Part shown: one piece after another, positions 1 to 64,000 of the stretch | How the letters are laid out: each line of letters starts with the position of its first letter | Numbering within the stretch: the first letter of the stretch is position 1 | Source of the DNA: Streptomyces sp. 840.1 | GTDB taxonomy: Bacteria > Actinomycetota > Actinomycetes > Streptomycetales > Streptomycetaceae | Reading direction: 5' to 3' | DNA length: 64,000 bases | Assembly: GCF_003751445.1 (NCBI RefSeq) | Contig: NZ_RJUU01000001.1 | Coordinates: 2,981,001-3,045,000 of the forward strand | Translations under genes and position numbers: made by a program | The notes under the pieces: generated by a model | The model's database searches: none | Told to the model about the DNA's origin: nothing | The model's input: only the letters and a program-made list of their open reading frames with translations

Positions 1-420
1 GGCCCGCACCGGCCCCGCGAGGTAGCCGGGCGTCGCCTCGTCGCCCCGGATGAAGAAGCTGCCGCGCGCCCCGCCGGACCACCCCCGGAACCCCGGCCCG
101 CCCGGCTCCGTACCGCGCTCGTCGAAGATCCCGATGTCCAGGGCGTTGCCCTGCGTCCCCGCCGGGACGGGCGTCTTCTCGTACGTGTACGAGACGGCGA
201 TCTCGGCGACCCCGCGCGGGACCTCGACCGGCAGGTACACGTAGTCGGGGGCCCCGGGCGGCAGGACGCCGCGCACGGTGCTGGACCGGGTACCGCCCTC
301 GTCGGCGGCGGCGAAGCTCACGGTCCCCAACGTTAGGGCGGTGGCGGCGGTTCCGACGAGAAGGCCACGCCTGGCGATCGGGCGGTGTGCGGGAGTCGGT
401 GCAGCAGTCGGATCGGGCAT
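1..420 (-). CDS. CehA/McbA-like metallohydrolase, N-terminal part (partial)
   Basis: The first 140 codons of a gene that leaves the window at base 1. The N-terminus carries a twin-arginine-like RRG followed by a hydrophobic stretch ending near AAADE, so it is probably a Tat-exported protein. The following segment (PPGAPDYVYLPVEVPRG, then TYEKTP, then NALDIGIFDERG) resembles, from memory, the pre-domain of secreted Streptomyces CehA/McbA-type PHP metallohydrolases. The catalytic domain would lie outside the window, so the metal ligands cannot be checked. The start is the ATG at 420, the only one before the signal peptide. It runs in the same direction as the DUF4232 lipoprotein gene upstream of it. 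Confidence 0.6.
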   Translation of the reverse strand, partial: MPDPTAAPTPAHRPIARRGLLVGTAATALTLGTVSFAAADEGGTRSSTVRGVLPPGAPDYVYLPVEVPRGVAEIAVSYTYEKTPVPAGTQGNALDIGIFDERGTEPGGPGFRGWSGGARGSFFIRGDEATPGYLAGPVRA

Positions 421-518
421 CGGGCGCTCCCCGGGATGTGGTGGACGAGACGAGGTCTGCGTACCGGTGCATCGTGGTGGAGAGCGGTGAATGCCGTGTG
501 AACGCGGGTAGTTCGTTC

Positions 519-1199
519 CTACTTGGTCGTGTGCGTGGGGTAGACCTGCACGTCGGTGTAGGCGCCCTTGATGTCCGCCGCGCCCTCGGGCCACTTCAGG
601 CTCAGGGTGTGGGTCTCGTTCGGCGGCGTCACCAGGATGTTGGTCGGGTGCGAGAGGCTGTTGCCGCTGCTGTCGATGGTGTACGAGAGGTTGAAGACGG
701 CGGCGTCGCCCGGCTTCAGAGTGGTGATACGCGGCTGGGCGTGGCCCCGCTCGATGGGGTTCGAGGTGTTGTCGGTGTCCTTGATGTCGACGCCGGCGAA
801 GCCCGTTGCCGAGCAGGTGGTCGAACCCCGGTTGATCATGGTGATGTCGATGTTGCCGGTCTGCGCGTCGGGCGCGGTGTCCATGGCGTCGATGGCCAGG
901 TCCTCCGTCTTGCAGAACGTGACCTTGTCGCCGGTCTCCGTCGCGCCGTTCGCGGCGTCGTCCGGGGCCCCGGTGCTGTCGCCGGACCCCGACTGCGCGT
1001 TACCGCTCTCCGAGCTGCTCTCCGAGCCGCCGTCCTGCTTCGAGCCACCGCCCGAGGACGAGGAGGAAGAGGAGGACGCGGAGGACGAGGAGCCCTGGGA
1101 CGACGAGGCCGCTCCGGTGTCGTCCCCGTTGCAGGCGGTGAGCGAGAGGGTGGCGGCGACTCCGATGGCGGCGATGGCTGCGATGCGGTTGTACTTCAC
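519..1199 (-). CDS. DUF4232 domain lipoprotein
   Basis: A 226-residue secreted lipoprotein. The N-terminus has two basic residues, a hydrophobic core and a lipobox LTAC with the lipidated Cys at about residue 23. Residues about 30-75 form a Ser/Gly-rich, Asn/Asp-studded linker with an eight-serine run, a flexible spacer off the membrane. The C-terminal ~140 residues (starting near KVTFCKTEDL) match the DUF4232 pattern: a beta-sandwich with conserved Cys and an ITMINRGSTTCSATGFAGVDI segment typical of the family. The function is unknown; these proteins are extracytoplasmic. A cell-wall binding role is only a guess. Confidence 0.85.
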   Translation of the reverse strand: MKYNRIAAIAAIGVAATLSLTACNGDDTGAASSSQGSSSSASSSSSSSSGGGSKQDGGSESSSESGNAQSGSGDSTGAPDDAANGATETGDKVTFCKTEDLAIDAMDTAPDAQTGNIDITMINRGSTTCSATGFAGVDIKDTDNTSNPIERGHAQPRITTLKPGDAAVFNLSYTIDSSGNSLSHPTNILVTPPNETHTLSLKWPEGAADIKGAYTDVQVYPTHTTK

Positions 1200-1312
1200 T
1201 GTGTTCCCCCAGAACGAGCGCGGTGCATGTGGTCAGAAATATTTGTATCTCGCACCGAGTTACAGGCGGTCTTCAGCGACGTTCTCGTTCTGTCACAGGG
1301 GTATTGACCGCG

Positions 1313-1360
1313 CGCTCCGAGGAAGCGTCGACCGGACGCTCCGAGGAAGCGTCGACCGGA
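1313..1360. repeat. Perfect 24-bp tandem duplication
   Basis: Two identical adjacent 24-bp units (1313-1336 and 1337-1360), each beginning CGCTCCGAGG and ending GTCGACCGGA, in the gap upstream of the DUF4232 gene. They look like a recent slippage duplication. No spacer lies between the units, so this is not a CRISPR. Confidence 0.9.
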
Positions 1361-1397
1361 CGCCGACGAACTGCCGACGGGACGTTCGGAACACGCG

Positions 1398-2186
1398 CTA
1401 GAAGGCTCCTCCGCTGTCCACCCAGGAGACGTCCTCGCGCGGCCCCTGCTCCCTGCGCTCGGGGCGGCGGCTCGTGCGCAGCCGCTCGCGCCGCTCCTCG
1501 TCGAGCGCCGCCGGCTGCGGGTCGGGGAGGCAGGCGCAGTGCGCGCGGAAGGGGTCGCGGCGGTCGGGCCAGAAGCGCAGGGCGAGCCAGACCAGCGGGA
1601 CGGCGAGCATCAGCCCCGTGACCACGACGAGGAACAGCCCGAAGAGGAGGTCCCCGGCCCCGTCCGGTGTGTCGTCACCCAGGAACACCCGCTGCACGGG
1701 GAAGAAGAAGGCCAGCGCGAGCGCGGTCACGCAGGCCGCCGTCCCGAGGCCGTCGTCCCTGCGGCCCGACCAGCGCGGCACCCGGGCGTCCTGCTCGCGC
1801 AGGAATCCGGCCCGCGCCTCGCGCAGCCCTGGATCGTCGCGCAGCCGCCGCAGCGTGACCGGCCCCTGCCGCCGTACGGCGTCCAGCAGGGCGGCGGCGA
1901 CGGGGTGCCGGGGAGTGCCGGTGGCGCCGCCGTCCGTCACGCGCAGCCGGCCCTCGGCGTCTATCGTCAGGCGTCCGTCGAGGATCAGGACGGCGGCCGC
2001 GTGCCCGTCGGCGTCGTGAGCCTCACCCGCCGTGGCGACGGCGTGGTAGGGATCGATGTCCAGGCGCCCTAGCGAGGAGGCGGCGGCCAGGTCGGACCGG
2101 TTCCGCACCAGCCACAGGACGGCCAGTACCCCGTAAATGCCTGCGGCGACCGCCAACGCGGCCCCGGAAAGCTGGAGTTGGGTCAC
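1398..2186 (-). CDS. Membrane protein, TIGR04222-like
   Basis: About 262 residues from a GTG at 2186, preceded by GAGG with short spacing. Longer readings upstream are Arg/Pro-rich shadow sequence. The N-terminus is a single membrane segment (about residues 6-26). A cytoplasmic part follows with HAVAT, ILDGRL and PVAAALLDAVRRQGPVTLRRLRDD, the arrangement of the TIGR04222 family in actinobacteria. Two further hydrophobic segments (about 150-170 and 178-200) precede a charged Arg-rich tail. No catalytic motif is visible and the function is unknown. It converges on nothing and stands alone, with the 24-bp repeat region on its 3-prime side. Confidence 0.65.
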   Translation of the reverse strand: MTQLQLSGAALAVAAGIYGVLAVLWLVRNRSDLAAASSLGRLDIDPYHAVATAGEAHDADGHAAAVLILDGRLTIDAEGRLRVTDGGATGTPRHPVAAALLDAVRRQGPVTLRRLRDDPGLREARAGFLREQDARVPRWSGRRDDGLGTAACVTALALAFFFPVQRVFLGDDTPDGAGDLLFGLFLVVVTGLMLAVPLVWLALRFWPDRRDPFRAHCACLPDPQPAALDEERRERLRTSRRPERREQGPREDVSWVDSGGAF

Positions 2187-2478
2187 GTCCTCATGATGGC
2201 AGCGCCACCCGGCCCGAACCAGGGCGCATCCGGCGCCGTCCCGCCGCGCCCCCGCCTCTGCCGCCCGCTCGGTACGGTGGCTGCCGATGTCGCCGGCACC
2301 TGCGGGATTCGCGCCTCGCGGGGACGAAGGAGGAGTGATGGGCGGGCAGCACACCGTTCCCGTACGCCTGGTTCCGCTCCTGGACCAGTTCGACTTCGGC
2401 TGCGAGCGCCTGCTCGGCCGTAGGAGCCCGAGCCCGCGCACGGAGCATGCCGGCCACGCGGTGCCCTAGGGTCGCCGC

Positions 2479-3078
2479 ATGCGACCAAGGACAGGACTTG
2501 CGATGGCCGGGGCAGCGGCCCTGGTCTGGGGCGAGTGGTTGAACTGGCGTTGGTCCCGGGCCCTCGTGGGGGCCGTCGGGGGCACGTCCGAAGCGGTGGT
2601 CGTGCTGGGCTATCGCAACCCCGGGCCGAAGGCGAACCTCATCAACCGCCGGCGGGTCCGTGCCGGAGTCCGCTCCGTCGCCGCCGGTAACGCGCGAGAC
2701 ACCCAGGTGATCTTCAGCGGTGGTGTGACCAGCGGCGGCGCCTCGGAAGCCCGGCTGATGGCCGACTACGCCGGGTCGGTGCAGGAGTTCGACGGCACCG
2801 TTCTCCTGGAGGACCGGAGTACGACGACCTGGGAGAACATCACGAACGTGATCCCGCTGATCGAGGACGTCGACCGCATCAAGATCGCCTCCCAGCCGGC
2901 TCACGCGCTCAAGGCCCGTGCGTACCTGCGGCGACAGCGCCCCGATCTGGCCGCGAAGCTCGTGCGTGCGGACGACTACCGGCTCGGCGAGTACGTGCTC
3001 GCCAAACCCCTGCTGGCTCTGTACGGACTCTGGACACTGCGCGGGCTCAGGGCCGACGAACGGACGATCTCGCCGTAG
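2479..3078 (+). CDS. YdcF/SanA-like DUF218 protein
   Basis: A 199-residue protein with an N-terminal hydrophobic segment, then a DUF218 fold: AVVVLGYRN (first strand and loop), VIFSGGVTSGGASEARLMADYA (the conserved SGG...SEA motif), DRSTTTWENI (the E/T-N motif) and IKIASQPAHALKARAYLRR. This is the YdcF/ElyC/SanA family. Members are linked to envelope integrity and possibly bind nucleotides or lipid carriers, but the chemistry is not settled. The start ATG at 2479 follows a weak ribosome site. It is a single gene between a leftward membrane-protein gene and an oxidoreductase gene. Confidence 0.75.
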   Translation: MRPRTGLAMAGAAALVWGEWLNWRWSRALVGAVGGTSEAVVVLGYRNPGPKANLINRRRVRAGVRSVAAGNARDTQVIFSGGVTSGGASEARLMADYAGSVQEFDGTVLLEDRSTTTWENITNVIPLIEDVDRIKIASQPAHALKARAYLRRQRPDLAAKLVRADDYRLGEYVLAKPLLALYGLWTLRGLRADERTISP

Positions 3079-3243
3079 CCGGATGCCGACCGCACCGGCG
3101 CCTGGGGCGTGGCAAGGACGCGGCCCGGCCCCGGTGCCATCACGGCCGCTCCTGCGTGGGTGCCTGGGTGCGAGAGGCTCGGTTTTGTGCACCGGACGGC
3201 ATACCTTTGGCCCGTCATTCGACGACGACGGAGGTGTTCTCGC

Positions 3244-4089
3244 ATGCGGATCGGTACCACGATCTTCCTCACCGACGAGACGATCACACCGGTACGGCTC
3301 GCCCGCCAGCTCGAACAGCGGGGGTTCGACGGGCTCTACCTGCCGGAGCACACCCACATTCCGGTGAGCAGGAAGACCCCGTACCCGCAGGGCGGCGAGC
3401 TGCCGCCCGAGTACGGTCGCACCCTGGACCCCTTCGTGGCGCTCGGACAGGCCGCCGCAGTCACCGAACGCCTCACGCTCGGCACCGGCATCACCCTGGT
3501 CGCCCAGCACGACCCGATCGACCTGGCCAAGCAGATTGCCACCCTCGACCACCTCTCCGGCGGCCGCTTCACCCTGGGGCTCGGCTTCGGCTGGAACGTC
3601 GAGGAGGCCGCCGACCACGGCGTGGACTGGCGCACCCGCCGCGACCTCGGCCGGGACCGGATGGCGCTGATGCGTGCGCTCTGGTCGGCGGAACCGACGT
3701 CGTACGAGGGCGAGTTCGGCTCGGTCCAGGCGAGCTACGCGTACCCGAAACCGTTCCAGCAGCCCCGGGGCCCGGTGGTCGGCCCGCGCACCCTGATCGG
3801 CGGTGCGGCCGGACCGAAGCTGTTCGCGAGCATCGCGGAGTACGCCGACGGCTGGATGCCGATCGGCGGCGGAGGCCTGACGGAGTCCATCCCCCGGCTC
3901 CGTGCCGCCTGGGAATCAGCGGGCCGCGACCCGAAGGACCTGCGGGTGATCCCGTACGCGGTCCAGCCGGACGCGGGCAAGCTGGCGCACTACGCGGACC
4001 TGGGCATCGAGGAGGTCGTGCTCCAACTGCCCCCGGCGGGCGAGGCGGAAGTGCTGCGGACGCTGGACGCGTACGCGGAGTACCTCTAG
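3244..4089 (+). CDS. LLM-class F420/flavin-dependent oxidoreductase
   Basis: About 281 residues, a luciferase-like monooxygenase TIM barrel. Recognisable family pieces in order are MRIGTTIF at the start, FDGLYLPEHTH (strand 2), LTLGTGITLVAQHDPIDLAKQIATLD, GRFTLGLGFGWN, RTLIGGAAGPKL and ADGWMPIG. This layout fits the actinobacterial F420-dependent group rather than bacterial luciferase, but FMN cannot be excluded. The start at 3244 was chosen because the conserved MRIG begins there; the 45 codons upstream are not family-like. The window also encodes FO synthase (fbiC), so the cell makes F420. The substrate is unknown. Confidence 0.85.
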   Translation: MRIGTTIFLTDETITPVRLARQLEQRGFDGLYLPEHTHIPVSRKTPYPQGGELPPEYGRTLDPFVALGQAAAVTERLTLGTGITLVAQHDPIDLAKQIATLDHLSGGRFTLGLGFGWNVEEAADHGVDWRTRRDLGRDRMALMRALWSAEPTSYEGEFGSVQASYAYPKPFQQPRGPVVGPRTLIGGAAGPKLFASIAEYADGWMPIGGGGLTESIPRLRAAWESAGRDPKDLRVIPYAVQPDAGKLAHYADLGIEEVVLQLPPAGEAEVLRTLDAYAEYL

Positions 4090-4097
4090 GCGTCTGT

Positions 4098-4140
4098 CGG
4101 TCCTGGTTCCTGTCCGGGGCCCGGACAGGCCCCAGGACCG
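4098..4140. terminator. Long hairpin between convergent genes
   Basis: CGGTCCTGG (4098-4106) pairs with CCAGGACCG (4132-4140), enclosing an inner CCTGTCCGG/CCGGACAGG stem. No T-tract. It lies between the convergent oxidoreductase and small membrane protein genes, so it is probably a bidirectional terminator. Confidence 0.7.
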
Positions 4141-4217
4141 ACGTCGGGCCCACGGCGCCGCGGGCGCGGCGGTGGGCCGCGAAGCCCGTGGAGCCTGATG
4201 TGAGCCGGGACGGGTTC

Positions 4218-4691
4218 TCAGTGGGAGCCGAGGCTCGTGCGGGCCGCTGTCATGAAGGCTTGCTTGCACTCCTCCACGTGCTCGTTGACCTCCGTGTCAC
4301 CGATCTCCCGCCACACCGCCTGGTTGAGCGCGTGCCCGTAGGAGCGGGCTATGCCTTCCAGGGCCGGGGCGCAGAGCAGAACGACGTTGCGATCCGCGGT
4401 CCAGAGCTTCGTCATGATGTCACCGGTCCGGGTCATCCAGCCGTCCTCGTCGTCGCCCCACGGCTCGGGGCGGCGGTAGGCGGCACGCTCGGCCTCCTGG
4501 GCGCATTCGAGGAACCGCTGTATCGCCAGCAGCTGCTCGGCCCGGCGCGCCTCGGCGGTCGCTGCCGCCTGGCGCCGCTCCTCGGTCCGTTCGGCCGACC
4601 GCTGGGTGGCGCGCTGTGTGAACGCCGTCAGCAGGCCACCGAGCACGACACCCGCGAGGGAGAAGGCGGGGGCCGTCAGTTCTCCCGTCAC
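4218..4691 (-). CDS. Small membrane-anchored protein of unknown function
   Basis: 157 residues from the GTG at 4691. That GTG overlaps the stop of the methyltransferase gene in a GTGA, so the two genes are translationally coupled. Residues 6-24 are a single hydrophobic segment (LAGVVLGGLLTAF). A long charged helix follows (RATQRSAERTEERRQAAATAEARR), likely coiled coil, then a helical domain with conserved-looking W residues. I do not recognise the family. Small one-TM helical proteins of this type are common in Streptomyces. The overlap implies co-production with the methyltransferase, but no functional link can be read from the sequence. Confidence 0.7.
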   Translation of the reverse strand: MTGELTAPAFSLAGVVLGGLLTAFTQRATQRSAERTEERRQAAATAEARRAEQLLAIQRFLECAQEAERAAYRRPEPWGDDEDGWMTRTGDIMTKLWTADRNVVLLCAPALEGIARSYGHALNQAVWREIGDTEVNEHVEECKQAFMTAARTSLGSH

Positions 4692-5347
4692 GCCGGGCCC
4701 GGCCCGTCCTGCGCCGCGCGCATCAGCAGGTGCCCCCGCCGGAACCGCTCCCCTTCGAGGGGCTCGCGCAGCATCCGGCCGGCCTCGGTGAACCCGGCAT
4801 CGCGGGCGAGCGCGGCGAGGTCGTCGATCGGCCACCGGTATGCCGTCGTCACCTTGTGGTCGAAGGCCGCCAGCGGCCCGTCACCGGCCTCGAAGAAGGC
4901 GAACAGGAGGACGCCGCCCGGGGACAGCAGGCGACGGAACTCGGCGAAGTAGGGCGGAAGCTCCGTCGGCGGGGTGTGGATGACCGAGTACCAGGACACG
5001 ATCCCGCCCAGCTCGCCGTCGGCCCGGTCCACCGCGTCCATCGACCCGACCTCGAACCGCACGTCCGGGTACGCCTCGCGGGCCAGGTCGATCATCACCG
5101 GCGACAGGTCGAGCCCGAACGCGTCCAGTCCCAGCCCCCGCAGGTGCGCCGTGAGGTACCCGGGCCCGCAACCCAGCTCCGCGACCTGCCCGGTGGTCTC
5201 CGCCCGTACGAGGTCGGCGAAGGCGGCGAGCATCGCGCGGTCCAAGGGGAGGGCGTCGAGGCTGCCACGGGCGAAGTCGGCGTAGACGACCGCCATGGCG
5301 TCGTAGGCCTCCGCTGTCGCGCGGAGGTAGGAGGGGGATTCGGTCAT
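4688..5347 (-). CDS. Class I SAM-dependent methyltransferase
   Basis: 219 residues, start ATG at 5347 (longer readings upstream are shadow). The Rossmann methyltransferase motifs are clear: VAELGCGPGYLTAHL (motif I, SAM-binding glycine loop), GLDLSPVMIDLAR (motif II acidic residue), FEVGSMDAVD, IVSWYSVIHTPPTELP (motif IV region) and LLSPGGVLLFAFF (motif V/VI). It belongs to the methyltransf_25/UbiE-like small-molecule group; the substrate is not predictable. It overlaps the downstream small membrane protein gene by 4 bp. Confidence 0.85.
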   Translation of the reverse strand: MTESPSYLRATAEAYDAMAVVYADFARGSLDALPLDRAMLAAFADLVRAETTGQVAELGCGPGYLTAHLRGLGLDAFGLDLSPVMIDLAREAYPDVRFEVGSMDAVDRADGELGGIVSWYSVIHTPPTELPPYFAEFRRLLSPGGVLLFAFFEAGDGPLAAFDHKVTTAYRWPIDDLAALARDAGFTEAGRMLREPLEGERFRRGHLLMRAAQDGPGPA

Positions 5348-5538
5348 GGGGCACGACCCTAGATGATTGGTTCCAAGGGGCCCCGGCCTTTGCGTCGAGC
5401 GCCGAACAGCGGGAGCACAAGGCTGGGTTGTGGCGCTGCGGAAGCCGGAGCGCGGGCTCCCGCAGGCCGGAGTTCCCCGCCGGACCGGCTGGGAAAACCG
5501 TTGTCGGGCGAAAGAATCGAGGTGGTAGAACTGCCGCC

Positions 5539-6321
5539 GTGCACAAGACTCTGGAGTTTCCCGACCTGCTGCGGCTGATCGACGAACGTGCAACCGCCTT
5601 CCGCGCCGCGATCGCTGCCGCGCCCAGCCTCGATCTGCCCGTGCCGACCTGCCCCGGGTGGACGTTGTCCGACCTGGTGCAGCACATCGGCGAGGGCCGT
5701 CGCCGCTGGGCCGCCACCGTCGCGGCAGGGCCGGACGCCACGGCCAGGACCCCGGCGCAGGGTGACGCGGTCGCGCCGCAGGAGCCCGAGGCCGTGCAGG
5801 CCTGGCTGGCCGCCTCGACCGAGCTGATGCTGGCGGCCCTGCGGGAGGCCGGCCCGGACCAGGGCTGCTTCACCGGCTGGGGCAACACTCAGACGCCGCA
5901 CACCGCCGGTGGCGTCGCCCGGCACCAGGTCCAGGAGATCGCGGTGCACGCCTACGACGCCCAGCTCACCGTGGGCGAGCCGGCCCCACTGCCTGTCGAG
6001 GTGGCGCTCGACGGTGTCGAGGAGAACCTGCTCATCGCCAGCTTCACGACGAGCGCCTGGCCGCACAAGCCCACCGCCTTCGACCTTCACGCCACCGAGG
6101 GCCGTTCCTGGCGCCTCACGGTCGACGGTGACGGTGCACGGACCACCCGGCTGCCCACTGCCGACGAGGACCCCGACGCGGCTGGACTCTCCATCAGCGG
6201 CACGGCCAGTGATCTGGTCCTCTGGCTGTACAACCGCGTTTCGGTGGACTCCCTGCAACTCGACGGCGACCCGCAGCTGCTCGACCTGCTCCTCGCCTGG
6301 GAACCGGAGGACTGGGAGTGA
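5539..6321 (+). CDS. Maleylpyruvate isomerase family mycothiol-dependent enzyme
   Basis: About 260 residues from GTG 5539. The N-terminal DinB-like MDMPI domain has the signature PTCPGWTLSDLVQHIGEGRRRWA, with the metal-ligand His in LVQHIGE. A second conserved His lies in ARHQVQEIAVHAYDAQ. The C-terminal ~100 residues are the MDMPI C-terminal alpha/beta domain. These proteins use mycothiol, the actinobacterial thiol, in isomerase or transferase reactions; the actual substrate is unknown. The gene is divergent from the methyltransferase gene, with about 190 bp between them. Confidence 0.8.
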   Translation: MHKTLEFPDLLRLIDERATAFRAAIAAAPSLDLPVPTCPGWTLSDLVQHIGEGRRRWAATVAAGPDATARTPAQGDAVAPQEPEAVQAWLAASTELMLAALREAGPDQGCFTGWGNTQTPHTAGGVARHQVQEIAVHAYDAQLTVGEPAPLPVEVALDGVEENLLIASFTTSAWPHKPTAFDLHATEGRSWRLTVDGDGARTTRLPTADEDPDAAGLSISGTASDLVLWLYNRVSVDSLQLDGDPQLLDLLLAWEPEDWE

Positions 6322-6470
6322 CGACACGCCGCCGCGTACGAACCTGCCGCTGAATCGCGAACCGGCGGGGCGGAGGTCACGATTCCGGAACGGGCTGTCA
6401 GACTACGACTACACGCGGTGTGATGTGACCGGAATATGTGACTCGTGTGCAGAGATTACGCCTCCGCCGA

Positions 6471-6500
6471 TTGAACTGATTACGAGATGGTCACTATGGT
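6471..6500 (+). promoter_or_regulatory. HrdB-type promoter of the NlpC/P60 gene
   Basis: TTGAAC (6471-6476), an 18-bp spacer and TATGGT (6495-6500), a good match to the vegetative TTGACA/TAnnnT consensus. It predicts a transcript start near 6507 and a leader of about 135 nt before the GTG at 6642. Confidence 0.55.
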
Positions 6501-6506
6501 TGGGCC

Positions 6507-6641
6507 TCGAACCTTCGCACGGTTGATCACCCATCCGGGGTGGCAGCGAAGGAACCGCCGATTCCGTGACATCCACGGAGCCGGGGATTCCCGTCCCCCC
6601 ATAGCCCGGTAGGCGGCTCGAGGAAGAAGGAGCTCGCCTTC
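6507..6641 (+). ncRNA. Structured 5-prime leader, possible ydaO (c-di-AMP) riboswitch
   Basis: The ~135-nt leader of the NlpC/P60 hydrolase gene is dense in short complementary blocks. It ends in AGCCCGGTAGGCGGC then GAGGAAGAAGGAG, very like the 3-prime end of actinobacterial ydaO-yuaA riboswitches (AGCTAACCCGGTAGGCGG, then GAAGGAG). ydaO riboswitches are known upstream of Streptomyces cell-wall hydrolase genes such as rpfA. The 5-prime hallmark (GGGTGAATCC) is not clearly present; CCGGGGATTCCC is the nearest block. The call therefore rests on the 3-prime element and gene context. Confidence 0.45.
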
Positions 6642-7697
6642 GTGGCGTCCCACCGTCGTCCCAAGAACCCGAGCCGCGCCCGTGTGACCGTGCTCACCGC
6701 GACTGCCGCTGCGGCCGTGGCCCTGACCTCTCAGGCCGCTCACGCCGACCCCAAGCCGACCAAGAACGAGGTCAAGGCGCAGGTCGACAAGCTCTACCAC
6801 GAGGCAGAGGTCGCCAACGAGCACTACAACGAGGCCAAGCAGAAGCAGGAGAAGCTCGAAAAGCAGGTCGGCGCGCTGCAGGACAAGGTGGCGCGCGGCC
6901 AGCAGGAGCTCAATTCCCTTCGCGCCGGCCTCGGTTCGCTCGCCGCCGCGCAGTACCGCTCCGGCGGCATCGACCCCTCGGTGCAGCTCTTCCTCGCCTC
7001 GGACCCGGACAGCTTCCTCGACCAGGCCTCCGCGCTCGACCAGTTGACGGCGAAGCAGACCGAGTCGCTGACGAAGATCCAGGGCAAGCAGCGGACCCTC
7101 GCGCAGGAGCGCAAGGAGGCCCAGGACAAGCTGAGCGACCTGGCGGACGTCCGCGAGACGCTCGGTTCGAAGAAGAAGGAGCAGCAGGGCAAGCTCGCTG
7201 CGGCCCAGAAGGTGCTCAACACCCTTACCGCCGCCGAGCGCGCCAAGATGCGCGAGGACGACGCGCGCGCCAGCAATGCCGCCGCCGACAAGGTGCGCGC
7301 CAGCCGGGGCGCCGGTGACCGGGTCGAACTCGGCAAGGAGGCCCCCGGGTCCGCCCTCGGTGCGTCGGCCCTCCAGGCCGCCGCCTCGCGGATCGGCATG
7401 CCGTATCAGGCACGTGCCACCGGACCCGGCGCCTTCGACTGCTCGGGCCTGACCCAGTGGGCGTACCACCAGGCCGGCGCCGAGATCACCCGCACCACGT
7501 ACACCCAGATCAACCAGGGCACCCGCATCTCGACGAGCCAGCTGAAGCCGGGCGACCTGGTGTTCTTCAACGGCAACTCGCACGTGGGGCTCTACGCGGG
7601 CGGCGGCAGCGTGCTCCACGCCCCGTACCCGGGCGCCTTCGTCCGCTACGAGTCGATGAGCACCATCGGCTCCGTCTTCGGCGCGGTGCGCATCTGA
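6642..7697 (+). CDS. Secreted NlpC/P60 peptidoglycan endopeptidase
   Basis: 351 residues from GTG 6642. A signal peptide with a basic N-terminus ends at AAHADP (about residue 36). Residues about 40-110 and 140-215 are charged coiled coil, the RipA/CwlO-like regulatory region. The C-terminal NlpC/P60 domain holds the catalytic Cys267 in FDCSGLTQWAY, His314 in SHVGLYAG, and the third polar residue region HAPYPGAFV. It cleaves peptide stems of peptidoglycan outside the membrane, in growth or spore wall remodelling. Expression is probably controlled by the structured leader described above. Confidence 0.93.
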   Translation: MASHRRPKNPSRARVTVLTATAAAAVALTSQAAHADPKPTKNEVKAQVDKLYHEAEVANEHYNEAKQKQEKLEKQVGALQDKVARGQQELNSLRAGLGSLAAAQYRSGGIDPSVQLFLASDPDSFLDQASALDQLTAKQTESLTKIQGKQRTLAQERKEAQDKLSDLADVRETLGSKKKEQQGKLAAAQKVLNTLTAAERAKMREDDARASNAAADKVRASRGAGDRVELGKEAPGSALGASALQAAASRIGMPYQARATGPGAFDCSGLTQWAYHQAGAEITRTTYTQINQGTRISTSQLKPGDLVFFNGNSHVGLYAGGGSVLHAPYPGAFVRYESMSTIGSVFGAVRI

Positions 7698-7740
7698 TCA
7701 CGCCCTGCCGGGCGAACTTCCGTGCCCCGTAACGCCTTTC

Positions 7741-7774
7741 CTGCCCGCCGTCGACCACTGGTCACGGCGGGCAG
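7741..7774. terminator. Bidirectional terminator hairpin
   Basis: CTGCCCGCCGT (7741-7751) pairs perfectly with ACGGCGGGCAG (7764-7774). The loop itself contains GACC/GGTC, extending the stem. It lies between the convergent NlpC/P60 and HTH genes and has no T-tract, as is usual in Streptomyces. Confidence 0.75.
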
Positions 7775-7809
7775 GCCGCGTCCGGGGGCCGTCCGGGGGC
7801 CGTCCGGCC

Positions 7810-8760
7810 TCAGGCCGATACGGAACGGCTGCCGAACGCCGCGCATTCACCGCAGTGGCCGGGTTCGGGCGCCCTGAACGCGCGGTCGCAGCCGTCGCAG
7901 TTCTGGAGCGGCTCGGCTCTGAATGCGGCGGGGAGCGTACGCCCCGACGGGAGCAGCGCCGTGAGCCGGTGCCGCAGCAGTTTCGCCGGGAACCTCAGCG
8001 GATGCGGCAGATCCGCCGTGAGGGAGTGTCGTACGGAGGCGGGCGAGGCGTCCCGCTCGAACCAGGCCGCCACCGCAGGCGCCAGAAACGCGATGTCCGC
8101 CTCGGTCAGGGTGAGTTGGGCGGCCTGCTGCCGGAGCCCCGTGAGCAGCGCCGCAGCGGCGTGCATGAGCTGGGGCGTGGGGTTCCGGGGCGCCGGAAGA
8201 GGCGGAGGCGGCGGCTTCTGCGCCGTGGGTACGGGCACGAGCCGGGGCGCGATGACCTCTGCGGGCGGCTGCGGCTGCGGCTGGGGTGCCGGTGCGGGCG
8301 CCGGTGCGGGTGCTGGCGCCGGAGGCTGGACCGGTGCTGCGGGGGCCGGAGTTGGGGCCATGGCCGGAGCCGGGGCCGGGGCCGGGTTCCTGCGCGGCTG
8401 CTCCTTGCCGAGTGAGGCGGCGTCGGGGTGGTTGTAGGACACCGTGCGGGTGTGGACCCGGCCGTCCCGTCCGCGCTGCCGGGTGCGCTTCAGGTACCCG
8501 AACTCCTCCAGCTCGCGCAGGGCGGCGGCGATGCGGTGCTCACTGTCCGGCAGCCGCTCGACGAGGGCCTTGATGCCGACCCTGGCTCCGGGCGGCAGCG
8601 ACTGGATGTGCACGGCCAGGCCCCTGGCGGCGAGGGAGAGCTCGTCGTGCTGGCTGAGGTGATTGCCCACGATCGTGAAACCGGTCGTGTGGCGAAGATT
8701 GACATGCACCACACCAGCGGACAGGGCGTGGGAGGGCGCGATAATCTGCGGGGTATCCAT
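7810..8760 (-). CDS. Winged-helix/HTH DNA-binding protein with Pro/Ala-rich linker and zinc-ribbon-like tail
   Basis: 316 residues, start ATG 8760. Residues about 35-110 form a helix-turn-helix replication-initiator/MarR-like fold (LSLAARGLAVHIQSLP, IAAALRELEEFGYLKRTRQR). Residues about 125-195 are a Pro/Ala/Gln low-complexity linker. A helical domain follows, and the C-terminus has CDGCDRAF...GHCGEC, four Cys in two CxxC pairs likely to bind zinc. This architecture recurs in Streptomyces HTH proteins of unknown target. DNA binding is inferred from the fold alone. Confidence 0.7.
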   Translation of the reverse strand: MDTPQIIAPSHALSAGVVHVNLRHTTGFTIVGNHLSQHDELSLAARGLAVHIQSLPPGARVGIKALVERLPDSEHRIAAALRELEEFGYLKRTRQRGRDGRVHTRTVSYNHPDAASLGKEQPRRNPAPAPAPAMAPTPAPAAPVQPPAPAPAPAPAPAPQPQPQPPAEVIAPRLVPVPTAQKPPPPPLPAPRNPTPQLMHAAAALLTGLRQQAAQLTLTEADIAFLAPAVAAWFERDASPASVRHSLTADLPHPLRFPAKLLRHRLTALLPSGRTLPAAFRAEPLQNCDGCDRAFRAPEPGHCGECAAFGSRSVSA

Positions 8761-9139
8761 CGAGAAGGTGTCTCTTCCTCGCTGGTCAGGCCCTCGTTCG
8801 GGATTGCTGTCCCGCCGGGGGCCGACTCATGTCTGAAGTTTGGTGCGGCGAGCATATGCCAGGCAACCCGGGCGAAATCCAGCTCAGTTGGGAAACCTCA
8901 CCCGGGAGAGTGACGGGCCCGCCGGGTGGGGTCGGGTTGGTGAAATTTCTTTACCCAAGTGCTTTAAAGCCTTTTACGTCGCGGATCACCGCGACGCGGG
9001 GAACCGGGTCGCGGCTCGTGGATTTACCGGGTCGCGGTTTCCGGTCCGGGTGCGGATCAGATCGCGGTGGGCGGCGAGAGCCGCGGTGATAGCTTGGCGC
9101 GCCAAGTTTTGGACGCGCGTGTTTGATCAAGGGGGACCC
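8761..9139. other. 379-bp divergent intergenic region
   Basis: The region lies between the leftward HTH gene and the rightward DUF4333 lipoprotein gene. It includes an AT-richer patch around 8940-8980, plausible promoter territory though no clean -10/-35 pair was found, and the 14-bp palindrome at 9093. No coding sequence is supported. Confidence 0.6.
9093..9106. promoter_or_regulatory. Palindrome, possible operator
   Basis: CTTGGCGCGCCAAG is a perfect 14-bp palindrome centred about 40 bp upstream of the DUF4333 gene start, a typical place for a repressor site. The binding protein is unknown. Confidence 0.35.
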
Positions 9140-9721
9140 ATGCGGAAGTCGGGGCGGAGCCGAATAGCGATTCGAGCGGCGGCGGGGGCACTTGTGGTGC
9201 TGTGCGCCGCGGGCTGTTCGGCGAGCGTCGGATCGAAGGCGGTGAGCAAGGAAGAGGTCGCGAAGCAGGCCAAGGCCGGCCTGAGCAAGGAGGTCGGCCG
9301 GGAGCCCGACAGCGTCACCTGCGAGCACGACCTCAAGGCCAAGGTGGGCGAGACCGTCCGCTGCACGCTCACCGCGGACGGCAAGAAGCAGGGCATGACG
9401 GTCACCGCGAAGTCGGTCGACGGCGACAACGTGAAGATGGACTTCAAGGTGGACGACGCTCCCGACGACGGTGGCAGCGGGGCGAAGGCCGTCGACAAGG
9501 CGGAGGTCGCCCGCCAGGGCAAGGCCGCGCTGGCGGCGCAGGTGGGCCAGGAGCCCGACACCTTCACCTGCCCCGAGGACCTTCCGGCCCGGGTGAACGC
9601 CGAGGTCCGCTGCCAACTGGGCGCGGGCGGCAAGCAGTACGGCGTCACGGCCACCGCGACATCCGTCGTCGGCGGCCAGGTCAAGATGAACTTCAAGGTG
9701 GACGACGCTCCGAGCGGCTGA
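9140..9721 (+). CDS. Lipoprotein with two tandem DUF4333 domains
   Basis: 193 residues from ATG 9140, preceded by GGGGGACC. The signal peptide ends in a lipobox (LCAAGCSA, lipidated Cys at about residue 27). Two homologous ~75-residue units follow. Each starts VSKEEVAKQAKAGL or DKAEVARQGKAAL, carries a Cys pair (VTCEHDL...VRC and FTCPEDL...VRC) and ends KMDFKVDDAP or KMNFKVDDAP, so the gene arose by internal duplication. DUF4333 domains are extracytoplasmic with unknown function; the Cys pair probably forms a disulfide. Confidence 0.88.
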   Translation: MRKSGRSRIAIRAAAGALVVLCAAGCSASVGSKAVSKEEVAKQAKAGLSKEVGREPDSVTCEHDLKAKVGETVRCTLTADGKKQGMTVTAKSVDGDNVKMDFKVDDAPDDGGSGAKAVDKAEVARQGKAALAAQVGQEPDTFTCPEDLPARVNAEVRCQLGAGGKQYGVTATATSVVGGQVKMNFKVDDAPSG

Positions 9722-9748
9722 ACCCGGGACATGCACTAGCTTGCGGCC

Positions 9749-10405
9749 ATGGACGACTTCTCCCGCTCCTGGACAGCACTGCTCGCAGCGGTGGCCGGAC
9801 TCGCCGACGCGGACTTCGCGCGGCCGTCCGGCTGCACCGGGTGGCTCGTACGGGACCTGGTGTGCCATCTCGTCATCGACGCCCAGGACATCCTGATCAC
9901 CCTCGCCACTCCCGCCACCGACGAGCCGACCCGGGACGCCGTGACGTACTGGGACGTCACCGGTACGCCCCCGACCGGCGAGGACCCGCTCGACGCGCTG
10001 ACCGTCCGGCTGGCCGCCGCCTACGGGGAGCCGTGGCTGCTCAAGTTCCACCTCGACGACGTCGGCGGCGCGGCGGGCCGGGCGGCCGGGCTCGCCGGCC
10101 CGGGACTTCGGGTCGGCACCCGGGACGAGGTGTTCGCGGTGGCCGACTACCTCTCCGTGTACGTACTGGAGAGCACGCTGCACCACCTCGACCTGATCGC
10201 ACACCTCCCGGCGGCCCCGCCGCCGCCCGCCGAAGGCATGGCCCGCGCCCGCGAGCTTCTGGAGGCGATCGCCGGGACCGCGATTCCGTCGTCGTTCTCC
10301 GACCGGGACGCCCTGCTCATCGGCACCGGACGCCGCGCCCCGACGGAGCCGGAGAAGGCGGAGCTGGGCGAACTCGCCCTGCGGTTTCCCCTGTTCCTGG
10401 GCTGA
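9749..10405 (+). CDS. MDMPI-type (maleylpyruvate isomerase N-domain) protein
   Basis: 218 residues. The N-terminus has SWTALLAAVAGL then RPSGCTGWLVRDLVCHLVIDAQD, the MDMPI/DinB metal-binding pattern with the His in CHLVID. Later ESTLHHLDLIAHL supplies further His ligands. Only the N-terminal domain type is present, so it is a shorter relative of the protein at 5539. Mycothiol-linked chemistry is inferred from the family. It starts 27 bp after the lipoprotein gene and may be co-transcribed with it. Confidence 0.72.
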   Translation: MDDFSRSWTALLAAVAGLADADFARPSGCTGWLVRDLVCHLVIDAQDILITLATPATDEPTRDAVTYWDVTGTPPTGEDPLDALTVRLAAAYGEPWLLKFHLDDVGGAAGRAAGLAGPGLRVGTRDEVFAVADYLSVYVLESTLHHLDLIAHLPAAPPPPAEGMARARELLEAIAGTAIPSSFSDRDALLIGTGRRAPTEPEKAELGELALRFPLFLG

Positions 10406-10443
10406 CCCATCGCCCTTCCGGCCATCCGATCCTCGCCGCCAAC

Positions 10444-10493
10444 GGCTACGAGGGCTGAACTGCCACGAGGACTGAACGGCTACGAGGGCTGAC
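10444..10493. repeat. Short tandem repeat, three ~17-bp units
   Basis: Three imperfect copies (10444-10460, 10461-10477, 10478-10493) of a unit like GGCTACGAGGGCTGAAC in the gap after the MDMPI gene. The middle copy differs at three positions. Probably slippage. Confidence 0.8.
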
Positions 10494-10551
10494 AGAACCG
10501 GGCGGCTGAAAAAGCCTGGGTTCGCAGGCCGCGGCCTCGGTAGCCTGCGGC

Positions 10552-10971
10552 ATGGACATCAACGATCTGCCCCTGGCGGAGTTCGCGTTCCCCGGACCGC
10601 TGCGGGACCAGCTCGTCGCCGCCATCCTCTCCGGAGCCAAGACCTCGACCTCGGCCCTGGTACTGGGATACGAGCGGGACAACGAGCCGGTGCCCGAGGC
10701 CGGCCTGCGGTCGGCAGTGGTCGACTCCGAGGGGCGACGGGTCGCGGTGATCGAAATGACCGAGGTCCGGGTGGTCCGGCTCGCCGACATCGATCTGCGG
10801 CACGTCGTCGACGAGGGCGAGGGCGACGAGTCGGTCGCGCAGTGGCGGGCCGGGCACGAGGAGTTCTGGCACAGCCCCGAGTCGCGCGAGGAACTGGGGG
10901 ACCCCGGTTTCACCGTCGACGACGACACCCGCGTGCTGGCCCAGCGCTTCCGGCTGGTGCACACGGTCTGA
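10552..10971 (+). CDS. ASCH domain protein
   Basis: 139 residues with the ASCH order: FPGPLRDQLVAAILSGAKTSTS (the GxKxxT-type motif), ALVLGYERDNEPVPEAG, then VIEMTEVRVVRLADIDLRHVVDEGEG and HEEFW. The ASCH fold is a PUA-like beta-barrel predicted to bind RNA or nucleotides; some members hydrolyse modified nucleosides such as N4-acetylcytidine. The start ATG at 10552 fits the family N-terminus. The gene stands alone. Confidence 0.8.
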   Translation: MDINDLPLAEFAFPGPLRDQLVAAILSGAKTSTSALVLGYERDNEPVPEAGLRSAVVDSEGRRVAVIEMTEVRVVRLADIDLRHVVDEGEGDESVAQWRAGHEEFWHSPESREELGDPGFTVDDDTRVLAQRFRLVHTV

Positions 10972-11169
10972 CGGGCGGGGCCGGTCCGGCAGCGTGTTCG
11001 TGCCCGTGCCCGTGCCGGTGCTGGTGCTGTGCGCCCAAGCGGTCGGCGCTGCGGAGCATCTGGACCACGGCCGCGCTACCGGCCGTGATCTGCTGCGCCA
11101 GGATGCCCTGGAGCCGCACCGCCCCGGCCGGGGCGGACGTGCGGCGGGCAGGGGCGCGCCCGCTCCCGT

Positions 11170-11847
11170 CTACAGGGCGCGCAGGGCCCTCGGGCGGGGC
11201 GGCTCCGGCGCCTTGTCCAGCAGCGCCGGGAGGTCCGTCAGCGCGTCGATGCGGAAGTCGGCGGCGGCGACGACATCGGGGTGGTCCGCCCACCAGTACC
11301 CGCAGGCACCGCGCCGGATGTGTGCGGCGAGCAGCCCGCACGACTTGGCCGGGAACAGGTCGCCGGCCGGGTGGTCGCCCACGTACAGCGTCGAACCCGG
11401 GGCCGCGCCGGACACCTCGAGCACCCGCGCGAAGAACTCCGGGTCCGGCTTGGCGACGCCCCACTCGTCCGAGGTGACGACGAGGTCAGCGGGCAGGTCC
11501 AGCGCCCGCAGGAGCTCCCCCGCCAGGACCGTCCCGTTGCCCGCGACCACCACCCGTACGCCCAGGGCGCGCAGCTCCGCCAGTACCGGCCGCACGTCCG
11601 GGTACAGGTCCGGCTCGGCCAGGTGCTCGCCGCGCCCGGCGGCGGTCCGGGCGAGCGAGGCCTCGTTGATGTCTATGTCGGGGCGCAGCAGGCTCAGCGC
11701 GTCGGCGCTGTCCCGCCCCTGGGCGACCGCAGCACCGACCAGCGCACTCAGTGTGTGCGGCGGGACACCGAGCCAGTTGGCCCAGGAGGCCCAGTAGCGG
11801 TCGTCGCGGATGAGTGTCTCGCCGATGTCGAAGACGATCGTTTCCAT
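11170..11847 (-). CDS. HAD-superfamily hydrolase
   Basis: 225 residues, start ATG 11847. HAD motifs: [11 protein letters not shown] (motif I, nucleophile Asp then a Gly-containing variant of DxDxT, so the second acid is Gly-Glu rather than the usual Asp), VVVAGNGT (motif II), VAKPDPEFF (motif III Lys) and [14 protein letters not shown] (motif IV acids). The FDIGET variant occurs in several actinobacterial HAD proteins and does not by itself abolish activity. It is a phosphatase of small phosphorylated compounds; the substrate is unknown. Divergent from fbiC. Confidence 0.85.
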
Positions 11848-11997
11848 CACCGTGCCGACCCTACGGGGCGCGGACCGCTGTACGGCCGAGGCGCCAGGGG
11901 CGGGGGCGGCCTGCGAGCGCCGGGACGCCGGGGGCGGGTGTGGCCTGCGGGAGATCCAGCCGGTCACCGGCCGGCTACTCGCTCGTATGCTCGGTTC

Positions 11998-14577
11998 ATG
12001 ACCGATCCCCAGAGCGGACGCCCCACCACCAATTCCATGCGCCGTGCCCTGCGGCGGGCCCGCGACGGTGTCGCCCTCGATGTGACCGAGGCCGCCGTCC
12101 TGCTCCAGGCGCGTGGCGACGATCTGACGGATCTCGCCGCCTCCGCCGCCCGGGTCCGGGACGCGGGCCTGGACGCGGCGGGCCGGCCGGGCGTCATCAC
12201 GTACTCCCGCAAGGTCTTCATCCCGCTCACCCGGCTCTGCCGCGACAAGTGCCACTACTGCACCTTCGTCACCGTGCCCGGCAAGCTCCGCCGCGAGGGC
12301 CACGGCATGTTCCTCTCGCCCGACGAGGTCCTCGACATCGCCCGCAAGGGTGCGGCGATGGGCTGCAAGGAAGCGCTGTTCACGCTGGGCGACCGGCCCG
12401 AGGACCGCTGGCCGGAGGCGCGCGAGTGGCTGGAGGCCGAGGGGTACGACGACACCCTCGCCTACGTACGCGCCATGGCGATCCGGGTTCTTGAGGAGAC
12501 CGGTCTCCTCCCGCACCTCAACCCCGGGGTGCTGACCTGGACCGACGTCCAGCGGCTCAAGCCCGTGGCCCCGTCCATGGGCATGATGCTGGAGACGACC
12601 GCGACCCGCCTGTGGTCCGAGCCCGGCGGCCCGCACCACGGCTCACCGGACAAGGAACCGGCCGTACGGCTGCGCGTGCTGGAGGACGCGGGCCGCTCCA
12701 ACGTCCCGTTCACCACCGGCATCCTGATCGGCATCGGGGAGTCCTACGAGGAGCGCGCCGACTCCCTCTTCGAGCTGCGCAAGACCGCCCGCGCCTACCA
12801 CGGCATCCAGGAAGTCATCGTCCAGAACTTCCGCGCCAAGCCCGACACCGCGATGCGCGGAATGCCGGACGCGGAGCTGGAGGAGCTGGCCGCGGCCATC
12901 GCCGTGGCGCGCCACATCCTCGGCCCGTCGGCCCGCATCCAGGCCCCGCCGAACCTGGTGGACGCCGAGTACGCGCTGATCGTCGGCGCCGGGATCGACG
13001 ACTGGGGCGGGGTCTCGCCGCTCACGCCCGACCACGTGAACCCCGAGCGCCCCTGGCCGCACATCGACGAGCTGGCCGCGAAGACCGCGGAGAGCGGCTT
13101 CACGCTGCGCGAACGGCTCACCATCTACCCGGAGTTCATCCAGCGCGGCGAACCCTGGCTGGACCCGCGCCTGCTCCCGCACGTCCGCGCGCTCGCGGAC
13201 CCGGAGACCGGGCTCGCGAAGGAGGGGGCGATCCCCGCCGGACTGCCCTGGCAGGAGCCCGACGAGGGCTTCAACGCCTCCGGCCGCACCGACCTGCACC
13301 ACACCATCGACACCGAGGGCCGCACCGCCGACCGCCGCGACGACTTCGACGAGGTGTACGGGGACTGGGAGGCGCTCCGCGAGGCAGCGGCGCCCGGCAT
13401 GGTCCCGTCCCGCATCGACGGCGATGTGAAGGCCGCCCTGAGCCAGGCCGCCGACGACCCGACCGGGCTCACCGACGAGCAGGCGCTCACCCTGCTGCAC
13501 GCGGACGGTCCGGCGCTGGACGAGCTGTGCCGGATCGCGGACGCCCTGCGCCGTGACGTGGTCGGCGACGACGTCACGTACATCGTGACGCGCAACATCA
13601 ACTTCACCAACGTCTGCTACACCGGCTGCCGCTTCTGCGCCTTCGCGCAACGTCGCACCGACGCCGACGCGTACACCCTCTCCCTGGACCAGGTCGCGGA
13701 CCGCGCCGCGCAGGCCTGGGACGTCGGCGCGGTCGAGGTCTGCATGCAGGGCGGCATCCACCCGGACCTGCCCGGCACCGCCTACTTCGACATCGCGCGG
13801 GCGGTCAAGGAACGTGTGCCGGGCATGCACGTCCACGCGTTCTCACCGATGGAGGTCGTCAACGGCGCGACCCGCACCGGCATGTCGATCCGCGACTGGC
13901 TGACCGCCGCGAAGGAGGCCGGACTCGACTCGATCCCCGGCACGGCGGCCGAGATCCTGGACGACGAGGTCCGCTGGGTCCTCACCAAGGGCAAGCTGCC
14001 CACGGCGACCTGGCTGGAGGTCATCAAGACCGCCCACGAGGTGGGCCTGTGCTCCTCGTCCACGATGATGTACGGCCACGTCGACCAGCCCCGCCACTGG
14101 CTCGGCCACCTGCGGACCCTGGCCAACCTCCAGCAGGAGACCGGCGGCCTCACCGAGTTCGTGACGCTGCCCTTCATCCACACCAACGCCCCCGTCTACC
14201 TGGCCGGCATCGCTCGCCCCGGCCCGACCGACCGCGACAACCGCGCGGTGACGGCGATGGCCCGTCTCCTGCTGCACCCGCACATCACCAACATCCAGAC
14301 CAGCTGGGTGAAGCTCGGCACGGAGGGCGCGGCCGAGATGCTGCGCTCGGGCGCGAACGACCTCGGCGGCACGCTGATGGAGGAGACCATCTCCCGGATG
14401 GCGGGCTCCGGTTACGGCTCCTACCGGTCCGTCCAGGACCTGGTCGCCATCGCGGAGCTCGCGGGCCGGCCGGCGAAGCCGCGTACGACGCTGTACGGGG
14501 AGGTGCCCGAGGAGCGGGTGGCCGCCGCGGCCGCGTCGGACGGCCACCTGCCGGAGCTGCTGCCGGTGCTGCCCTAG
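11998..14577 (+). CDS. fbiC: 7,8-didemethyl-8-hydroxy-5-deazariboflavin (FO) synthase, CofG-CofH fusion
   Basis: 859 residues, the bifunctional radical-SAM enzyme that makes FO, the chromophore of coenzyme F420, from tyrosine and a ribityl-uracil. The N-terminal CofG half carries the 4Fe-4S motif CRDKCHYC (Cys81, 85, 88). The C-terminal CofH half carries CYTGCRFC (Cys540, 544, 547). Fusion of both halves is the usual actinobacterial form and the length is normal. The start ATG 11998 is directly before the conserved N-terminus; the long upstream reading is shadow. The stop is TAG, formed from a TA target dinucleotide and the first G of the MITE that follows. Confidence 0.96.
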
Positions 14578-14736
14578 GGTCTTTCGTTTGGATCAGGCCG
14601 GATCAGGGAGCGGTGTCCGGTGCGTGCGGCTGCAAGGCGGAGGAGGGAGTAAATGCGGAGCATTGGCGACCGACGACAACGCCGCAGATGTGCGTGCCGG
14701 ACACCGCGAGCCCGGCATGATCCAAACGAGAGGCCC
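14577..14736. mobile_element. 160-bp MITE-like element with TA target duplication
   Basis: The ends are inverted repeats matching at about 22 of 25 positions (left starts GGGTCTTTCGTTTGGATCA; right, read in reverse complement, starts GGGCCTCTCGTTTGGATCA). A TA dinucleotide flanks each side (14575-14576 and 14737-14738). There is no transposase inside. TA duplication suggests mobilisation by an IS630/Tc1-like transposase acting from elsewhere. Insertion is exactly at the fbiC stop: without the element the gene would read CCC TAA, with it CCC TAG. Confidence 0.8.
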
Positions 14737-14772
14737 TAAGCGTTCCGCCCTGGGAGGGCGGGGCGCGGCAGT

Positions 14773-14806
14773 GTGCCCCGGCGGGCGCGATCGCCTGCCG
14801 GGGCAC
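14773..14806. terminator. Hairpin between convergent fbiC and phosphoesterase gene
   Basis: GTGCCCCGGC (14773-14782) pairs with GCCGGGGCAC (14797-14806), with a further GGCG/CGCC inner stem. It sits just upstream of the phosphoesterase stop and beyond the MITE, consistent with a shared terminator. Confidence 0.7.
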
Positions 14807-14831
14807 GGCAAACAGCCGGTGCGGGGTGAGG

Positions 14832-17588
14832 TCAGCCGTCGTTCTCGGCGGACGGGATGAAGGCCCCCGGGACGTCCTTCGGTGCGAAGAGCTTCTTCTC
14901 ACCCGGGTACGCCTTCGTCCAGCCGTGCGTCTCGTACCACGTGAAGTGGTTCATCTGCGCGGGGTTGGCGAAGTCGGGCCTGGCGTTCGGGCCCGTCAGA
15001 CGCTGCTTCGACTTCCAGGTGTCCCACTGCGCCGCCAGTTCGCGCTGCGCCGCCGGGACCTCGGTCGACGGCACGGCCGCCGCGGCCGGGTCCTGCGCCG
15101 CCGGAGTGTCCACCCCGCAGGCCGGCGGTGTCTTCAGCCCGTCGGTGAGCGCGGTGCGGTTGGGCAGTGCGGTGAACGGCGTGAAGTCGGCCTTCTTGGT
15201 GAAGGCCGCCGCCATCGGCGTCGCCGCGCTGTCCTTCTGGTTCATCGGGTGGATCCCGAGGATCTGCTCGATGGTGCGGATCATCGTGATCTGTGAGTAG
15301 TAGTGGCTGTCGACCGTCGCGTGCTTCGCCCAGGGGCTGATGATCTGGATCGGCGCGCGGTGGCCGTCGATGTGGTCGAGACCCGCCTGGGAGTCGTCCT
15401 CGACCACGAAGATCGCGGAGTCCTTCCAGTACTTGCTGTGCGAGATCGTGTCCACGATCCGGCCGGTCGCCAGGTCGTTGTCCGCGACCTGCGCGGGCGC
15501 GGTCGCCGGGCCGCCGGTGTGGTCGCTGGAGAGCCAGAACATGTTCAGGTTCGCCGGGCCGTTCTTCTCGAAGTCCTGCTTCCAGATCTCGGAGCGGTAG
15601 ATGTCCGGGACGCTCGTGTCGAACTTCGCGAAGCCGGGCACCGACACCTTGTTGAGCGAGGGGATGGGCGAGGACGAGACCAGGTCGTAGGCGGTGTCCT
15701 GACCGGTGGAGCGCATGTCCTTGGCGTCGCAGTACAGGTTCTGCCAGCTGGCGTCGGCCGGCTTGGTCAGGAACTGCTGGAACTCCCCGAAGTCCCGTAC
15801 GGACTTGTCGGCGGCCTGCGCACCGGTCCACAGGAAGCCCGTGCGCTGGTGACCGAGCGCGTCGTCCTCGGTGTCGTAACTGCGCGCGTACTCACCGGCA
15901 GACGATTCGGTGTACTCCGGATCGTCCGACTGCATCAGCCAGTTGTGACCCTCGGCCGAGTTCGTGCCGATGTCGTAGGTGTTGTCGTAGAGGCCGAACT
16001 GCCGCGCCAGAGCATGCTGGTTGGGTGTCACGTTCTCGCCGAACTCGGCCAGCGCCGGGTCGCCGTCGCCCTGCGGCATGTCGCCGAACAGCTGGTCGTA
16101 GGTCCGGTTCTCCTTGACGATCAGGAAGACGTGCCTGATCGTCGACGGGTCGCCGAGCCGCGCCGGGACCGGCACCGCCTTGGCCCGGTGGCCCTTGCTG
16201 TTCGCCTTCTCGACCGCGCCGCGGGTCCAGCCGTTCTGCTGGAAGACCTTGGACGTCAGGGAGCGGACGGTGCGGTCGCTCGGCAGCGTGAAGTGCTGCA
16301 CGCTCGACGTCGTGTCGTGGGTGGCGTGCCCGGCCTTCGTGGTGGGGCGGCGGGCGTCCACGCCGCGCGTGTTGGAGACCACGATCTGCTTGCCCACGGT
16401 CGCGATCTCCGAGGGGAAGTAGTCCGTCGGCAGCAGACCGACGTAGCTCACCGGCTCCTGCGCCGAGTGGTAGCGGTACACGGCGACGGCGTTGGCGCGG
16501 CCGAGCGTGACCAGGAGGTGCCCGTCGTCGGTGAGCGTCACCGCGTCGGGCTCGTAGCCCACCGAGGCGTCGGGCCAGGGCTGGGTGGAGATGGTCTGGA
16601 CGACCTTGCCCTTGGCGGTGTCGATGACCGATACGTCGTTGGTGGCGGTGTTGGTGACGAACAGCGCGCCGTTCCGGGCGTACAGGGCCGTCGGGTGCAG
16701 GCCGACCCCGATGCTCGCGGGTGCGGCGTCCGGCTTCGCCAGGTCGATGACGCTGACCGTGCCGGTGGTGGTGGCCGCGGTGACCGGGTCGGCGGGGACC
16801 TGCGTGTTGTACGAGTTGATCGTGGTGTCACCGGGCTCGGCGGGACGTCCGCCCTCGTTGCTGACGTAGAGCTTGTCACCGACCTGGGCCATGTCACGCG
16901 GGGCGTTGCCGACCGCCCAGCTCCGCTTGACCGCTCCGGTGGCCGCGTCGAGCGCGACCACCCGGTTCTGGCCGTTGACGGCCGCGTACACCGTGGCGCC
17001 GTCGGACGAGAACACCGGTTCGCCCACGAGCGCGTGCTTGGGGCCGTCCGCCGCGATCTTCACGGTCGTCGGGTTCGCGACGCTGCCGTCGGCGTTGACG
17101 GTGAAGCGGGTGTAGCCGTCGGTCTGGCCGAGCCACAGCTGCGTGCCGTCGGGCGAGTACGTCGGGCCCTCCTGGCCCACGGCGTTGCCGCTGATGCGCG
17201 GGGTGGACGTCGCGGCGCTGCCGACGAGCTGCTGCTCCTTCCAGGTCCTCAGGTCCACGATGGACAGTGCGGCCCCGCCGTCGGTGACCGAAGCGGCGAG
17301 GTGGGTGCCGTCGGGGCTGACCGACGACGACATGATCTTGCCGCTGTTCAGGACGAGCCGGTCGCCGTACGGGGCGATGTACTGGTCGCTGGAAATCACC
17401 TGGCCATGCCGGGTGACCTGGCCCACCTGCTGGTGACCGAACTGGTCGGTACTGGCGAACGCGGCGCCCGCGGCGGTCAGGGCGAGCGCCGTGACGCCCG
17501 TGACGATCAGGGGTTTGCGACGGCCGACGTGTCTCGCGAAGCGGCCGGTCGAGGCCGTCTCGTCACGCCTGCGGCGTGTCACCTGCAT
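14832..17588 (-). CDS. Secreted YncE-like beta-propeller fused to alkaline-phosphatase-family phosphoesterase
   Basis: 918 residues. The start ATG 17588 has AAAGGA about nine bases upstream and overlaps the end of the ABC permease gene by 10 bp. An Arg-rich N-terminus and hydrophobic segment end near AAFAS (signal peptide). Residues about 40-450 form a YVTN/YncE-type propeller (repeated SPDGT, VIDLAK and YVSNEGG-like blades). The C-terminal half is a phosphoesterase of the phospholipase C/acid phosphatase type: VFLIVKENRTYDQLFGDMPQ with its acidic metal ligands, NSAEGHNW, SSDHTGG, VVEDDSQAG and DHIDGHRAPI. The fusion is a known Streptomyces architecture acting outside the membrane on an unknown phosphate ester. 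Confidence 0.9.
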   Translation of the reverse strand: MQVTRRRRDETASTGRFARHVGRRKPLIVTGVTALALTAAGAAFASTDQFGHQQVGQVTRHGQVISSDQYIAPYGDRLVLNSGKIMSSSVSPDGTHLAASVTDGGAALSIVDLRTWKEQQLVGSAATSTPRISGNAVGQEGPTYSPDGTQLWLGQTDGYTRFTVNADGSVANPTTVKIAADGPKHALVGEPVFSSDGATVYAAVNGQNRVVALDAATGAVKRSWAVGNAPRDMAQVGDKLYVSNEGGRPAEPGDTTINSYNTQVPADPVTAATTTGTVSVIDLAKPDAAPASIGVGLHPTALYARNGALFVTNTATNDVSVIDTAKGKVVQTISTQPWPDASVGYEPDAVTLTDDGHLLVTLGRANAVAVYRYHSAQEPVSYVGLLPTDYFPSEIATVGKQIVVSNTRGVDARRPTTKAGHATHDTTSSVQHFTLPSDRTVRSLTSKVFQQNGWTRGAVEKANSKGHRAKAVPVPARLGDPSTIRHVFLIVKENRTYDQLFGDMPQGDGDPALAEFGENVTPNQHALARQFGLYDNTYDIGTNSAEGHNWLMQSDDPEYTESSAGEYARSYDTEDDALGHQRTGFLWTGAQAADKSVRDFGEFQQFLTKPADASWQNLYCDAKDMRSTGQDTAYDLVSSSPIPSLNKVSVPGFAKFDTSVPDIYRSEIWKQDFEKNGPANLNMFWLSSDHTGGPATAPAQVADNDLATGRIVDTISHSKYWKDSAIFVVEDDSQAGLDHIDGHRAPIQIISPWAKHATVDSHYYSQITMIRTIEQILGIHPMNQKDSAATPMAAAFTKKADFTPFTALPNRTALTDGLKTPPACGVDTPAAQDPAAAAVPSTEVPAAQRELAAQWDTWKSKQRLTGPNARPDFANPAQMNHFTWYETHGWTKAYPGEKKLFAPKDVPGAFIPSAENDG

Positions 17589-18958
17589 GGGTTTGATCCT
17601 TTCGAAGTACTCGACAGCAGTTCGACGTTGGCGTCGAACTGCCACAGCGGATTGGGGCCGTCACCGGTCGGCGTGCGCACCAGGAAGTAGCCGTTGACCT
17701 CCTTCGGTCCGTCGCCGTCCGCCACGAAGCGTCCGTCGGTCGTGACGTCGAGCTGGTAGACGGCCTGGCCGGTGGCGTCGATGCCGGGCAGGTGCCACGA
17801 GACGACGCAGCGCCAGTCGTTGCCCGGCCCTTCCGCGTCGACCCGGATGCTGCCCTTGTCGCACGCCGCCGTGGCGCGCAGCTGGGCCTCGGTGACGGCG
17901 GGCCGGTTCAGCTCACCGGTCTGGACGACGTAGAGGTGGGCGAAGGCGGTGGCCACGGCGCGCTCCACCTTGACCTGCGTGATCCCGGACCCGCTCACCG
18001 GAGACGGCGACGCGACGGCGACGAGCACGACCGTCACGGCGCCGATGCCGAGCAGCGGCAGCGCTCCGACGGTGAGGGCACGGCGCCCCGATCCGTCGGT
18101 GGCGAGGTTGGTGAAGTCGCGCCTCACGAACAGGGCGTACGCCAGCCAGGTCGCGGCCACCGCCCACACGAGGGAGACCGCGACGCCGAGCAGGAGCGGC
18201 CCCAGTTGCTGCGGCTCGGCGAAGAGGCCGTTCCAGGAGATGAAGGCGTAGCCGGGCAGGGCCACCCGCAGCGCGACGGGCAGCGGCAGCATCTGCGCGA
18301 GCTGCATCACGAGTGCCACGACGGCCGGCAGCAGCAGCCCCATCGGCGAGCGCCCGAGCGCGACGGATCCGAGCAGTCCGATCGCGGAGAGGGCGAGGGT
18401 CGGGGCGAGGGCGCAGGCCCAGGCGAGCAGCACCTTCCGGGCGGCGTCCGAGGCCGTGAGGAGGTGCCCGTCGAGGCCGGCCAGCGGGTGGTTCCCCACG
18501 GTCGCGAGGCCGCCCAGTGTGCTGGACACCATGAGCCCCGCCACCAGCACCAGGATGACGCCGAGGCTGGCCAGCGTCTTCGCCACGAAGATCCGCCCCG
18601 GTGAGCGCACGGCCACCAGCAGATGCCGCCAGGTGCCGAGCCGGTCCTCCGCCGCGAACACGTCTCCCGCGACCACCGATGTCACCAGGGGCAGCGCCCA
18701 GCTGCCCGCGAAGCCGAGCATGACGAGCGGCCCCGCCCAGCCGGTGGCGTGCATCCATCGTCCGAAGAGCGTGTCGACGGGCAGCGAACTCTGCCGGCTG
18801 ACCGCCGCGACGAACAGCGCGGGCACCACCCAGCACACCAGCACCAGCAGCCGGATCCGCCACTGCGACACGAGTTTGACGACCTCGAAGCGCAGGGCCC
18901 TGGCCACCGGGACCGGCCGGGGCGTGGCAACGTTGTCGAGGGTGTGGGTCGCCGTCAT
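17579..18958 (-). CDS. ABC transporter permease with C-terminal extracytoplasmic domain
   Basis: 459 residues, start ATG 18958, which overlaps the ATPase stop as ATGA. Six hydrophobic segments lie between about residues 30 and 335 (for example LLVLVCWVVPALFVAAV, LVMLGFAGSWALPLV, VILVLVAGLMVSSTL, LLLGVAVSLVWAVAATWLAYALF). This ABC-2-type permease partners the adjacent ATPase. Unusually, about 110 residues with a Cys pair (ACDKGS and WRCVVSW) follow the last membrane segment near TVVLVAVASP, so the protein has a large outer domain. The 10-bp overlap with the secreted phosphoesterase gene suggests all three products act together. Confidence 0.85.
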   Translation of the reverse strand: MTATHTLDNVATPRPVPVARALRFEVVKLVSQWRIRLLVLVCWVVPALFVAAVSRQSSLPVDTLFGRWMHATGWAGPLVMLGFAGSWALPLVTSVVAGDVFAAEDRLGTWRHLLVAVRSPGRIFVAKTLASLGVILVLVAGLMVSSTLGGLATVGNHPLAGLDGHLLTASDAARKVLLAWACALAPTLALSAIGLLGSVALGRSPMGLLLPAVVALVMQLAQMLPLPVALRVALPGYAFISWNGLFAEPQQLGPLLLGVAVSLVWAVAATWLAYALFVRRDFTNLATDGSGRRALTVGALPLLGIGAVTVVLVAVASPSPVSGSGITQVKVERAVATAFAHLYVVQTGELNRPAVTEAQLRATAACDKGSIRVDAEGPGNDWRCVVSWHLPGIDATGQAVYQLDVTTDGRFVADGDGPKEVNGYFLVRTPTGDGPNPLWQFDANVELLSSTSKGSNPCR

Positions 18959-20100
18959 CGCGCGGTCTCCAGGGAGGGGGTGTGCTCCGGGCCGTGCCCG
19001 TCCCGGCGCGTGCCGGCCGGCTCGACGTGTGCCCGCCCGTCCGGCTCGTCGTCTGGCCCGGCGGCCCGTTGCCCGGTGAGCGCGAGGAACGCCGACTCCA
19101 ACGGCGAGACCACCGGGGTCAGTTCGCGCAGTGCGATGCCCGCTGTCACCAGTCGGCTGACCAGGGTGTCGAGCGCGGGCGGGAGCGCGCGCACGACGAG
19201 CGCGGCACGGCCGGGGCGCGGCTGCGCGGCGTCCACGACGTGCACGCCGGGGGTGTCGGCGGCGATCCCGCGCGCCGCCTCGGCGGGCGAGGCCAGCAGC
19301 CGGTAGTCGAGTTCCCGGTGCGGGGCGGCCAGGTCGCTCAGCGGTCCGGAGAACAGGACCCGGCCCGTGGCGAGGATGGTGACGTCGGAGCAGAGCGCTT
19401 CCAGGTCGTCCATGCGATGGCTGGACATGACGACGGCGGTGCCGCCCGCCGCGAGCCGGGTCAGGACGCGGTGCACGTGGCGGGCGCCCGCCGGGTCCAG
19501 GCCGTTCGCGGGTTCGTCGAGGATCAGCAGCCGGGGCTCGGTGAGCAGCGCGGCGGCGAGACCGAGGCGCTGGCGCATGCCGAGCGAGAAGCCGCGGGTG
19601 CGGTCGTCGGCGACGTCGGTGAGGCCGACCTGGTCGAGTACGTCGTCGATCCTGGGCGTGCGCGCGTCGCGGCCGTGCAGCGCGGCGAGCGCCGCGAGGT
19701 TCTGGCGGGCGGTGAGCGAGGGGTACAGGCCGGGGCCGTCCACGAATCCGGCGACGCCCTCGGGCGGTGCGAGAGCCCGTCCGACGGTCGTTCCGAGGAT
19801 GTCCAGGGTGCCGCCGTCCGCGACGCCCAGGCCGAGGAGCAGGCCCAGCAGTGTCGTCTTGCCGGCGCCGTTCGGCCCGGCAAGGCCGTGGATCCGGCCC
19901 CGCCCCACCTCCAGGTCCACCCCGTCGAGCGCGATGACGTCGCCGAAGGTCCTGGTGATGCCGCAGGCCCGTACGGCGAGCGGGCCGTCCGGTCCGCTCC
20001 ATCCGTCCGGCCCGTCCGGCCCGTCGGGTCCGTCCGGCCCGTCGGGTCCGTCCGGCCCGTCGGGTCCGTCCGACCCGGCTGGTCTGTCCGGCCTCTTCAC
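18955..20100 (-). CDS. ABC transporter ATP-binding protein
   Basis: 381 residues from GTG 20100, which has AGAGAGG seven bases upstream. Walker A GPNGAGKTT, Q-loop region PSLTARQNLAAL, signature FSLGMRQRLGLAAAL, Walker B RLLILDEP and the switch His in SSHRMDD are all intact, so it should hydrolyse ATP. Residues about 9-30 are a Gly-Pro-Asp repeat encoded by a 9-bp-periodic GC-rich repeat, a low-complexity tail unlikely to belong to the ABC fold. It drives the ABC-2 permease encoded immediately downstream (ATGA overlap). Confidence 0.92.
   Translation of the reverse strand: MKRPDRPAGSDGPDGPDGPDGPDGPDGPDGPDGWSGPDGPLAVRACGITRTFGDVIALDGVDLEVGRGRIHGLAGPNGAGKTTLLGLLLGLGVADGGTLDILGTTVGRALAPPEGVAGFVDGPGLYPSLTARQNLAALAALHGRDARTPRIDDVLDQVGLTDVADDRTRGFSLGMRQRLGLAAALLTEPRLLILDEPANGLDPAGARHVHRVLTRLAAGGTAVVMSSHRMDDLEALCSDVTILATGRVLFSGPLSDLAAPHRELDYRLLASPAEAARGIAADTPGVHVVDAAQPRPGRAALVVRALPPALDTLVSRLVTAGIALRELTPVVSPLESAFLALTGQRAAGPDDEPDGRAHVEPAGTRRDGHGPEHTPSLETAR
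20000..20092 (-). repeat. Gly-Pro-Asp coding low-complexity repeat
   Basis: A run of near-identical 9-bp and 18-bp units (GTCCGGCCCGTCGG type) encoding (Gly-Pro-Asp)n at the N-terminus of the ABC ATPase. Such repeats expand and contract by slippage. Confidence 0.8.
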
Positions 20101-20521
20101 GGGGGCACCTCTCTCTCGCAGGCTCCACGACCTTAGGGAGCCCATGAGGCGGGTACAGACGCGAGAAGGTGAACACGCAGGGAACGAGTGGCAATTGCCG
20201 TCCCAAGGACCTCACGCCCAGTCGGGGTGCTTTCCTGTGGCGACCGCTGCCGAGGGAAATCTGCTTCGAGGTAGGGGAGTTGCCTCAGCGGACCGGTCCC
20301 GACCGTGCTCCGCCGCGACGTGCGTGACCGGCGTCCGGGACTGCGCTCCTGGAGAATCGGGCCTGTGCTCGTGCGGCGGTGTTCCGTGCCACGGGCCACC
20401 GCGCGGCGATTCGTCCCGTCGACCAGCCGGTCGACGGGACGAGGGTGGACCGGATCAACAACGGCGTCCGCGCGGTGACCAGGATCCGGGACTCACCACG
20501 ACGGGTAAGCCCGGGGCCGGC
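20101..20521. other. 421-bp intergenic region
   Basis: The region lies between the accessory gene of the eccE operon and the ABC operon, both leftward. It holds the strong terminator hairpin at 20411 and presumably the ABC operon promoter between there and 20108. No coding sequence is supported. Confidence 0.6.
20411..20442 (-). terminator. Terminator hairpin of the eccE operon
   Basis: TCGTCCCGTCGACC (20411-20424) pairs perfectly over 14 bp with GGTCGACGGGACGA (20429-20442) around a 4-nt AGCC loop. It is about 80 nt beyond the stop of the 20522 gene on the minus strand, so it likely ends the leftward T7SS transcript. Confidence 0.75.
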
Positions 20522-21337
20522 TCAGTCCAGGCGGCGCGGGACTCCGAGGAGCCCCGCCTCGATGTCGGTCGGCTGCAGCTTGACGAGCTTGCGGTGCTGG
20601 GTCGTGCACCACAGCACCATGTCGTCACCGAGCGAGGGCAGCGCCTCTGCCTGCACCTGCGGCAGCCGCAGGAGCCGGCCCAGGACCGCGGCCTCCTCCG
20701 GGGAGACCCGCTGGATCCCGACGAGCCCCGCGTTCTCGATCAGCTTCGGCGCCGTCGGACCCAGGAACGGCATCAGCGTCAGCACGGACTGCCAGGGCCC
20801 CGTCGCCAGCCGGCTGCGGGGCGGGCGCATACCGCAGTCCCGTACGACGAGGACGGGGCTGGTGACCGAAGCGCCCTGCGGGCCCACCTGCTTCACGTCG
20901 TGCACCGTCATGCACTGCTGGCCGCCGCCCGCCGCCTGCGCGAGCCCCGTCCAGGCCTGCGGCCTGGCCGTCTCGACGGCGACGCGCGCACCGGTACCGG
21001 CCGTGCGCAGCGCCAGCACCTGCGCCGTCCACACGCTGCCGATGACCACGACATCGAGCTGCGTGGGGCGGAACAGGCCGAGCACCGCAGGCTGCCCCTT
21101 GGCGTCGACGCCCGCCACGACCCCGTCGTCGCCGAGCGGAAGCCTCAGCGCGGCGAGCTGCTCCACGGGCAGTACGTGCCGGTCGCGGCGCGGCCCGAGC
21201 AGCCCGAACCCGGGCCTGCTCCGCCCGGCCGCCTGCGGAGCGGAACGGGCCGGGGCGGAAGGACCCGGGACGCCGGGCATCGGACCGGACGGAGCCGGGC
21301 CGGTGGGGCCGGCGGTCGTCGTACGACGGGGGCTCAA
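20522..21337 (-). CDS. Type VII secretion locus accessory protein (unnamed)
   Basis: 271 residues from a TTG at 21337, with GGAGG upstream. It overlaps the eccE stop by 4 bp (TTGA), so it is coupled to eccE. The first ~45 residues are Pro/Ala/Gly-rich; the rest is a globular alpha/beta domain (VLPVEQLAALRLPLGDDGVVAGVDAKG, VLGLFRPTQLDVVVIG, SVLTLMPFLGPTAPKLI, EEAAVLGRLLRLPQVQ). There is no signal peptide or membrane segment. I know it only as the gene paired with eccE in Streptomyces ESX loci. A cytoplasmic partner of EccE or EccC is a guess. Confidence 0.7.
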   Translation of the reverse strand: MSPRRTTTAGPTGPAPSGPMPGVPGPSAPARSAPQAAGRSRPGFGLLGPRRDRHVLPVEQLAALRLPLGDDGVVAGVDAKGQPAVLGLFRPTQLDVVVIGSVWTAQVLALRTAGTGARVAVETARPQAWTGLAQAAGGGQQCMTVHDVKQVGPQGASVTSPVLVVRDCGMRPPRSRLATGPWQSVLTLMPFLGPTAPKLIENAGLVGIQRVSPEEAAVLGRLLRLPQVQAEALPSLGDDMVLWCTTQHRKLVKLQPTDIEAGLLGVPRRLD

Positions 21338-22572
21338 CGGGTACCTCCGAGGGGCAGGGTGGCCAGCACACCGGGCAGCTGCTCGCGGTCCAGCCGTACG
21401 AGGCTGACCTTCACGCCTCGCGCGGCACGCTCCAACTGCCGCCTTACCGAAACGAGTTCGTTACTGCCGCGCGCCGTGAGCCGGACGTGTCCGCTGACGG
21501 CCGGAGCGCCACCGGTCCCGCGCGACACCGCCAGGCTGAACGTGCTGGCCAGCGCCGGCATCGAGGTGAGCAGCGCCACCAGCTGCGCCGTGGGCGCCGC
21601 ACCCGCGCCCAGGTGCGGCCAGCGGCCGACCCAGTACGTGGTGTGCCAGCGGTCGTCGCAGCGCCAGGCGCGGGTGGACTCCGTGGTGCGCCGCAGCGGG
21701 GCGTCCGCCCGCACCGCCAGCGCACTGGCCTGCGGGCTCACCCCGGCCGACGTCGCGAGCGCGGATGTCACCTGCGCCTCGGTCATGACCGACGCGTCGA
21801 ACCCCGCCCCGGTCAGCCGGCTCGCCAGCTGGTCCGTGGCGCGCAGCAGCGCCCGCTGCGCTCCGCCGATCCCGCCACCGCGGGCGCGTACCGCCTCCGG
21901 GCACAGCTCGGGGGCGAGCTTCAGCGCGATCCACGTCAGCCGGATCGCGGGGGTGCCGGCCTGGGCCTGGAGCGGCGCGTACGAACGGGCCGCCGCGGCC
22001 TGCTCCGGCAGATGCGGTCCGGGCGCGGGCTGCGTGTGCTGGACGACCTGCACCGACTCCAGCCGGATGTCGTCCACCTCGAGTGCGTCGTGCAGCAGAC
22101 CGAGCTCCAGCGGCCGGGCGTCCCGCGCCGACCGCAGCGGTTCGTCGCGCGGCTGCACGAGCAGCAGCGCCGTCAGGAACGTCCCGTCGCCCACCATCCC
22201 GATGGAGCGCTCACGCTGCCGGTCGGTGTAGGTGTAGGTCCGCAGCGCCGCGTCGCACTCGACGACCGGCGCGAGCGCCGGGTCCAGCCCGTCCGCGGAC
22301 CATGGCTGCCGGGCGGCGCGCAGCCGCCCGCGCAGCGCCATGACCGCGTTGAGCCACTCCACCACCGGGCGTCCCCGCCGCCGCACGACCGCCAGTAGCA
22401 CCAGCACCGCCGCGACCAGGCCCATCGGCACCAGCATGACCCTGTTCGTCACCCACGCGATCAGCATCAGCGCGCCGGCGACCTCCATCAACACCACCTG
22501 GTGCAGCCGAACCCCACCGATGCGTCCTGGCTTCGGGTGCACGCTCATCACTGCGGTCGTCGCGCTGCTCAT
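21334..22572 (-). CDS. eccE: Type VII secretion core protein EccE
   Basis: 412 residues. Two adjacent membrane segments near the N-terminus (about 28-45 and 47-64: LMLIAWVTNRVMLVPMGLVAAVLVLLAVV) are followed by RRRGRPVVEWLNAVMALRGR and a large soluble domain, the EccE layout. EccE sits at the periphery of the ESX inner-membrane complex with EccB, EccC and EccD. The gene runs opposite to eccB, the usual Streptomyces order. An alternative start at 22548 (ATGAGC) exists; the first ATG is kept. Confidence 0.85.
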   Translation of the reverse strand: MSSATTAVMSVHPKPGRIGGVRLHQVVLMEVAGALMLIAWVTNRVMLVPMGLVAAVLVLLAVVRRRGRPVVEWLNAVMALRGRLRAARQPWSADGLDPALAPVVECDAALRTYTYTDRQRERSIGMVGDGTFLTALLLVQPRDEPLRSARDARPLELGLLHDALEVDDIRLESVQVVQHTQPAPGPHLPEQAAAARSYAPLQAQAGTPAIRLTWIALKLAPELCPEAVRARGGGIGGAQRALLRATDQLASRLTGAGFDASVMTEAQVTSALATSAGVSPQASALAVRADAPLRRTTESTRAWRCDDRWHTTYWVGRWPHLGAGAAPTAQLVALLTSMPALASTFSLAVSRGTGGAPAVSGHVRLTARGSNELVSVRRQLERAARGVKVSLVRLDREQLPGVLATLPLGGTR

Positions 22573-22829
22573 CCCCCGGTATGTCCCTCCGTGTCACGGC
22601 ACTACGGCGTGTGCGAGCCGGACCGGCGCGATTCGCACACGGGCCCGCGACCGCCAACTGTCCCACGCCCGGCGTCGAGGCGTTCGAATGGGGGCTCGGG
22701 GCCCGCGGCCGGACGGGAGCGTTTGGCAGACTCCCTGAATCATGTACCCGCACGGCGGCGGACGAGGGTCGGCGGGCATAGTGGTGGCGGTTCGCGAGGC
22801 ATCAACAACCACGGGGAGAATTCGGGCAG

Positions 22830-24380
22830 ATGGCATCACGGCGGGACGAACTCAACGCCTACACCTTCGCGAAGAAGCGGCTGGTCGCCGCCTTTCTGCA
22901 GCCCTCCGCAGCCGGTACGGACGAGGCGGCGCCGCGCCCGCTGCGCGCGCTGGTGCCGGGAGTGGTGGTGGGCGCCCTGCTGCTCGCGGGCTTCGGGGCC
23001 TGGGGGATCTTCAAGCCCAAGGTGCCCGAGGGCTGGGACAAGCCCGGTGCCCATGTCATCGTCGGCAGTGAGTCGACGACGCGCTACGTCGTCCTGGAGA
23101 CCAAGGGCGTCAAGCGCCTGCACCCGGTGCTGAACTTCTCCTCCGCGAAGCTCCTCCTGGACCCGGGCGCCTCCTCGGTGCTCCAGGTGAAGGAGTCCGA
23201 GCTGGACAGCGGGAAGCTGCAGCGCGGTCCGATGCTCGGCATACCGTACGCACCCGACCGGCTGCCCAGCGAGGAGGACGCCGGCCGCAACAAGCTGTGG
23301 GTCGTCTGCGAGCAGCCCGGCGCCGGGTCCGGCGGGGCCGTGCAGAAGGCGGTCTTCCTGCTCGCCGACCGCGACGCGGAGAAGGTCGGCGGCAAGAAGC
23401 AGCTCCACGGCGGCCAGGCCCTCTACGTCGAGGCGGACGGCGCCAACGGCACCAGGTACCTGGTGGACGCGGACGGCACCCAGCACGTCATCGGGACCAC
23501 CGGCGGCGACAAGCCCTCCGCCCGCGACGAGGTGCTGCGCCGCTCGCTGTTCAGCGAGGGCGCCCGGCCCCAGAAGGTCACCAAGGACTGGCTCGGCACC
23601 CTGCACGCCGGCGCCCCCATCGACTTCCCGAAGCTGCCCGGCAAGGCCGGCGCCCCGGCCGGCGTCAGCGGCCTGGACCCCCGCCTGAACAAGGTGGGCA
23701 CGGTGCTCAAGGCCGTGGCCGGCAACGGCATGCAGCAGTACGTCGTCCTGCCGGGCTCGGTCGCGCCCGTGTCCGACCTCGTCGCCAGGCTCCTCCTGAC
23801 GAGCCCGGAGGCGGCGGTGCTGGGCCAGAAGGCGCAGGCCACCGAGGTGGGGCCGCAGTCCTTCACCTCGTCCCCGGACGAGTTCTACGCGAAGTACGGC
23901 TGGCCGAGGAGCGTCCCGACGCAGGCCAACGACACCGCCTCCCCGACCGGAACCGTCTGCAACGTGCTGCACGGTGTCACCCGGACAGGCGTCCCGAAAC
24001 TGACGACCTGGGCCGGTTCCGGATACCCGGTCCGCTTCCTGGACGGGGCCACCAGCGCGTACGTCACGCCGGGCAGCGGTGTGCTGTACCGGCAGTTCAA
24101 CGGTGCGTCCCCCACCACCGGCTCACTCTTCCTGGTGACGGACACCGGGCTGCGTTACGCCGTACAGACGAACAACGACAGCAGCGCGGACCCCTCGAAG
24201 ATCGGTGCCACCGGCAAGCCCACGACGCCGGAGGAACAGGCCGCCCAGGTCAACCAGGCCCAGACCAGGCTCGGCTACGCGAACGTCAAGCCGCTGCCGG
24301 TGCCGGACAACTGGTCCAACCTCCTGCCCAAGGGGCCACGGCTCGACACGAACAGTGCCAAACAGCCGCAGAGTTCCTGA
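22830..24380 (+). CDS. eccB: Type VII secretion core protein EccB
   Basis: 516 residues. MASRRDELNAYTFAKKRLVAAFLQPS is the canonical EccB N-terminus. One membrane segment lies at about residues 43-61 (LVPGVVVGALLLAGFGAWGIF). The rest is the periplasm-side repeat domain with R1-R4-like units and a central GTVCNVLHG Cys that can pair with CEQPGAG. EccB anchors the ESX complex toward the cell wall; some homologues hydrolyse ATP weakly. It precedes mycP by about 20 bp. Confidence 0.93.
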   Translation: MASRRDELNAYTFAKKRLVAAFLQPSAAGTDEAAPRPLRALVPGVVVGALLLAGFGAWGIFKPKVPEGWDKPGAHVIVGSESTTRYVVLETKGVKRLHPVLNFSSAKLLLDPGASSVLQVKESELDSGKLQRGPMLGIPYAPDRLPSEEDAGRNKLWVVCEQPGAGSGGAVQKAVFLLADRDAEKVGGKKQLHGGQALYVEADGANGTRYLVDADGTQHVIGTTGGDKPSARDEVLRRSLFSEGARPQKVTKDWLGTLHAGAPIDFPKLPGKAGAPAGVSGLDPRLNKVGTVLKAVAGNGMQQYVVLPGSVAPVSDLVARLLLTSPEAAVLGQKAQATEVGPQSFTSSPDEFYAKYGWPRSVPTQANDTASPTGTVCNVLHGVTRTGVPKLTTWAGSGYPVRFLDGATSAYVTPGSGVLYRQFNGASPTTGSLFLVTDTGLRYAVQTNNDSSADPSKIGATGKPTTPEEQAAQVNQAQTRLGYANVKPLPVPDNWSNLLPKGPRLDTNSAKQPQSS

Positions 24381-24403
24381 GGACGGGGAGGAGGAGGCCC
24401 GTG

Positions 24404-25753
24404 ATGACCACTAGCAAGACTCAAAACACCCGTATCACCCACAGAACCCCTAACACCCTTAACACCCTCAATATTCGCAACTCTCTTACCGGAGTCCGTT
24501 CCTCGGCAGTCGTGCTGCTCCTGGCGGTCGCGGCGGGCGCCGGCCTGCCGGGGCTCGCGGCCGCGGACGACTCCGACCCGCAATCGGGTTCGGAGGCCAG
24601 CGGTGAGTGCACCTTCCCCATGAAGAAGCAGATCCAGGGCCGCCCCTGGGCGCTCCAGCGGCTGGTCTTCGACCAGCTCTGGCAGGACACCAAGGGCAAG
24701 GGCGTCCGGGTCGCGGTGATCGACACCGGTGTCGACGACACGAATCCGCAGCTGACGTCCGCCGTCGACCGCGCGGCCGGGACCGATCTGCTGCCGCCGC
24801 CCAAGGACGGCTCCCAGGACCCGGCCGCGAAGGGCAAGGGCAAGGGCAAGCCGAGCGGTGGTGACGGGACCGTCGATCCCATCGGCCACGGCACCAAGGT
24901 CGCCGGCATCATCGCGGCCCGCCCGCGCGCGGGCACGGGCTTCGTCGGTCTCGCCCCGGAAGCGACGATCATCCCCATCCGGCAGAACGACGACAAGAGC
25001 ACCGGCACCGCGACGACGATGGCCGCGGCCATCCGGCACGCCATCGCGAAGAAGGCCCAGGTCATCAACATCTCCCAGGACACCGCCAAGCCCCTGCGGG
25101 CGGACTCGGACCTGGAGCTCGCGGTACGCGAGGCCCTGAACAGGGACATCGTCGTGGTCGCGTCCGCCGGCAACGACGGCCTCGCCGGAAACGTCAAGGT
25201 GACGTACCCGGCGGCCTACAAGGGCGTCCTGGCGGTGGCCGCCTCGGACCGCAACGACGAGCGGGCGCCGTTCTCCCAGACCGGCGACTTCGTCGGGGTG
25301 GCGGCGCCGGGCGTCGACATGGTGTCCACCGTCCCCAAGGGCGGCCAGTGCGTCGACAACGGCACGAGCTTCTCGGCCCCGTACGTCGCCGGGGTCGCCG
25401 CGCTCCTGCGGGCCAAGCACCCGGGCTGGAAGCAGTACCAGGTGGTGGCCCAGATCGAGCAGACGGCGGAACGCGCGGTCAACGGCCGGGACGAGTTCGT
25501 CGGGTGGGGAGTGGTCGACCCGGTGCGCGCCCTCAACGACGACGAACATCCCCTGAACGCCCCGACCCCGGACCGGGCGGTGTCAAATGGTCCCGCCGGC
25601 CCGGAACCAATCGCGCTCCAGATGGGTGAAACAAGGAAGGAGCGGATCTCCCGGATCTCGATCTACGTGTTGGCTACCACGGGTCTACTCGTGGCAGTGA
25701 TCGCGGGCGTCGCGATCGTGTTGCGTGACCGTCGCAGCCGAGTAATTAGGTGA
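24404..25753 (+). CDS. mycP: Type VII secretion serine protease, mycosin 1
   Basis: 449 residues, ATG 24404 (a GTG one codon earlier is possible; GGAGGAGG precedes both). Signal peptide ends at LAAADD. The subtilisin triad is intact: Asp107 (VIDTGVD), His162 (GHGTKVAGI) and Ser322 (GTSFSAPYVAG), with the oxyanion Asn in SAGNDG. A Lys/Gly/Pro-rich insert lies between Asp and His, as in other mycosins. One C-terminal membrane segment (IYVLATTGLLVAVIAGVAIVL) and a basic tail anchor it with the protease outside. MycP stabilises the ESX complex and trims substrates. Confidence 0.93.
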   Translation: MTTSKTQNTRITHRTPNTLNTLNIRNSLTGVRSSAVVLLLAVAAGAGLPGLAAADDSDPQSGSEASGECTFPMKKQIQGRPWALQRLVFDQLWQDTKGKGVRVAVIDTGVDDTNPQLTSAVDRAAGTDLLPPPKDGSQDPAAKGKGKGKPSGGDGTVDPIGHGTKVAGIIAARPRAGTGFVGLAPEATIIPIRQNDDKSTGTATTMAAAIRHAIAKKAQVINISQDTAKPLRADSDLELAVREALNRDIVVVASAGNDGLAGNVKVTYPAAYKGVLAVAASDRNDERAPFSQTGDFVGVAAPGVDMVSTVPKGGQCVDNGTSFSAPYVAGVAALLRAKHPGWKQYQVVAQIEQTAERAVNGRDEFVGWGVVDPVRALNDDEHPLNAPTPDRAVSNGPAGPEPIALQMGETRKERISRISIYVLATTGLLVAVIAGVAIVLRDRRSRVIR

Positions 25754-25785
25754 ATATCCAACAACTCAGTTCAAGACTAAGGCTG

Positions 25786-25814
25786 TTGGAATGCGTGGCG
25801 GCCGCAGCTAAACT
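25786..25814 (+). promoter_or_regulatory. Candidate promoter of the esx genes
   Basis: TTGGAA (25786-25791), a 17-bp spacer and TAAACT (25809-25814) form a reasonable HrdB-type promoter, predicting a start near 25821 and an ~80-nt leader before the first WXG100 gene. A perfect TTGACA at 25819-ish lacks a matching -10. Confidence 0.45.
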
Positions 25815-25899
25815 GATAATTGACAACTTTGGTCCGATGTACGCGTGGTAGCGACAGGTAAGCAGCCCGCGACATCCGATTCATGGGGGAAGGTGCGTT

Positions 25900-26250
25900 A
25901 TGTCAGACAAGCTCAAGCACTCAGCTGATCAAATTGACAGTCTCATCCGCGAACTCGGCCACATGCACGACACGCTCCAGGGCAGGATCACTCACCTCAA
26001 CGGGGTCATCGACGCCGTGGAGGGCCACTGGAAGGGTGTCGCGGCCAACGCGTACAACGGCCTCCAGACGCAGGTCAACCTCGATGTGCGCGACCTGAAG
26101 GACCTCCTCGACTTCACCCAGGAGGCCGTCCGGATGAGCAAGGACGGCTTCGACGCGGAGGAAGTGGAGCAGCTCAACAAGTTCAAGGGCGTCGACGGCG
26201 TCGGCAACACGGGCAGCAACGGGGTCCTGGACCGCTTCCAGGTCTCCTAG
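25900..26250 (+). CDS. esxB: WXG100 protein, EsxB-like
   Basis: 116 residues forming a helix-turn-helix hairpin with the WXG motif at Trp44 (HWKGVAANAYNG). It is slightly longer than usual because of a flexible C-terminal tail (GVDGVGNTGSNG). It is expected to pair with the next protein and leave the cell as a heterodimer through the ESX channel. The start ATG 25900 has GGGGGAAGG upstream. No YxxxD/E export tail is visible here; it is present on the partner. Confidence 0.88.
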   Translation: MSDKLKHSADQIDSLIRELGHMHDTLQGRITHLNGVIDAVEGHWKGVAANAYNGLQTQVNLDVRDLKDLLDFTQEAVRMSKDGFDAEEVEQLNKFKGVDGVGNTGSNGVLDRFQVS

Positions 26251-26303
26251 TAACCCGCCCTCGCAACCTGCCCTCAACTCGCTTCGCATCAGGAGACCGT
26301 TCC

Positions 26304-26585
26304 ATGGAGATTACGTACTCAGGGGTTGTAGAAGCCTCGAACCAGGTCAAGTCGACCGCCAACACCATCAAGGGTCAGCTCGACGACCTGAACACCAAGG
26401 TCAAGGCAGTCGTCGCCACCTGGGACGGTGAGACGCAGCGCGCGTTCTACGACCGTCACCGCGGTTGGGACGTCAAGGTCAACCACATGCACGAGACGCT
26501 GCTGTCGATTTCGACGAGGCTCATGGAAGCCACCGAGGGCTACCGGGCGAACGACCTGGCCCAGTCCCGGCGCTTCCAGGGCTGA
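26304..26585 (+). CDS. esxA: WXG100 protein, EsxA-like, with YxxxD signal
   Basis: 93 residues, two amphipathic helices joined at Trp40-Asp-Gly (the WXG turn). The C-terminal tail carries YRAND (Tyr80 to Asp84), the YxxxD/E type VII export signal recognised by EccC. It lies 53 bp after the EsxB-like gene and is surely co-transcribed. Which of the two corresponds to EsxA or EsxB of other species cannot be settled by eye; the YxxxD side is usually called EsxB in mycobacteria. Confidence 0.88.
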   Translation: MEITYSGVVEASNQVKSTANTIKGQLDDLNTKVKAVVATWDGETQRAFYDRHRGWDVKVNHMHETLLSISTRLMEATEGYRANDLAQSRRFQG

Positions 26586-26623
26586 CCCAGGCTCAGATGA
26601 CTCACGACGGAACCGGCACGATG

Positions 26624-26658
26624 TGGGTGTGGGATGCGGCCGACGCATCCCACACCCA
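26624..26658 (+). terminator. Perfect 15-bp hairpin after the esx pair
   Basis: TGGGTGTGGGATGCG (26624-26638) pairs with CGCATCCCACACCCA (26644-26658) around a GCCGA loop. There is no T-tract and the next gene starts 39 bp on. It probably attenuates read-through and protects the 3-prime end of an abundant esx mRNA. Confidence 0.65.
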
Positions 26659-26696
26659 TGCCTGCGGTTCCGCGGCACTTTAGGGGAGGTGCTCGC

Positions 26697-27161
26697 ATGA
26701 GACCTGAACTTCCGGGCGACGGATCACCCGCGCCCGATCTGGCGACGCCCAGCGAGTCTCTGCAGAAGTTCAAGATTCGCGTGGACACGCTGCTGACGAA
26801 GCTCGACGGCTCACCGGCCGCGCACAGCCGCATCACCGAACAGAAGGTCACCCCCGCCTCGTACGGCAACGGGTTCCCGGAGGCCATGGGGCTGTCCAGC
26901 GCCTACGACATGGTGCACGCGCGCCTGGCGCTGCTGTCCAAGACGCTCGGTGATCAGCTGGAGGCGATGGGCATCACGGTCGACCTGGCGGACCGCGGGT
27001 ACAAGAACGTCGATCAGGAGCACTCCGAGCGGCTGCACGCCATCCAGCAGCGCACGGAGATCTACTACAGGAAGCCGGAAACCGACAAGGGCTCCGGTGC
27101 GCCTGCAGAGGGCAAGGACAAGCCCGGCGACGGTTCGTCCAGCGGTAACGACGGCTTGTAA
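26697..27161 (+). CDS. Helical T7SS-associated protein with YxxxD motif
   Basis: 154 residues from ATG 26697 (GGGGAGGT upstream). There are two long predicted helices (about 20-45 and 65-120), a YKNVD stretch (Tyr102 to Asp106) fitting YxxxD, then a disordered Lys/Gly/Ser tail. It has no WXG motif or signal peptide. Position directly after the esx pair and the YxxxD suggest an additional ESX substrate or substrate partner; the function is otherwise unknown. Confidence 0.65.
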   Translation: MRPELPGDGSPAPDLATPSESLQKFKIRVDTLLTKLDGSPAAHSRITEQKVTPASYGNGFPEAMGLSSAYDMVHARLALLSKTLGDQLEAMGITVDLADRGYKNVDQEHSERLHAIQQRTEIYYRKPETDKGSGAPAEGKDKPGDGSSSGNDGL

Positions 27162-27192
27162 CACCTGAAGTGAACGGGGGACAGGGATAACC

Positions 27193-28794
27193 ATGGGCGA
27201 GAAGCTGCCACCACTCAACGCCTGCTACAACACCAGCAACTTCGAGAACGCGTCGTACCAGGAAATGCTCAACATGGTCACCGGCGTCAACGCCACGGCG
27301 ATCATGGCTCGGGGCACCGCCCTCGTCGACGCGCAGACCGAGATCGAGAAGATCGGCACCGAGCTCAAGGAGCACGTCGGTCGTACCACCGGCTGGAAGG
27401 GTGCGGGCGGTGACGCCTTCCGCGAGTGGGGCGACGATCTGGCCAAGGAGACCCTGAAACTGGCCGACTACGCGGGCACCGCGGGCACCTCGCTGCAGAC
27501 GGCCGGCCAGGCCCTCAGTGAGGTGGCCAAGGTCGTTCAGGGGCACCCTGACGCCGTGGCGATGTGCTACGCGGACGAGGCGAAGGAAAAGGCCCGGATC
27601 AAGGCCGTCGAGACGGCGCGGAACGAAGCCATTCCGCAGATGAACAAGCTCGCCTCGTACTACCTGATGGCCCAGCAGTCGATCTCCTCGCAGGAGGAGC
27701 CGAACTTCAAGCCGTTGCCGGATGCGGCGCTGCCGAAGAGCCCGTACGACAATGAGAAAACGAGCTACGGCTCTCCTGGAAGTAATTCCGGCAATACGGA
27801 CTCGGTAACAGGTTCGCAGACCGGTAATGCGTCGAGCGCCGACCGCCATTACTCCACCGTGGACCCTGATGGTGTCAGCCCGTCCTCCCCGGACGGCACA
27901 CCCGTCACCCACACGCCGCAGCACGTCTCTGCGGTACCGGGGGCTCCGGACAACACGGGGACGAACATCGACACGGTGACGATGCCGCAGACCCCGACGC
28001 ACACCAACGTTCCGCCCACGCCCGGACTGCCCCCGCAGGGCCCGAACGGCGGCGGGTACCAGACGACTCCTCCGCCCGTGGTGATGCCCACGCGCCCGGG
28101 ACCGCTCGGTCCGGGTGGCGGTCCCGGGCGTTACGGGCCGGGCGGAAAGGGTGACGTCGGACATGTCCGGCCCCCGACGATCAACCCCGACAGGGGCGGT
28201 GTGCCTCCGACGGGCAACCCCTCCAGGGGTGGCTGGGAAGCCAACAGGCCTCCTATGGGCACTCCCGGCCGGGGCGGCGTCGATGGAGTCCGTCCGCCCA
28301 TGAACACCCGGTCTGACACCGGCATCCACGGCGGTACGCCGGCTCAGGGCGGCCGGGGCGGGGTGGGCCCTGCCCGGGGCACCGCGCGCGGAACGGTCAT
28401 CGGCGGAGAGAAGCCGACCAGCCAGGGAATGATGCAGGGCCGCTCCGGTGGGGTCTCCGGAATCTCCGGTGGGCGGCCCGCCGGGAGGTCCGGTGCGCCG
28501 GGCATGGGCGGTGGCTCGCCGCGCCTGGTCAATGAGCCGGGTGGCACGGTGCGGGCGCCTCGCGGCGCGGAGTCGGGGGCGGGACGCGAGTTCACCCCGG
28601 GCGGCACCGGGCTTGTCCGTGAGTCGCCGCGATCGGGCGGGACGATGGGCTCGATGGGTGGCGCAATGGGCGGGTCCCAGGCCAAACGACGACGTCCTCA
28701 GCGGCGTGACGGGGAGATCCCGGACTATCTTGCCGAGGACGAAGAGACCTGGGGCGCGGGGGACGACGGTGTTGTTCCTCCCGTGATCGACTAG
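27193..28794 (+). CDS. Large PPE-like/WXG-fold T7SS substrate with Pro/Gly-rich tail
   Basis: 533 residues. The first ~180 are helical with a Trp68-Lys-Gly (WKG) turn, a WXG100-like fold extended as in PPE proteins. Residues about 190-500 are a low-complexity Pro/Gly/Thr/Arg region (repeated PPTGNPSRGGWE, PPMGTPGRGG, GGRPAGRSG units). The last ~35 residues switch to an ordered acidic segment, QRRDGEIPDYLAEDEETW...VVPPVID. From memory, the DYLxEDEETW...PPVID ending recurs in Streptomyces ESX proteins, hinting that the tail end is functional. The protein is probably secreted and surface or wall located. Confidence 0.72.
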   Translation: MGEKLPPLNACYNTSNFENASYQEMLNMVTGVNATAIMARGTALVDAQTEIEKIGTELKEHVGRTTGWKGAGGDAFREWGDDLAKETLKLADYAGTAGTSLQTAGQALSEVAKVVQGHPDAVAMCYADEAKEKARIKAVETARNEAIPQMNKLASYYLMAQQSISSQEEPNFKPLPDAALPKSPYDNEKTSYGSPGSNSGNTDSVTGSQTGNASSADRHYSTVDPDGVSPSSPDGTPVTHTPQHVSAVPGAPDNTGTNIDTVTMPQTPTHTNVPPTPGLPPQGPNGGGYQTTPPPVVMPTRPGPLGPGGGPGRYGPGGKGDVGHVRPPTINPDRGGVPPTGNPSRGGWEANRPPMGTPGRGGVDGVRPPMNTRSDTGIHGGTPAQGGRGGVGPARGTARGTVIGGEKPTSQGMMQGRSGGVSGISGGRPAGRSGAPGMGGGSPRLVNEPGGTVRAPRGAESGAGREFTPGGTGLVRESPRSGGTMGSMGGAMGGSQAKRRRPQRRDGEIPDYLAEDEETWGAGDDGVVPPVID

Positions 28795-28847
28795 AACCGG
28801 TTCCGGAGCAGCGAAGCCCGGCGGCGGACAGAGAACGAGTGGGTGGC

Positions 28848-30107
28848 ATGAGGTCAACGGTCAGGTGGCACCGCAGGCGTGCGTCGGTGGTGGTGTCAGC
28901 GCTGGGTTCCCTGCTCCTCCTCGGCGGCGCCATCGCCCCGGCCGCGTCCGCGGACACCATGCGCGACCGCGAGTGGTATCTGGACCGGATGCAGGCCGAG
29001 GAGATGTGGAAAGTCAGCACCGGTAAAGGGGTCACTGTCGCTGTACTCGATACCGGTGTGATTCCTTCCGTTTCCGAACTGACGGGAGGAAAAGTCCTCC
29101 CGGGTAAGAACTTCGTCGATCCGAAACTGGGTGCGCATATCGACGTGGACGGGCACGGCACCGCCATGGCGATGCTCATTGCCGGGAACGGAGTGAACGG
29201 TCAGGGCGTGAAGGGCCTCGCGCCGGACGCGCGCATTCTCCCTCTGACCGTTTTCGGGTCCACTAAGGAATCGGGCACCAACAGCGTTCCTGCTGTCATC
29301 GCAGCCATCCGATATGCTGCCGATAGCGAAGCAAAGATCATCAACATGTCCTTGGGCTTCGAGGACTTCGCTCTCGAGGGGGGCGAGAAGGGTCAGATCC
29401 AAGAGGCAGTGGATTACGCCGTGGGGCGTGGGAAGCTGCTTCTGGCAGCGACCGGCAACAGAGGCGACAAGGACAACGGCGTCTCGTACCCCTCGGGAAA
29501 CCTTGGCGTAGCCGGCATCGGGGCCGTCGACAAGACATCCTCGGTAACGAAGTTCTCGGTGTCGGGGCCTCAGGTGGCGCTTGCTGCTCCAGGTGACGAA
29601 ATCCCGATCCTCTGTGGCGGTGACATGCCCGGGTACTGCAAGAGCAACGGCACCAGCCAGGCAACCGCCATCGCCTCCGCCTCCGCCGCCCTCATCTGGT
29701 CCAAGCACCCCTCCTGGACCGGCAACCAGGTCCTCCGCGTCCTGATGAACACCGCGGGCAAGCCGACCAAGGGCAAGATCCCCAGCCGCTACATCGGCTA
29801 CGGCACGGTCCGCCCCCGGCTGGCCGTCCTCGGGGACCCCGGAGACCCGGGCCCCGCAGACGTGAACCCTCTGGTGGCCGCCCGGACCCCCAAGAAGTCC
29901 CCGTCGCCCTCGGCGTCTGCGTCGGAAGCCGGGGGTTCCGGCTCCTCGAACGCCTCGAAGCAGCCGGCATCCTCCGCCGCCTCGGACACCTCGGAGGACG
30001 GCAAGGGCGGTGGCGCGATCGTCTGGATCATCGTCGGAGCCGGCGTGGCCGTCGTTGTGGGCGCGGTGTTTGTGTTGCGCCGGAGAGCCGCCGGCCTCCG
30101 GCGCTGA
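28848..30107 (+). CDS. Second mycosin-like S8 serine protease
   Basis: 419 residues from ATG 28848 (a GTG at 28839 is an alternative). Signal peptide ends at ASADTM. Subtilisin triad present: Asp68 (VLDTGVI), His103 (DGHGTAMAMLIAG) and Ser270 (NGTSQATAIASA), with Asn in ATGNRGD. A C-terminal Ser/Lys/Pro linker and one membrane segment (AIVWIIVGAGVAVVVGAVFVL) with a basic tail give MycP topology. It is less similar to mycosin 1 around His (no GTKVAG) and lacks the long Asp-His insert. It is probably dedicated to substrates encoded beside it. Confidence 0.88.
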   Translation: MRSTVRWHRRRASVVVSALGSLLLLGGAIAPAASADTMRDREWYLDRMQAEEMWKVSTGKGVTVAVLDTGVIPSVSELTGGKVLPGKNFVDPKLGAHIDVDGHGTAMAMLIAGNGVNGQGVKGLAPDARILPLTVFGSTKESGTNSVPAVIAAIRYAADSEAKIINMSLGFEDFALEGGEKGQIQEAVDYAVGRGKLLLAATGNRGDKDNGVSYPSGNLGVAGIGAVDKTSSVTKFSVSGPQVALAAPGDEIPILCGGDMPGYCKSNGTSQATAIASASAALIWSKHPSWTGNQVLRVLMNTAGKPTKGKIPSRYIGYGTVRPRLAVLGDPGDPGPADVNPLVAARTPKKSPSPSASASEAGGSGSSNASKQPASSAASDTSEDGKGGGAIVWIIVGAGVAVVVGAVFVLRRRAAGLRR

Positions 30108-30175
30108 ACCCGCTTCGTAGCTCCCCCCACCCGAATCGAACTCACCTGTACATAGACAGGCCATGAGGAGGCATC

Positions 30176-30940
30176 GTGAACGAGGAATTCATACAGGGCC
30201 TGCAGCAGTTCCAGCAGCAGGCGCTGAACCTGCAGAACATGATGGCGGGCCTGCAGAACCAGATGCCCCAAGGCGTCGAAGGAACTGACGCACAGGGCGC
30301 CGTGACCGTCCGGTTGGCATCGGACGGGCTTCCGGAAGTCATCAAGGCCGCCTCGGACTGGCAGCGCAGGCAGCCGCCCGAGGCCATCGGCGCTGTCGTC
30401 GTGGAGGCGTACGGGGCGGCGATGAGTGCGCAGATGGAGGGCTTGTCGCGCTCCCTCGAAGAGTCGGACTGGCAGTCCAAGGCCGACCGGATGGACGACT
30501 TGCTCGCCGCACCCGGCCCTTCCGGAGCGGCGGCCGCGTCCACAGCAGCGCACGAGTTCCCCGAACCGGATCTGCGATATGTCGTCCCGCGGAGTCTCGA
30601 CGAGGTGACCGAGGACATGCTCTCGGCGTTCGGTGCGGTGGAGCAGCTCGCGGCGGCGCCCTCGGAGCCGGTGCAGGCCACCGGTAATTCCTCGGCCCAC
30701 CGAGTCGTTCTCACTGTGGCGAAGGGCGGCCTGGTCTCCTGCGAGGTGGATCCTCAGTGGGCGTCGAAGCAGTCGTCCATCGGGCTCAACCAGGCGTTCG
30801 AAGAGGCACTGGCCGACGCTCGCGGGAAGCTCGGCGCCGCCGATGCCGCCTCCGGGGACGGGGTGGCCAATCTGCAGCTCGGCGGCCTGCTGAACGAGGC
30901 ACTGGCCATTCTGAGCGACCCTCGGCGACTTGCCGAATAA
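30176..30940 (+). CDS. YbaB/EspL-like protein, two YbaB-type halves
   Basis: 254 residues from GTG 30176. Both halves look like YbaB/EbfC units. The first is FQQQALNLQNMMAGL...GAVTVRLASDGLPEVIKAASDW...AIGAVVVEAYGAAMSAQMEGL; the second is RVVLTVAKGGLVSCEVDPQWASKQSSIGLNQAFEEALADARGKL. A Pro/Ala linker joins them. In mycobacteria the YbaB-like EspL is encoded beside ESX substrates and stabilises them in the cytoplasm, so a chaperone role for the following small helical protein is a fair inference. DNA binding is the alternative. Confidence 0.65.
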   Translation: MNEEFIQGLQQFQQQALNLQNMMAGLQNQMPQGVEGTDAQGAVTVRLASDGLPEVIKAASDWQRRQPPEAIGAVVVEAYGAAMSAQMEGLSRSLEESDWQSKADRMDDLLAAPGPSGAAAASTAAHEFPEPDLRYVVPRSLDEVTEDMLSAFGAVEQLAAAPSEPVQATGNSSAHRVVLTVAKGGLVSCEVDPQWASKQSSIGLNQAFEEALADARGKLGAADAASGDGVANLQLGGLLNEALAILSDPRRLAE

Positions 30941-30961
30941 CTCCTGAAGGGATTGAGGACA

Positions 30962-31267
30962 TTGGGCGACCCAGACCTCAAGGTAATCACCGACGGGCTG
31001 CGTACCGACGCGGCGATGTGGGATCTACAGAGTGGCGAGATGAAGGCAGTTCATACCGCGGTCGAGGGAACGCGCATGAACCACCTTCAGGCCGGTGTGT
31101 TCCAGCTTCTGGTTTCAGCCTACGGAGCTGTCGTCGATCAGGTCTCTCAGCGCAGCACTGAAGGCGCGACACAGATGGCAGCAGTCGCTTCGGCGTTGTA
31201 CAAGAACGCGAAGGCCTACGACGATCACGAGGCCGATACGAAGAAGCACGTAAAGCACGCTTACTAG
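30962..31267 (+). CDS. EspC-like small helical T7SS substrate
   Basis: 101 residues from TTG 30962 with GAGGA just upstream; TTG 30953 in the same frame is an alternative. All-helical hairpin, no Cys, no signal peptide. The C-terminal tail has YDDHE (Tyr86 to Glu90), a YxxxE export signal, followed by a basic KKHVKHAY. The size, fold and tail match the EspC (DUF2580-like) group. It lies between the YbaB/EspL-like gene and a WXG-fold membrane protein gene, so it may be the export partner of the latter. Confidence 0.65.
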   Translation: MGDPDLKVITDGLRTDAAMWDLQSGEMKAVHTAVEGTRMNHLQAGVFQLLVSAYGAVVDQVSQRSTEGATQMAAVASALYKNAKAYDDHEADTKKHVKHAY

Positions 31268-31279
31268 ACGGGGAATCGA

Positions 31280-32014
31280 ATGGCTTTCAACGCGGCACAA
31301 TACGAAGCGACCTCTCAGAAACTGACCGCCGGGATTCAGACACTCTCGACGAAGCTGAACGAGGTCGGTCCGAAGGCGGAATCCACCGCGAACCACTGGT
31401 ACGTCCCTGACTTCGTGGCGAAGGCCCTCATCTGGGCTGCGAACAAGGTGATCGAGGCCGCCTCCTGGGTGCTCAACAAGATCAAGGAGCTCCTGGAAGG
31501 GATAGCGGCGCCCGTCTACCTGGCCATGCACGTCTGGGACTGGCAGTCGGACATCCGCGGTAAGGCCACCGGAGTCGCCGGCAGCACCACGGCCGACCAG
31601 CTCGAGTCCCTCAAGCACTGGACTGGTGACGCCGCCACCTCCTACACGACGGCAGTGAAGGCCCAGCCCATCGCCGCCGCCAAGATCGGCACCAGCGCGG
31701 ACAAGGTGGCCACGGGTCTGGCTCTGTGCGCGACCGCCGGACTCGCGTTCTACGTGGCCGTAGGCGTCATCCTGGCTCAGTACATCGTGACCATGATCGC
31801 CGCGATCGCGGCGCTGGGTTCCGTTGTCTTTTCCTGGGCGGGTGCGGCCGTCATCGTCGGAGACACTTCGGTGAGCGCCGGCCTCATCATCACCGCCGTC
31901 ACCGCTCTGCTGGCACTGCTTGGCGCTCAGGCCCAGCAGATGGCTGCCATCGAGGGGGAAGCGCGTGACATGACCGCTTACCCCCACGGTCACTGGCCCG
32001 TCGCGGCACCGTGA
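31280..32014 (+). CDS. WXG-fold protein with C-terminal membrane hairpins (candidate effector)
   Basis: 244 residues. Residues 1-35 and 100-130 are helical with a Trp114-Thr-Gly (WTG) turn (LKHWTGDAATSYTTAV), the WXG100 pattern, separated by an amphipathic segment (residues 44-88). Residues 145-217 are hydrophobic and Gly/Ala-rich, able to form three membrane helices. A WXG domain plus membrane-inserting region recalls the secreted membrane-active toxins of other T7SS loci, but no toxin family was recognised. It could equally be an integral accessory protein. Confidence 0.6.
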   Translation: MAFNAAQYEATSQKLTAGIQTLSTKLNEVGPKAESTANHWYVPDFVAKALIWAANKVIEAASWVLNKIKELLEGIAAPVYLAMHVWDWQSDIRGKATGVAGSTTADQLESLKHWTGDAATSYTTAVKAQPIAAAKIGTSADKVATGLALCATAGLAFYVAVGVILAQYIVTMIAAIAALGSVVFSWAGAAVIVGDTSVSAGLIITAVTALLALLGAQAQQMAAIEGEARDMTAYPHGHWPVAAP

Positions 32015-32099
32015 AGTCCGGCGTTCGTCCGACGCCGGACCAATGGCCGGTGCGGTACTGGACGTGTGAATCTCCCGCATCAACAGGCAGGTGCACTTC

Positions 32100-32462
32100 A
32101 TGTACGGATTGCGGGTAGTTCTCTGGGTCATCGGCATGGTGGCCTTGGGGAGTTCCTTCTTCGTGATGAGATCGGACCTCCCCAAGGCGGTCGTCGTTCT
32201 CTGCATGGTTACGGCCATCGCATGCCCGGTGGCGGCCGAGAGCCATGCGGCATGGCGGAAGCAGGGTGCCCGCCAGATGGAACAGCAGGACTGGTACGCC
32301 CAGAGCTTCGGTTCGATCGACGTGCTGCGGGCGGCCGTCGATGAGCCGGCCCTGCGCCGCATCCGCGACGAGAAGGGGTCTGCCAACGCGGTACGGGAGG
32401 TCAAGCGCCAGTTTCCCCGGCTTCCGTTGGACGTGGCAGCAAACCTGGTCAAAGCCCTGTGA
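32100..32462 (+). CDS. Small two-TM protein, paralogue A
   Basis: 120 residues from ATG 32100 (AGG eight bases upstream). Two membrane segments (about 3-20 and 27-44) precede a cytoplasmic part, QQDWYAQSFGSIDVLRAAVDEPALRRIRDEKG then RQFPRLPLDVAANLVKAL. The second half is clearly homologous to the next gene product, so the pair arose by tandem duplication. I do not recognise the family. Position after a WXG/membrane protein makes an immunity role possible. Confidence 0.65.
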   Translation: MYGLRVVLWVIGMVALGSSFFVMRSDLPKAVVVLCMVTAIACPVAAESHAAWRKQGARQMEQQDWYAQSFGSIDVLRAAVDEPALRRIRDEKGSANAVREVKRQFPRLPLDVAANLVKAL

Positions 32463-32515
32463 GTTCGCAGGCCGCAGGCGGGTCCGGAGCGGGAGAATGT
32501 GCTGCGAGGCGGCGT

Positions 32516-32550
32516 GCCTTCCCTGAGTGCTTGTTGGTGTCAGGGAAGGC
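32516..32550 (+). terminator. Hairpin between the paralogous genes
   Basis: GCCTTCCCTGA (32516-32526) pairs perfectly with TCAGGGAAGGC (32540-32550) around a 13-nt loop, in the gap between the duplicated genes. Likely a terminator or attenuator, with no T-tract. Confidence 0.6.
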
Positions 32551-32582
32551 AGGGCCCTCGACATGACAGGTGGTGGTCCAGC

Positions 32583-32924
32583 GTGAAGTGGATTCGAGTA
32601 CCGCTTTGGTGTGCCGCACTAGCCAGTCTTTACGTGATGATCTTTTCCTTTCATCTCCTTATGGACTCGCTGTTGGTGTTTCTCCTCTGTCCTGTGGGAT
32701 TTCTCGTCCCATTCTGGGGCGAGAGCTACTTGCAGCGGCGGCGCCGGAAGGACTGGTACGGACAGTTCGGGTCCATCGATGCATTGCGGTCGATCGTGAC
32801 GGACGAGGCGGAACTTCGCCGGATCCGCGACGAGAAGGGCGTGCTGGTGGCCGCACGCCGGTTCAGGCGCCAATTTCCTCGGTGCCCCTTGCCCGAAGCC
32901 CTGAAGCTGGTTCAGTCGCTGTAA
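32583..32924 (+). CDS. Small two-TM protein, paralogue B
   Basis: 113 residues from GTG 32583. Two membrane segments (about 8-23 and 26-43) and the same cytoplasmic block as paralogue A: KDWYGQFGSIDALRSIVTDEAELRRIRDEKG then RQFPRCPLPEALKLVQSL. Over the shared ~60 residues the two are roughly half identical by eye, while the membrane parts have diverged. Divergent duplicates next to a putative effector are a common immunity-gene pattern, but this is inference. Confidence 0.65.
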   Translation: MKWIRVPLWCAALASLYVMIFSFHLLMDSLLVFLLCPVGFLVPFWGESYLQRRRRKDWYGQFGSIDALRSIVTDEAELRRIRDEKGVLVAARRFRRQFPRCPLPEALKLVQSL

Positions 32925-33104
32925 CCGGCCATGCCCCGGCAAGGGCCCAGCTCCGTGCGCTGATGGCGGGGTCAAGGAGTCGTGTGCCCGCACAGTAGGC
33001 CGGCCCGTTCTCGTACGCCCACTCTGGGTGATCCGTTCACGCGTCGCCGCCGGAGAGTTGAGCGCCGTGTGCCGGCCGTCCGGGACTCAATGAAGGAGAG
33101 CGTC

Positions 33105-33707
33105 GTGTTCACGCCTTTGAGAGATGCTGCCGGGGTGCTCTCGCTCCCCGCCGAGCGGGCACGGCGGGGCTGGTTCTACGTCGGCTTGGTCCTCGCCGGG
33201 ATGCTGTGCCTGATTCTCCTGGAAGTGCTGACGGCATTTGTGGTCGCCCTCCTGGTCGCGGATGACGTCATGGATGCGGTGGGCTCGCTGGGAGTCCTTG
33301 GGTATGCGGAAATACCGGTGCCCGCGGCAGTAGTGGCCGTGTTGTGGCTGATCGTGCTCATGCGCCGGCGCTCGGGGCTGCGCATCGATTCGTCAGGTGT
33401 GAGCAAAGTGTGGAGTGACCGCACCCAGACCGTGCCGTGGGCGGTCATCGACAAGGTCCGGTTCAACAGCAGGCGGAGCTACCTGCTGTTGGTGCCGAAG
33501 CCGGGCGTGTACCCGGAGTCGCCGAACGGCGTCGGCGGGGAGCGAGTGATTCTGATTTATTCGCTCGGACACTCCTTCTGGAACCACCGGAGGCCGACGC
33601 ACCCTGACCTGATCATTGACGCGGTCGAGCGGTTCGCCCCCGGAAAGTTCACTGACCCCTGGAACCCGGGCAAGGGCCGCGCGAACGGTGCGGGTGCCTC
33701 GCGGTAG
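33105..33707 (+). CDS. Membrane protein with bacterial PH-like domain
   Basis: 200 residues from GTG 33105, which has AAGGAG seven bases upstream (an ATG at 33090 lacks a site). Two membrane segments (about 26-52 and 67-85) are followed by a ~100-residue domain starting GLRIDSSGVSKVWSDRTQTVPWAVIDKVRF, the typical start of a bacterial PH (DUF2581-like) domain. The function is unknown. Codon use is a little less biased than in the ecc genes, as in the other small genes of this stretch. Confidence 0.65.
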   Translation: MFTPLRDAAGVLSLPAERARRGWFYVGLVLAGMLCLILLEVLTAFVVALLVADDVMDAVGSLGVLGYAEIPVPAAVVAVLWLIVLMRRRSGLRIDSSGVSKVWSDRTQTVPWAVIDKVRFNSRRSYLLLVPKPGVYPESPNGVGGERVILIYSLGHSFWNHRRPTHPDLIIDAVERFAPGKFTDPWNPGKGRANGAGASR

Positions 33708-33876
33708 CCGAGGTATGGGCAGTCCGGAGCCCCCCAGGTCTGGACTTGCGGGTCCATTTTTGTCGTCGCACAGTGGCTGTACGCCCTGATCGTGATGGGG
33801 CGACCCGTCCGGTCGAACGCCGCCGGCGGTCCGGCCGTGCGGTTGCGCAGCGGCGAACCACGAAATGGAGAGAACC

Positions 33877-34638
33877 ATGTCTGTGCGGCTTGCGGGTAAG
33901 ACCGCCCTTGTCACCGGAGCGACCAGCAACCTCGGGCGGGCCATCGCGGAGGCCTTCGCCGCCGAGGGGGCGTACGTCGTCGTCTCGGGCCGCAGCGCCG
34001 AGCGCGGCGCGGAGGTCGTCGACGGGATTCGTGCGCGCGGTGGCCGCGCGGAGTTCGTGCGGGCCGACCTGGACGGCAGCGCCGACGCCTCGCAGGCGCT
34101 CGCCCGGGAGGCCACGCGGGTGCTCGGCGGGCGCATCGATGTCCTGGTCAACAACGCCGGCATCTACCCCCGCAACACCACGGTCACCGTTGACGAGAAG
34201 ACCTTCGACCAGGTCTACGGAGTCAACGTGAAGGCCCCGTTCTTCCTGACCGCCGCTGTCGCGCCCGCCATGGCGGAGGCCGGGGGCGGGGTCATCGTCA
34301 ACCTGGGTTCCTGGATCGCGCGGCTTGGCATCCCCGGCGCCCTGTACAGCTCCACCAAGGGGGCGATGGAGACGCTGACCCGGGCCTGGGCCGCGGAGTT
34401 CGGGCCGCAGGGGGTCAGGGTCAACGCGATCTCCCCGGGCGTGGTCCAGACGCCCGCACCCGGCGAGACCCACCCCGGCGAGATCATGATGAAGGGCACC
34501 CCCTCAGGGGAGATGGGCACCCCGGAGGCCATCGCGAACGCCGCCGTGTACCTCGCCAGTGACGAGTCCTCGTTCGTGCACGGCACCGTGCTCGACGTGG
34601 ATGGCGGCCGCACCACGGTCGCCGTCATCGCCGGCTGA
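33877..34638 (+). CDS. SDR-family oxidoreductase
   Basis: 253 residues from ATG 33877 (GGAGA upstream). Classical short-chain dehydrogenase: TGATSNLGRAIAEAF (cofactor glycine motif), NNAGIYP, catalytic Ser in LGSWIA and YSSTK (Tyr and Lys), then SPGVVQTP. The residues after the second strand (VSGRSAERG) with Arg favour NADP(H). It is probably regulated by the adjacent convergent TetR gene. Unrelated to type VII secretion; the pair looks inserted between the effector genes and eccC. Confidence 0.9.
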   Translation: MSVRLAGKTALVTGATSNLGRAIAEAFAAEGAYVVVSGRSAERGAEVVDGIRARGGRAEFVRADLDGSADASQALAREATRVLGGRIDVLVNNAGIYPRNTTVTVDEKTFDQVYGVNVKAPFFLTAAVAPAMAEAGGGVIVNLGSWIARLGIPGALYSSTKGAMETLTRAWAAEFGPQGVRVNAISPGVVQTPAPGETHPGEIMMKGTPSGEMGTPEAIANAAVYLASDESSFVHGTVLDVDGGRTTVAVIAG

Positions 34639-34690
34639 TACGGCGGAAGTCTGCCTCGGGAGCATCGGCGCTCCGGGGCGGCCGCCCAGC

Positions 34691-35299
34691 TCACGCCGCG
34701 GCGCCGCCCGCGCGGCGCAGGTCCGCGATCCCCTGGTCGAGGGCGGCGCGCAAGTGCGTGGACCGGCCCGTCGACAGCAGGATCGACACGCCCCCCTGGA
34801 TCCCGGCCAGCAGCGCCGCCGCCCTCGTATCGGCATCGACGTCCGCGGGCAGCTCACCGGCTGCCCGCAGCGCCCGGATCCCCGCCGCGAGGCTCTCCTG
34901 CCAGCGGCGCAGCAGCTCGACCACGATCGCCCGCGCCCCGGGAGTCGAGCGCCCGATCTGGAGGAACAGCGAGCCGAGCGGACACTGGTCGCCCTGCGCC
35001 TCGTAGCGCCTGACCACCGCGTCGCGCCACTGTTCCCAGGACTCCCACGAGTCGAGGCGGCCCAGGTAGGGCTGCTGGTCCTCCAGGACCTGGTCCGCCT
35101 CGAACTGGGCTACGGCGACAAGGAGTTCGTCCTTGCCTGCCGGGAAGTAGTGGAAGAGCTGGCTCTTGCTGGTGCCGGTCCGCGCCATGATGTCGTCCAG
35201 GGTCGCCCAGGCGACGCCTCTCTCCCGCACCACCGCCGCGGCCCCCTCGACGATGCGGCTCCGCGTCGCCTTCCCCTTCGCCGTCAGCTTCCCGGGCAC
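34691..35299 (-). CDS. TetR/AcrR-family repressor
   Basis: 202 residues from GTG 35299 (GGAGGT upstream). N-terminal HTH: TRSRIVEGAAAVVRERG, TLDDIMARTGTSKSQLFHYFPAGKDELL. The C-terminal part (SLFLQIGRSTPGARAIVVELLRRW, AALLAGIQGGVSILLS) is the TetR_C_6-type ligand domain common in regulators next to SDR or NmrA genes. The perfect inverted repeat at 35319 sits 20 bp upstream of its start, so it likely represses itself and perhaps the convergent SDR gene. Ligand unknown. Confidence 0.88.
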   Translation of the reverse strand: MPGKLTAKGKATRSRIVEGAAAVVRERGVAWATLDDIMARTGTSKSQLFHYFPAGKDELLVAVAQFEADQVLEDQQPYLGRLDSWESWEQWRDAVVRRYEAQGDQCPLGSLFLQIGRSTPGARAIVVELLRRWQESLAAGIRALRAAGELPADVDADTRAAALLAGIQGGVSILLSTGRSTHLRAALDQGIADLRRAGGAAA

Positions 35300-35318
35300 G
35301 AGCCACCTCCACGACCGT

Positions 35319-35338
35319 AATGGACCAGATGGTCCATT
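35319..35338. promoter_or_regulatory. TetR operator palindrome
   Basis: AATGGACCA (35319-35327), a 2-bp spacer, and TGGTCCATT (35330-35338): a perfect 9-bp inverted repeat just upstream of the TetR start. The size and position are typical of a TetR autoregulatory operator. The half-site TGGACCA-TGGTCCA also resembles operators of TetR_C_6 regulators. Confidence 0.7.
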
Positions 35339-35350
35339 GTAGGTGCGGAC

Positions 35351-35397
35351 ACGGCGGAGGGGGCCGGCCCCGTGACCGGGCCGGCCCCCTCCGCCGT
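35351..35397 (-). terminator. Perfect 20-bp terminator stem after eccC
   Basis: ACGGCGGAGGGGGCCGGCCC (35351-35370) pairs over all 20 bases with the sequence at 35378-35397, leaving a 7-nt loop. It lies 18 bp beyond the eccC stop and separates eccC from the TetR gene on the same strand. Confidence 0.85.
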
Positions 35398-35414
35398 ACT
35401 CGACAGTGCCCCGC

Positions 35415-38400
35415 TCAGTCCAGGTCCGTCGGCAGCCAGCCCGTCTGGATCAGCGAGGGCGCGCTGCGGCGGGAGACGAACAGGCCGCGGCCCGGGGGCA
35501 GCGGGCGGGCCTTCACGTCGCCGAGGAGTTCGCCCTCGCCGGGGTGGCCGGACAGGACGACGCCCTGGGCGCCGAGCTCCTTGAAGCGCTGGATGAACTG
35601 CTCGTACGAGGAGCGGCCGGCGCCCGCGCTGCTGCGGGCGATGATGAAGTTCACCCCGGCGTCGCGGGCGTAGGGGAGGTTGTCGACCAGCTGCGCCATG
35701 GGGTTGCCGGAGGACGTGGCGACCAGGTCGTAGTCGTCGACGATGATGAACGCCCGGGGCCCGCGCCACCAGCTGCGCGTGCGCAGTTGCTGCGGGGTCA
35801 CGTCGGGGCCGGGGATGCGGCTGGTGATGAGGGTGTTCATGTCGTTGAGGTACGTCTCGAACGCGTTCTGCGTCGTCGCGTATCCGACCAGGTACGGCTC
35901 GGGCACGCACTCCAGCAGGCTGCGCCGGTAGTCACCGACGCAGATCAGCGCCTCCTCCGGGGTGTAGCGCTCGGTGATCTGCTTGATGAGCAGCCGCAGC
36001 AGGGCGGTCTTCCCGGACTCCGACTCCCCGAAGACCGCGAACAGCGGGTCGGTGTCGAAGTCGACCAGGACCGGTGCGAGGTTCATCTCGTCGATGCCGA
36101 TCGCGATGCCACCGCTCGACCGCTCCGGGCCGCTCGGCAGCTCCCGCGCGGACAGCTTCCTGGGCAGCATGCGGACCTGCGGGGCGTGCGGGCCGGGCCA
36201 GTTGTCGGACGCGGCCCGGACGAAGGCGGTGGTGGCCTCGGACAGGTCGTCGCCGGCGCCCGCGGAGTCGTCGATGCGCGGCAGCGCGCCCATGAAGTGG
36301 AGCTTCTCCGCCGTCAGGCCTCGGCCGGGTGCGCCGACGGGGACGTTCACCGCGACCTTGCGGTCCAGCTCGGAGTCGGTCGGGTCGCCGAGGCGCAGCT
36401 CCAGCCGGTTGAGGAGCTGGTCCTTGAGCGCCGCCCGCATCTCCATGTACCGGGCGACGGTGACGACCAGGTGCACGCCCAGGCCGAGGCCCCGTGCGGC
36501 GATGTCCGCGACGACCGGCTCCAGGAACTCGTAGTCCGTCTTGAAGGACTGCCAGCCGTCGATGACCAGGAAGACGTCGCCCCACGGCTCGCCGGGCAGC
36601 CGGCCGGCGGCGCGGAGCTGGCGGTAGGTGGTGATCGAGTCGATGTTGTTGTCCCGGAAGAACTCCTCGCGCCGGTTGAGGATGCCGGAGACCTCGGCGA
36701 CCGTGCGGCGGATCTTCTCCGGGTCGAGCCGGGAGGCCACCCCGCCGACGTGCGGCAGGCCGTCGACGGCGATCATGCCGCCGCCGCCGAAGTCCATCCC
36801 GTAGAACTGCACCTCGTGCGGTGTGTGCGTGAGGGCGAAGGAGCCGATGAGGGCACGCAGCAGGGTGGACTTGCCGGAGCGGGGGCCGCCGACGATCAGC
36901 ATGTGACCGGCGGCGCCGGAGAAGTCCCGCACCAGCGGGTCGCGCCGCTGCTCGAACGGCTTGTCGACCAGGCCGAACGGAACGACCAGGTTGCCGTTCT
37001 GCCCGTACTGCGGGGCGTGGAGTCCGCGCTCGGGTGTCACCGCCAGCGGCGGCAGCATCTGGTCGAGGGACGGCGCCTCGGTGAGCGGCGGCAGCCACAC
37101 CTGGTGGGCGAGGGGCCCCTGACCCTCCAGGCGGCGGGCGATGACGTCGAGGACGGTGTCCGCCAGCGCGTCGGCGGTCCGCTGTCCGGGCGCCAGGGAG
37201 AAGTCCGGATCGGGCTCCGGGTAGTGGACCGCCACCGGGGTCGCGGTGAACAGTACGGGGCGCCGGTCGATGGGGAGCTCCCCGGTGCCGGTGGTCGGGG
37301 CGACGCCCGGCCGGTAGGTGCCCGACACATAGGCGGCCTTGAAGCGGGTCATCCCCTCCGTGCCGAACTTCAGGAACCCGGAGCCGGGGACCGAGGGCAG
37401 GTGGTACGCGTCCGGCACACCCAGGGCCGTCCGGGACTCCGCGGCGGAGAACGTACGCAGGCCGATCCGGTAGGACAGGTACGTGTCCAGGCCGCGCAGA
37501 CGGCCTTCCTCCAGGCGCTGCGAGGCCAGCAGCAGGTGCACGCCCAGGGACCGCCCGATGCGGCCGATCTGGATGAACATGTCGATGAAGTCGGGCTTCG
37601 CGGTGAGGAGCTCGCTGAACTCGTCGATCACCAGGACCAGGGAGGCCAGCGGCTCCAGCGGGGCGCCGGCGGCGCGCGCCTTCTCGTAGTCGGTGAGGTT
37701 CGCGTAGTTGCCCGAGGAGCGCAGGAGCTCCTGGCGGCGCTGCAGCTCACCGGTGATGGAGTCCCGCATGCGGTCGACCAGGGTGAGGTCGTCCGACAGG
37801 TTGGTGATCACCGCGGCGACGTGCGGGAGCTCGGACATCCCGGCGAACGTCGCGCCGCCCTTGAAGTCGGCCAGGACGAAGTTGAGCGTCTCGGAGGAGT
37901 GCGTGACCGCCAGGCCCAGCACCAGGGTGCGCAGCAGCTCGGACTTGCCGGAACCGGTCGCTCCCACGCACAGCCCGTGCGGCCCCATGCCCTCCTGTGC
38001 GGCCTCCTTGAGGTCGAGCATGACGGGCGAGCCGTCCTCCCCGATCCCGATCGGGACCCGCAGCCGGTCGGCCGTCGAACGCGGCCGCCAGACGGTCGCG
38101 GTGTCGACCGCAGCCGGGTCACCGATCCCCAGCAGGTCCGTGAAGTCCAGGTTGGCGAGCAGCGGCTCGTCGTCCTCGGCGCCGGCGCCCATCCGCAGCG
38201 GGGCGAGCTGACGGCCCAGGGCCTCCGCGGTCGCGACCGGCAGCAGGTCGGGCGTGCCGTGATAGGTGGCCGCCGCCGACTCCAGCCTCAGCCGGCCGGG
38301 CCGTACCGCTATGTTCAGCCCGCCGCGGGGCTCGTCCAGCTCCTCCGGGACGATCTCCACGACGGTCACGCCCTGCAGCCCCTCCGGGGAGGCGAGCAGC

Positions 38401-39380
38401 GACTCCGCCGGTACGAAGGTGCCGTCCAGTACGACGACGACGTGCGGCTGGTCCAGGAGCGGCGCCCCCTCGCGGTTGAACCTCGACCGGCCCGACAGGG
38501 TGTTCTCGAGCAGTGCCTCGACTTCCATCAGGTTGTCGCCGAACAGCCGCTTCGTGCCGGCCCCGTCGGACGACCCCGGCACCTGGGTGTGCGGCAGCCA
38601 CTTCGTCCAGTCCCACTGGTCGGTGACGTCCCGGGATGCCACGACCGCGACCATGAGGTCCTCGGGCGAGTGCAGCGCGACCAGTCCGCCCACCATCGCG
38701 CGGGCGGAATCGCGTACCGAACCCGGGTCGCCCGACACCACGACGTGGTAGAAGGCGCGCAGCGACACCGCCATGGGGAGCCGGTCGAGCGAGCCGTGCG
38801 TGGCCAGGAACTGGTGCATGGCACCGGCCGACAGGGGCTCCAGCTCGTCCAGCGGTGCGGTGCTCGGAGCGACCAGCGGTGTCCACAGCTGCTGCGGGCC
38901 CAGACCGATGCGGACCTGCCCGAAGTCCTTGTCGGCGATCCGCCGCTCCCAGAGCCGGCCGCCCTCGGCGACCAGCGACCACAGCTGGTCCGGATCGGGG
39001 TGCAGATAGAACTGTGCGTCGCGCTGGGCCCGCGCGGTGCGGCGCACCTTGCGACGGGTCTGCGCGAGGTACTTCAGGTAGTCCCGGCGGCCCTCCGAGG
39101 CCTCGCCCTGGCTTCCCTTGCGGGCCCGCATCACCTGCGCGATCGCCATGGCCACGGTCGACAGCAGCATCATGACGCCCATGATCTTCATGAAGGGCTG
39201 CGAGCCGGGCATGAAGAAGAACACCACCGACGAGCCCATGCCGAGCATCGGCAGCAGCTGCATCGCCATACCCTCTTGCTGCCCGCGCGGCAGTTCGGGA
39301 GGCGATTCGAGCCGTAGTTCGGCCGTCGATGTCTCCGGTGGCATGGCTCGGGGCTGGCGCTTCACGACAATCTGGGTCAC
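35415..39380 (-). CDS. eccC: Type VII secretion motor ATPase EccC (single-chain, three FtsK/SpoIIIE domains)
   Basis: 1321 residues from GTG 39380. Two membrane segments near residues 43-58 and 64-82, then a DUF domain, then three ATPase domains with P-loops GATGSGKS (Lys479), GGPRSGKS (Lys837) and GESESGKT (Lys1124). Walker B-like LVLVIDEFSE, DVFLVIDGW and AFIIVDDYD accompany them. The first domain has the intact DE pair; the second and third end DG and DD, as is usual for the less active ATPase2/3 that bind the substrate YxxxD/E tail. EccCa and EccCb are fused. Divergent from eccD. Confidence 0.95.
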   Translation of the reverse strand: MTQIVVKRQPRAMPPETSTAELRLESPPELPRGQQEGMAMQLLPMLGMGSSVVFFFMPGSQPFMKIMGVMMLLSTVAMAIAQVMRARKGSQGEASEGRRDYLKYLAQTRRKVRRTARAQRDAQFYLHPDPDQLWSLVAEGGRLWERRIADKDFGQVRIGLGPQQLWTPLVAPSTAPLDELEPLSAGAMHQFLATHGSLDRLPMAVSLRAFYHVVVSGDPGSVRDSARAMVGGLVALHSPEDLMVAVVASRDVTDQWDWTKWLPHTQVPGSSDGAGTKRLFGDNLMEVEALLENTLSGRSRFNREGAPLLDQPHVVVVLDGTFVPAESLLASPEGLQGVTVVEIVPEELDEPRGGLNIAVRPGRLRLESAAATYHGTPDLLPVATAEALGRQLAPLRMGAGAEDDEPLLANLDFTDLLGIGDPAAVDTATVWRPRSTADRLRVPIGIGEDGSPVMLDLKEAAQEGMGPHGLCVGATGSGKSELLRTLVLGLAVTHSSETLNFVLADFKGGATFAGMSELPHVAAVITNLSDDLTLVDRMRDSITGELQRRQELLRSSGNYANLTDYEKARAAGAPLEPLASLVLVIDEFSELLTAKPDFIDMFIQIGRIGRSLGVHLLLASQRLEEGRLRGLDTYLSYRIGLRTFSAAESRTALGVPDAYHLPSVPGSGFLKFGTEGMTRFKAAYVSGTYRPGVAPTTGTGELPIDRRPVLFTATPVAVHYPEPDPDFSLAPGQRTADALADTVLDVIARRLEGQGPLAHQVWLPPLTEAPSLDQMLPPLAVTPERGLHAPQYGQNGNLVVPFGLVDKPFEQRRDPLVRDFSGAAGHMLIVGGPRSGKSTLLRALIGSFALTHTPHEVQFYGMDFGGGGMIAVDGLPHVGGVASRLDPEKIRRTVAEVSGILNRREEFFRDNNIDSITTYRQLRAAGRLPGEPWGDVFLVIDGWQSFKTDYEFLEPVVADIAARGLGLGVHLVVTVARYMEMRAALKDQLLNRLELRLGDPTDSELDRKVAVNVPVGAPGRGLTAEKLHFMGALPRIDDSAGAGDDLSEATTAFVRAASDNWPGPHAPQVRMLPRKLSARELPSGPERSSGGIAIGIDEMNLAPVLVDFDTDPLFAVFGESESGKTALLRLLIKQITERYTPEEALICVGDYRRSLLECVPEPYLVGYATTQNAFETYLNDMNTLITSRIPGPDVTPQQLRTRSWWRGPRAFIIVDDYDLVATSSGNPMAQLVDNLPYARDAGVNFIIARSSAGAGRSSYEQFIQRFKELGAQGVVLSGHPGEGELLGDVKARPLPPGRGLFVSRRSAPSLIQTGWLPTDLD

Positions 39381-39549
39381 CGGCGAATCAATCCCTCAGT
39401 GCGGCCCGGAGAGTTGCGGGCCGGCACCCCCGTGGCAGCGACCTACCTCCGCGCGCCGACAATCCTACGTGTAGGCCATGGGAGGGACCCCGATAGGGTG
39501 GCGCCCTTGGCCTGGAGCGTGGTGTACAGCGAACGAGGGGATCCATCAG

Positions 39550-41019
39550 GTGAGTTCGACCCTGACAACCGGTTTTTGCCGCGTAACGGTCGTGGCGCCG
39601 GACAGCCGTATCGATGTCGCCCTCCCGGACGACGTAGCCGTCGCGGACCTCCTGCCGGAGATCCTGCGGCTGACCGGACAGGTCACACCGCCGGGAGCGC
39701 CTCCCGGCTACCATCTGGCCCGCCGCGACGGCACCCTCCTGGACGCCACCCACCCGCTGTCCGTCCAGCGCGTTCTGGACGGTGACGTCCTGCGGCTGCG
39801 GCCCTTCGCTGAATCGCTGCCCCCGGCCGTCTTCGACGACGTGGCCGACGCCGTCGCGTCCGCCGTCCGCCGGGACCGCGCGCTCTGGAGCGACCAGCTG
39901 TTCGGCGTCTCCGGCCTGTTCGGCGGTGCGCTCCTTCTCGTACTCATGGGCTTCGTGCTCTGGTTCGCGGACCCGGTCAAGCACGACATGCACGGCCTTC
40001 CGGGCATCGTCGCGGCCGCAGTCGGCGTACTGCTCGTCACACTGGCGGGCATCAGGGCACGCAGTTACGGGGACCGGGCCTCGGCGGTCGCGCTCGGCCT
40101 CGCCGCGCTGCCGCACCTGATGATCGCCGGGTCCGGGCTCCTCGCGCTCGACCCGGGCACCGGCATCGGGCGACTGCAGTTCCTGCTGGGCTGCGCCGCG
40201 GTGCTCCTCGTCTCGACCGGGCTCGTCGCCGCGATGCCGACCGGCGACGCCCCCTTCGTCGCCATCGTCTTCGCCTCGGCGGTCGGCACCCTCGCCACGT
40301 TCTGCGCGATCCTCACCGATTCCAGTCCCAGCGAGACCGCAGCCGTCTGCGCGGTCGTCGCGATCGGCGCCATCGCCTTCCTGCCCGGCCTCTCCGCGCG
40401 GGTGGCCCACCTGCCGATCGGCTACGCCGCCCCGCGCCCCACGACCGACGCCGACCTCGACAACGAGACGGGTGTCCTCGGCGAGGCCGACCCCGTCGAC
40501 GCCGAACGCATCGCGGCCCAGGCCCGGCGCGGGCACGAGCTGCTGCTGGGCCTCGTCGGGGGCTGCTGCGTCGTGGTGGTCGCGGCCGCCGCCGTCCTGG
40601 GCTTCTCCAGCAACGTCTGGGGCCAGACCCTCGCGCTGGTCGCGGGCCTGGCCATGCTGCTGCGGGCGCGCCTCTTCCGCTACACCGCCCAGGTCGTCGC
40701 CGTCCTCGGCGCCGGCCTCGCCGCCCTGGGCCTGCTGGTCCTGGGCCTGTCGCTCAACCCGCCGGCCGACGCCGTCATCAAGCTCCTGACGGAACAGGAC
40801 CGGGGACCGCTCGACATCCGCACCCTGTGGCTCGCCGCGGCCGTCACGGCCGGAGCCGCGCTGCTGGTCGCTATCGCGCTGATCATCCCGAAGAAGGGGC
40901 TCTCCCCCTTCTGGGGCCGCCTCTCCGACCTGGCCGAGGTGGTCCTCCTCCTCGCGCTCGTTCCCCTGTGTCTGGCCGTACTGGACGTGTACTCCTCGGC
41001 ACGCGGGATGACGAGCTAA
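39550..41019 (+). CDS. eccD: Type VII secretion channel protein EccD
   Basis: 489 residues from GTG 39550 (GGGGA upstream); longer readings are shadow. The N-terminal ~90 residues are the ubiquitin-like YukD domain (CRVTVVAPDSRIDVALPDDVAVADLLPEIL, then DGTLLD and LDGDVLRLRP). About eleven hydrophobic segments follow from residue 120 to the end. EccD dimers form the membrane vestibule of the ESX pore. It starts 170 bp from eccC in the opposite direction, so the two share a divergent promoter region. Confidence 0.93.
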   Translation: MSSTLTTGFCRVTVVAPDSRIDVALPDDVAVADLLPEILRLTGQVTPPGAPPGYHLARRDGTLLDATHPLSVQRVLDGDVLRLRPFAESLPPAVFDDVADAVASAVRRDRALWSDQLFGVSGLFGGALLLVLMGFVLWFADPVKHDMHGLPGIVAAAVGVLLVTLAGIRARSYGDRASAVALGLAALPHLMIAGSGLLALDPGTGIGRLQFLLGCAAVLLVSTGLVAAMPTGDAPFVAIVFASAVGTLATFCAILTDSSPSETAAVCAVVAIGAIAFLPGLSARVAHLPIGYAAPRPTTDADLDNETGVLGEADPVDAERIAAQARRGHELLLGLVGGCCVVVVAAAAVLGFSSNVWGQTLALVAGLAMLLRARLFRYTAQVVAVLGAGLAALGLLVLGLSLNPPADAVIKLLTEQDRGPLDIRTLWLAAAVTAGAALLVAIALIIPKKGLSPFWGRLSDLAEVVLLLALVPLCLAVLDVYSSARGMTS

Positions 41020-41190
41020 GGGCTGTCCCGTAATTGATGGCGGGTGCACGACGACAGCTGCGGCACCTCACCCCGTAGCCGGACGGAGCATTTATCCGTC
41101 GTCGCGCAGCAGACGGGCATCAGGGGCAAAGCCGGTTCCACAGGTGGCAGCCCGTCTGCGCGGGAAGACCCCCCCCGGCGCCAGGGGGTG
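41020..41190. other. Gap between eccD and the LuxR regulator, with possible IS-end remnant and hairpin
   Basis: The gap opens directly after the eccD TAA with GGGCTGTCCCGTAATTGATG, which resembles, from memory, a terminal sequence repeated beside Streptomyces IS elements; no matching second end was found. At 41103-41162 CGCGCAG...ACGGGC pairs with GCCCGTCTGCGCG, a hairpin that could end both convergent genes. It marks the boundary between the T7SS locus and the terpenoid region. Confidence 0.4.
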
Positions 41191-44052
41191 TCAGCTGACT
41201 GCCTTGGGGAACCTGCCCGTGTCCTGCGCGAACCTGTTGAGGGTGAGCCGGCGAGGAAGTTCCGAGCGGCGCTTGATGCACAACTTTCGGTAGATCCGCG
41301 TGAGGTGCTGTTCGACGGTGCTCACCGTGACATGCAGCTTGCGAGCGATTTCGCGGTTCGAGCTGCCCAGCGCCGCCAGTTCGGCAACCCGCCGCTCGGC
41401 ATCGGTGAGCAGCTCGCTGTCCGTCGAGTCACGCACCAGGGGCGCGCGGAGCGCGGGCCCGGACTCCGAGGCGGCGTCCAGCTCACCGAGCAGTGGGCTC
41501 GCGCTGCACTCGCTCGCCCTGAAGCGGGCCTGATGGGCCACCATCTCCGCTTTGGAGTAGTCCCCGGCGCGCCGGTAGCTGTGGGCGAGTGCCACCAGGG
41601 TCCGTGCCAGTTCCAGTTCGTTGCCGCTGTTACTGAGGTGCGTGGCCGATTCCCGTAGCAGTGCCAGACGGTCACCGGCCCGGCCGGCCCTGGCCAGAGC
41701 CCGCAGGCCGATGCCCCGGAGGGTGGACGAGGCGCCGCCCGGACGCTGTTCCTGTTCGTGTATCAGACGACGAGCCTCGTCCGCCTCTCCCATCTCCAGG
41801 AGCGCGAATGCCGCATCACTGCGCCAGGGAAGAAAGGTCGGGACATCGAACCCCCACGACCTCGCCGTCTCGCCACAGGCCAGAAACGCGTCGAGCGCCG
41901 CGTAGTGCCGGCCCGTCCCCAGGTAGTGACGGCCGCGGGCGTGCTGGTACACAAGGCCGAACCGGGTTCTGGCCACACCCGGCAGTCGCTGGTGCAGCAG
42001 AAGTGCCTGGGCCTCGTCGTGTCGCCCCGTGTCCGTGTATGCCTGGAGGAGCGTGGCCACCGGAAGCCCGACCCCCACCCCCCACAGCTCCGGAGACAGT
42101 GCCTTGAGCGCCGACTCCGCCATGGTGAGCGAGGCCGGAGGGTCGCCCCGCCGTATCGCCGTCTCCGCGCGCACCGCGGTCAGGATCGAGCTCCACCGGG
42201 GAATGCCGTGATCCGACGCGACGGCCTGGAGCCGCGCGCCCCACTGCTCGGCGAGTTCGTAGTGCTCGGAATAGGTGAGCGCCTGGAGCACCGCCACCGC
42301 GGTCTCCAGCGAGCGCTCGTCCGGACTTATGGCCTCCAGTATCTGCCTGCCCCACTGGACGACGACGTCCTGCGGTCCCTCGTCGAGGACCAGCTTCAGG
42401 AGGACGGCTCCGTGCTGGGGGCTGCTGCCGGTGAAGGTGCGGCCGGTGGCACGCCGTTGCGCATGCCTGCTGCCGAAGTGTGTCCGGACGTCGGGCAGGG
42501 GCCACGGCGTCGACGGGTAGTAGACACGGAGGAACTGCCGGGTCTGTTCCAGCGCCGTCGTGGTCTCGGAATCCAGTTTCGACCGGCCGGCCCCGACCCT
42601 CTGGATGACCTCGACGGCGTCCTGTTCGCGTCCGTCCCGCAGCAGATGGCGTACGAGAGTGAGTGCGCACCGGCCGGTCAGGGAGCCGTCGCGCACGTGG
42701 CCGAGCAGGGGATCGTTGTACATGGTCTGCTCGGACGGATTGTCCCGCCCGGTGGCATGCGCGAGATACGCCATGGTCCTCGCCCGGTCCTCGTCGGTCG
42801 GGCCGACCGCGTGGGCCAGTTCCAGGCAGCGCACGGCCGACCCCGCGTGCCCGGTGCGAAGCATCTCCTCGGCGGCGTGGATCAAGGGCAGACGTGCCCA
42901 CGGTTCGGCCCGGCCGGCCGCGACGACACGCTGGGCGACATCGATGTCCGCGGCCCCGCACTCGTACAGCACCCGTGCGGCGGCCAGGGCCATCGCGTCC
43001 CGTTCCACGAAGGAAGGGTCCTGCAGAACGGCGGTCCCCACCACCGGATGCGCGAACCGGTCATCCTGGAACACACCCATGGTGCCGAGGGCCTCCAGCG
43101 CCGCCGAGCCCTCGCCCCGGTCCAGTCCGAGAACCCTGCTGACGTTGAACTCGCTTGATGACGGACCGAGGACGGCGGCGGCGCGGGCGGCGTTCAGGAT
43201 CGTCGGGCCGCTGCGGTGGAGCAGGGACAGGGCGGTCCGGGCGAACGAAGCCGTCGCCGCGAGCGATTCCGTGCCGGTCCGGCCCGCCGTCTGACCATCG
43301 GCGGCCAGTCCGGTGGCCATGTCCGGCAGCTCCGCCATCAGAGCCCGTACGAGCAGAGGACTGCCGCCGCTGGCCCGATGGATCCTCTCCGCGTGGTGGT
43401 CCGCTTCGTCCGGTGCGAGGCGATCGGCGAGAATCCGGCGGACCCCGGCGGGCGACAGCATGGGCAGCGAGATCCGGTGAGCATGCTGAAGAGCCAGTAA
43501 GTCCATGTCCGGTAAGGGGCGTTCGGCCGGAACCGACGTGCGTTCGGTCACCACCACGAGGACGCGGGAGGTCCGGGCGGTATGCATCAGCCGGAGCAGG
43601 AACCGATATGAGGTCTCGTCCGCGTGATGAAGGTCGTCGACCGCGATGAGCAGGGGATCGTGTGACGACGCGGCATCGATGAGCGCGCACAGTTCCGCAG
43701 TCACCCAGGAGGGGAGAGCCGGCCCGCCGGGTGTCGACCCGGCGTCCGCCGCCGGGGCGGCGCCGAGCAGCGCGCCGGCCCGTTCCCGGAGCTCGGTCGC
43801 GATCCGGTGCGGGCCCGCGAACAGCTGACGCAGCATCCCGCCGGGCACGTGGCTCTCCGCCGGAGTGCCGACGGCTCTCAGGACCACCGCGCCCGCCTCC
43901 TGCGCCAGGCGCTCGGAGAACGCCGACAGGAGCTCGCTCCTGCCGCACCCGGGGGGACCGTGGATTACCGCCGTGCCCCCCTCGCGGCGGACAGCTGCGG
44001 AGAACAGGCCTCCGAGCGCCGCCCACTGACTGTCCCGCTCGACCAGGTGCAT
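41191..44052 (-). CDS. Large LuxR-family (LAL) transcriptional regulator with two TTA codons
   Basis: 953 residues from ATG 44052 (GGGAGGG upstream). N-terminal AAA/STAND ATPase: Walker A GPPGCGRS, with Arg38 instead of Lys, and Walker B LLIAVDDLHHAD. A TPR-like helical middle follows, then a C-terminal LuxR HTH (LTDAERRVAELAALGSSNREIARKLHVTVSTVEQHLTRIYRKL). LAL proteins activate secondary-metabolite clusters. Two in-frame TTA codons (43513-43515 and 43498-43500, codons 180 and 185) mean translation needs the bldA leucyl-tRNA. Divergent from the biosynthetic operon at 44337, its probable target. Confidence 0.93.
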   Translation of the reverse strand: MHLVERDSQWAALGGLFSAAVRREGGTAVIHGPPGCGRSELLSAFSERLAQEAGAVVLRAVGTPAESHVPGGMLRQLFAGPHRIATELRERAGALLGAAPAADAGSTPGGPALPSWVTAELCALIDAASSHDPLLIAVDDLHHADETSYRFLLRLMHTARTSRVLVVVTERTSVPAERPLPDMDLLALQHAHRISLPMLSPAGVRRILADRLAPDEADHHAERIHRASGGSPLLVRALMAELPDMATGLAADGQTAGRTGTESLAATASFARTALSLLHRSGPTILNAARAAAVLGPSSSEFNVSRVLGLDRGEGSAALEALGTMGVFQDDRFAHPVVGTAVLQDPSFVERDAMALAAARVLYECGAADIDVAQRVVAAGRAEPWARLPLIHAAEEMLRTGHAGSAVRCLELAHAVGPTDEDRARTMAYLAHATGRDNPSEQTMYNDPLLGHVRDGSLTGRCALTLVRHLLRDGREQDAVEVIQRVGAGRSKLDSETTTALEQTRQFLRVYYPSTPWPLPDVRTHFGSRHAQRRATGRTFTGSSPQHGAVLLKLVLDEGPQDVVVQWGRQILEAISPDERSLETAVAVLQALTYSEHYELAEQWGARLQAVASDHGIPRWSSILTAVRAETAIRRGDPPASLTMAESALKALSPELWGVGVGLPVATLLQAYTDTGRHDEAQALLLHQRLPGVARTRFGLVYQHARGRHYLGTGRHYAALDAFLACGETARSWGFDVPTFLPWRSDAAFALLEMGEADEARRLIHEQEQRPGGASSTLRGIGLRALARAGRAGDRLALLRESATHLSNSGNELELARTLVALAHSYRRAGDYSKAEMVAHQARFRASECSASPLLGELDAASESGPALRAPLVRDSTDSELLTDAERRVAELAALGSSNREIARKLHVTVSTVEQHLTRIYRKLCIKRRSELPRRLTLNRFAQDTGRFPKAVS

Positions 44053-44336
44053 GTGCCCTCCCCGAGGCCTCGTGGCATCACATGGTGGCCTGAGCCTTTG
44101 GAACTGTAGGTCATCGCTCCCCTTACGAGGGTGGATCTCAGCCAACGGTCAGGAGACCCCTGCGGGACCAGATCCCCTACGCATGCTCTGAGCTGCCATT
44201 TCATAGGAATTCAAGGAGCCACTAGGGGTTGGTGAGGGGTGGTGGGGTGCGAGTGAAGCACATAGCTTCGCGGTTAATCGGGGTGCCCGTTCCGGATGGG
44301 GGAGCGGCGCCCGTTGGCTGGGGAGAGGGTGGGTGC

Positions 44337-45329
44337 ATGGTGCCGGACGTACGGTTCGACGACCTTGTGGTGGTGGTCACCGGCGCTGGGGGCGGCATCG
44401 GACGGGCCATGGCTCTGGCCTTCGCCCGCCGCGGTGCCCGGGTGGTCGTCAACGACCTCGGAGGCCCGCCGACCGGAGGAGACACCCCCAGGGCGGAACT
44501 GGCTCGAACCGTCGTGCGGGAGATCCGTGAAGCGGGGGGCGAGGCGATCGCCTCCACCCACACCGTGGCCACGCCAGAGGGGGGCGAGGCGATCATCCGT
44601 ACGGCGCTCGATGCCTGGGGACGGATCGACGCGCTCATCGCGAACGCCGCCATCCTGCGGGACAGCCTCTTCACCCGGATGCTGCCCGAGGACTTCGACG
44701 ATGTGGTCGCCGTGAACCTGCGCGGTGCCTTCTGTGTCATGCAGCCGGCCTTCCGGGCCATGGCGGAACAGGGCCACGGCAACATCGTCGCGGTGACCTC
44801 CGTGGCCGGACTGTGCGGCTCGTACGGAGGCGCCAACTACTCCGCCTCCAAGGCAGGGCTCGTGGGTCTCACCAAGGCCGTGGCCTGGGAGGGGCAGAAG
44901 TACGGGATCAAGGCCAACCTGCTCGCGCCCGGCGCACTGGACACCCGGCAGTCCGAGGCGTTCAACGCCACCGGCGCCCTGCTGCCGGGCCGGCCGGCCC
45001 CGGACGTCGAACCGGGCGAGGAGATGAAGCTGCTCACCGCCGACCGGGTGGCCCCGATGGCCCTGGTGCTGGCGCATCCGAGCTGCCCGGTGACCGCGGA
45101 GACGTACGGCGCGGCCGGCGGCTGGTTCCACCGGTACTGGACCGCCCACAGCGAGGGGTGGGCCGGGACGAGAGAACCCACCGCCGAGGACATCACCCAG
45201 CACTGGGAAGCGGTCCGGGGGCAGTCGCCGGCGGGCCGTGAGATCGACCAGGAGACCTTCCGGTTCGCCCTGAGCGCGAACCAGCGGGGGCTCGCCCCCC
45301 TGCTCGACCAGCAGCTGACGATCGACTGA
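44337..45329 (+). CDS. SDR-family dehydrogenase (long form)
   Basis: 330 residues from ATG 44337 (GGGGAGAGG upstream). Glycine motif VTGAGGGIGRAMALAF, then VVVNDLGG (Asp after strand 2, favouring NAD+), ANAAIL, Ser in VTSVAG and YSASK. This is the pattern of the (3R)-hydroxyacyl-CoA/17-beta-HSD4-like SDR group, with ~70 extra C-terminal residues. First gene of the P450 operon, so a tailoring oxidoreductase acting on an alcohol or ketone of the product; substrate unknown. It is divergent from the LAL regulator, with ~285 bp between. Confidence 0.88.
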   Translation: MVPDVRFDDLVVVVTGAGGGIGRAMALAFARRGARVVVNDLGGPPTGGDTPRAELARTVVREIREAGGEAIASTHTVATPEGGEAIIRTALDAWGRIDALIANAAILRDSLFTRMLPEDFDDVVAVNLRGAFCVMQPAFRAMAEQGHGNIVAVTSVAGLCGSYGGANYSASKAGLVGLTKAVAWEGQKYGIKANLLAPGALDTRQSEAFNATGALLPGRPAPDVEPGEEMKLLTADRVAPMALVLAHPSCPVTAETYGAAGGWFHRYWTAHSEGWAGTREPTAEDITQHWEAVRGQSPAGREIDQETFRFALSANQRGLAPLLDQQLTID

Positions 45330-45339
45330 AGGACGGGAC

Positions 45340-46536
45340 ATGGACATCAACATCGTGACGCCCGAATCGGTTCTGGACCCCTGGCCGTTGCTCGACCGGC
45401 TGCGGGAGACCGGGCCCGTCGTCCGCAGCGAGGCGATGGGCGGCGTCTGGCTCGTCTCCTCCTACGAGCACTGCCGGGAGGTTCTCCTGGACCCCACGCG
45501 GTTCTCGAACACCGTCTTCGCGTCCACCGACTTCGGACCGTGGTTCGAGGGCACGGACACCATGGTCCACACCGACCCGCCGGACCACACGCGGCTGCGC
45601 TCGATGGTGCAGAAGGCGTTCACGTACCGCTCGGTCCAGCAACTGGAGCCCCGGATCGCGGAGATCGTCCGGGAACTGCTCGACGCGCCGGAGTTCGTGA
45701 CGGGCATGGCGTCCGGCGAACCGGTGGATGTGCTTGGCCAGTTCATCAGCGCCCTGCCCACGACCGTCATCTCCGAACTGCTGGGCATCCCCAGCAGTGA
45801 CCGCAAACTCTTCTACCAGTGGGCGGAGGCCATGATGCGCTGCATCATGGCCGACCCGCGCCTGGTACCGCAGGCACACATCGATGCCGCGGTCACCAGC
45901 GGCCGGGACATGCTCGCCTATCTCCAGGCGGAGATCACCGCCCGGCGCAGGAGCGGTACCACCGACGACCTCATCGGCCGTCTCGTGCAGCAGAACACCG
46001 ACGGGGCACTGTCGGACGACGAGCTCGCCGCGACCTGCGTCACGCTGCTCGTCGCCGGATCCGACACGACGTCGTCCACGACGACCACCATGCTGTCCCT
46101 GCTGGCGAGCCACCCCGAACAGCGCCGGCGCGTGATCGAGGACCGGGTGCTCGTGCCGACGGGCATAGAGGAGACCCTGCGCTTCGAGCCGACGGCCCGG
46201 GTGAACTTCAGAAAGGTGCTCGGAGACGTCGAACTCGGCGGACAACGGCTCGCCGACGGAGACGTCGTCTGGGCACTGGTCATCGCCGCCAACCGGGATC
46301 CGGCCCGCTTCGGAGAGCCGGACCGGTACGACATCACCAGGAACCCCAACCCTCATCTGACGTTCGGGCAGGGGCCGCACCTGTGTCTGGGTGCGCAGCT
46401 CGCCCGGATGGAGATCCGGCACGCCATCAACGCCTTCCTCGACCGCTGGCCGCACTACGAAGTCGCCGAGCGCCGCCCATCTCCCGCCTACGCCGCGCTG
46501 ACCTGGGAGAAGTTCACAGTCGCCGGCGGGCGGTGA
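45340..46536 (+). CDS. Cytochrome P450 (first of three)
   Basis: 398 residues, starting 11 bp after the SDR stop. I-helix AGSDTT, K-helix EETLR (ExxR), and heme loop FGQGPHLCLGAQLAR with the ligand Cys349. A soluble class I bacterial P450 that needs ferredoxin electrons, with a normal length and intact motifs. It presumably hydroxylates the terpenoid scaffold. Confidence 0.95.
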   Translation: MDINIVTPESVLDPWPLLDRLRETGPVVRSEAMGGVWLVSSYEHCREVLLDPTRFSNTVFASTDFGPWFEGTDTMVHTDPPDHTRLRSMVQKAFTYRSVQQLEPRIAEIVRELLDAPEFVTGMASGEPVDVLGQFISALPTTVISELLGIPSSDRKLFYQWAEAMMRCIMADPRLVPQAHIDAAVTSGRDMLAYLQAEITARRRSGTTDDLIGRLVQQNTDGALSDDELAATCVTLLVAGSDTTSSTTTTMLSLLASHPEQRRRVIEDRVLVPTGIEETLRFEPTARVNFRKVLGDVELGGQRLADGDVVWALVIAANRDPARFGEPDRYDITRNPNPHLTFGQGPHLCLGAQLARMEIRHAINAFLDRWPHYEVAERRPSPAYAALTWEKFTVAGGR

Positions 46537-46558
46537 CCCAACCTTGTCCGGAGTGGAA

Positions 46559-47776
46559 ATGACGACCGAGACCCAGCCCATCGAAGTGGATTTCGACCCC
46601 TGGAGTCCCCGCCTCGCCGGGGAGGACCAAGACTTCTGGGCGGTGATGAACGGCCTGCGGGATCGTGGGCCGGTGCTCCGCAGCAGCGCCTACGGCGGGT
46701 TCTGGATCATCACCACCCATGAGGAAGTGCTCGCCGCCAACAAGGACTGGGAGACGTTCTCCTCCGCCCAGGGCGTGTCCCTGCCGCACAATCCCGGCGC
46801 CCCGCTGCTGGCCCCCATCGAGGTCGACCCGCCGGAGCACCGCGACTGGCGACGTCTCCTCAACCCGCTCATGTCGCCGCCGACGGTGGCCCGTCACGAG
46901 CCCGCCATGCGGCGCATCGCATCGGACCTGATGGACGAGTTCGTGGCAGCGGGCCAGTGTGACCTGGCCGTCGACTTCGCCTGGAAGTTCGTTCCGGCGG
47001 CCCTCTTCCAGCTGCTCCTCGGAGTCGCCCCGCAGGAGGTTCCGCACACCCGGGAGCTCGCACACCGCATCGTGTCGCACGGCACTACGCAGGAGGAGCA
47101 GAACCAGGCGTTCGCCGACCTGAGCGACTGGTCGCTGCGGTACCTGGACTGGCGCGAGACGCAGCCGGAGCGCGGCGACGTCGTCGACGCGCTGCTGCGG
47201 GGGGAGATGCGAGGCCGTCCTCTCACCCGGGAGGAGATGGTGCGCGCGATGATCCTGCTGATCGTCGCGGGAATGGACACCACATCCAACAGCATCGGTG
47301 ACCTGGCGCTGCACCTGATCGACGACCCCGCCCTGACCGAGCTGTTCCGCGACAACGAGCACTCCGTGGAACAGATCGTCGAGGAAATGCTGCGCCACGG
47401 TTCGGTCTCCTTCGGGCTGTCCAGGGTGACCACCAGGGAGACGGTGGTCGCCGGCTGCCGGATACCGCAGGGCGAGCGCGTGTTCCTGCTGTGGGCGGGC
47501 GCCAACCGGGACCGCCGCGTCTTCCCCGACCCGGAGAGCTTCGACCCGTCCCGCGCCCCCAACCCTCATCTGGCGTTCGGGGCGGGACCGCACCGTTGCA
47601 TGGGGGCCCATTTCGCGCGGCTCATGCTCAAGGTGGCGGCGACCGAGATCCACGCACGGATGCCCGGTCTTCGACTGCGTCCGGGCGCGCGGATCGAGCA
47701 GCCCCCGGGCCTCGTCCGCAGTACCCGTTCCCTCCCCGTGCTCTTCGAGCCGACGGCCGTGCGGGAGGCGCGGTGA
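46559..47776 (+). CDS. Cytochrome P450 (second of three)
   Basis: 405 residues from ATG 46559 with GGAG five bases upstream; a TTG at 46544 is less likely. I-helix AGMDTTSN, ExxR in EEMLRHG, heme loop FGAGPHRCMGAHFAR (Cys347). By eye it is only moderately similar to the first P450, so the three are not simple recent duplicates. Its stop overlaps the next start in GTGA. Confidence 0.95.
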   Translation: MTTETQPIEVDFDPWSPRLAGEDQDFWAVMNGLRDRGPVLRSSAYGGFWIITTHEEVLAANKDWETFSSAQGVSLPHNPGAPLLAPIEVDPPEHRDWRRLLNPLMSPPTVARHEPAMRRIASDLMDEFVAAGQCDLAVDFAWKFVPAALFQLLLGVAPQEVPHTRELAHRIVSHGTTQEEQNQAFADLSDWSLRYLDWRETQPERGDVVDALLRGEMRGRPLTREEMVRAMILLIVAGMDTTSNSIGDLALHLIDDPALTELFRDNEHSVEQIVEEMLRHGSVSFGLSRVTTRETVVAGCRIPQGERVFLLWAGANRDRRVFPDPESFDPSRAPNPHLAFGAGPHRCMGAHFARLMLKVAATEIHARMPGLRLRPGARIEQPPGLVRSTRSLPVLFEPTAVREAR

Positions 47777-48999
47777 AGCCCTCGGCACAGGCCCCGGCCC
47801 TGCCACCCATCGCACCCGACGACCCCGACTTCTACCGGGAACCGGAGCGCGCGTTCGGGTGGCTGCAGGAGCACAGCCCGGTCCATCCCTGGGTGTCGGC
47901 CAAAGGCAGGCCGATGTACGTGGTCTCCCGATGGGCAGACGTGCGCCAGGTGTCGGCATCCCCCGCACAGTTCAGCAGCGGACGCGGGCACATGATCGAC
48001 CAGCCCCGCGCCGGCCACGGCGACCGGCCGGCCGACAGCAGACAGGACACACCCCTGCTGCACAACATCGATCCACCGGAGCACGACAAACACCGCAAGC
48101 TGATCAGTCGCAGCCTCACCGCGCGCAGGGTGGTCGGGCTCGAACCGGCCGTACGCAAAGTGATCACGCGGGTTCTCGGCGCTGTGCCCGGCAACGAGGA
48201 GATCGATGCCGTGAGCGCCTTCGCGGCGGCCGTACCGCTACGGGTGATCGCCGAACTGCTGGGTGTGCCGTTCGCCGACCTGCCGCTGCTGCGCGGCTGG
48301 TCCGACGAGCTCGCCGCCACCTCGGACGCCGAGGGCGCGCGACCACGACAGGAGGTGCTGTCCGAATTCTTCGACTACCTGGACATCCTCATCGCCGAAC
48401 GGCGCCGCTGTCCCCGGGACGACCTGATCACCTCCCTGGCGTTCGCCGAGGTCGAGGGTGAGAAGCTCTCCCACCCGGAGCTCCTCATGCACATATGGAC
48501 GGCGCTCGTGGCGGGCAACGAGACCGCGCGCAACGCCATCTCCGGTGGCATCGAGGCGTTCACCGGACACCCCGGCGAGTACCGGCGGCTGACCCAGGAG
48601 CCGGGAATCGCCGAGACGGCCACCGAGGAGATACTGCGCTGGACCACACCCGCGCGATACGGCGGCCGCACCGTGGTGCGTCCGGTGCGACTGGCTGGAC
48701 GACAACTGCACGCCGGCGAATACGTGTTGATGCTCTACAGCGCGGGCAACCGCGACAGCCGGGTGTTCCCCGACCCCTACCGCTTCGACATCGGACGTGA
48801 CAGCAGCCGGCTGCACCTCTCGTTCGGCCACGCCACCCACTTCTGCGTCGGTTCCCAGCTCGCCCGGCTCGAACTGCGGATCCTGCTGGAGGAACTCGCC
48901 GTCCGCTACCGCGGCATCTCGGCGGCCGGACCCGTGGAGCGCACCCGCAGCCCCATGCTCAACGGCTACGAACGCGTCCCGGTCGTGCTTCATGTCTGA
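47773..48999 (+). CDS. Cytochrome P450 (third of three)
   Basis: 408 residues from GTG 47773, in a 4-bp overlap with the second P450. I-helix AGNETARN, where Glu replaces the usual acidic Asp and is followed by Thr; ExxR in EEILRW; heme loop FGHATHFCVGSQLAR (Cys358). The AGNET variant is seen in CYP125/CYP142-like and some terpenoid P450s. The stop is overlapped by the MFS gene by 8 bp. Confidence 0.95.
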   Translation: MKPSAQAPALPPIAPDDPDFYREPERAFGWLQEHSPVHPWVSAKGRPMYVVSRWADVRQVSASPAQFSSGRGHMIDQPRAGHGDRPADSRQDTPLLHNIDPPEHDKHRKLISRSLTARRVVGLEPAVRKVITRVLGAVPGNEEIDAVSAFAAAVPLRVIAELLGVPFADLPLLRGWSDELAATSDAEGARPRQEVLSEFFDYLDILIAERRRCPRDDLITSLAFAEVEGEKLSHPELLMHIWTALVAGNETARNAISGGIEAFTGHPGEYRRLTQEPGIAETATEEILRWTTPARYGGRTVVRPVRLAGRQLHAGEYVLMLYSAGNRDSRVFPDPYRFDIGRDSSRLHLSFGHATHFCVGSQLARLELRILLEELAVRYRGISAAGPVERTRSPMLNGYERVPVVLHV

Positions 49000-50365
49000 C
49001 CCGGTGACGGCCCGGCGACCCGGGGACCGGCTTCCCCGGCGGTTGATGACCGTGGCGTGCACGACGCAGTTCGTCGTGGTGCTGGACGTCTCCGTCGTCC
49101 ATGTGGCACTGCCTTCGGTCCGTCAAGACCTCGGGTTCTCCACCGAGGGGCTCCAATGGGTCGTCACCGCCTACATGCTGGCGTTCGGCGGGTCGCTGCT
49201 GCTGGGCGGCAGGCTCGCGGATCTGATCGGCCAACAGCGCGCGCTGCTGGGTGGAATGGCCCTCTTCGCCACCGCGAGTCTCGTCGCCGGCCTGGCCTGG
49301 GGGCCGGGGGTGCTGATCTCCGCCCGCGCCGTTCAGGGCATCGGGGCCGCGGTGCTGTCCCCCGTCTCGCTGACCCTGCTCACCAGCGAGTTCCACGACG
49401 CGAATCTCAGGGCGAGGGCACTCGCGGCCTGGGGCGGGGTGGCCGCCGCGGCGGGCGCGGCCGGTGTCTTCGTGGGCGGACTCGTCACGCAGTACCTGAA
49501 CTGGCGCTGGACGATGCTCATCAACGTGCCGATCGCGCTTCTCGTCCTCGTGCTGGCCCGGGGCACTGTGGCCGGCCGGACACGGGGCGCGGCGTGGCGC
49601 ACCCCGGACATCGTGGGGGCCCTGGCTGTGACGGCGGGCCTGGTCGCCTGTGTCTACGGCGTCGAGCCGGGACGCCGACCGGTGCTCGGTGCGGGGCTGG
49701 CGCTGCTCGCCTTCTTCGCGGTGTGGGAGGCCCGGGGGGCCCGTGAGCCGCTGCTGCCGATCCCCGTGCTCCGCAGCCGGTCCGTTTCCGTCGCGAACGT
49801 GGGGATGTTCCTGACCGCTGCGGCCACCTTCTCGATGTGGTTCTTCCTCTCGCTCCATCTCCAGAACCAGCGCGGATTCAGCCCGCTCGAAACCGGCGCG
49901 GCCTTCCTCCCGCAGTACCTGGCCATCGTGGCGGGAGCGCAGCTGGCCGCCCGCCTGCTGCCGGCGTACGGAGCCAAGCGGATGCTGGCGATCGCGGCGC
50001 TGCTCCAGTCGGCCGGCTTCGCCTGGCTGTCCGCTGCGGGTCCGCACAGCCCGTTCCCCGTACACATCCTGCTGCCCGGTCTCCTCGTCACCCTGGCCCT
50101 CGGGCTGGCGAGCACCCCTCTGACCCTGGCGGCGACCAGTGGGGTGGCGGCGGACCGGGCCGGCACCGCCTCCGGGCTCGTCAACACCTCACGCCATCTG
50201 GGCGGTGCCATGGGCGTCGCGGCGCTGGCCGCCGTCGCCGGGCAGCGGCCCGGGGGAGTGGACCGGATCTTCCGGACCGACGCTCTGCTGCTGGCCGCCG
50301 TCGCAGTGCTCGCGCTGCTCCTGCCCGAGCCATCCGAGAGAAAGGACTCCAGTGAACCAGCCTGA
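48992..50365 (+). CDS. MFS exporter, DHA2/EmrB type
   Basis: 457 residues from ATG 48992, overlapping the third P450. About 14 hydrophobic segments. Motif A GGRLADLIGQQRALL, motif D/B region DVSVVHVALPSVRQDLG, and motif C-like GGVAAAAGAAGVFVGG. It is a proton-driven drug efflux carrier and probably exports the cluster product and gives self-protection. Confidence 0.9.
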   Translation: MSDPVTARRPGDRLPRRLMTVACTTQFVVVLDVSVVHVALPSVRQDLGFSTEGLQWVVTAYMLAFGGSLLLGGRLADLIGQQRALLGGMALFATASLVAGLAWGPGVLISARAVQGIGAAVLSPVSLTLLTSEFHDANLRARALAAWGGVAAAAGAAGVFVGGLVTQYLNWRWTMLINVPIALLVLVLARGTVAGRTRGAAWRTPDIVGALAVTAGLVACVYGVEPGRRPVLGAGLALLAFFAVWEARGAREPLLPIPVLRSRSVSVANVGMFLTAAATFSMWFFLSLHLQNQRGFSPLETGAAFLPQYLAIVAGAQLAARLLPAYGAKRMLAIAALLQSAGFAWLSAAGPHSPFPVHILLPGLLVTLALGLASTPLTLAATSGVAADRAGTASGLVNTSRHLGGAMGVAALAAVAGQRPGGVDRIFRTDALLLAAVAVLALLLPEPSERKDSSEPA

Positions 50366-51185
50366 TGCCCTCGAACGATTCCGGCTGACCGGACGTACCG
50401 CTCTGATCACCGGGGCGGGCCGGAACATCGGTGCTGCCATCGCGTCGGGCTACGCTCAGGCCGGCGCCGACCTCCTCCTCGTCGACCGTGACAAGGAAGC
50501 GGTGGAAGACGTCGCCGAGTCCATCCGCGCCTCGACCGGACGCGTCGTGGCCACCGTGCACCGCGATGTCGGCGCCGCCGACATCGTCGACCAGGTGGCC
50601 GGCGCGGCAGAGGCGCACTTCGACGCGGTGGACATCCTGGTCAACGGCGCGCTGGCCTTCGGGGCCACCGGTACGCACAGCGCCGATGTGTCGACGGCGC
50701 AGTGGCAGGACGCGCTCGACGTCAATGTGCTGGCCCCGGCGAGACTCTCGTCGCTGTTCGTCAACACGTTGGTGAAGGGCGGTCCGGGCACCATCATCAA
50801 CCTCCTCTCGGGAGCCGGGTTCGCACCGGTTCCGCTGGCAGCGCCGTACAGCATGTCGAAGGCGGCCCTGTGGATGCTCACCCGGTGTTTCGCCAAGGAC
50901 TGCGCCCCGCGCATCAGGGTCAACGGGCTGTGCCCCGGGACCATTTCACCGGACGGCGTCGCGCGCACGGAGGAGCTCCGCAAGGCGACCCCCATGGGCC
51001 GGGGCGGACGTGCGGACGAGGTTGTCGGCGCGGCGATCTACCTGGCGTCGGATGCGTCCGGCTACTCGACCGGAGACGTTGTCTATGTGAACGGAGGATT
51101 CACCGGACTCACTGGCTACAGCGACGAGATCATCGGCTCGGACCCCGTGGGCCGTCCGCGTACCGGGAGGCGTTCGGCGGGATGA
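50352..51185 (+). CDS. SDR-family oxidoreductase (second in cluster)
   Basis: 277 residues from GTG 50352 (AAAGGA upstream), overlapping the MFS gene by 14 bp. Glycine motif ITGAGRNIGAAIASGY, Asp after strand 2 (LLVDRD, NAD+ type), NGALAFG in place of the usual NNAG, Ser in LLSGAG and YSMSK, then CPGTISPDG and a C-terminal NGGFTG. Complete and probably active on a scaffold alcohol or ketone. Confidence 0.9.
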   Translation: MNQPDALERFRLTGRTALITGAGRNIGAAIASGYAQAGADLLLVDRDKEAVEDVAESIRASTGRVVATVHRDVGAADIVDQVAGAAEAHFDAVDILVNGALAFGATGTHSADVSTAQWQDALDVNVLAPARLSSLFVNTLVKGGPGTIINLLSGAGFAPVPLAAPYSMSKAALWMLTRCFAKDCAPRIRVNGLCPGTISPDGVARTEELRKATPMGRGGRADEVVGAAIYLASDASGYSTGDVVYVNGGFTGLTGYSDEIIGSDPVGRPRTGRRSAG

Positions 51186-52414
51186 CGACAGTCGCGCAAG
51201 AGACGATCGGGGAACGGATCGAACTGCTCAGGCGCCGACGAGGACTCTCCCGGCAGACCCTTGCCTCGTTGGTCGGACACAGCTCCGAGTGGCTGCGGCA
51301 GGTGGAGCGCAAGGGGCGGGGGGTGGACCGGCTGTCGACCCTCCTGCGGCTCGCCGAGGTCCTTCAAGTGAAGGACGTCGCGGCCTTCATGGGGGTCGCA
51401 GTGCCGGGCCGGCGGGTCGACGAGCCGACGTTCGGAGCGGCGCCGGACATACGGGCGGCGCTCCTCGGCCACCGCGCGGCGGTCCGCGCGGGTGGCCACC
51501 GGCCGGGCGACATCGACCGGCTGGCCTCGGAGGTGACCGAGGCCTGGACGTGGTGGCGGCAGTCCGCGAGACGCTGGTCCGCCGTGCGAACGAGCCTGCC
51601 GGGACTGCTGGAACGGGTCTGCGGACCGCACATCGACCGTGCGGCCCCCGAAGCACTCCGACTGAGCGCCGAAACACATCGGCTGGCCGCCGCCTACCTG
51701 CACAGTTCGGGGGACCTGTCCCTGGCCCTGCTGGCGACGGACCGGGCGCTGGCCGAAGCCAGGCTGGCCTCGGCGCCCCTGACCGAGGCGGCATGCCTTC
51801 AGGGCTTCGGCGATGTACTGCTGCGTCTTCAGGCGCCGGCCGAGGCCTGCGAGATGTGCGTCACGGCGGCCGACGCCCTGGAGCTGTACGACGGTTCCCC
51901 CGCCTGCGAGACCACCGCGGCCCGCGTACGGCTGTACCTCACCGCGGCCGAGGCGGCGGCGTTCGCCCGCGACCACCACGGCGCCGAGCGGTTGCTCGAC
52001 CGGGCCGCCATGCTGGTCCAGGACGCACAGGACATGACGTCGGTGCCCAGTCCCGTGCCCCCGGGGACGACGGCGCCCGCCCGGCCGGTGGACGTGGCGA
52101 TCTACCGTGTCCGGGTCGAGGTCGTGCTCGGCCGTTCGGGCAAGGCGCTGCGGCTGGCCGAACACGTCGGCAGTGTGGACACGCTGGACCGTGAGGGCCG
52201 GGCCCGGTTCTATCTGACCCTGGCACGGGCCCACCTGCATCAGCGTAATCAGCCGGGCGCGGTGCTGGCACTCATGCAGGCGGACCGGGCCTCGCCCGAG
52301 GAGGTCCGGTTCAACGTCTACGCGCAGCACCTTCTCAAGCAGGCGATCGGCCAGGACAGCGTCACCGTTCGCCACGACCTGTACCGTCTGGCCGAACGGG
52401 CGGGTCTGCTGTGA
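51182..52414 (+). CDS. XRE-type HTH regulator with TPR-like domain
   Basis: 410 residues, ATG overlapping the SDR stop (ATGA). Residues about 8-65 are an XRE HTH (IELLRRRRGLSRQTLASLVGHSSEWLRQVERKGR). The rest is helical repeats typical of ligand- or peptide-sensing TPR regulators (RLAAAYLHSSGDLSLALLATDRAL, ARFYLTLARAHLHQRNQPGAVLALMQADRA). Last gene of the P450 operon, so likely feedback control within the cluster. Its 3-prime end overlaps the convergent TetR gene by 53 bp. Confidence 0.88.
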   Translation: MTTVAQETIGERIELLRRRRGLSRQTLASLVGHSSEWLRQVERKGRGVDRLSTLLRLAEVLQVKDVAAFMGVAVPGRRVDEPTFGAAPDIRAALLGHRAAVRAGGHRPGDIDRLASEVTEAWTWWRQSARRWSAVRTSLPGLLERVCGPHIDRAAPEALRLSAETHRLAAAYLHSSGDLSLALLATDRALAEARLASAPLTEAACLQGFGDVLLRLQAPAEACEMCVTAADALELYDGSPACETTAARVRLYLTAAEAAAFARDHHGAERLLDRAAMLVQDAQDMTSVPSPVPPGTTAPARPVDVAIYRVRVEVVLGRSGKALRLAEHVGSVDTLDREGRARFYLTLARAHLHQRNQPGAVLALMQADRASPEEVRFNVYAQHLLKQAIGQDSVTVRHDLYRLAERAGLL

Positions 52415-53051
52415 CGCTGTTCGCGCAGCCGTGCCGTAGACCGTCGCACACCACACTCAGTACCCGTTGTGGCACGGCCGCGCCACCGTCGTTGCGGTTG
52501 CGGGCCAGTATCAGCCCGGTGATCAGGGCCATCAGGTCGGCGACACTGATGTCGTCGCGGACGGCCCCCGCCTGCTGCGTGTTGAAGAGCAGCTTGCCGA
52601 TGCCCCGCCGAAGGCGCCGCCTCGCCCGGGGCACGGCGGCGGAAGCGTCGACGTCCTCCCCGGCGAGGGCGTCGACCATGTCCCTGCGGACGCTGCCTTC
52701 CTCGATGGTCAGGGAGAGGAACTGGAAGAACGCCTCAGCGGGGTCGTCCGAGTCCGCCAACTTCTCCGCATGGTCGACGAGTTGCTCCAGGCGGCCCAGC
52801 ACGATCGTTTCGAACAGCGCTTCCTTGCTCGTGAAGTGCCGGTAGATGGTGCCGGAACCCACACCCGCGCGCCGGGCGATCTCGTCCAGGGGCACGCCGA
52901 GACCCTCCGAGGCGAACGCCTCCTGGGCGGCCTCCAGCACCCGGGCACGGTTGCGCCGGGCGTCCGAACGCAGTGCCGGCCCGAAGCGGGACGTTGGTTC
53001 CGCTTCTTCTTCCTCGGGGTGCAGATCTTGCGCGCTAATGTCCATGTTCAT
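52362..53051 (-). CDS. TetR-family repressor
   Basis: 229 residues. After a charged 25-residue lead, the HTH reads RNRARVLEAAQEAFASEGLGVPLDEIARRAGVGSGTIYRHFTSKEALFE. The C-terminal domain is SBP/TetR_C-like with FFQFLSLTIEEG and DLMALITGLILARN. Divergent from the aldo-keto reductase gene, whose promoter it probably blocks. ATG 53045 is an alternative start. The coding ends overlap tail to tail with the XRE regulator. Confidence 0.9.
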   Translation of the reverse strand: MNMDISAQDLHPEEEEAEPTSRFGPALRSDARRNRARVLEAAQEAFASEGLGVPLDEIARRAGVGSGTIYRHFTSKEALFETIVLGRLEQLVDHAEKLADSDDPAEAFFQFLSLTIEEGSVRRDMVDALAGEDVDASAAVPRARRRLRRGIGKLLFNTQQAGAVRDDISVADLMALITGLILARNRNDGGAAVPQRVLSVVCDGLRHGCANSVTADPPVRPDGTGRGER

Positions 53052-53075
53052 GCGTGTTCTCCGTGGTGATTGCCG

Positions 53076-54203
<1,128 letters not shown>

Positions 54204-54241
54204 CAGTCATTGAACGAAAAGAAAGAAGAAACGGGGAAATC

Positions 54242-55183
54242 ATGTTCCGCAGGCTGGTCATATCTTTCGTGGCGATGGCGACAGCCACGCTCGGAGTCAC
54301 CGGGACGTCGAGTGCGGCCGCTCGGACGCCCGTGCCGGCAGGACCCACCACACTTCAACTGCCGGACGGCTTCCACCCGGACGGCATCGCCATCTGCCCG
54401 CAGGAGCACCGTGCGTACTTCGGTTCGCTGAACGACGGTGCTGTCTACCGGGTCGACCTGTCCACCGGCCAGGGTGGCTTACTCACCCCGGGGACGGGCG
54501 GAATGGCCACCGGCATGAAGCTCGGCGAGGGCCACAAGCTGTATGTCGCGGGCGGGTCGGTGGGCGACGGCCGGATCGTGGACAGCGGGAGCGGGAAAGT
54601 GCTGGCCGACTACAAGTTGCCGGCCACCACCGGCTTCATCAACGATGTCGTCCTGACCAAGGACGCCGCATGGTTCACGGACTCGTTCAACCCCGTCCTG
54701 TACAAACTCCCGCTGCACGCGGACGGCTCGCTGCCCGCGCAGAGTGAGCTGGTCACCCTGCCGCTCACCGGCGATCTCCAGTACCTGGACGGGTTCAACG
54801 TGAGCGGCATCGCGCCCACACCCGACGGAAAAGGCCTGCTGATCGCTCAGATCAACACCGGGAAGCTCTTCGAGGTGAACACGGCCAGCGGAGCGACTCA
54901 CACCGTGGACACCGGGTCCGAGACACTGACCAATCCCGACGGAATGCTTCTGGTCGGCCACACTCTCCATGTGGCCGAGAACCGCATGAACGAGGTCGCG
55001 TCGCTGAAGATCGACGATGCCGGACTGCACGGCGAAGTCGTCCGGCGCACCACGGACCCTCGCTTCGACATCCCGACCCGCATCGCGGCGGACGGAGATC
55101 TCCTCTACCTTCCGAACGCGCGCACGACGACTACGCCCACACCGACCACGCCCTACACGGCGGTGGCGATTTTGAAGCCGTGA
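54242..55183 (+). CDS. Secreted SMP-30/YncE-like beta-propeller with TTA codon
   Basis: 313 residues from ATG 54242. Signal peptide ends near TSSAAART. A six-bladed propeller follows (LPDGFHPDGIAICPQEHRAYFGSLNDGAVYRVDL, GFINDVVLTKDAAWFTDSF, VSGIAPTPDGKGLLIAQINTGKLFEVN). This is the SMP-30/gluconolactonase or strictosidine-synthase-like fold. One in-frame TTA (54479-54481, codon 80) ties its translation to bldA. Extracellular role unknown; it might bind or process the exported product. A strong terminator follows. Confidence 0.8.
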   Translation: MFRRLVISFVAMATATLGVTGTSSAAARTPVPAGPTTLQLPDGFHPDGIAICPQEHRAYFGSLNDGAVYRVDLSTGQGGLLTPGTGGMATGMKLGEGHKLYVAGGSVGDGRIVDSGSGKVLADYKLPATTGFINDVVLTKDAAWFTDSFNPVLYKLPLHADGSLPAQSELVTLPLTGDLQYLDGFNVSGIAPTPDGKGLLIAQINTGKLFEVNTASGATHTVDTGSETLTNPDGMLLVGHTLHVAENRMNEVASLKIDDAGLHGEVVRRTTDPRFDIPTRIAADGDLLYLPNARTTTTPTPTTPYTAVAILKP

Positions 55184-55257
55184 ACTGTGGCTCCGGGCAG
55201 GCCGGCCCGACGGGTGCCCGGTTCCGGAGCGCGACACACATAACTCCCCTCCACGGC

Positions 55258-55303
55258 AGCGCGTTATCCCGAAGCTCTTCGGGATAACGCGCTGTTTTCT
55301 TTT
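55258..55303 (+). terminator. Rho-independent terminator
   Basis: AGCGCGTTATCCCGAAG (55258-55274) pairs with CTTCGGGATAACGCGCT (55277-55293), followed by GTTTTCTTTT. The classic stem plus T-tract separates the AKR operon from the MEP/terpenoid operon. Confidence 0.93.
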
Positions 55304-55420
55304 CCATGGTCGAGCCAATTCTGCGGCCGAAGGAAAGGGGCAAATGAATTTGTCATTCCGGACGCGCTGATCGGCTTTCCTGGAGACACAGCCCCTCGGT
55401 GGAAACGGGAAGGTTCATCA

Positions 55421-56704
55421 GTGAACGCCTACATACAGACAGAAACTCTGGCTGTGCGGTCCGTCGACCTGTCCCTCGCATCCGGTGAAGTGATGGTGGC
55501 CGATGGAATCAAGGGGGAGGACCCGCAGGACTTCCCCCGGTCCGGAATCTCTCTGCTTCTGCGAGGAGAGCTGCGGCGTCGGGGCTTCCACGTGCGCACC
55601 GGCCCGCTGTGCGCCACGGGTACAGCAACTCCCGGTCATCCCGTACTTCACCTGGCCCGATGCACCCCGCCGGGGGCGGGGAAGCAGGTGCTCGGCGTGG
55701 TCACCGCCCCGGGTGACGAGACGGCGGCCGCTGCGGTGCGGGACGTGTTCGGACAACTGGAGGCCGCGTTCCGGCCGCGCACCGTGCTGCTCGCCTCACC
55801 CAGGTCGTTCTGCGCGGGTGTCGACCGTGCCATCGAGATAGTGGAACGGGTACTGGCCGACCGCGGCAGCCCCGTCTACGTCCGCAAGCAGATCGTGCAC
55901 AACATCCACGTCGTACGGAGCCTGGAGCGACGGGGCGCCGTGTTCGTCGACGACCTCGACGAGGTGCCCGCCGGCGCGACCCTCGTGTTCTCCGCCCACG
56001 GTGTCTCCCCGGAGGTCCGCGAACACGCGGACGCACGCCGCCTCGACGTCATCGACGCGACCTGCCCCTTGGTCACGAAGGTCCACGCGGAGGCACGGCG
56101 GTTCGCCCAGCACGGCGACACCGTGGTCTTCATCGGGCACGCGGGCCACGAGGAGACGGAGGGAACCCTCGGAGAGGCACCGGACAGCATGGTGCTGGTG
56201 GAGAGCGTGGCCGACGTGGCGGCCCTGAGCGTCCCCGATCCGGACCGGGTCTCCTATCTGACCCAGACGACCCTGGCCGTCGACGAGACGGCCGGAATCG
56301 TGTCCGCACTGACGGAACGCTTTCCGGCACTACGGGCCCCCCGCTCGGAAGACATCTGCTACGCGACGACCAACCGGCAGGAAGCGCTGCGCGCCGTCGC
56401 GGCCGCCTCGGACCTGGTGCTCGTCGTGGGGTCGGTCAACTCGTCCAACTCACAACGCCTGGTGGAACTGAGCACTCGCCAGGGCACCACGGCCCAGCTG
56501 ATCGACGACGCTTCGGAGATCGATCCCGCCCACCTCCGGGAGGCCGCAGTCGTAGGCCTCACCGCAGGGGCGTCGGCGCCGCCCGAACTGGTGGAAGAAG
56601 TGGTCGACGTGCTGGCCGGCCTCGGAGCAGTGACGGTGAAGGAGCGAGAAGTGACCCGAGAGAACGTGCATTTCGCACTGCCCAGGGCGGTGGGCGCCCG
56701 ATGA
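55421..56704 (+). CDS. ispH: 4-hydroxy-3-methylbut-2-enyl diphosphate reductase, N-terminally extended
   Basis: 427 residues from GTG 55421, about 110-120 longer at the N-terminus than usual IspH. The catalytic core starts near [17 protein letters not shown]; the 4Fe-4S ligands are Cys131, Cys215 (DATCPLV) and Cys313 ([10 protein letters not shown]), with His in VHNIHVV and SAHGVSP. It makes IPP and DMAPP from HMBPP, the last MEP step. The extension (two extra Cys, no recognised domain) may be a family trait of cluster-borne copies. Its stop overlaps dxs by 4 bp. It is probably a second copy besides a housekeeping ispH. Confidence 0.93.
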
Positions 56705-58536
56705 GTGTGAAGACCCCCGAGCGGCGTTCGACCGCCCTGCTGGACACCATCGATTCCCCCGACGACCTGCGTGCCCTTCCCGCGGACCGGCTGGAGGAAC
56801 TGGCCGAGGAGATCCGTACCTTCCTGATCGACACCGTCACCGGCACGGGCGGGCATCTCGGTCCCAATCTCGGCGTGGTGGAACTGACCCTCGCCCTGCA
56901 CCGGGTCTTCGAATCGCCCCGCGACGTCATGCTTTTCGACACCGGACATCAGACGTACATCCACAAGCTGCTCACCGGGCGCCGGTCGGCCTTCGACAGG
57001 CTGCGGCAGAAGGACGGGATCTCCGGCTACCCCTCCCGGCGGGAGTCCGTCCACGACATCATCGAGAACTCCCACGCCTCCACGGCGCTGTCGTACGCGG
57101 ACGGGCTCGCCAAGGCGCACGCGCTGGCCGGTACGCCGGAGCGGAGGGTCGTCGCCGTGGTCGGTGACGGTTCGCTCACCGGGGGAATGTCCTGGGAGGC
57201 GCTGAACAACATCGGCGCGGCCCCGGAGCGCCCGGTGACGGTCGTGCTCAACGACAACGGGCGGTCCTACGACCCGACCGTCGGTCTCTTCGGCCGAGTA
57301 CCCGCCCACTCGGCAGGGCACACCAGCGGTGACCCGGGCGCCGACGCGGTGGCCGCCCTCTTCGTGTCCATCGGCCTCGACTACATCGGCCCGGTGGACG
57401 GCCACGACATCGAGGCGGTCGAAGCCGCTCTGCGCAAGGCGGATTCGGCACACAGGCCGACGGTCGTGCACTGCCGCACGGTCAAGGGGAAAGGCTATCC
57501 CCCGGCAGAGGCGGACGAGGCCGACCGCCTGCACGCCGTCGGAGTGGTCGACCGCGACACAGGCAGGCCGCACTACCGCACCGCACCCACCTGGACCACG
57601 GTCTTCGGCGACGAGATGAAGGACATCGGGGCCGAGCGCCAGGACATCGTGTGTCTCACCGCCGCCATGCTGCGGCCCACGGGTCTGCTGCCGTTCTCCG
57701 ACGCGCACCCGGACCGGGTCTTCGACGTGGGCCTCGCCGAGCAGCACGCCGTCACCAGTGCGGCCGGGCTCGCGACCTCGGGCCTGCACCCGGTGGTGGC
57801 CGTCTACGCGACCTTCCTCAACCGTGCCTTCGACCAAGTCCTCATGGACGTGGCCCTGCACGGCCTCCCCGTCACCTTCGTCCTCGACCGTGCCGGTGTC
57901 ACGGGCCCGGACGGAGCCAGCCACCACGGCCTGTGGGACTCATCGCTCCTCTCCCTCGTCCCCGGACTGCGCCTGGCCGCACCCCGCGATCCCGCACGGC
58001 TGCGGGAACTGCTGCGTGAGGCGGTGGCCGTCTCGGACGGACCGACGGCCATCCGCTTTCCGAAGGCGTCGGCGGGGCCGGACATCCCGTCCCTGGAACG
58101 GGTCGGTGCGACCGACGTACTGCACCGAGCAACGGGCAGTGAAGTCCTCGTCGTCGCCGCGGGGCCGCTCGCCCTCGACGCCCTGGAAGCCGCCCGCACA
58201 CTGGGCGAACACGGCGTCGGCGTGACGGTGGCCGACCCGCGCTGGGTGTCACCGCTGGACCCGTCTCTCGTACGGATGGCACTGCGTCACCGGCTGGTCG
58301 TCACCGTCGAGGACAACATCGAAGTCGCCGGCCTGGGCAGCAGGGTGGCCCACGCACTGTCGGACATCCCCGGCGCACCGCGCAACTGCACACTCGCACT
58401 GCCCGCCGAGTTCGTCGCCCACGATTCCCGCGGCGCCATCCTGCGCAGCAAGGGACTGGACGGCTCCGCCATCGTGACCGCGGTACTCGACCGTCTCGGC
58501 GGCCACGGCACTCTCGACGAGGGGACAGACCGATGA
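56701..58536 (+). CDS. dxs: 1-deoxy-D-xylulose-5-phosphate synthase
   Basis: 611 residues, ATGA overlap with ispH. Thiamine-diphosphate motif [16 protein letters not shown], the catalytic His region in [13 protein letters not shown], and C-terminal transketolase domain [17 protein letters not shown] and [14 protein letters not shown]. Full length. First committed step of the MEP pathway (pyruvate plus glyceraldehyde 3-phosphate); carried in the cluster it raises isoprenoid precursor flux. Downstream gene ispG overlaps by 4 bp. Confidence 0.96.
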
Positions 58537-59684
58537 CCGGGACAGTCGCACTCCCGATTCCCACAGTGACACCCCGACTCCGCGCGCGGCGCGCCACCCG
58601 GCAGATCGTGGTCGGTCACGAGGAGCGAGCCGTGCCGGTGGGCGGCGGCGCACCCGTGTCCATCCAGTCCATGACGACCACGCTCACCGCCGACGTCAAC
58701 GCGACGCTCCAACAGATCGCCGAGCTCACCGCGAGCGGCTGCCAGATCGTGAGGGTCGCCGTCCCGAGCCAGGACGACGCCGACGCGCTTCCCGCCATAG
58801 CCGCGAAATCGCCCATCCCCGTGATCGCCGACATCCACTTCCAGCCGAAATACGTCTTCGCCGCGATCGACGCCGGCTGTGCCGCGGTGCGTGTGAATCC
58901 CGGCAACATCCGCCGGTTCGACGACCGGGTCAAGGAGATCGCGCGAGCCGCGTCCGACGCCGCCGTGCCGATCAGGATCGGCGTCAACGCGGGCTCCCTG
59001 GACGATCGTCTGCTCCGGAAGTACGGCAAGGCCACCCCCGAGGCCCTCGTCGAGTCCGCGCTCTGGGAGTGCTCCCTCTTCGAGGAGCACGGTTTTCAGG
59101 ACATCAAGATCTCCGTCAAGCACCACGACCCAGTGGTCATGATCAATGCGTATCGGCTGCTCTCCGAGAAGTGCGACTACCCACTGCACCTGGGCGTGAC
59201 GGAAGCCGGCCCGGCCTTCCAGGGCACCGTCAAGTCGGCAGTGGCCTTCGGTGCGCTTCTGGCGGAGGGCATCGGCGACACCGTGCGGGTCTCGCTCTCG
59301 GCGCCGCCGGTGGAGGAGGTCAAGGTCGCCACGGCGATCCTCCAGTCACTCGGATTGAAGGAACGCCGGCTGGAGATCGTCTCCTGCCCCTCCTGCGGCC
59401 GTGCCCAGGTGGACGTCTACCGTCTCGCCGAACAGGTGACCGCCGCGCTGGACGGCTTCCCGTACCCGCTGCGGGTCGCGGTCATGGGCTGCGTCGTCAA
59501 CGGTCCGGGCGAGGCGCGTGAGGCGGACATCGGTGTCGCGTCGGGTAACGGGAAGGGCCAGATCTTCGTGCGCGGAGAAGTGATCAAGACCGTGCCGGAG
59601 TCCCGCATCGTGGAGACCTTGGTGGAAGAGGCCATGAAGCTGGCCGAAGAGCTGCAGCTGACCGGTGAGGAGAAGTCGTCATGA
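58533..59684 (+). CDS. ispG: 4-hydroxy-3-methylbut-2-en-1-yl diphosphate synthase
   Basis: 383 residues, ATGA overlap with dxs. TIM-barrel start [17 protein letters not shown] and [10 protein letters not shown]. The 4Fe-4S cluster ligands lie in SCPSCGRAQ and [10 protein letters not shown]. Converts MEcPP to HMBPP, the substrate of IspH. Coordinates with dxs and ispH; dxr and ispD-F are absent here, so the middle of the pathway comes from chromosomal copies. Confidence 0.96.
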
Positions 59685-60760
59685 CAACAGCCACCGCCGT
59701 AGCGGGACCCCTCGACCTCGCCGCAGTCCGGCAGGCCGTCGACAGGACTCTGACCGAATTCCTGTCCGCCAAGGCGGAGTCCGCCGACTCCGCCGCGCTG
59801 CCCGAACTCATCGATGTGCTGAGCAGGTTCGTCACCGCCGGGGGCAAGCGACTGCGCCCCCTGCTCTGCGTGTGCGGCTGGTACGCGGCCGGTGGCGGTC
59901 CGGAAGCCGGTGTGGCGCTGCGCGCGGCCGCCTCGCTCGAACTCTTCCACGCCTTCGCTCTCATCCATGACGATGTGATGGACGGCTCCGACACCCGCCG
60001 GGGGCATCCCAGCGCTCACCGGGCCCTGGAGGCCACACGGGCAGGCGGGGACTGCGCGTCCACGGAGTGGTTCGGTGTGAGCGGCGCGATCCTCCTGGGT
60101 GATCTGGCGCTGGTGTGGTCGGACGAGATCCTCACCACCGCAGCCATGTCGGCGCAGCAGCACCAGGCGCTCCGCCCGGTCCTCGACGCGATGCGCAGCG
60201 AGGTGATGCTTGGTCAGTACCTGGATCTCCTCGGCACCGGCCAGGTGACCGGTGACCTCAAGGAGGCCATGGACGTCGTGCGGTACAAGACCGCCAAGTA
60301 CACCATCGAGCGGCCGCTCCACGTGGGCGCCGTGCTGGCCGGCGGGCGGACGGCCGACCTGGAGGCGTGCAGCGCGTACGCCATTCCGGTCGGTGAGGCA
60401 TTCCAGCTCCGGGACGACCTGCTGGGTGTCTTCGGTGATCCGCTGATCACCGGCAAGTCGGATCTCGACGATCTGCGCGAAGGCAAGCGCACGCCTCTGG
60501 TGGCCCTGGCCGTCCAGCGGGCCGACGAACGCCAGCTGTCCGTGCTGAAGGGCCTGCTGGGCAGGCAGGACCTCGATGCGGAGGGCGCCGCTTCCGTGCG
60601 GCGAGTACTGGAGGAGACCGGAGCCCGGCGGCGGGTCGAGGAGATGATCGCGAGCCGCTACGAGCAGGCCATGCGGGCGCTGGGCAGCGTGGGATTCCCG
60701 ACCGCGGTCACGGCGGCACTCCAGGAGATCGCGCGAGCGGCGACGGCGAGGTCCTCGTGA
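59681..60760 (+). CDS. Polyprenyl diphosphate synthase, GGPP-synthase type
   Basis: 359 residues, ATGA overlap with ispG. First Asp-rich motif [13 protein letters not shown] (Asp97, Asp98, Asp101); second motif [25 protein letters not shown] and [10 protein letters not shown] fit the long-chain IPPS family. Streptomyces enzymes of this layout usually make geranylgeranyl diphosphate. A C20 product is likely, but FPP or longer chains cannot be excluded from sequence alone. It feeds the UbiA-family enzyme encoded next. Confidence 0.93.
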
Positions 60761-61674
60761 GCGCCCCCCTCGGTCCGGCACGTCCGGCTCCGCTGTCCCG
60801 GCCGCTGGCGTCCGCGTGCCGCGCCGTCGTCAACGAGATACAGATCAGTTGCCGTTTCATCAGCAACGACGTGTGGACCACAGTGCTGCCGGCCACCGCG
60901 TTCGTCCTTGCGGCAGGACGCCACAGCGGACACTCCGGTGGTCGGATCGCCGTGGATTTCCTGTGTGGGGCGCTGTACTTCTGGCTCTACATCTACGGGT
61001 TCACCCTCACCAACCAGCTGTACGGGGTGGAGGAGGACCGCGTCAACAAACCCTTCCGGCCGCTGGTCACCGGCCGGTCCAGCTACCGCGGCGCACAACG
61101 CCGGGCCTTAGTAGTGCTGTTGCTCTTTCCGGTTGTCGCCTGGTGGTTCGGAGTCCTGTTCTGGGCCCTGGCATGGGAAGCGACGTATCTGCTGACCAAT
61201 GTGGCGCGCTGGGAACGGCATTGGTTCCTGAAGAACCTCTCGATGGGTATCGGCGTGACGGTCCAGCTCGCTGCGGCCTGGTCGATCGTCACTCCGCTCA
61301 CCCCGCTCGCCTGGCGATGGGTGATGACACTCGCCGTGTCCATCTGGCTGCTCATCCCGCTGCAGGACCTGCGTGACGTGAAGGGCGATCTGGTCAACGA
61401 CCGCAAGACCTTCCCGATCGCTCTCGGCGAGCGGTTCACCCGCGTCTATCTGGCCACCGGCTTCGCACTGCTGCCAGTGGTCGTGCACCTGCTGCTGGTG
61501 GCTCCCGGCCGGTCGTCATGGGGGCTGCCGCTGGACGCGGTCCTCGCTGCCATCAGCTGGCTCGTGGCCGTGCGGGTCGTCACCCGACGGGCACCGGAGG
61601 AGGACCACGTGACCTACCGGAGGTTCGAGCAGTGGTACACGCTCGCGCTGATCACCGCGATCATCGTGCTGTGA
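60757..61674 (+). CDS. UbiA-family membrane prenyltransferase or terpene cyclase, with TTA codon
   Basis: 305 residues, ATGA overlap with the GGPP synthase gene. About eight to nine membrane helices. First motif region N86-Q-L-Y-G90-V-E-E-D94-R-V-N-K-P (canonical NDxxDxxxD is altered: Gln87 and Gly90 replace two Asp). Second motif D204-L-R-D207-V-K-G-D211 is intact. The N-x3-G-x-EED-RxNKP form is, as I recall, a divergent UbiA group that includes membrane terpene cyclases. One in-frame TTA (61108-61110, codon 118). With no aromatic-acceptor genes nearby, cyclisation of the prenyl diphosphate is a serious option. Confidence 0.8.
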   Translation: MSAPLGPARPAPLSRPLASACRAVVNEIQISCRFISNDVWTTVLPATAFVLAAGRHSGHSGGRIAVDFLCGALYFWLYIYGFTLTNQLYGVEEDRVNKPFRPLVTGRSSYRGAQRRALVVLLLFPVVAWWFGVLFWALAWEATYLLTNVARWERHWFLKNLSMGIGVTVQLAAAWSIVTPLTPLAWRWVMTLAVSIWLLIPLQDLRDVKGDLVNDRKTFPIALGERFTRVYLATGFALLPVVVHLLLVAPGRSSWGLPLDAVLAAISWLVAVRVVTRRAPEEDHVTYRRFEQWYTLALITAIIVL

Positions 61675-61813
61675 CGGCGGTGACCGTCAAGGGCGCCCGC
61701 CGGAGTCCCGCCGGGCCGGCGCAATACGGCGATGCCGGCCGCTGACCGGCTGGCTGCTCACACCCGGCGGGCCCCCGCCGCTTCATCGTCCCGTCCCATT
61801 CATGGAGATACTC

Positions 61814-62131
61814 ATGACGTATGTCATCGCGCAGCCCTGCGCCGACGTGAAGGACAAGTCGTGCATAGAGGAATGCCCCGTCGACTGCATCTACGAGGGC
61901 GCCCGGTCGCTGTACATCCATCCGGACGAGTGCGTTGACTGCGGTGCCTGTGAGCCGGTCTGCCCGGTCGAGGCCATCTTCTACGAGGACGACGTCCCGG
62001 AGGAGTGGAAGGACTACTCCGGAGCGAATGTGGAATTCTTCCAGGACCTCGGTTCACCGGGCGGCGCCGCCGTGCTCGGACTGATCGACCGCGACCCCCC
62101 GTTGGTGGTGCAGCTTCCCGCCAGGACGTGA
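61814..62131 (+). CDS. 7Fe ferredoxin (FdxA type)
   Basis: 105 residues from ATG 61814 (GGAG six bases upstream; ATG 61802 is an alternative). Cysteines PC...SCIEECPVDC and CVDCGACEPVCPV fit the 3Fe-4S plus 4Fe-4S pattern of actinobacterial FdxA. It can supply electrons to the three P450s, and IspG and IspH also need reduced ferredoxin or flavodoxin. No ferredoxin reductase gene is in the window, so a chromosomal reductase must be used. It is the last gene of the precursor operon, after a 139-bp gap. Confidence 0.93.
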   Translation: MTYVIAQPCADVKDKSCIEECPVDCIYEGARSLYIHPDECVDCGACEPVCPVEAIFYEDDVPEEWKDYSGANVEFFQDLGSPGGAAVLGLIDRDPPLVVQLPART

Positions 62132-62210
62132 GATTCATGCGGATGAGGGGCGGGAGCAGCAAGCTCGTGACGCACTACCGCACGCCATCTCGGCCTCGGC
62201 GAAGCCGGGG

Positions 62211-62393
62211 ATGATCAGCCCGCGGCAGTTCGCCGACGCCGGCGGGCCCGGGACGTCCTTCGCGATCCAGGAACCGGAGAACGAGGAAGCCTTCAGCGCG
62301 CGCATGGAGTACGCCGCGGGGTCAGGCATGAGCGAGGCGGTCAAGGCGCTGAGCAGGCCCTCCCGCACCACCAGCCTGCGCGAGATCGGCTGA
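62211..62393 (+). CDS. Short ORF, possible gene remnant
   Basis: 60 residues from ATG 62211 with high third-position GC. The reading frame stays open upstream to about 62135 with less convincing codon use and no start codon, so it may be the 3-prime end of a decayed gene. No motif was recognised (MISPRQFADAGGPG...TSLREIG). Confidence 0.3.
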   Translation: MISPRQFADAGGPGTSFAIQEPENEEAFSARMEYAAGSGMSEAVKALSRPSRTTSLREIG

Positions 62394-62434
62394 GAGCCGG
62401 CGGGGCGGCCCCACGCAGGCTCCCCGGGAGAGCC

Positions 62435-63343
62435 TCAGCCGAACCGTTCGTGGTCGGCCAACACCGCTCCGACCACGCGCAGTTCCTGCGCGGTGCGGGC
62501 CGGGTCCGTACCGACGCTCTTCGTCAGGTTCAGCAGCGACTTCCACAGCGACCACCCGCGGGCCCGTGCCCAGGTGCCGGCGTCCTGGCCGACGGCCTGC
62601 CGGAACGCCTCCCGGCTCTCCCCGGAGAACAGCCCCCACGCGATCACCAGATCGCAGGCCGGGTCACCGACCCCCGAGGTGCCGAAGTCGATGACGGCCG
62701 TCAGCTCCCCGTCGGCGACGAGCAGGTTGCCGGAGGCGATGTCGCCGTGGAACCACACCGGCTCCCCGCGCCAGGGTGCGGCGAGCGCCGCCTCCCAGAC
62801 CGCGCGGGCCCGCCCGGTGTCCACGTGGCCCTCCAACGCGGCGAGGCAGCGCCGGGTCTCCGCGTCGTAGTGGCCGGGCGAGGCGCCCCGGTACCAGCTG
62901 TGCTCCCCGGCGAGCGGCCCGTCGGACGCGTCGCAGCGCTGGAGGGCGAGGATGAAGTCCGCCACGGCGCGCGCGAACCGCGGAACGTCGTCGATGCGGT
63001 CGAGGGCCGCCGTCTCACCGCGCAGCCAGCGGCGGACCGACCACGGATACGGATAGCCCTCGCCCGGATCGCCCAGGGCGAGCACCGGGGGAACGGAGAC
63101 CGGAAGCGAGGGCGCCAGCCTCGGCAGCCAGTGGTGCTCCTTCGTCACGGCGGGGACGTAACCGGCGGCCGTGGGCAGGCGCACGGTCATCGCGTCGCCC
63201 AGGCGGTACGTCCGGTTGTCCCAGCCGTCCACCGCCACGGGCGTCACCGGGAGGCCGCTCCACCGGGGGAACTGGGCGTCGATCAGGCGCTTCACGAGCG
63301 CGGCGTCGATTCCGGCGCGGCCGTCGGGGTGGGGGGATGCCAT
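62435..63343 (-). CDS. Aminoglycoside phosphotransferase (APH) family kinase
   Basis: 302 residues, ATG 63343. APH/ChoK fold: N-terminal VDGWDNRTYRLGDAMTVRLP nucleotide-side sheet, Brenner motif FHGDIASGNLLV (catalytic Asp) and VIDFGTSGVGDPACDL (metal Asp). Members phosphorylate aminoglycosides or ordinary hydroxyl metabolites; nothing shows which. Genes of this type are common in Streptomyces outside resistance clusters. Convergent with the cluster; probably unrelated to it. Confidence 0.85.
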   Translation of the reverse strand: MASPHPDGRAGIDAALVKRLIDAQFPRWSGLPVTPVAVDGWDNRTYRLGDAMTVRLPTAAGYVPAVTKEHHWLPRLAPSLPVSVPPVLALGDPGEGYPYPWSVRRWLRGETAALDRIDDVPRFARAVADFILALQRCDASDGPLAGEHSWYRGASPGHYDAETRRCLAALEGHVDTGRARAVWEAALAAPWRGEPVWFHGDIASGNLLVADGELTAVIDFGTSGVGDPACDLVIAWGLFSGESREAFRQAVGQDAGTWARARGWSLWKSLLNLTKSVGTDPARTAQELRVVGAVLADHERFG

Positions 63344-63654
63344 CCGGCGATCATCGCGCCGGTGTCCGGGCAGCGCAACGAGATATCGGCGGCACGCCGG
63401 GGCCGCCCTCGCTGAGGGCGGCCGACCGTTTCGCACAGGCCGGGACTTCGTGAGGGTTGGCTTTCAACTCCCCTGGTGAGTAGGTCACTCACTTGGGTGA
63501 CGTGATGCTTGGGACGACTCCGTGCACTATCTCCGGACATATGCTCCTGGCAATAACGACCTTGTGCTCGGGGGCACGTGGGCACGCACATCACCACAGG
63601 TCACCGCGTATCAGTACAGATCGATACAGATCGCCGCACTCGCAGGAGTCCCGC
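63344..63654. other. 311-bp intergenic region
   Basis: Divergent region between the APH-like gene and the partial gene at 63655. It contains the 6-bp inverted repeat GTGAGT-N5-ACTCAC (63476-63492) and a short direct repeat of TACAGATCG near 63615-63635. No coding sequence or clear promoter was found. Confidence 0.5.
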
Positions 63655-64000
63655 ATGGTCAGTTCGCCCCATGAGGCGATGCACCGCATCTTCCAGGAGA
63701 ACCCGGGCCTGTTCTCCCGTGTCTCGGAGGTACTGGGAATCACGATCCCCCCGCCGGTCTCGGTCACCGTGATGCCTACCGACCTGACCGAGAACCGCCC
63801 CGTCGAACGCCGTGTGGACACCCTGTTACGCCTGGACACGGAGAACGACGAGCCGCTTCTCCTGGCCGTCGAGGCCCAGGGCAGGAAGGACCCCGACAAG
63901 CCGGCGAGCTGGGCCTACTACCTGTCCTACCTGTACACGAATTACCGGCTCCCGCCGCTGCTGCTAGTCGTCTGCCAGGACCGTGCGACTGCGGAATGGG
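63655..64000 (+). CDS. Hypothetical protein, PD-(D/E)XK-like start, partial, with TTA codon
   Basis: The first 115 codons of a gene that leaves the window. ATG 63655 has AGGAG upstream. Reads MVSSPHEAMHRIFQENPG, then RRVDTLLRLD...LLLAVEAQGRKDPDKPASWAYYLSYL. The D...VEAQ segment resembles the acidic core of Rpn/transposase-type PD-(D/E)XK nucleases (D-x(n)-E-x-Q), but this is a weak, eye-level match. One in-frame TTA codon at 63826-63828 (codon 58), so it is bldA dependent. Confidence 0.55.
   Translation, partial: MVSSPHEAMHRIFQENPGLFSRVSEVLGITIPPPVSVTVMPTDLTENRPVERRVDTLLRLDTENDEPLLLAVEAQGRKDPDKPASWAYYLSYLYTNYRLPPLLLVVCQDRATAEW

Follow-up and report, generated by a model that had tools for sequence, protein, structure and literature searches.

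A Streptomyces sp. 840.1 gene cluster for a putative oxidised terpenoid, with a UbiA-type membrane protein as its apparent sole cyclase

In the window, the whole 64,000-nucleotide stretch of Streptomyces sp. 840.1 DNA analysed here, we describe what appears to be an oxidised-terpenoid locus that combines a UbiA-type membrane protein as sole cyclase with its own precursor-supply genes. We consider it likely that this is a terpenoid cluster in which the UbiA-type protein is the only cyclase, MEP enzymes supply the precursor, P450, short-chain dehydrogenase (SDR) and aldo/keto reductase (AKR) enzymes carry out oxidation, and an MFS protein exports the product. The gene identities, the operon coupling, the UbiA-type terpene synthase motifs and the lack of another cyclase nearby are supported by the sequence, and every cluster gene listed below is intact. 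The UbiA-type enzyme family is already known, the cluster's branch and product being what may be new. No published description of this gene order was recognised in the literature searched, which is not a claim of absence from print.

The genes below lie on the forward strand unless stated otherwise. The left part of the cluster is a tightly packed operon upstream of the ispH operon. It begins with a first SDR (44337..45329; Pfam adh_short), whose open reading frame opens at 44229 with an ATG at 44337, followed by P450 a (45340..46536; Pfam, best solved relatives including CYP107B1), P450 b (46544..47776; Pfam and homologues, with an alternative ATG start possible at 46559) and P450 c (47773..48999; Pfam), which overlaps P450 b by 4 bases. 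The heme-Cys, ExxR and I-helix motifs are legible in all three P450s. A predicted MFS exporter (48992..50365; Pfam MFS_1) overlaps P450 c, and a second SDR (50352..51185; Pfam) and an XRE-type (HTH_31) regulator (51182..52414; Pfam) complete the operon, the starts of these last three genes being taken from the sequence. Beyond it lie a TetR regulator with an SbtR-like C-terminal domain (52362..53051, minus strand; Pfam), an AKR (53205..54203; Pfam PF00248) and a gene for a secreted protein (54242..55183), which has a signal peptide judged by eye and matches no Pfam family. Divergent from the left operon, a LAL-type LuxR regulator (AAA_16 + GerE; 41191..44145, minus strand; Pfam and ORF list) is the probable pathway regulator.

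The right part is a single operon of ispH, dxs, ispG, a prenyl synthase gene and the UbiA gene (55421-61674), joined by four 4-base overlaps that read, in order, ATGA, ATGA, ATGA and GTGA. IspH (HMBPP reductase, 427 aa; 55421..56704; NCBIfam, Pfam) is of the actinobacterial long form; its long N-terminus was dropped as an oddity, homologues of about 420 aa being common in actinobacteria. It is followed by dxs (DXP synthase; 56701..58536; NCBIfam TIGR00204) and ispG (HMBPP synthase; 58533..59684; NCBIfam), of which the genome has two copies. The trans-polyprenyl diphosphate synthase (59681..60760; Pfam and solved relatives) carries the motifs DDVMD and DDLLG, and its predicted product is GGPP, with FPP possible, a chain length guessed from one motif and the names of relatives. 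Downstream of the UbiA gene, an FdxA-type ferredoxin (61802..62131; NCBIfam NF045480) could possibly donate electrons to IspG/IspH or to the P450s; counting it, the genome has three FdxA-type genes that pass the cut-off. The ferredoxin is a plausible right-hand edge of the cluster; no match to it was found beside UbiA in 78 other loci (tblastn, E <= 1e-6, within 10 kb).

This layout agrees closely with the first-pass annotation, which had listed three intact P450s (all present with P450 motifs, at the coordinates given above), two SDRs, an AKR and an MFS exporter (all present by Pfam), and the tightly overlapped five-gene operon with a subsequent ferredoxin. It had also counted three regulators besides the LAL, of which the XRE gene (51182-52414) and the minus-strand TetR gene (52362-53051) stand; a third was not found within 44337..62131, the LAL gene lying just outside that interval and another TetR gene (34691-35299) also outside. 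The secreted-protein gene (54242-55183) and the strong terminator at 55255-55296, described below, were absent from its list.

The predicted core enzyme, a UbiA-type terpene synthase (60757..61674), was assigned from Pfam, motifs, a structure model (pLDDT 95.7) and fold comparison. According to an excerpt of PMC9835599, enzymes of this type carry the motifs NXXX(G/A)XXXD and QDXXDXXXD, a rule derived from fungal enzymes. The cluster protein is a UbiA-family membrane protein with both motifs, the first as NQLYGVEED (NxxxGxxxD; 61012..61038) and the second as QDLRDVKGD (QDxxDxxxD; 61363..61389). The prenyltransferase form of motif I (NDXXDXXXD or NxxxDxxxD) is absent from it, NQxxG replacing NDxxD, and the NxxxDxxxD form occurs in all five other UbiA matches of the genome. 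Our best reading, resting on sequence, is that the protein is a membrane cyclase and the core enzyme of the cluster, probably using GGPP. The first-pass annotation had proposed this core role, and the two motifs, the neighbours of its relatives (prenyl synthases, MEP genes or P450s) and the lack of another cyclase nearby support it.

Prenyltransferases are common in the UbiA family, and the 12 NCBIfam matches of the cluster protein are mostly to prenyltransferase-type models, none of them above cut-off. The protein might thus be an acceptor prenyltransferase that joins the polyprenyl chain to an aromatic or lipid acceptor supplied by other genes of the cell, giving a meroterpenoid, and the zig cluster offers a bacterial parallel, a meroterpenoid cluster described in part of PMC13307353 as having a UbiA-like prenyltransferase, a polyprenyl synthase, P450s and a ferredoxin. 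We regard this as improbable: the prenyltransferase form of motif I is lost, the terpene synthase motif pair is present, and no gene for acceptor biosynthesis was recognised among the 41 ORFs, out of 53 predicted in the window, that were scanned (Pfam or NCBIfam). It was on the motif test that an aromatic prenyltransferase reading lost weight.

Searches for other cyclases returned matches elsewhere in the genome. The class I profile PF19086 matches five genes, none in the window, the only one on the same contig lying about 2.7 Mb off, and a six-frame scan of the window plus 20 kb to its left and 18 kb to its right contained no class I motif pairs. The squalene-hopene/class II type profile PF13249 has no match in the window and a single one in the genome, on another contig (C3), where the gene adjoins a prenyl synthase gene in an apparent hopanoid locus. 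The idea that the window operon derives from hopanoid synthesis was rejected, since that squalene-hopene-type cyclase has its own prenyl synthase beside it and the window operon is therefore separate. The earlier statement that the window has no class I or class II terpene synthase thus holds for both profiles in the window and for the class I motif scan of the window and its flanks. Terpenoid genome mining often uses soluble-synthase models, and PF19086 does not match UbiA-related diterpene synthases, as stated in part of PMC10055836. A cluster with MEP genes, a prenyl synthase, P450s and UbiA only is a clear, testable example of this mining blind spot.

Known UbiA-type cyclases provide precedents for such an enzyme. 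Part of PMC10301674 describes StlTC, the lydicene synthase of Streptomyces lydicus, as a UbiA-type diterpene cyclase, with no mention there of a cluster with MEP genes; by description it is, like the cluster protein, a Streptomyces UbiA-type protein. Because such bacterial diterpene cyclases are known, the kind of enzyme proposed here is too. Among fungi, the excerpt of PMC9835599 names the UbiA-type terpene synthases Fma-TC, EriG and Tps1A/Tps2A, of which Fma-TC and Tps1A/2A use FPP; compared by description, they share the membrane UbiA family with the cluster protein, and the fungal tps1 cluster includes a P450, as here. The UbiA-type ent-atiserene synthase of platencin biosynthesis, also a bacterial diterpene synthase, uses ent-CPP from a class II synthase (PMC10301674, in part), whereas the searches around the cluster gave no such synthase. 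This enzyme is the model for another reading, in which the cluster protein would be a second cyclase whose substrate would be a bicyclic diphosphate (copalyl diphosphate, for example) supplied by a class II synthase. In the actinobacterial ent-CPPS group, 14% of the 342 BGCs encode a likely UbiA cyclase (PMC9814783, in part), and squalene-hopene-type cyclases lie close to UbiA in a neighbouring clade. We nevertheless hold such a role of the cluster protein to be very improbable, as the genome's only PF13249 match is the hopanoid-like one on C3, beside a prenyl synthase, with none near the window, and the relative in Amycolatopsis arida has no squalene-hopene-type match within 10 kb.

For relatives of the membrane cyclase proposed here, a search of genome contigs with the UbiA protein alone found none, and an alignment-based search found 72 loci. 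The family is not uniform, because 19 of the 72 full-length relatives lack one or both terpene synthase motifs. At other loci, UbiA relatives adjoin prenyl synthases, MEP genes or P450s. In the tree, the cluster protein falls in an actinobacterial clade with A. arida, of which no characterised member was recognised. The A. arida locus (L051) resembles the cluster, its UbiA being 63% identical, with dxs, a prenyl synthase and ispH upstream and P450s on either side; it differs in that a class I terpene synthase is present, as is an AMP-binding enzyme, and an ispG match was not found. Two of the three other MEP-linked UbiA loci carry a class I terpene synthase (L051, by Pfam; G284, by motif only), and UbiA is therefore not the sole cyclase at these two; a motif-only scan missed the A. 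arida enzyme that Pfam found, so absence at other relatives' loci is not established.

In the neighbouring Streptomyces clade, 13/13 loci have a squalene-hopene-type cyclase as well as a prenyl synthase near UbiA, and the two cyclases perhaps work as a relay. Loci such as L053 and L067 have UbiA proteins 48-54% identical to the cluster's, with the same motifs and an adjoining prenyl synthase; unlike the cluster, they have a class II type second cyclase, MEP genes gave no matches within 10 kb, and L067 carries ABC transporter genes. Tentatively, the cluster protein may represent an uncharacterised actinobacterial clade that makes an undescribed diterpene skeleton with a self-contained precursor operon. 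In the relay of the neighbouring branch, ionisation of GGPP by UbiA would come first, the class II (squalene-hopene-type) enzyme would then protonate the remaining polyene, and the window branch would use P450 tailoring instead of a second cyclase. The tree indicates where further undescribed cyclases, including UbiA + squalene-hopene-type pairs, might be looked for. The nearest relatives are 86-99% identical (protein matches only), and a plasmid protein search with UbiA gave two records, the better with 28.7% identity over 91% of the query. As for the label axinyssene, the word occurs in the searched literature only in a paper citing the sponge compound.

In the pathway that we propose, IspH, Dxs and IspG would increase the supply of C5 units, from which the prenyl synthase would make a linear diphosphate, most likely GGPP. 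The UbiA-type protein would hold this diphosphate through Mg2+ bound by motif II and the leftover acidic residues of motif I, then ionise and cyclise it inside the membrane with no prenyl acceptor. Up to three P450s together with the SDR/AKR enzymes would oxidise the hydrocarbon, and the MFS protein would export the oxidised product. We infer the cyclisation, the substrate and its length, the oxidised product, and the membership and role of the P450 operon.

Compatible with a cyclase is a scheme, to our minds rather unlikely, in which the left P450/SDR/MFS cluster is unrelated to the right terpene hydrocarbon operon and its P450s do not oxidise the UbiA product. The two operons have separate regulators and are divided by the TetR, AKR and secreted-protein genes and an intrinsic-terminator-like hairpin. 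S. tsukubensis and three strains of Nocardia, none of them named among the UbiA matches, carry relatives of P450 b at 57-60% identity, and the P450 operon may therefore have its own history. However, two strains share closer homologues of both P450 b (87-89%) and UbiA (86-89%), on equally long contigs; at E <= 1e-90, when the 4 best candidates of each genome were scored, P450 b was found in 1 of 392 Streptomyces genomes, namely the source genome; and P450-like genes lie near UbiA at other loci too.

The hairpin (55255..55296), between the AKR unit and the ispH operon, has a 19 bp stem and a T-rich tail. Terminator-like sites are not enriched in the region, since three were found against a shuffle mean of 5.7; this hairpin has the longest stem of the three, and its core stem has no second copy in the window.

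The window spans 2,981,001-3,045,000 on contig C1 of the 8.84 Mb genome, which the names of its nearest homologues place in Streptomyces, and the probable cluster within it comprises two operons. The right operon (55421-61674) runs in the order ispH, dxs, ispG, prenyl synthase and UbiA, with four stop/start overlaps of 4 bases each, and all five products match their own families in Pfam/NCBIfam. The left operon contains closely spaced genes for an SDR, P450 a, P450 b, P450 c, an MFS protein, a further SDR and an XRE regulator, overlapping from P450 b through to the XRE gene; a LAL regulator, recognized through Pfam, diverges from it at the left end. Between the operons lie a TetR gene on the opposite strand, an AKR gene, a gene for a secreted protein (54242-55183; no Pfam match at E 0.001) and a terminator-like hairpin detected by a terminator scan (55255-55296; 19 bp stem and T-rich tail). 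As the region holds three terminator-like sites versus a shuffle mean of 5.7, the site count is uninformative, whereas the stem length of this hairpin is informative.

The window UbiA protein carries both NQLYGVEED and QDLRDVKGD, fitting the motif pair NxxxGxxxD and QDxxDxxxD published for UbiA-type terpene synthases. In the fungal enzyme Tps1A, changes to the Asp residues led to loss of the product (PMC9835599). Both motifs occur in 72 of the 78 proteins (the window UbiA among them) listed by a homology search whose scoring covered the 8000 candidates with the most shared words. The other UbiA matches of the genome, one of which spans only a portion of its protein, display NxxxDxxxD in 5/5 cases and NxxxGxxxD in 0/5. 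The structure model is of high confidence (pLDDT 95.7, pTM 0.91) and adopts the UbiA fold, with DGGGPS (7bpu/6m31) and archaeal UbiA (4tq3/4od5) as its nearest folds; a common fold cannot separate cyclases from transferases. Bacterial UbiA-type diterpene cyclases are already known, among them StlTC, which makes lydicene, and a UbiA-type enzyme acting on ent-CPP in the platencin pathway (PMC10301674), making the window UbiA a further member of a known enzyme kind. We recognized no characterized member in its clade. Additionally, the homologue P0046, which carries the source label ‘(R)-axinyssene synthase’, is 71% identical over 308 columns to the Archangium violaceum protein (locus L068), and this label, as given, hints at diterpene chemistry in the UbiA family.

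The first-pass annotation had reported neither class I/II synthases nor aromatic-acceptor genes in the window, and none was found within the range scanned. Class I synthases (PF19086) have five matches genome-wide, the sole one on contig C1 lying ~2.7 Mb from the cluster, and PF13249 (squalene-hopene type) matches once, on contig C3, where a prenyl synthase match lies ~0.4 kb off. No class I motif pairs appeared in a six-frame scan of the window plus 20 kb to the left and 18 kb to the right, and no aromatic-acceptor gene was recognized in the 41 of 53 predicted window ORFs scanned against Pfam or NCBIfam. A nearby class I or II synthase or acceptor gene, named beforehand as the case against a UbiA-centered cluster, was sought and not found within the scanned range. 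The window UbiA has a dedicated precursor-supply operon and no second cyclase found near, and UbiA as the core enzyme of an oxidized-terpenoid cluster is still the best interpretation.

The prenyl synthase contains DDVMD with FALIH just before, and its closest solved enzymes are 3lk5 (named geranylgeranyl pyrophosphate synthase), followed by 8f8f (named farnesyl diphosphate synthase). By rules on the residue five before the DDVMD motif, we take it to be GGPP-forming; FPP is a possible product instead. The genome encodes two ispG copies (one in the window), five prenyl synthases and three FdxA-type ferredoxins above cut-off. IspG and IspH are iron-sulphur enzymes requiring reduced ferredoxin or flavodoxin, so the cluster ferredoxin could act as electron donor for them or for the P450s. 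It had no tblastn match within 10 kb of UbiA in 78 other loci.

At E <= 1e-20, UbiA matches occur in 13/295 Streptomyces genomes and in 19/392 of a larger, overlapping draw, counting the window genome; they occur in 6/100 relatives, and in 1/394 of a class-wide draw, the window genome only. An alignment-based scan yielded 72 loci in Actinomycetota, Cyanobacteriota, Myxococcota, Chloroflexota, Bacteroidota and a few others, which with 10 handle loci (other UbiA loci) and the window gave 83, with a UbiA frame in 79 and at least 270 residues in 72. Among these 72 full-length proteins, 53 possess both motifs, at least one of the two is missing in 19, and none has NxxxDxxxD. Neighbours were sought by tblastn with the window proteins and the genome's squalene-hopene cyclase, a search that misses distant homologues and met some short flanks. 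A prenyl synthase lies within 1 kb of UbiA in 25 of the 72 loci and within 10 kb in 27, a squalene-hopene-type cyclase within 10 kb in 13, and a P450-like match within 10 kb in 19, the window scoring zero, as the distance between its P450s and UbiA exceeds 11 kb. At least one MEP gene (dxs, ispG or ispH) occurs within 10 kb in 4/72: the window, Amycolatopsis arida (L051), G284 and G266.

In a midpoint-rooted tree of 84 UbiA proteins with long branches flagged, the window UbiA groups with eight others, including A. arida (support 100/98). This clade falls within a larger 28-row group (95/92; inner order not settled), which also includes a 13-member Streptomyces clade (100/100; L052-L055, L057, L058, L062, L063, L067, L084 and handle loci G036, G048 and G730). 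Within 10 kb of UbiA, all 13 loci encode a prenyl synthase together with a squalene-hopene-type cyclase, the latter retaining DxDD(T/S) in 13/13 and confirmed by Pfam in L067 and L053; an ABC ATPase follows UbiA in L067, as does a probable permease. A two-cyclase relay is possible at such loci. The MEP-linked loci do not group in the tree (their 4 rows need 4 changes, no improvement over shuffled labels), making the MEP/UbiA association scattered. In A. arida, a class I terpene synthase (PF19086; L051:2670-3809) stands beside a dxs-prenyl synthase-ispH-UbiA operon, placing two cyclase kinds in one neighbourhood. The G284 locus (L035+L036) holds an ORF that is class I terpene synthase-like by motif (DDQFD, NDLFSLAKE), ~2.7 kb past UbiA in the vicinity of a dxs-ispH-UbiA group. 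Class I synthases accompany UbiA in two out of three MEP-linked loci besides the window, which weakens a general rule that UbiA acts alone in such clusters.

The P450 operon is likely linked to the UbiA operon. Strains NPDC056061 and NPDC021749 have homologues of both P450 b (87-89%) and UbiA (86-89%), and within each strain the contigs of the two homologues match in length (163,964 and 8,353,080 bases); the latter is chromosome-sized, so co-occurrence on it tells little. With the best four candidates per genome scored, P450 b was found at E <= 1e-90 in 1/392 Streptomyces genomes, that of the window. Against such a link, S. tsukubensis and Nocardia strains carry remoter P450 b relatives (57-60%) and are not named among the UbiA matches.

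Directly left of the cluster are type VII secretion genes (22830-41019: EccB, two WXG100, subtilase, FtsK/SpoIIIE-type and EccD). The genes to its right include an APH-type gene, an SDR and a regulator of DUF5753/HTH type; no terpene gene was recognized among them, the scan beyond the window edge covering three proteins. APH-type phosphotransferase genes near UbiA occur in two otherwise different loci, the window (62435-63436, minus strand) and L063 (12480-13427), with 46% identity, which may be coincidence. Elsewhere in the window, an ORF at 11281-14577 combines two stretches of radical SAM type with a CofH/MqnC-type C-terminus, and is probably FbiC of F420 biosynthesis.
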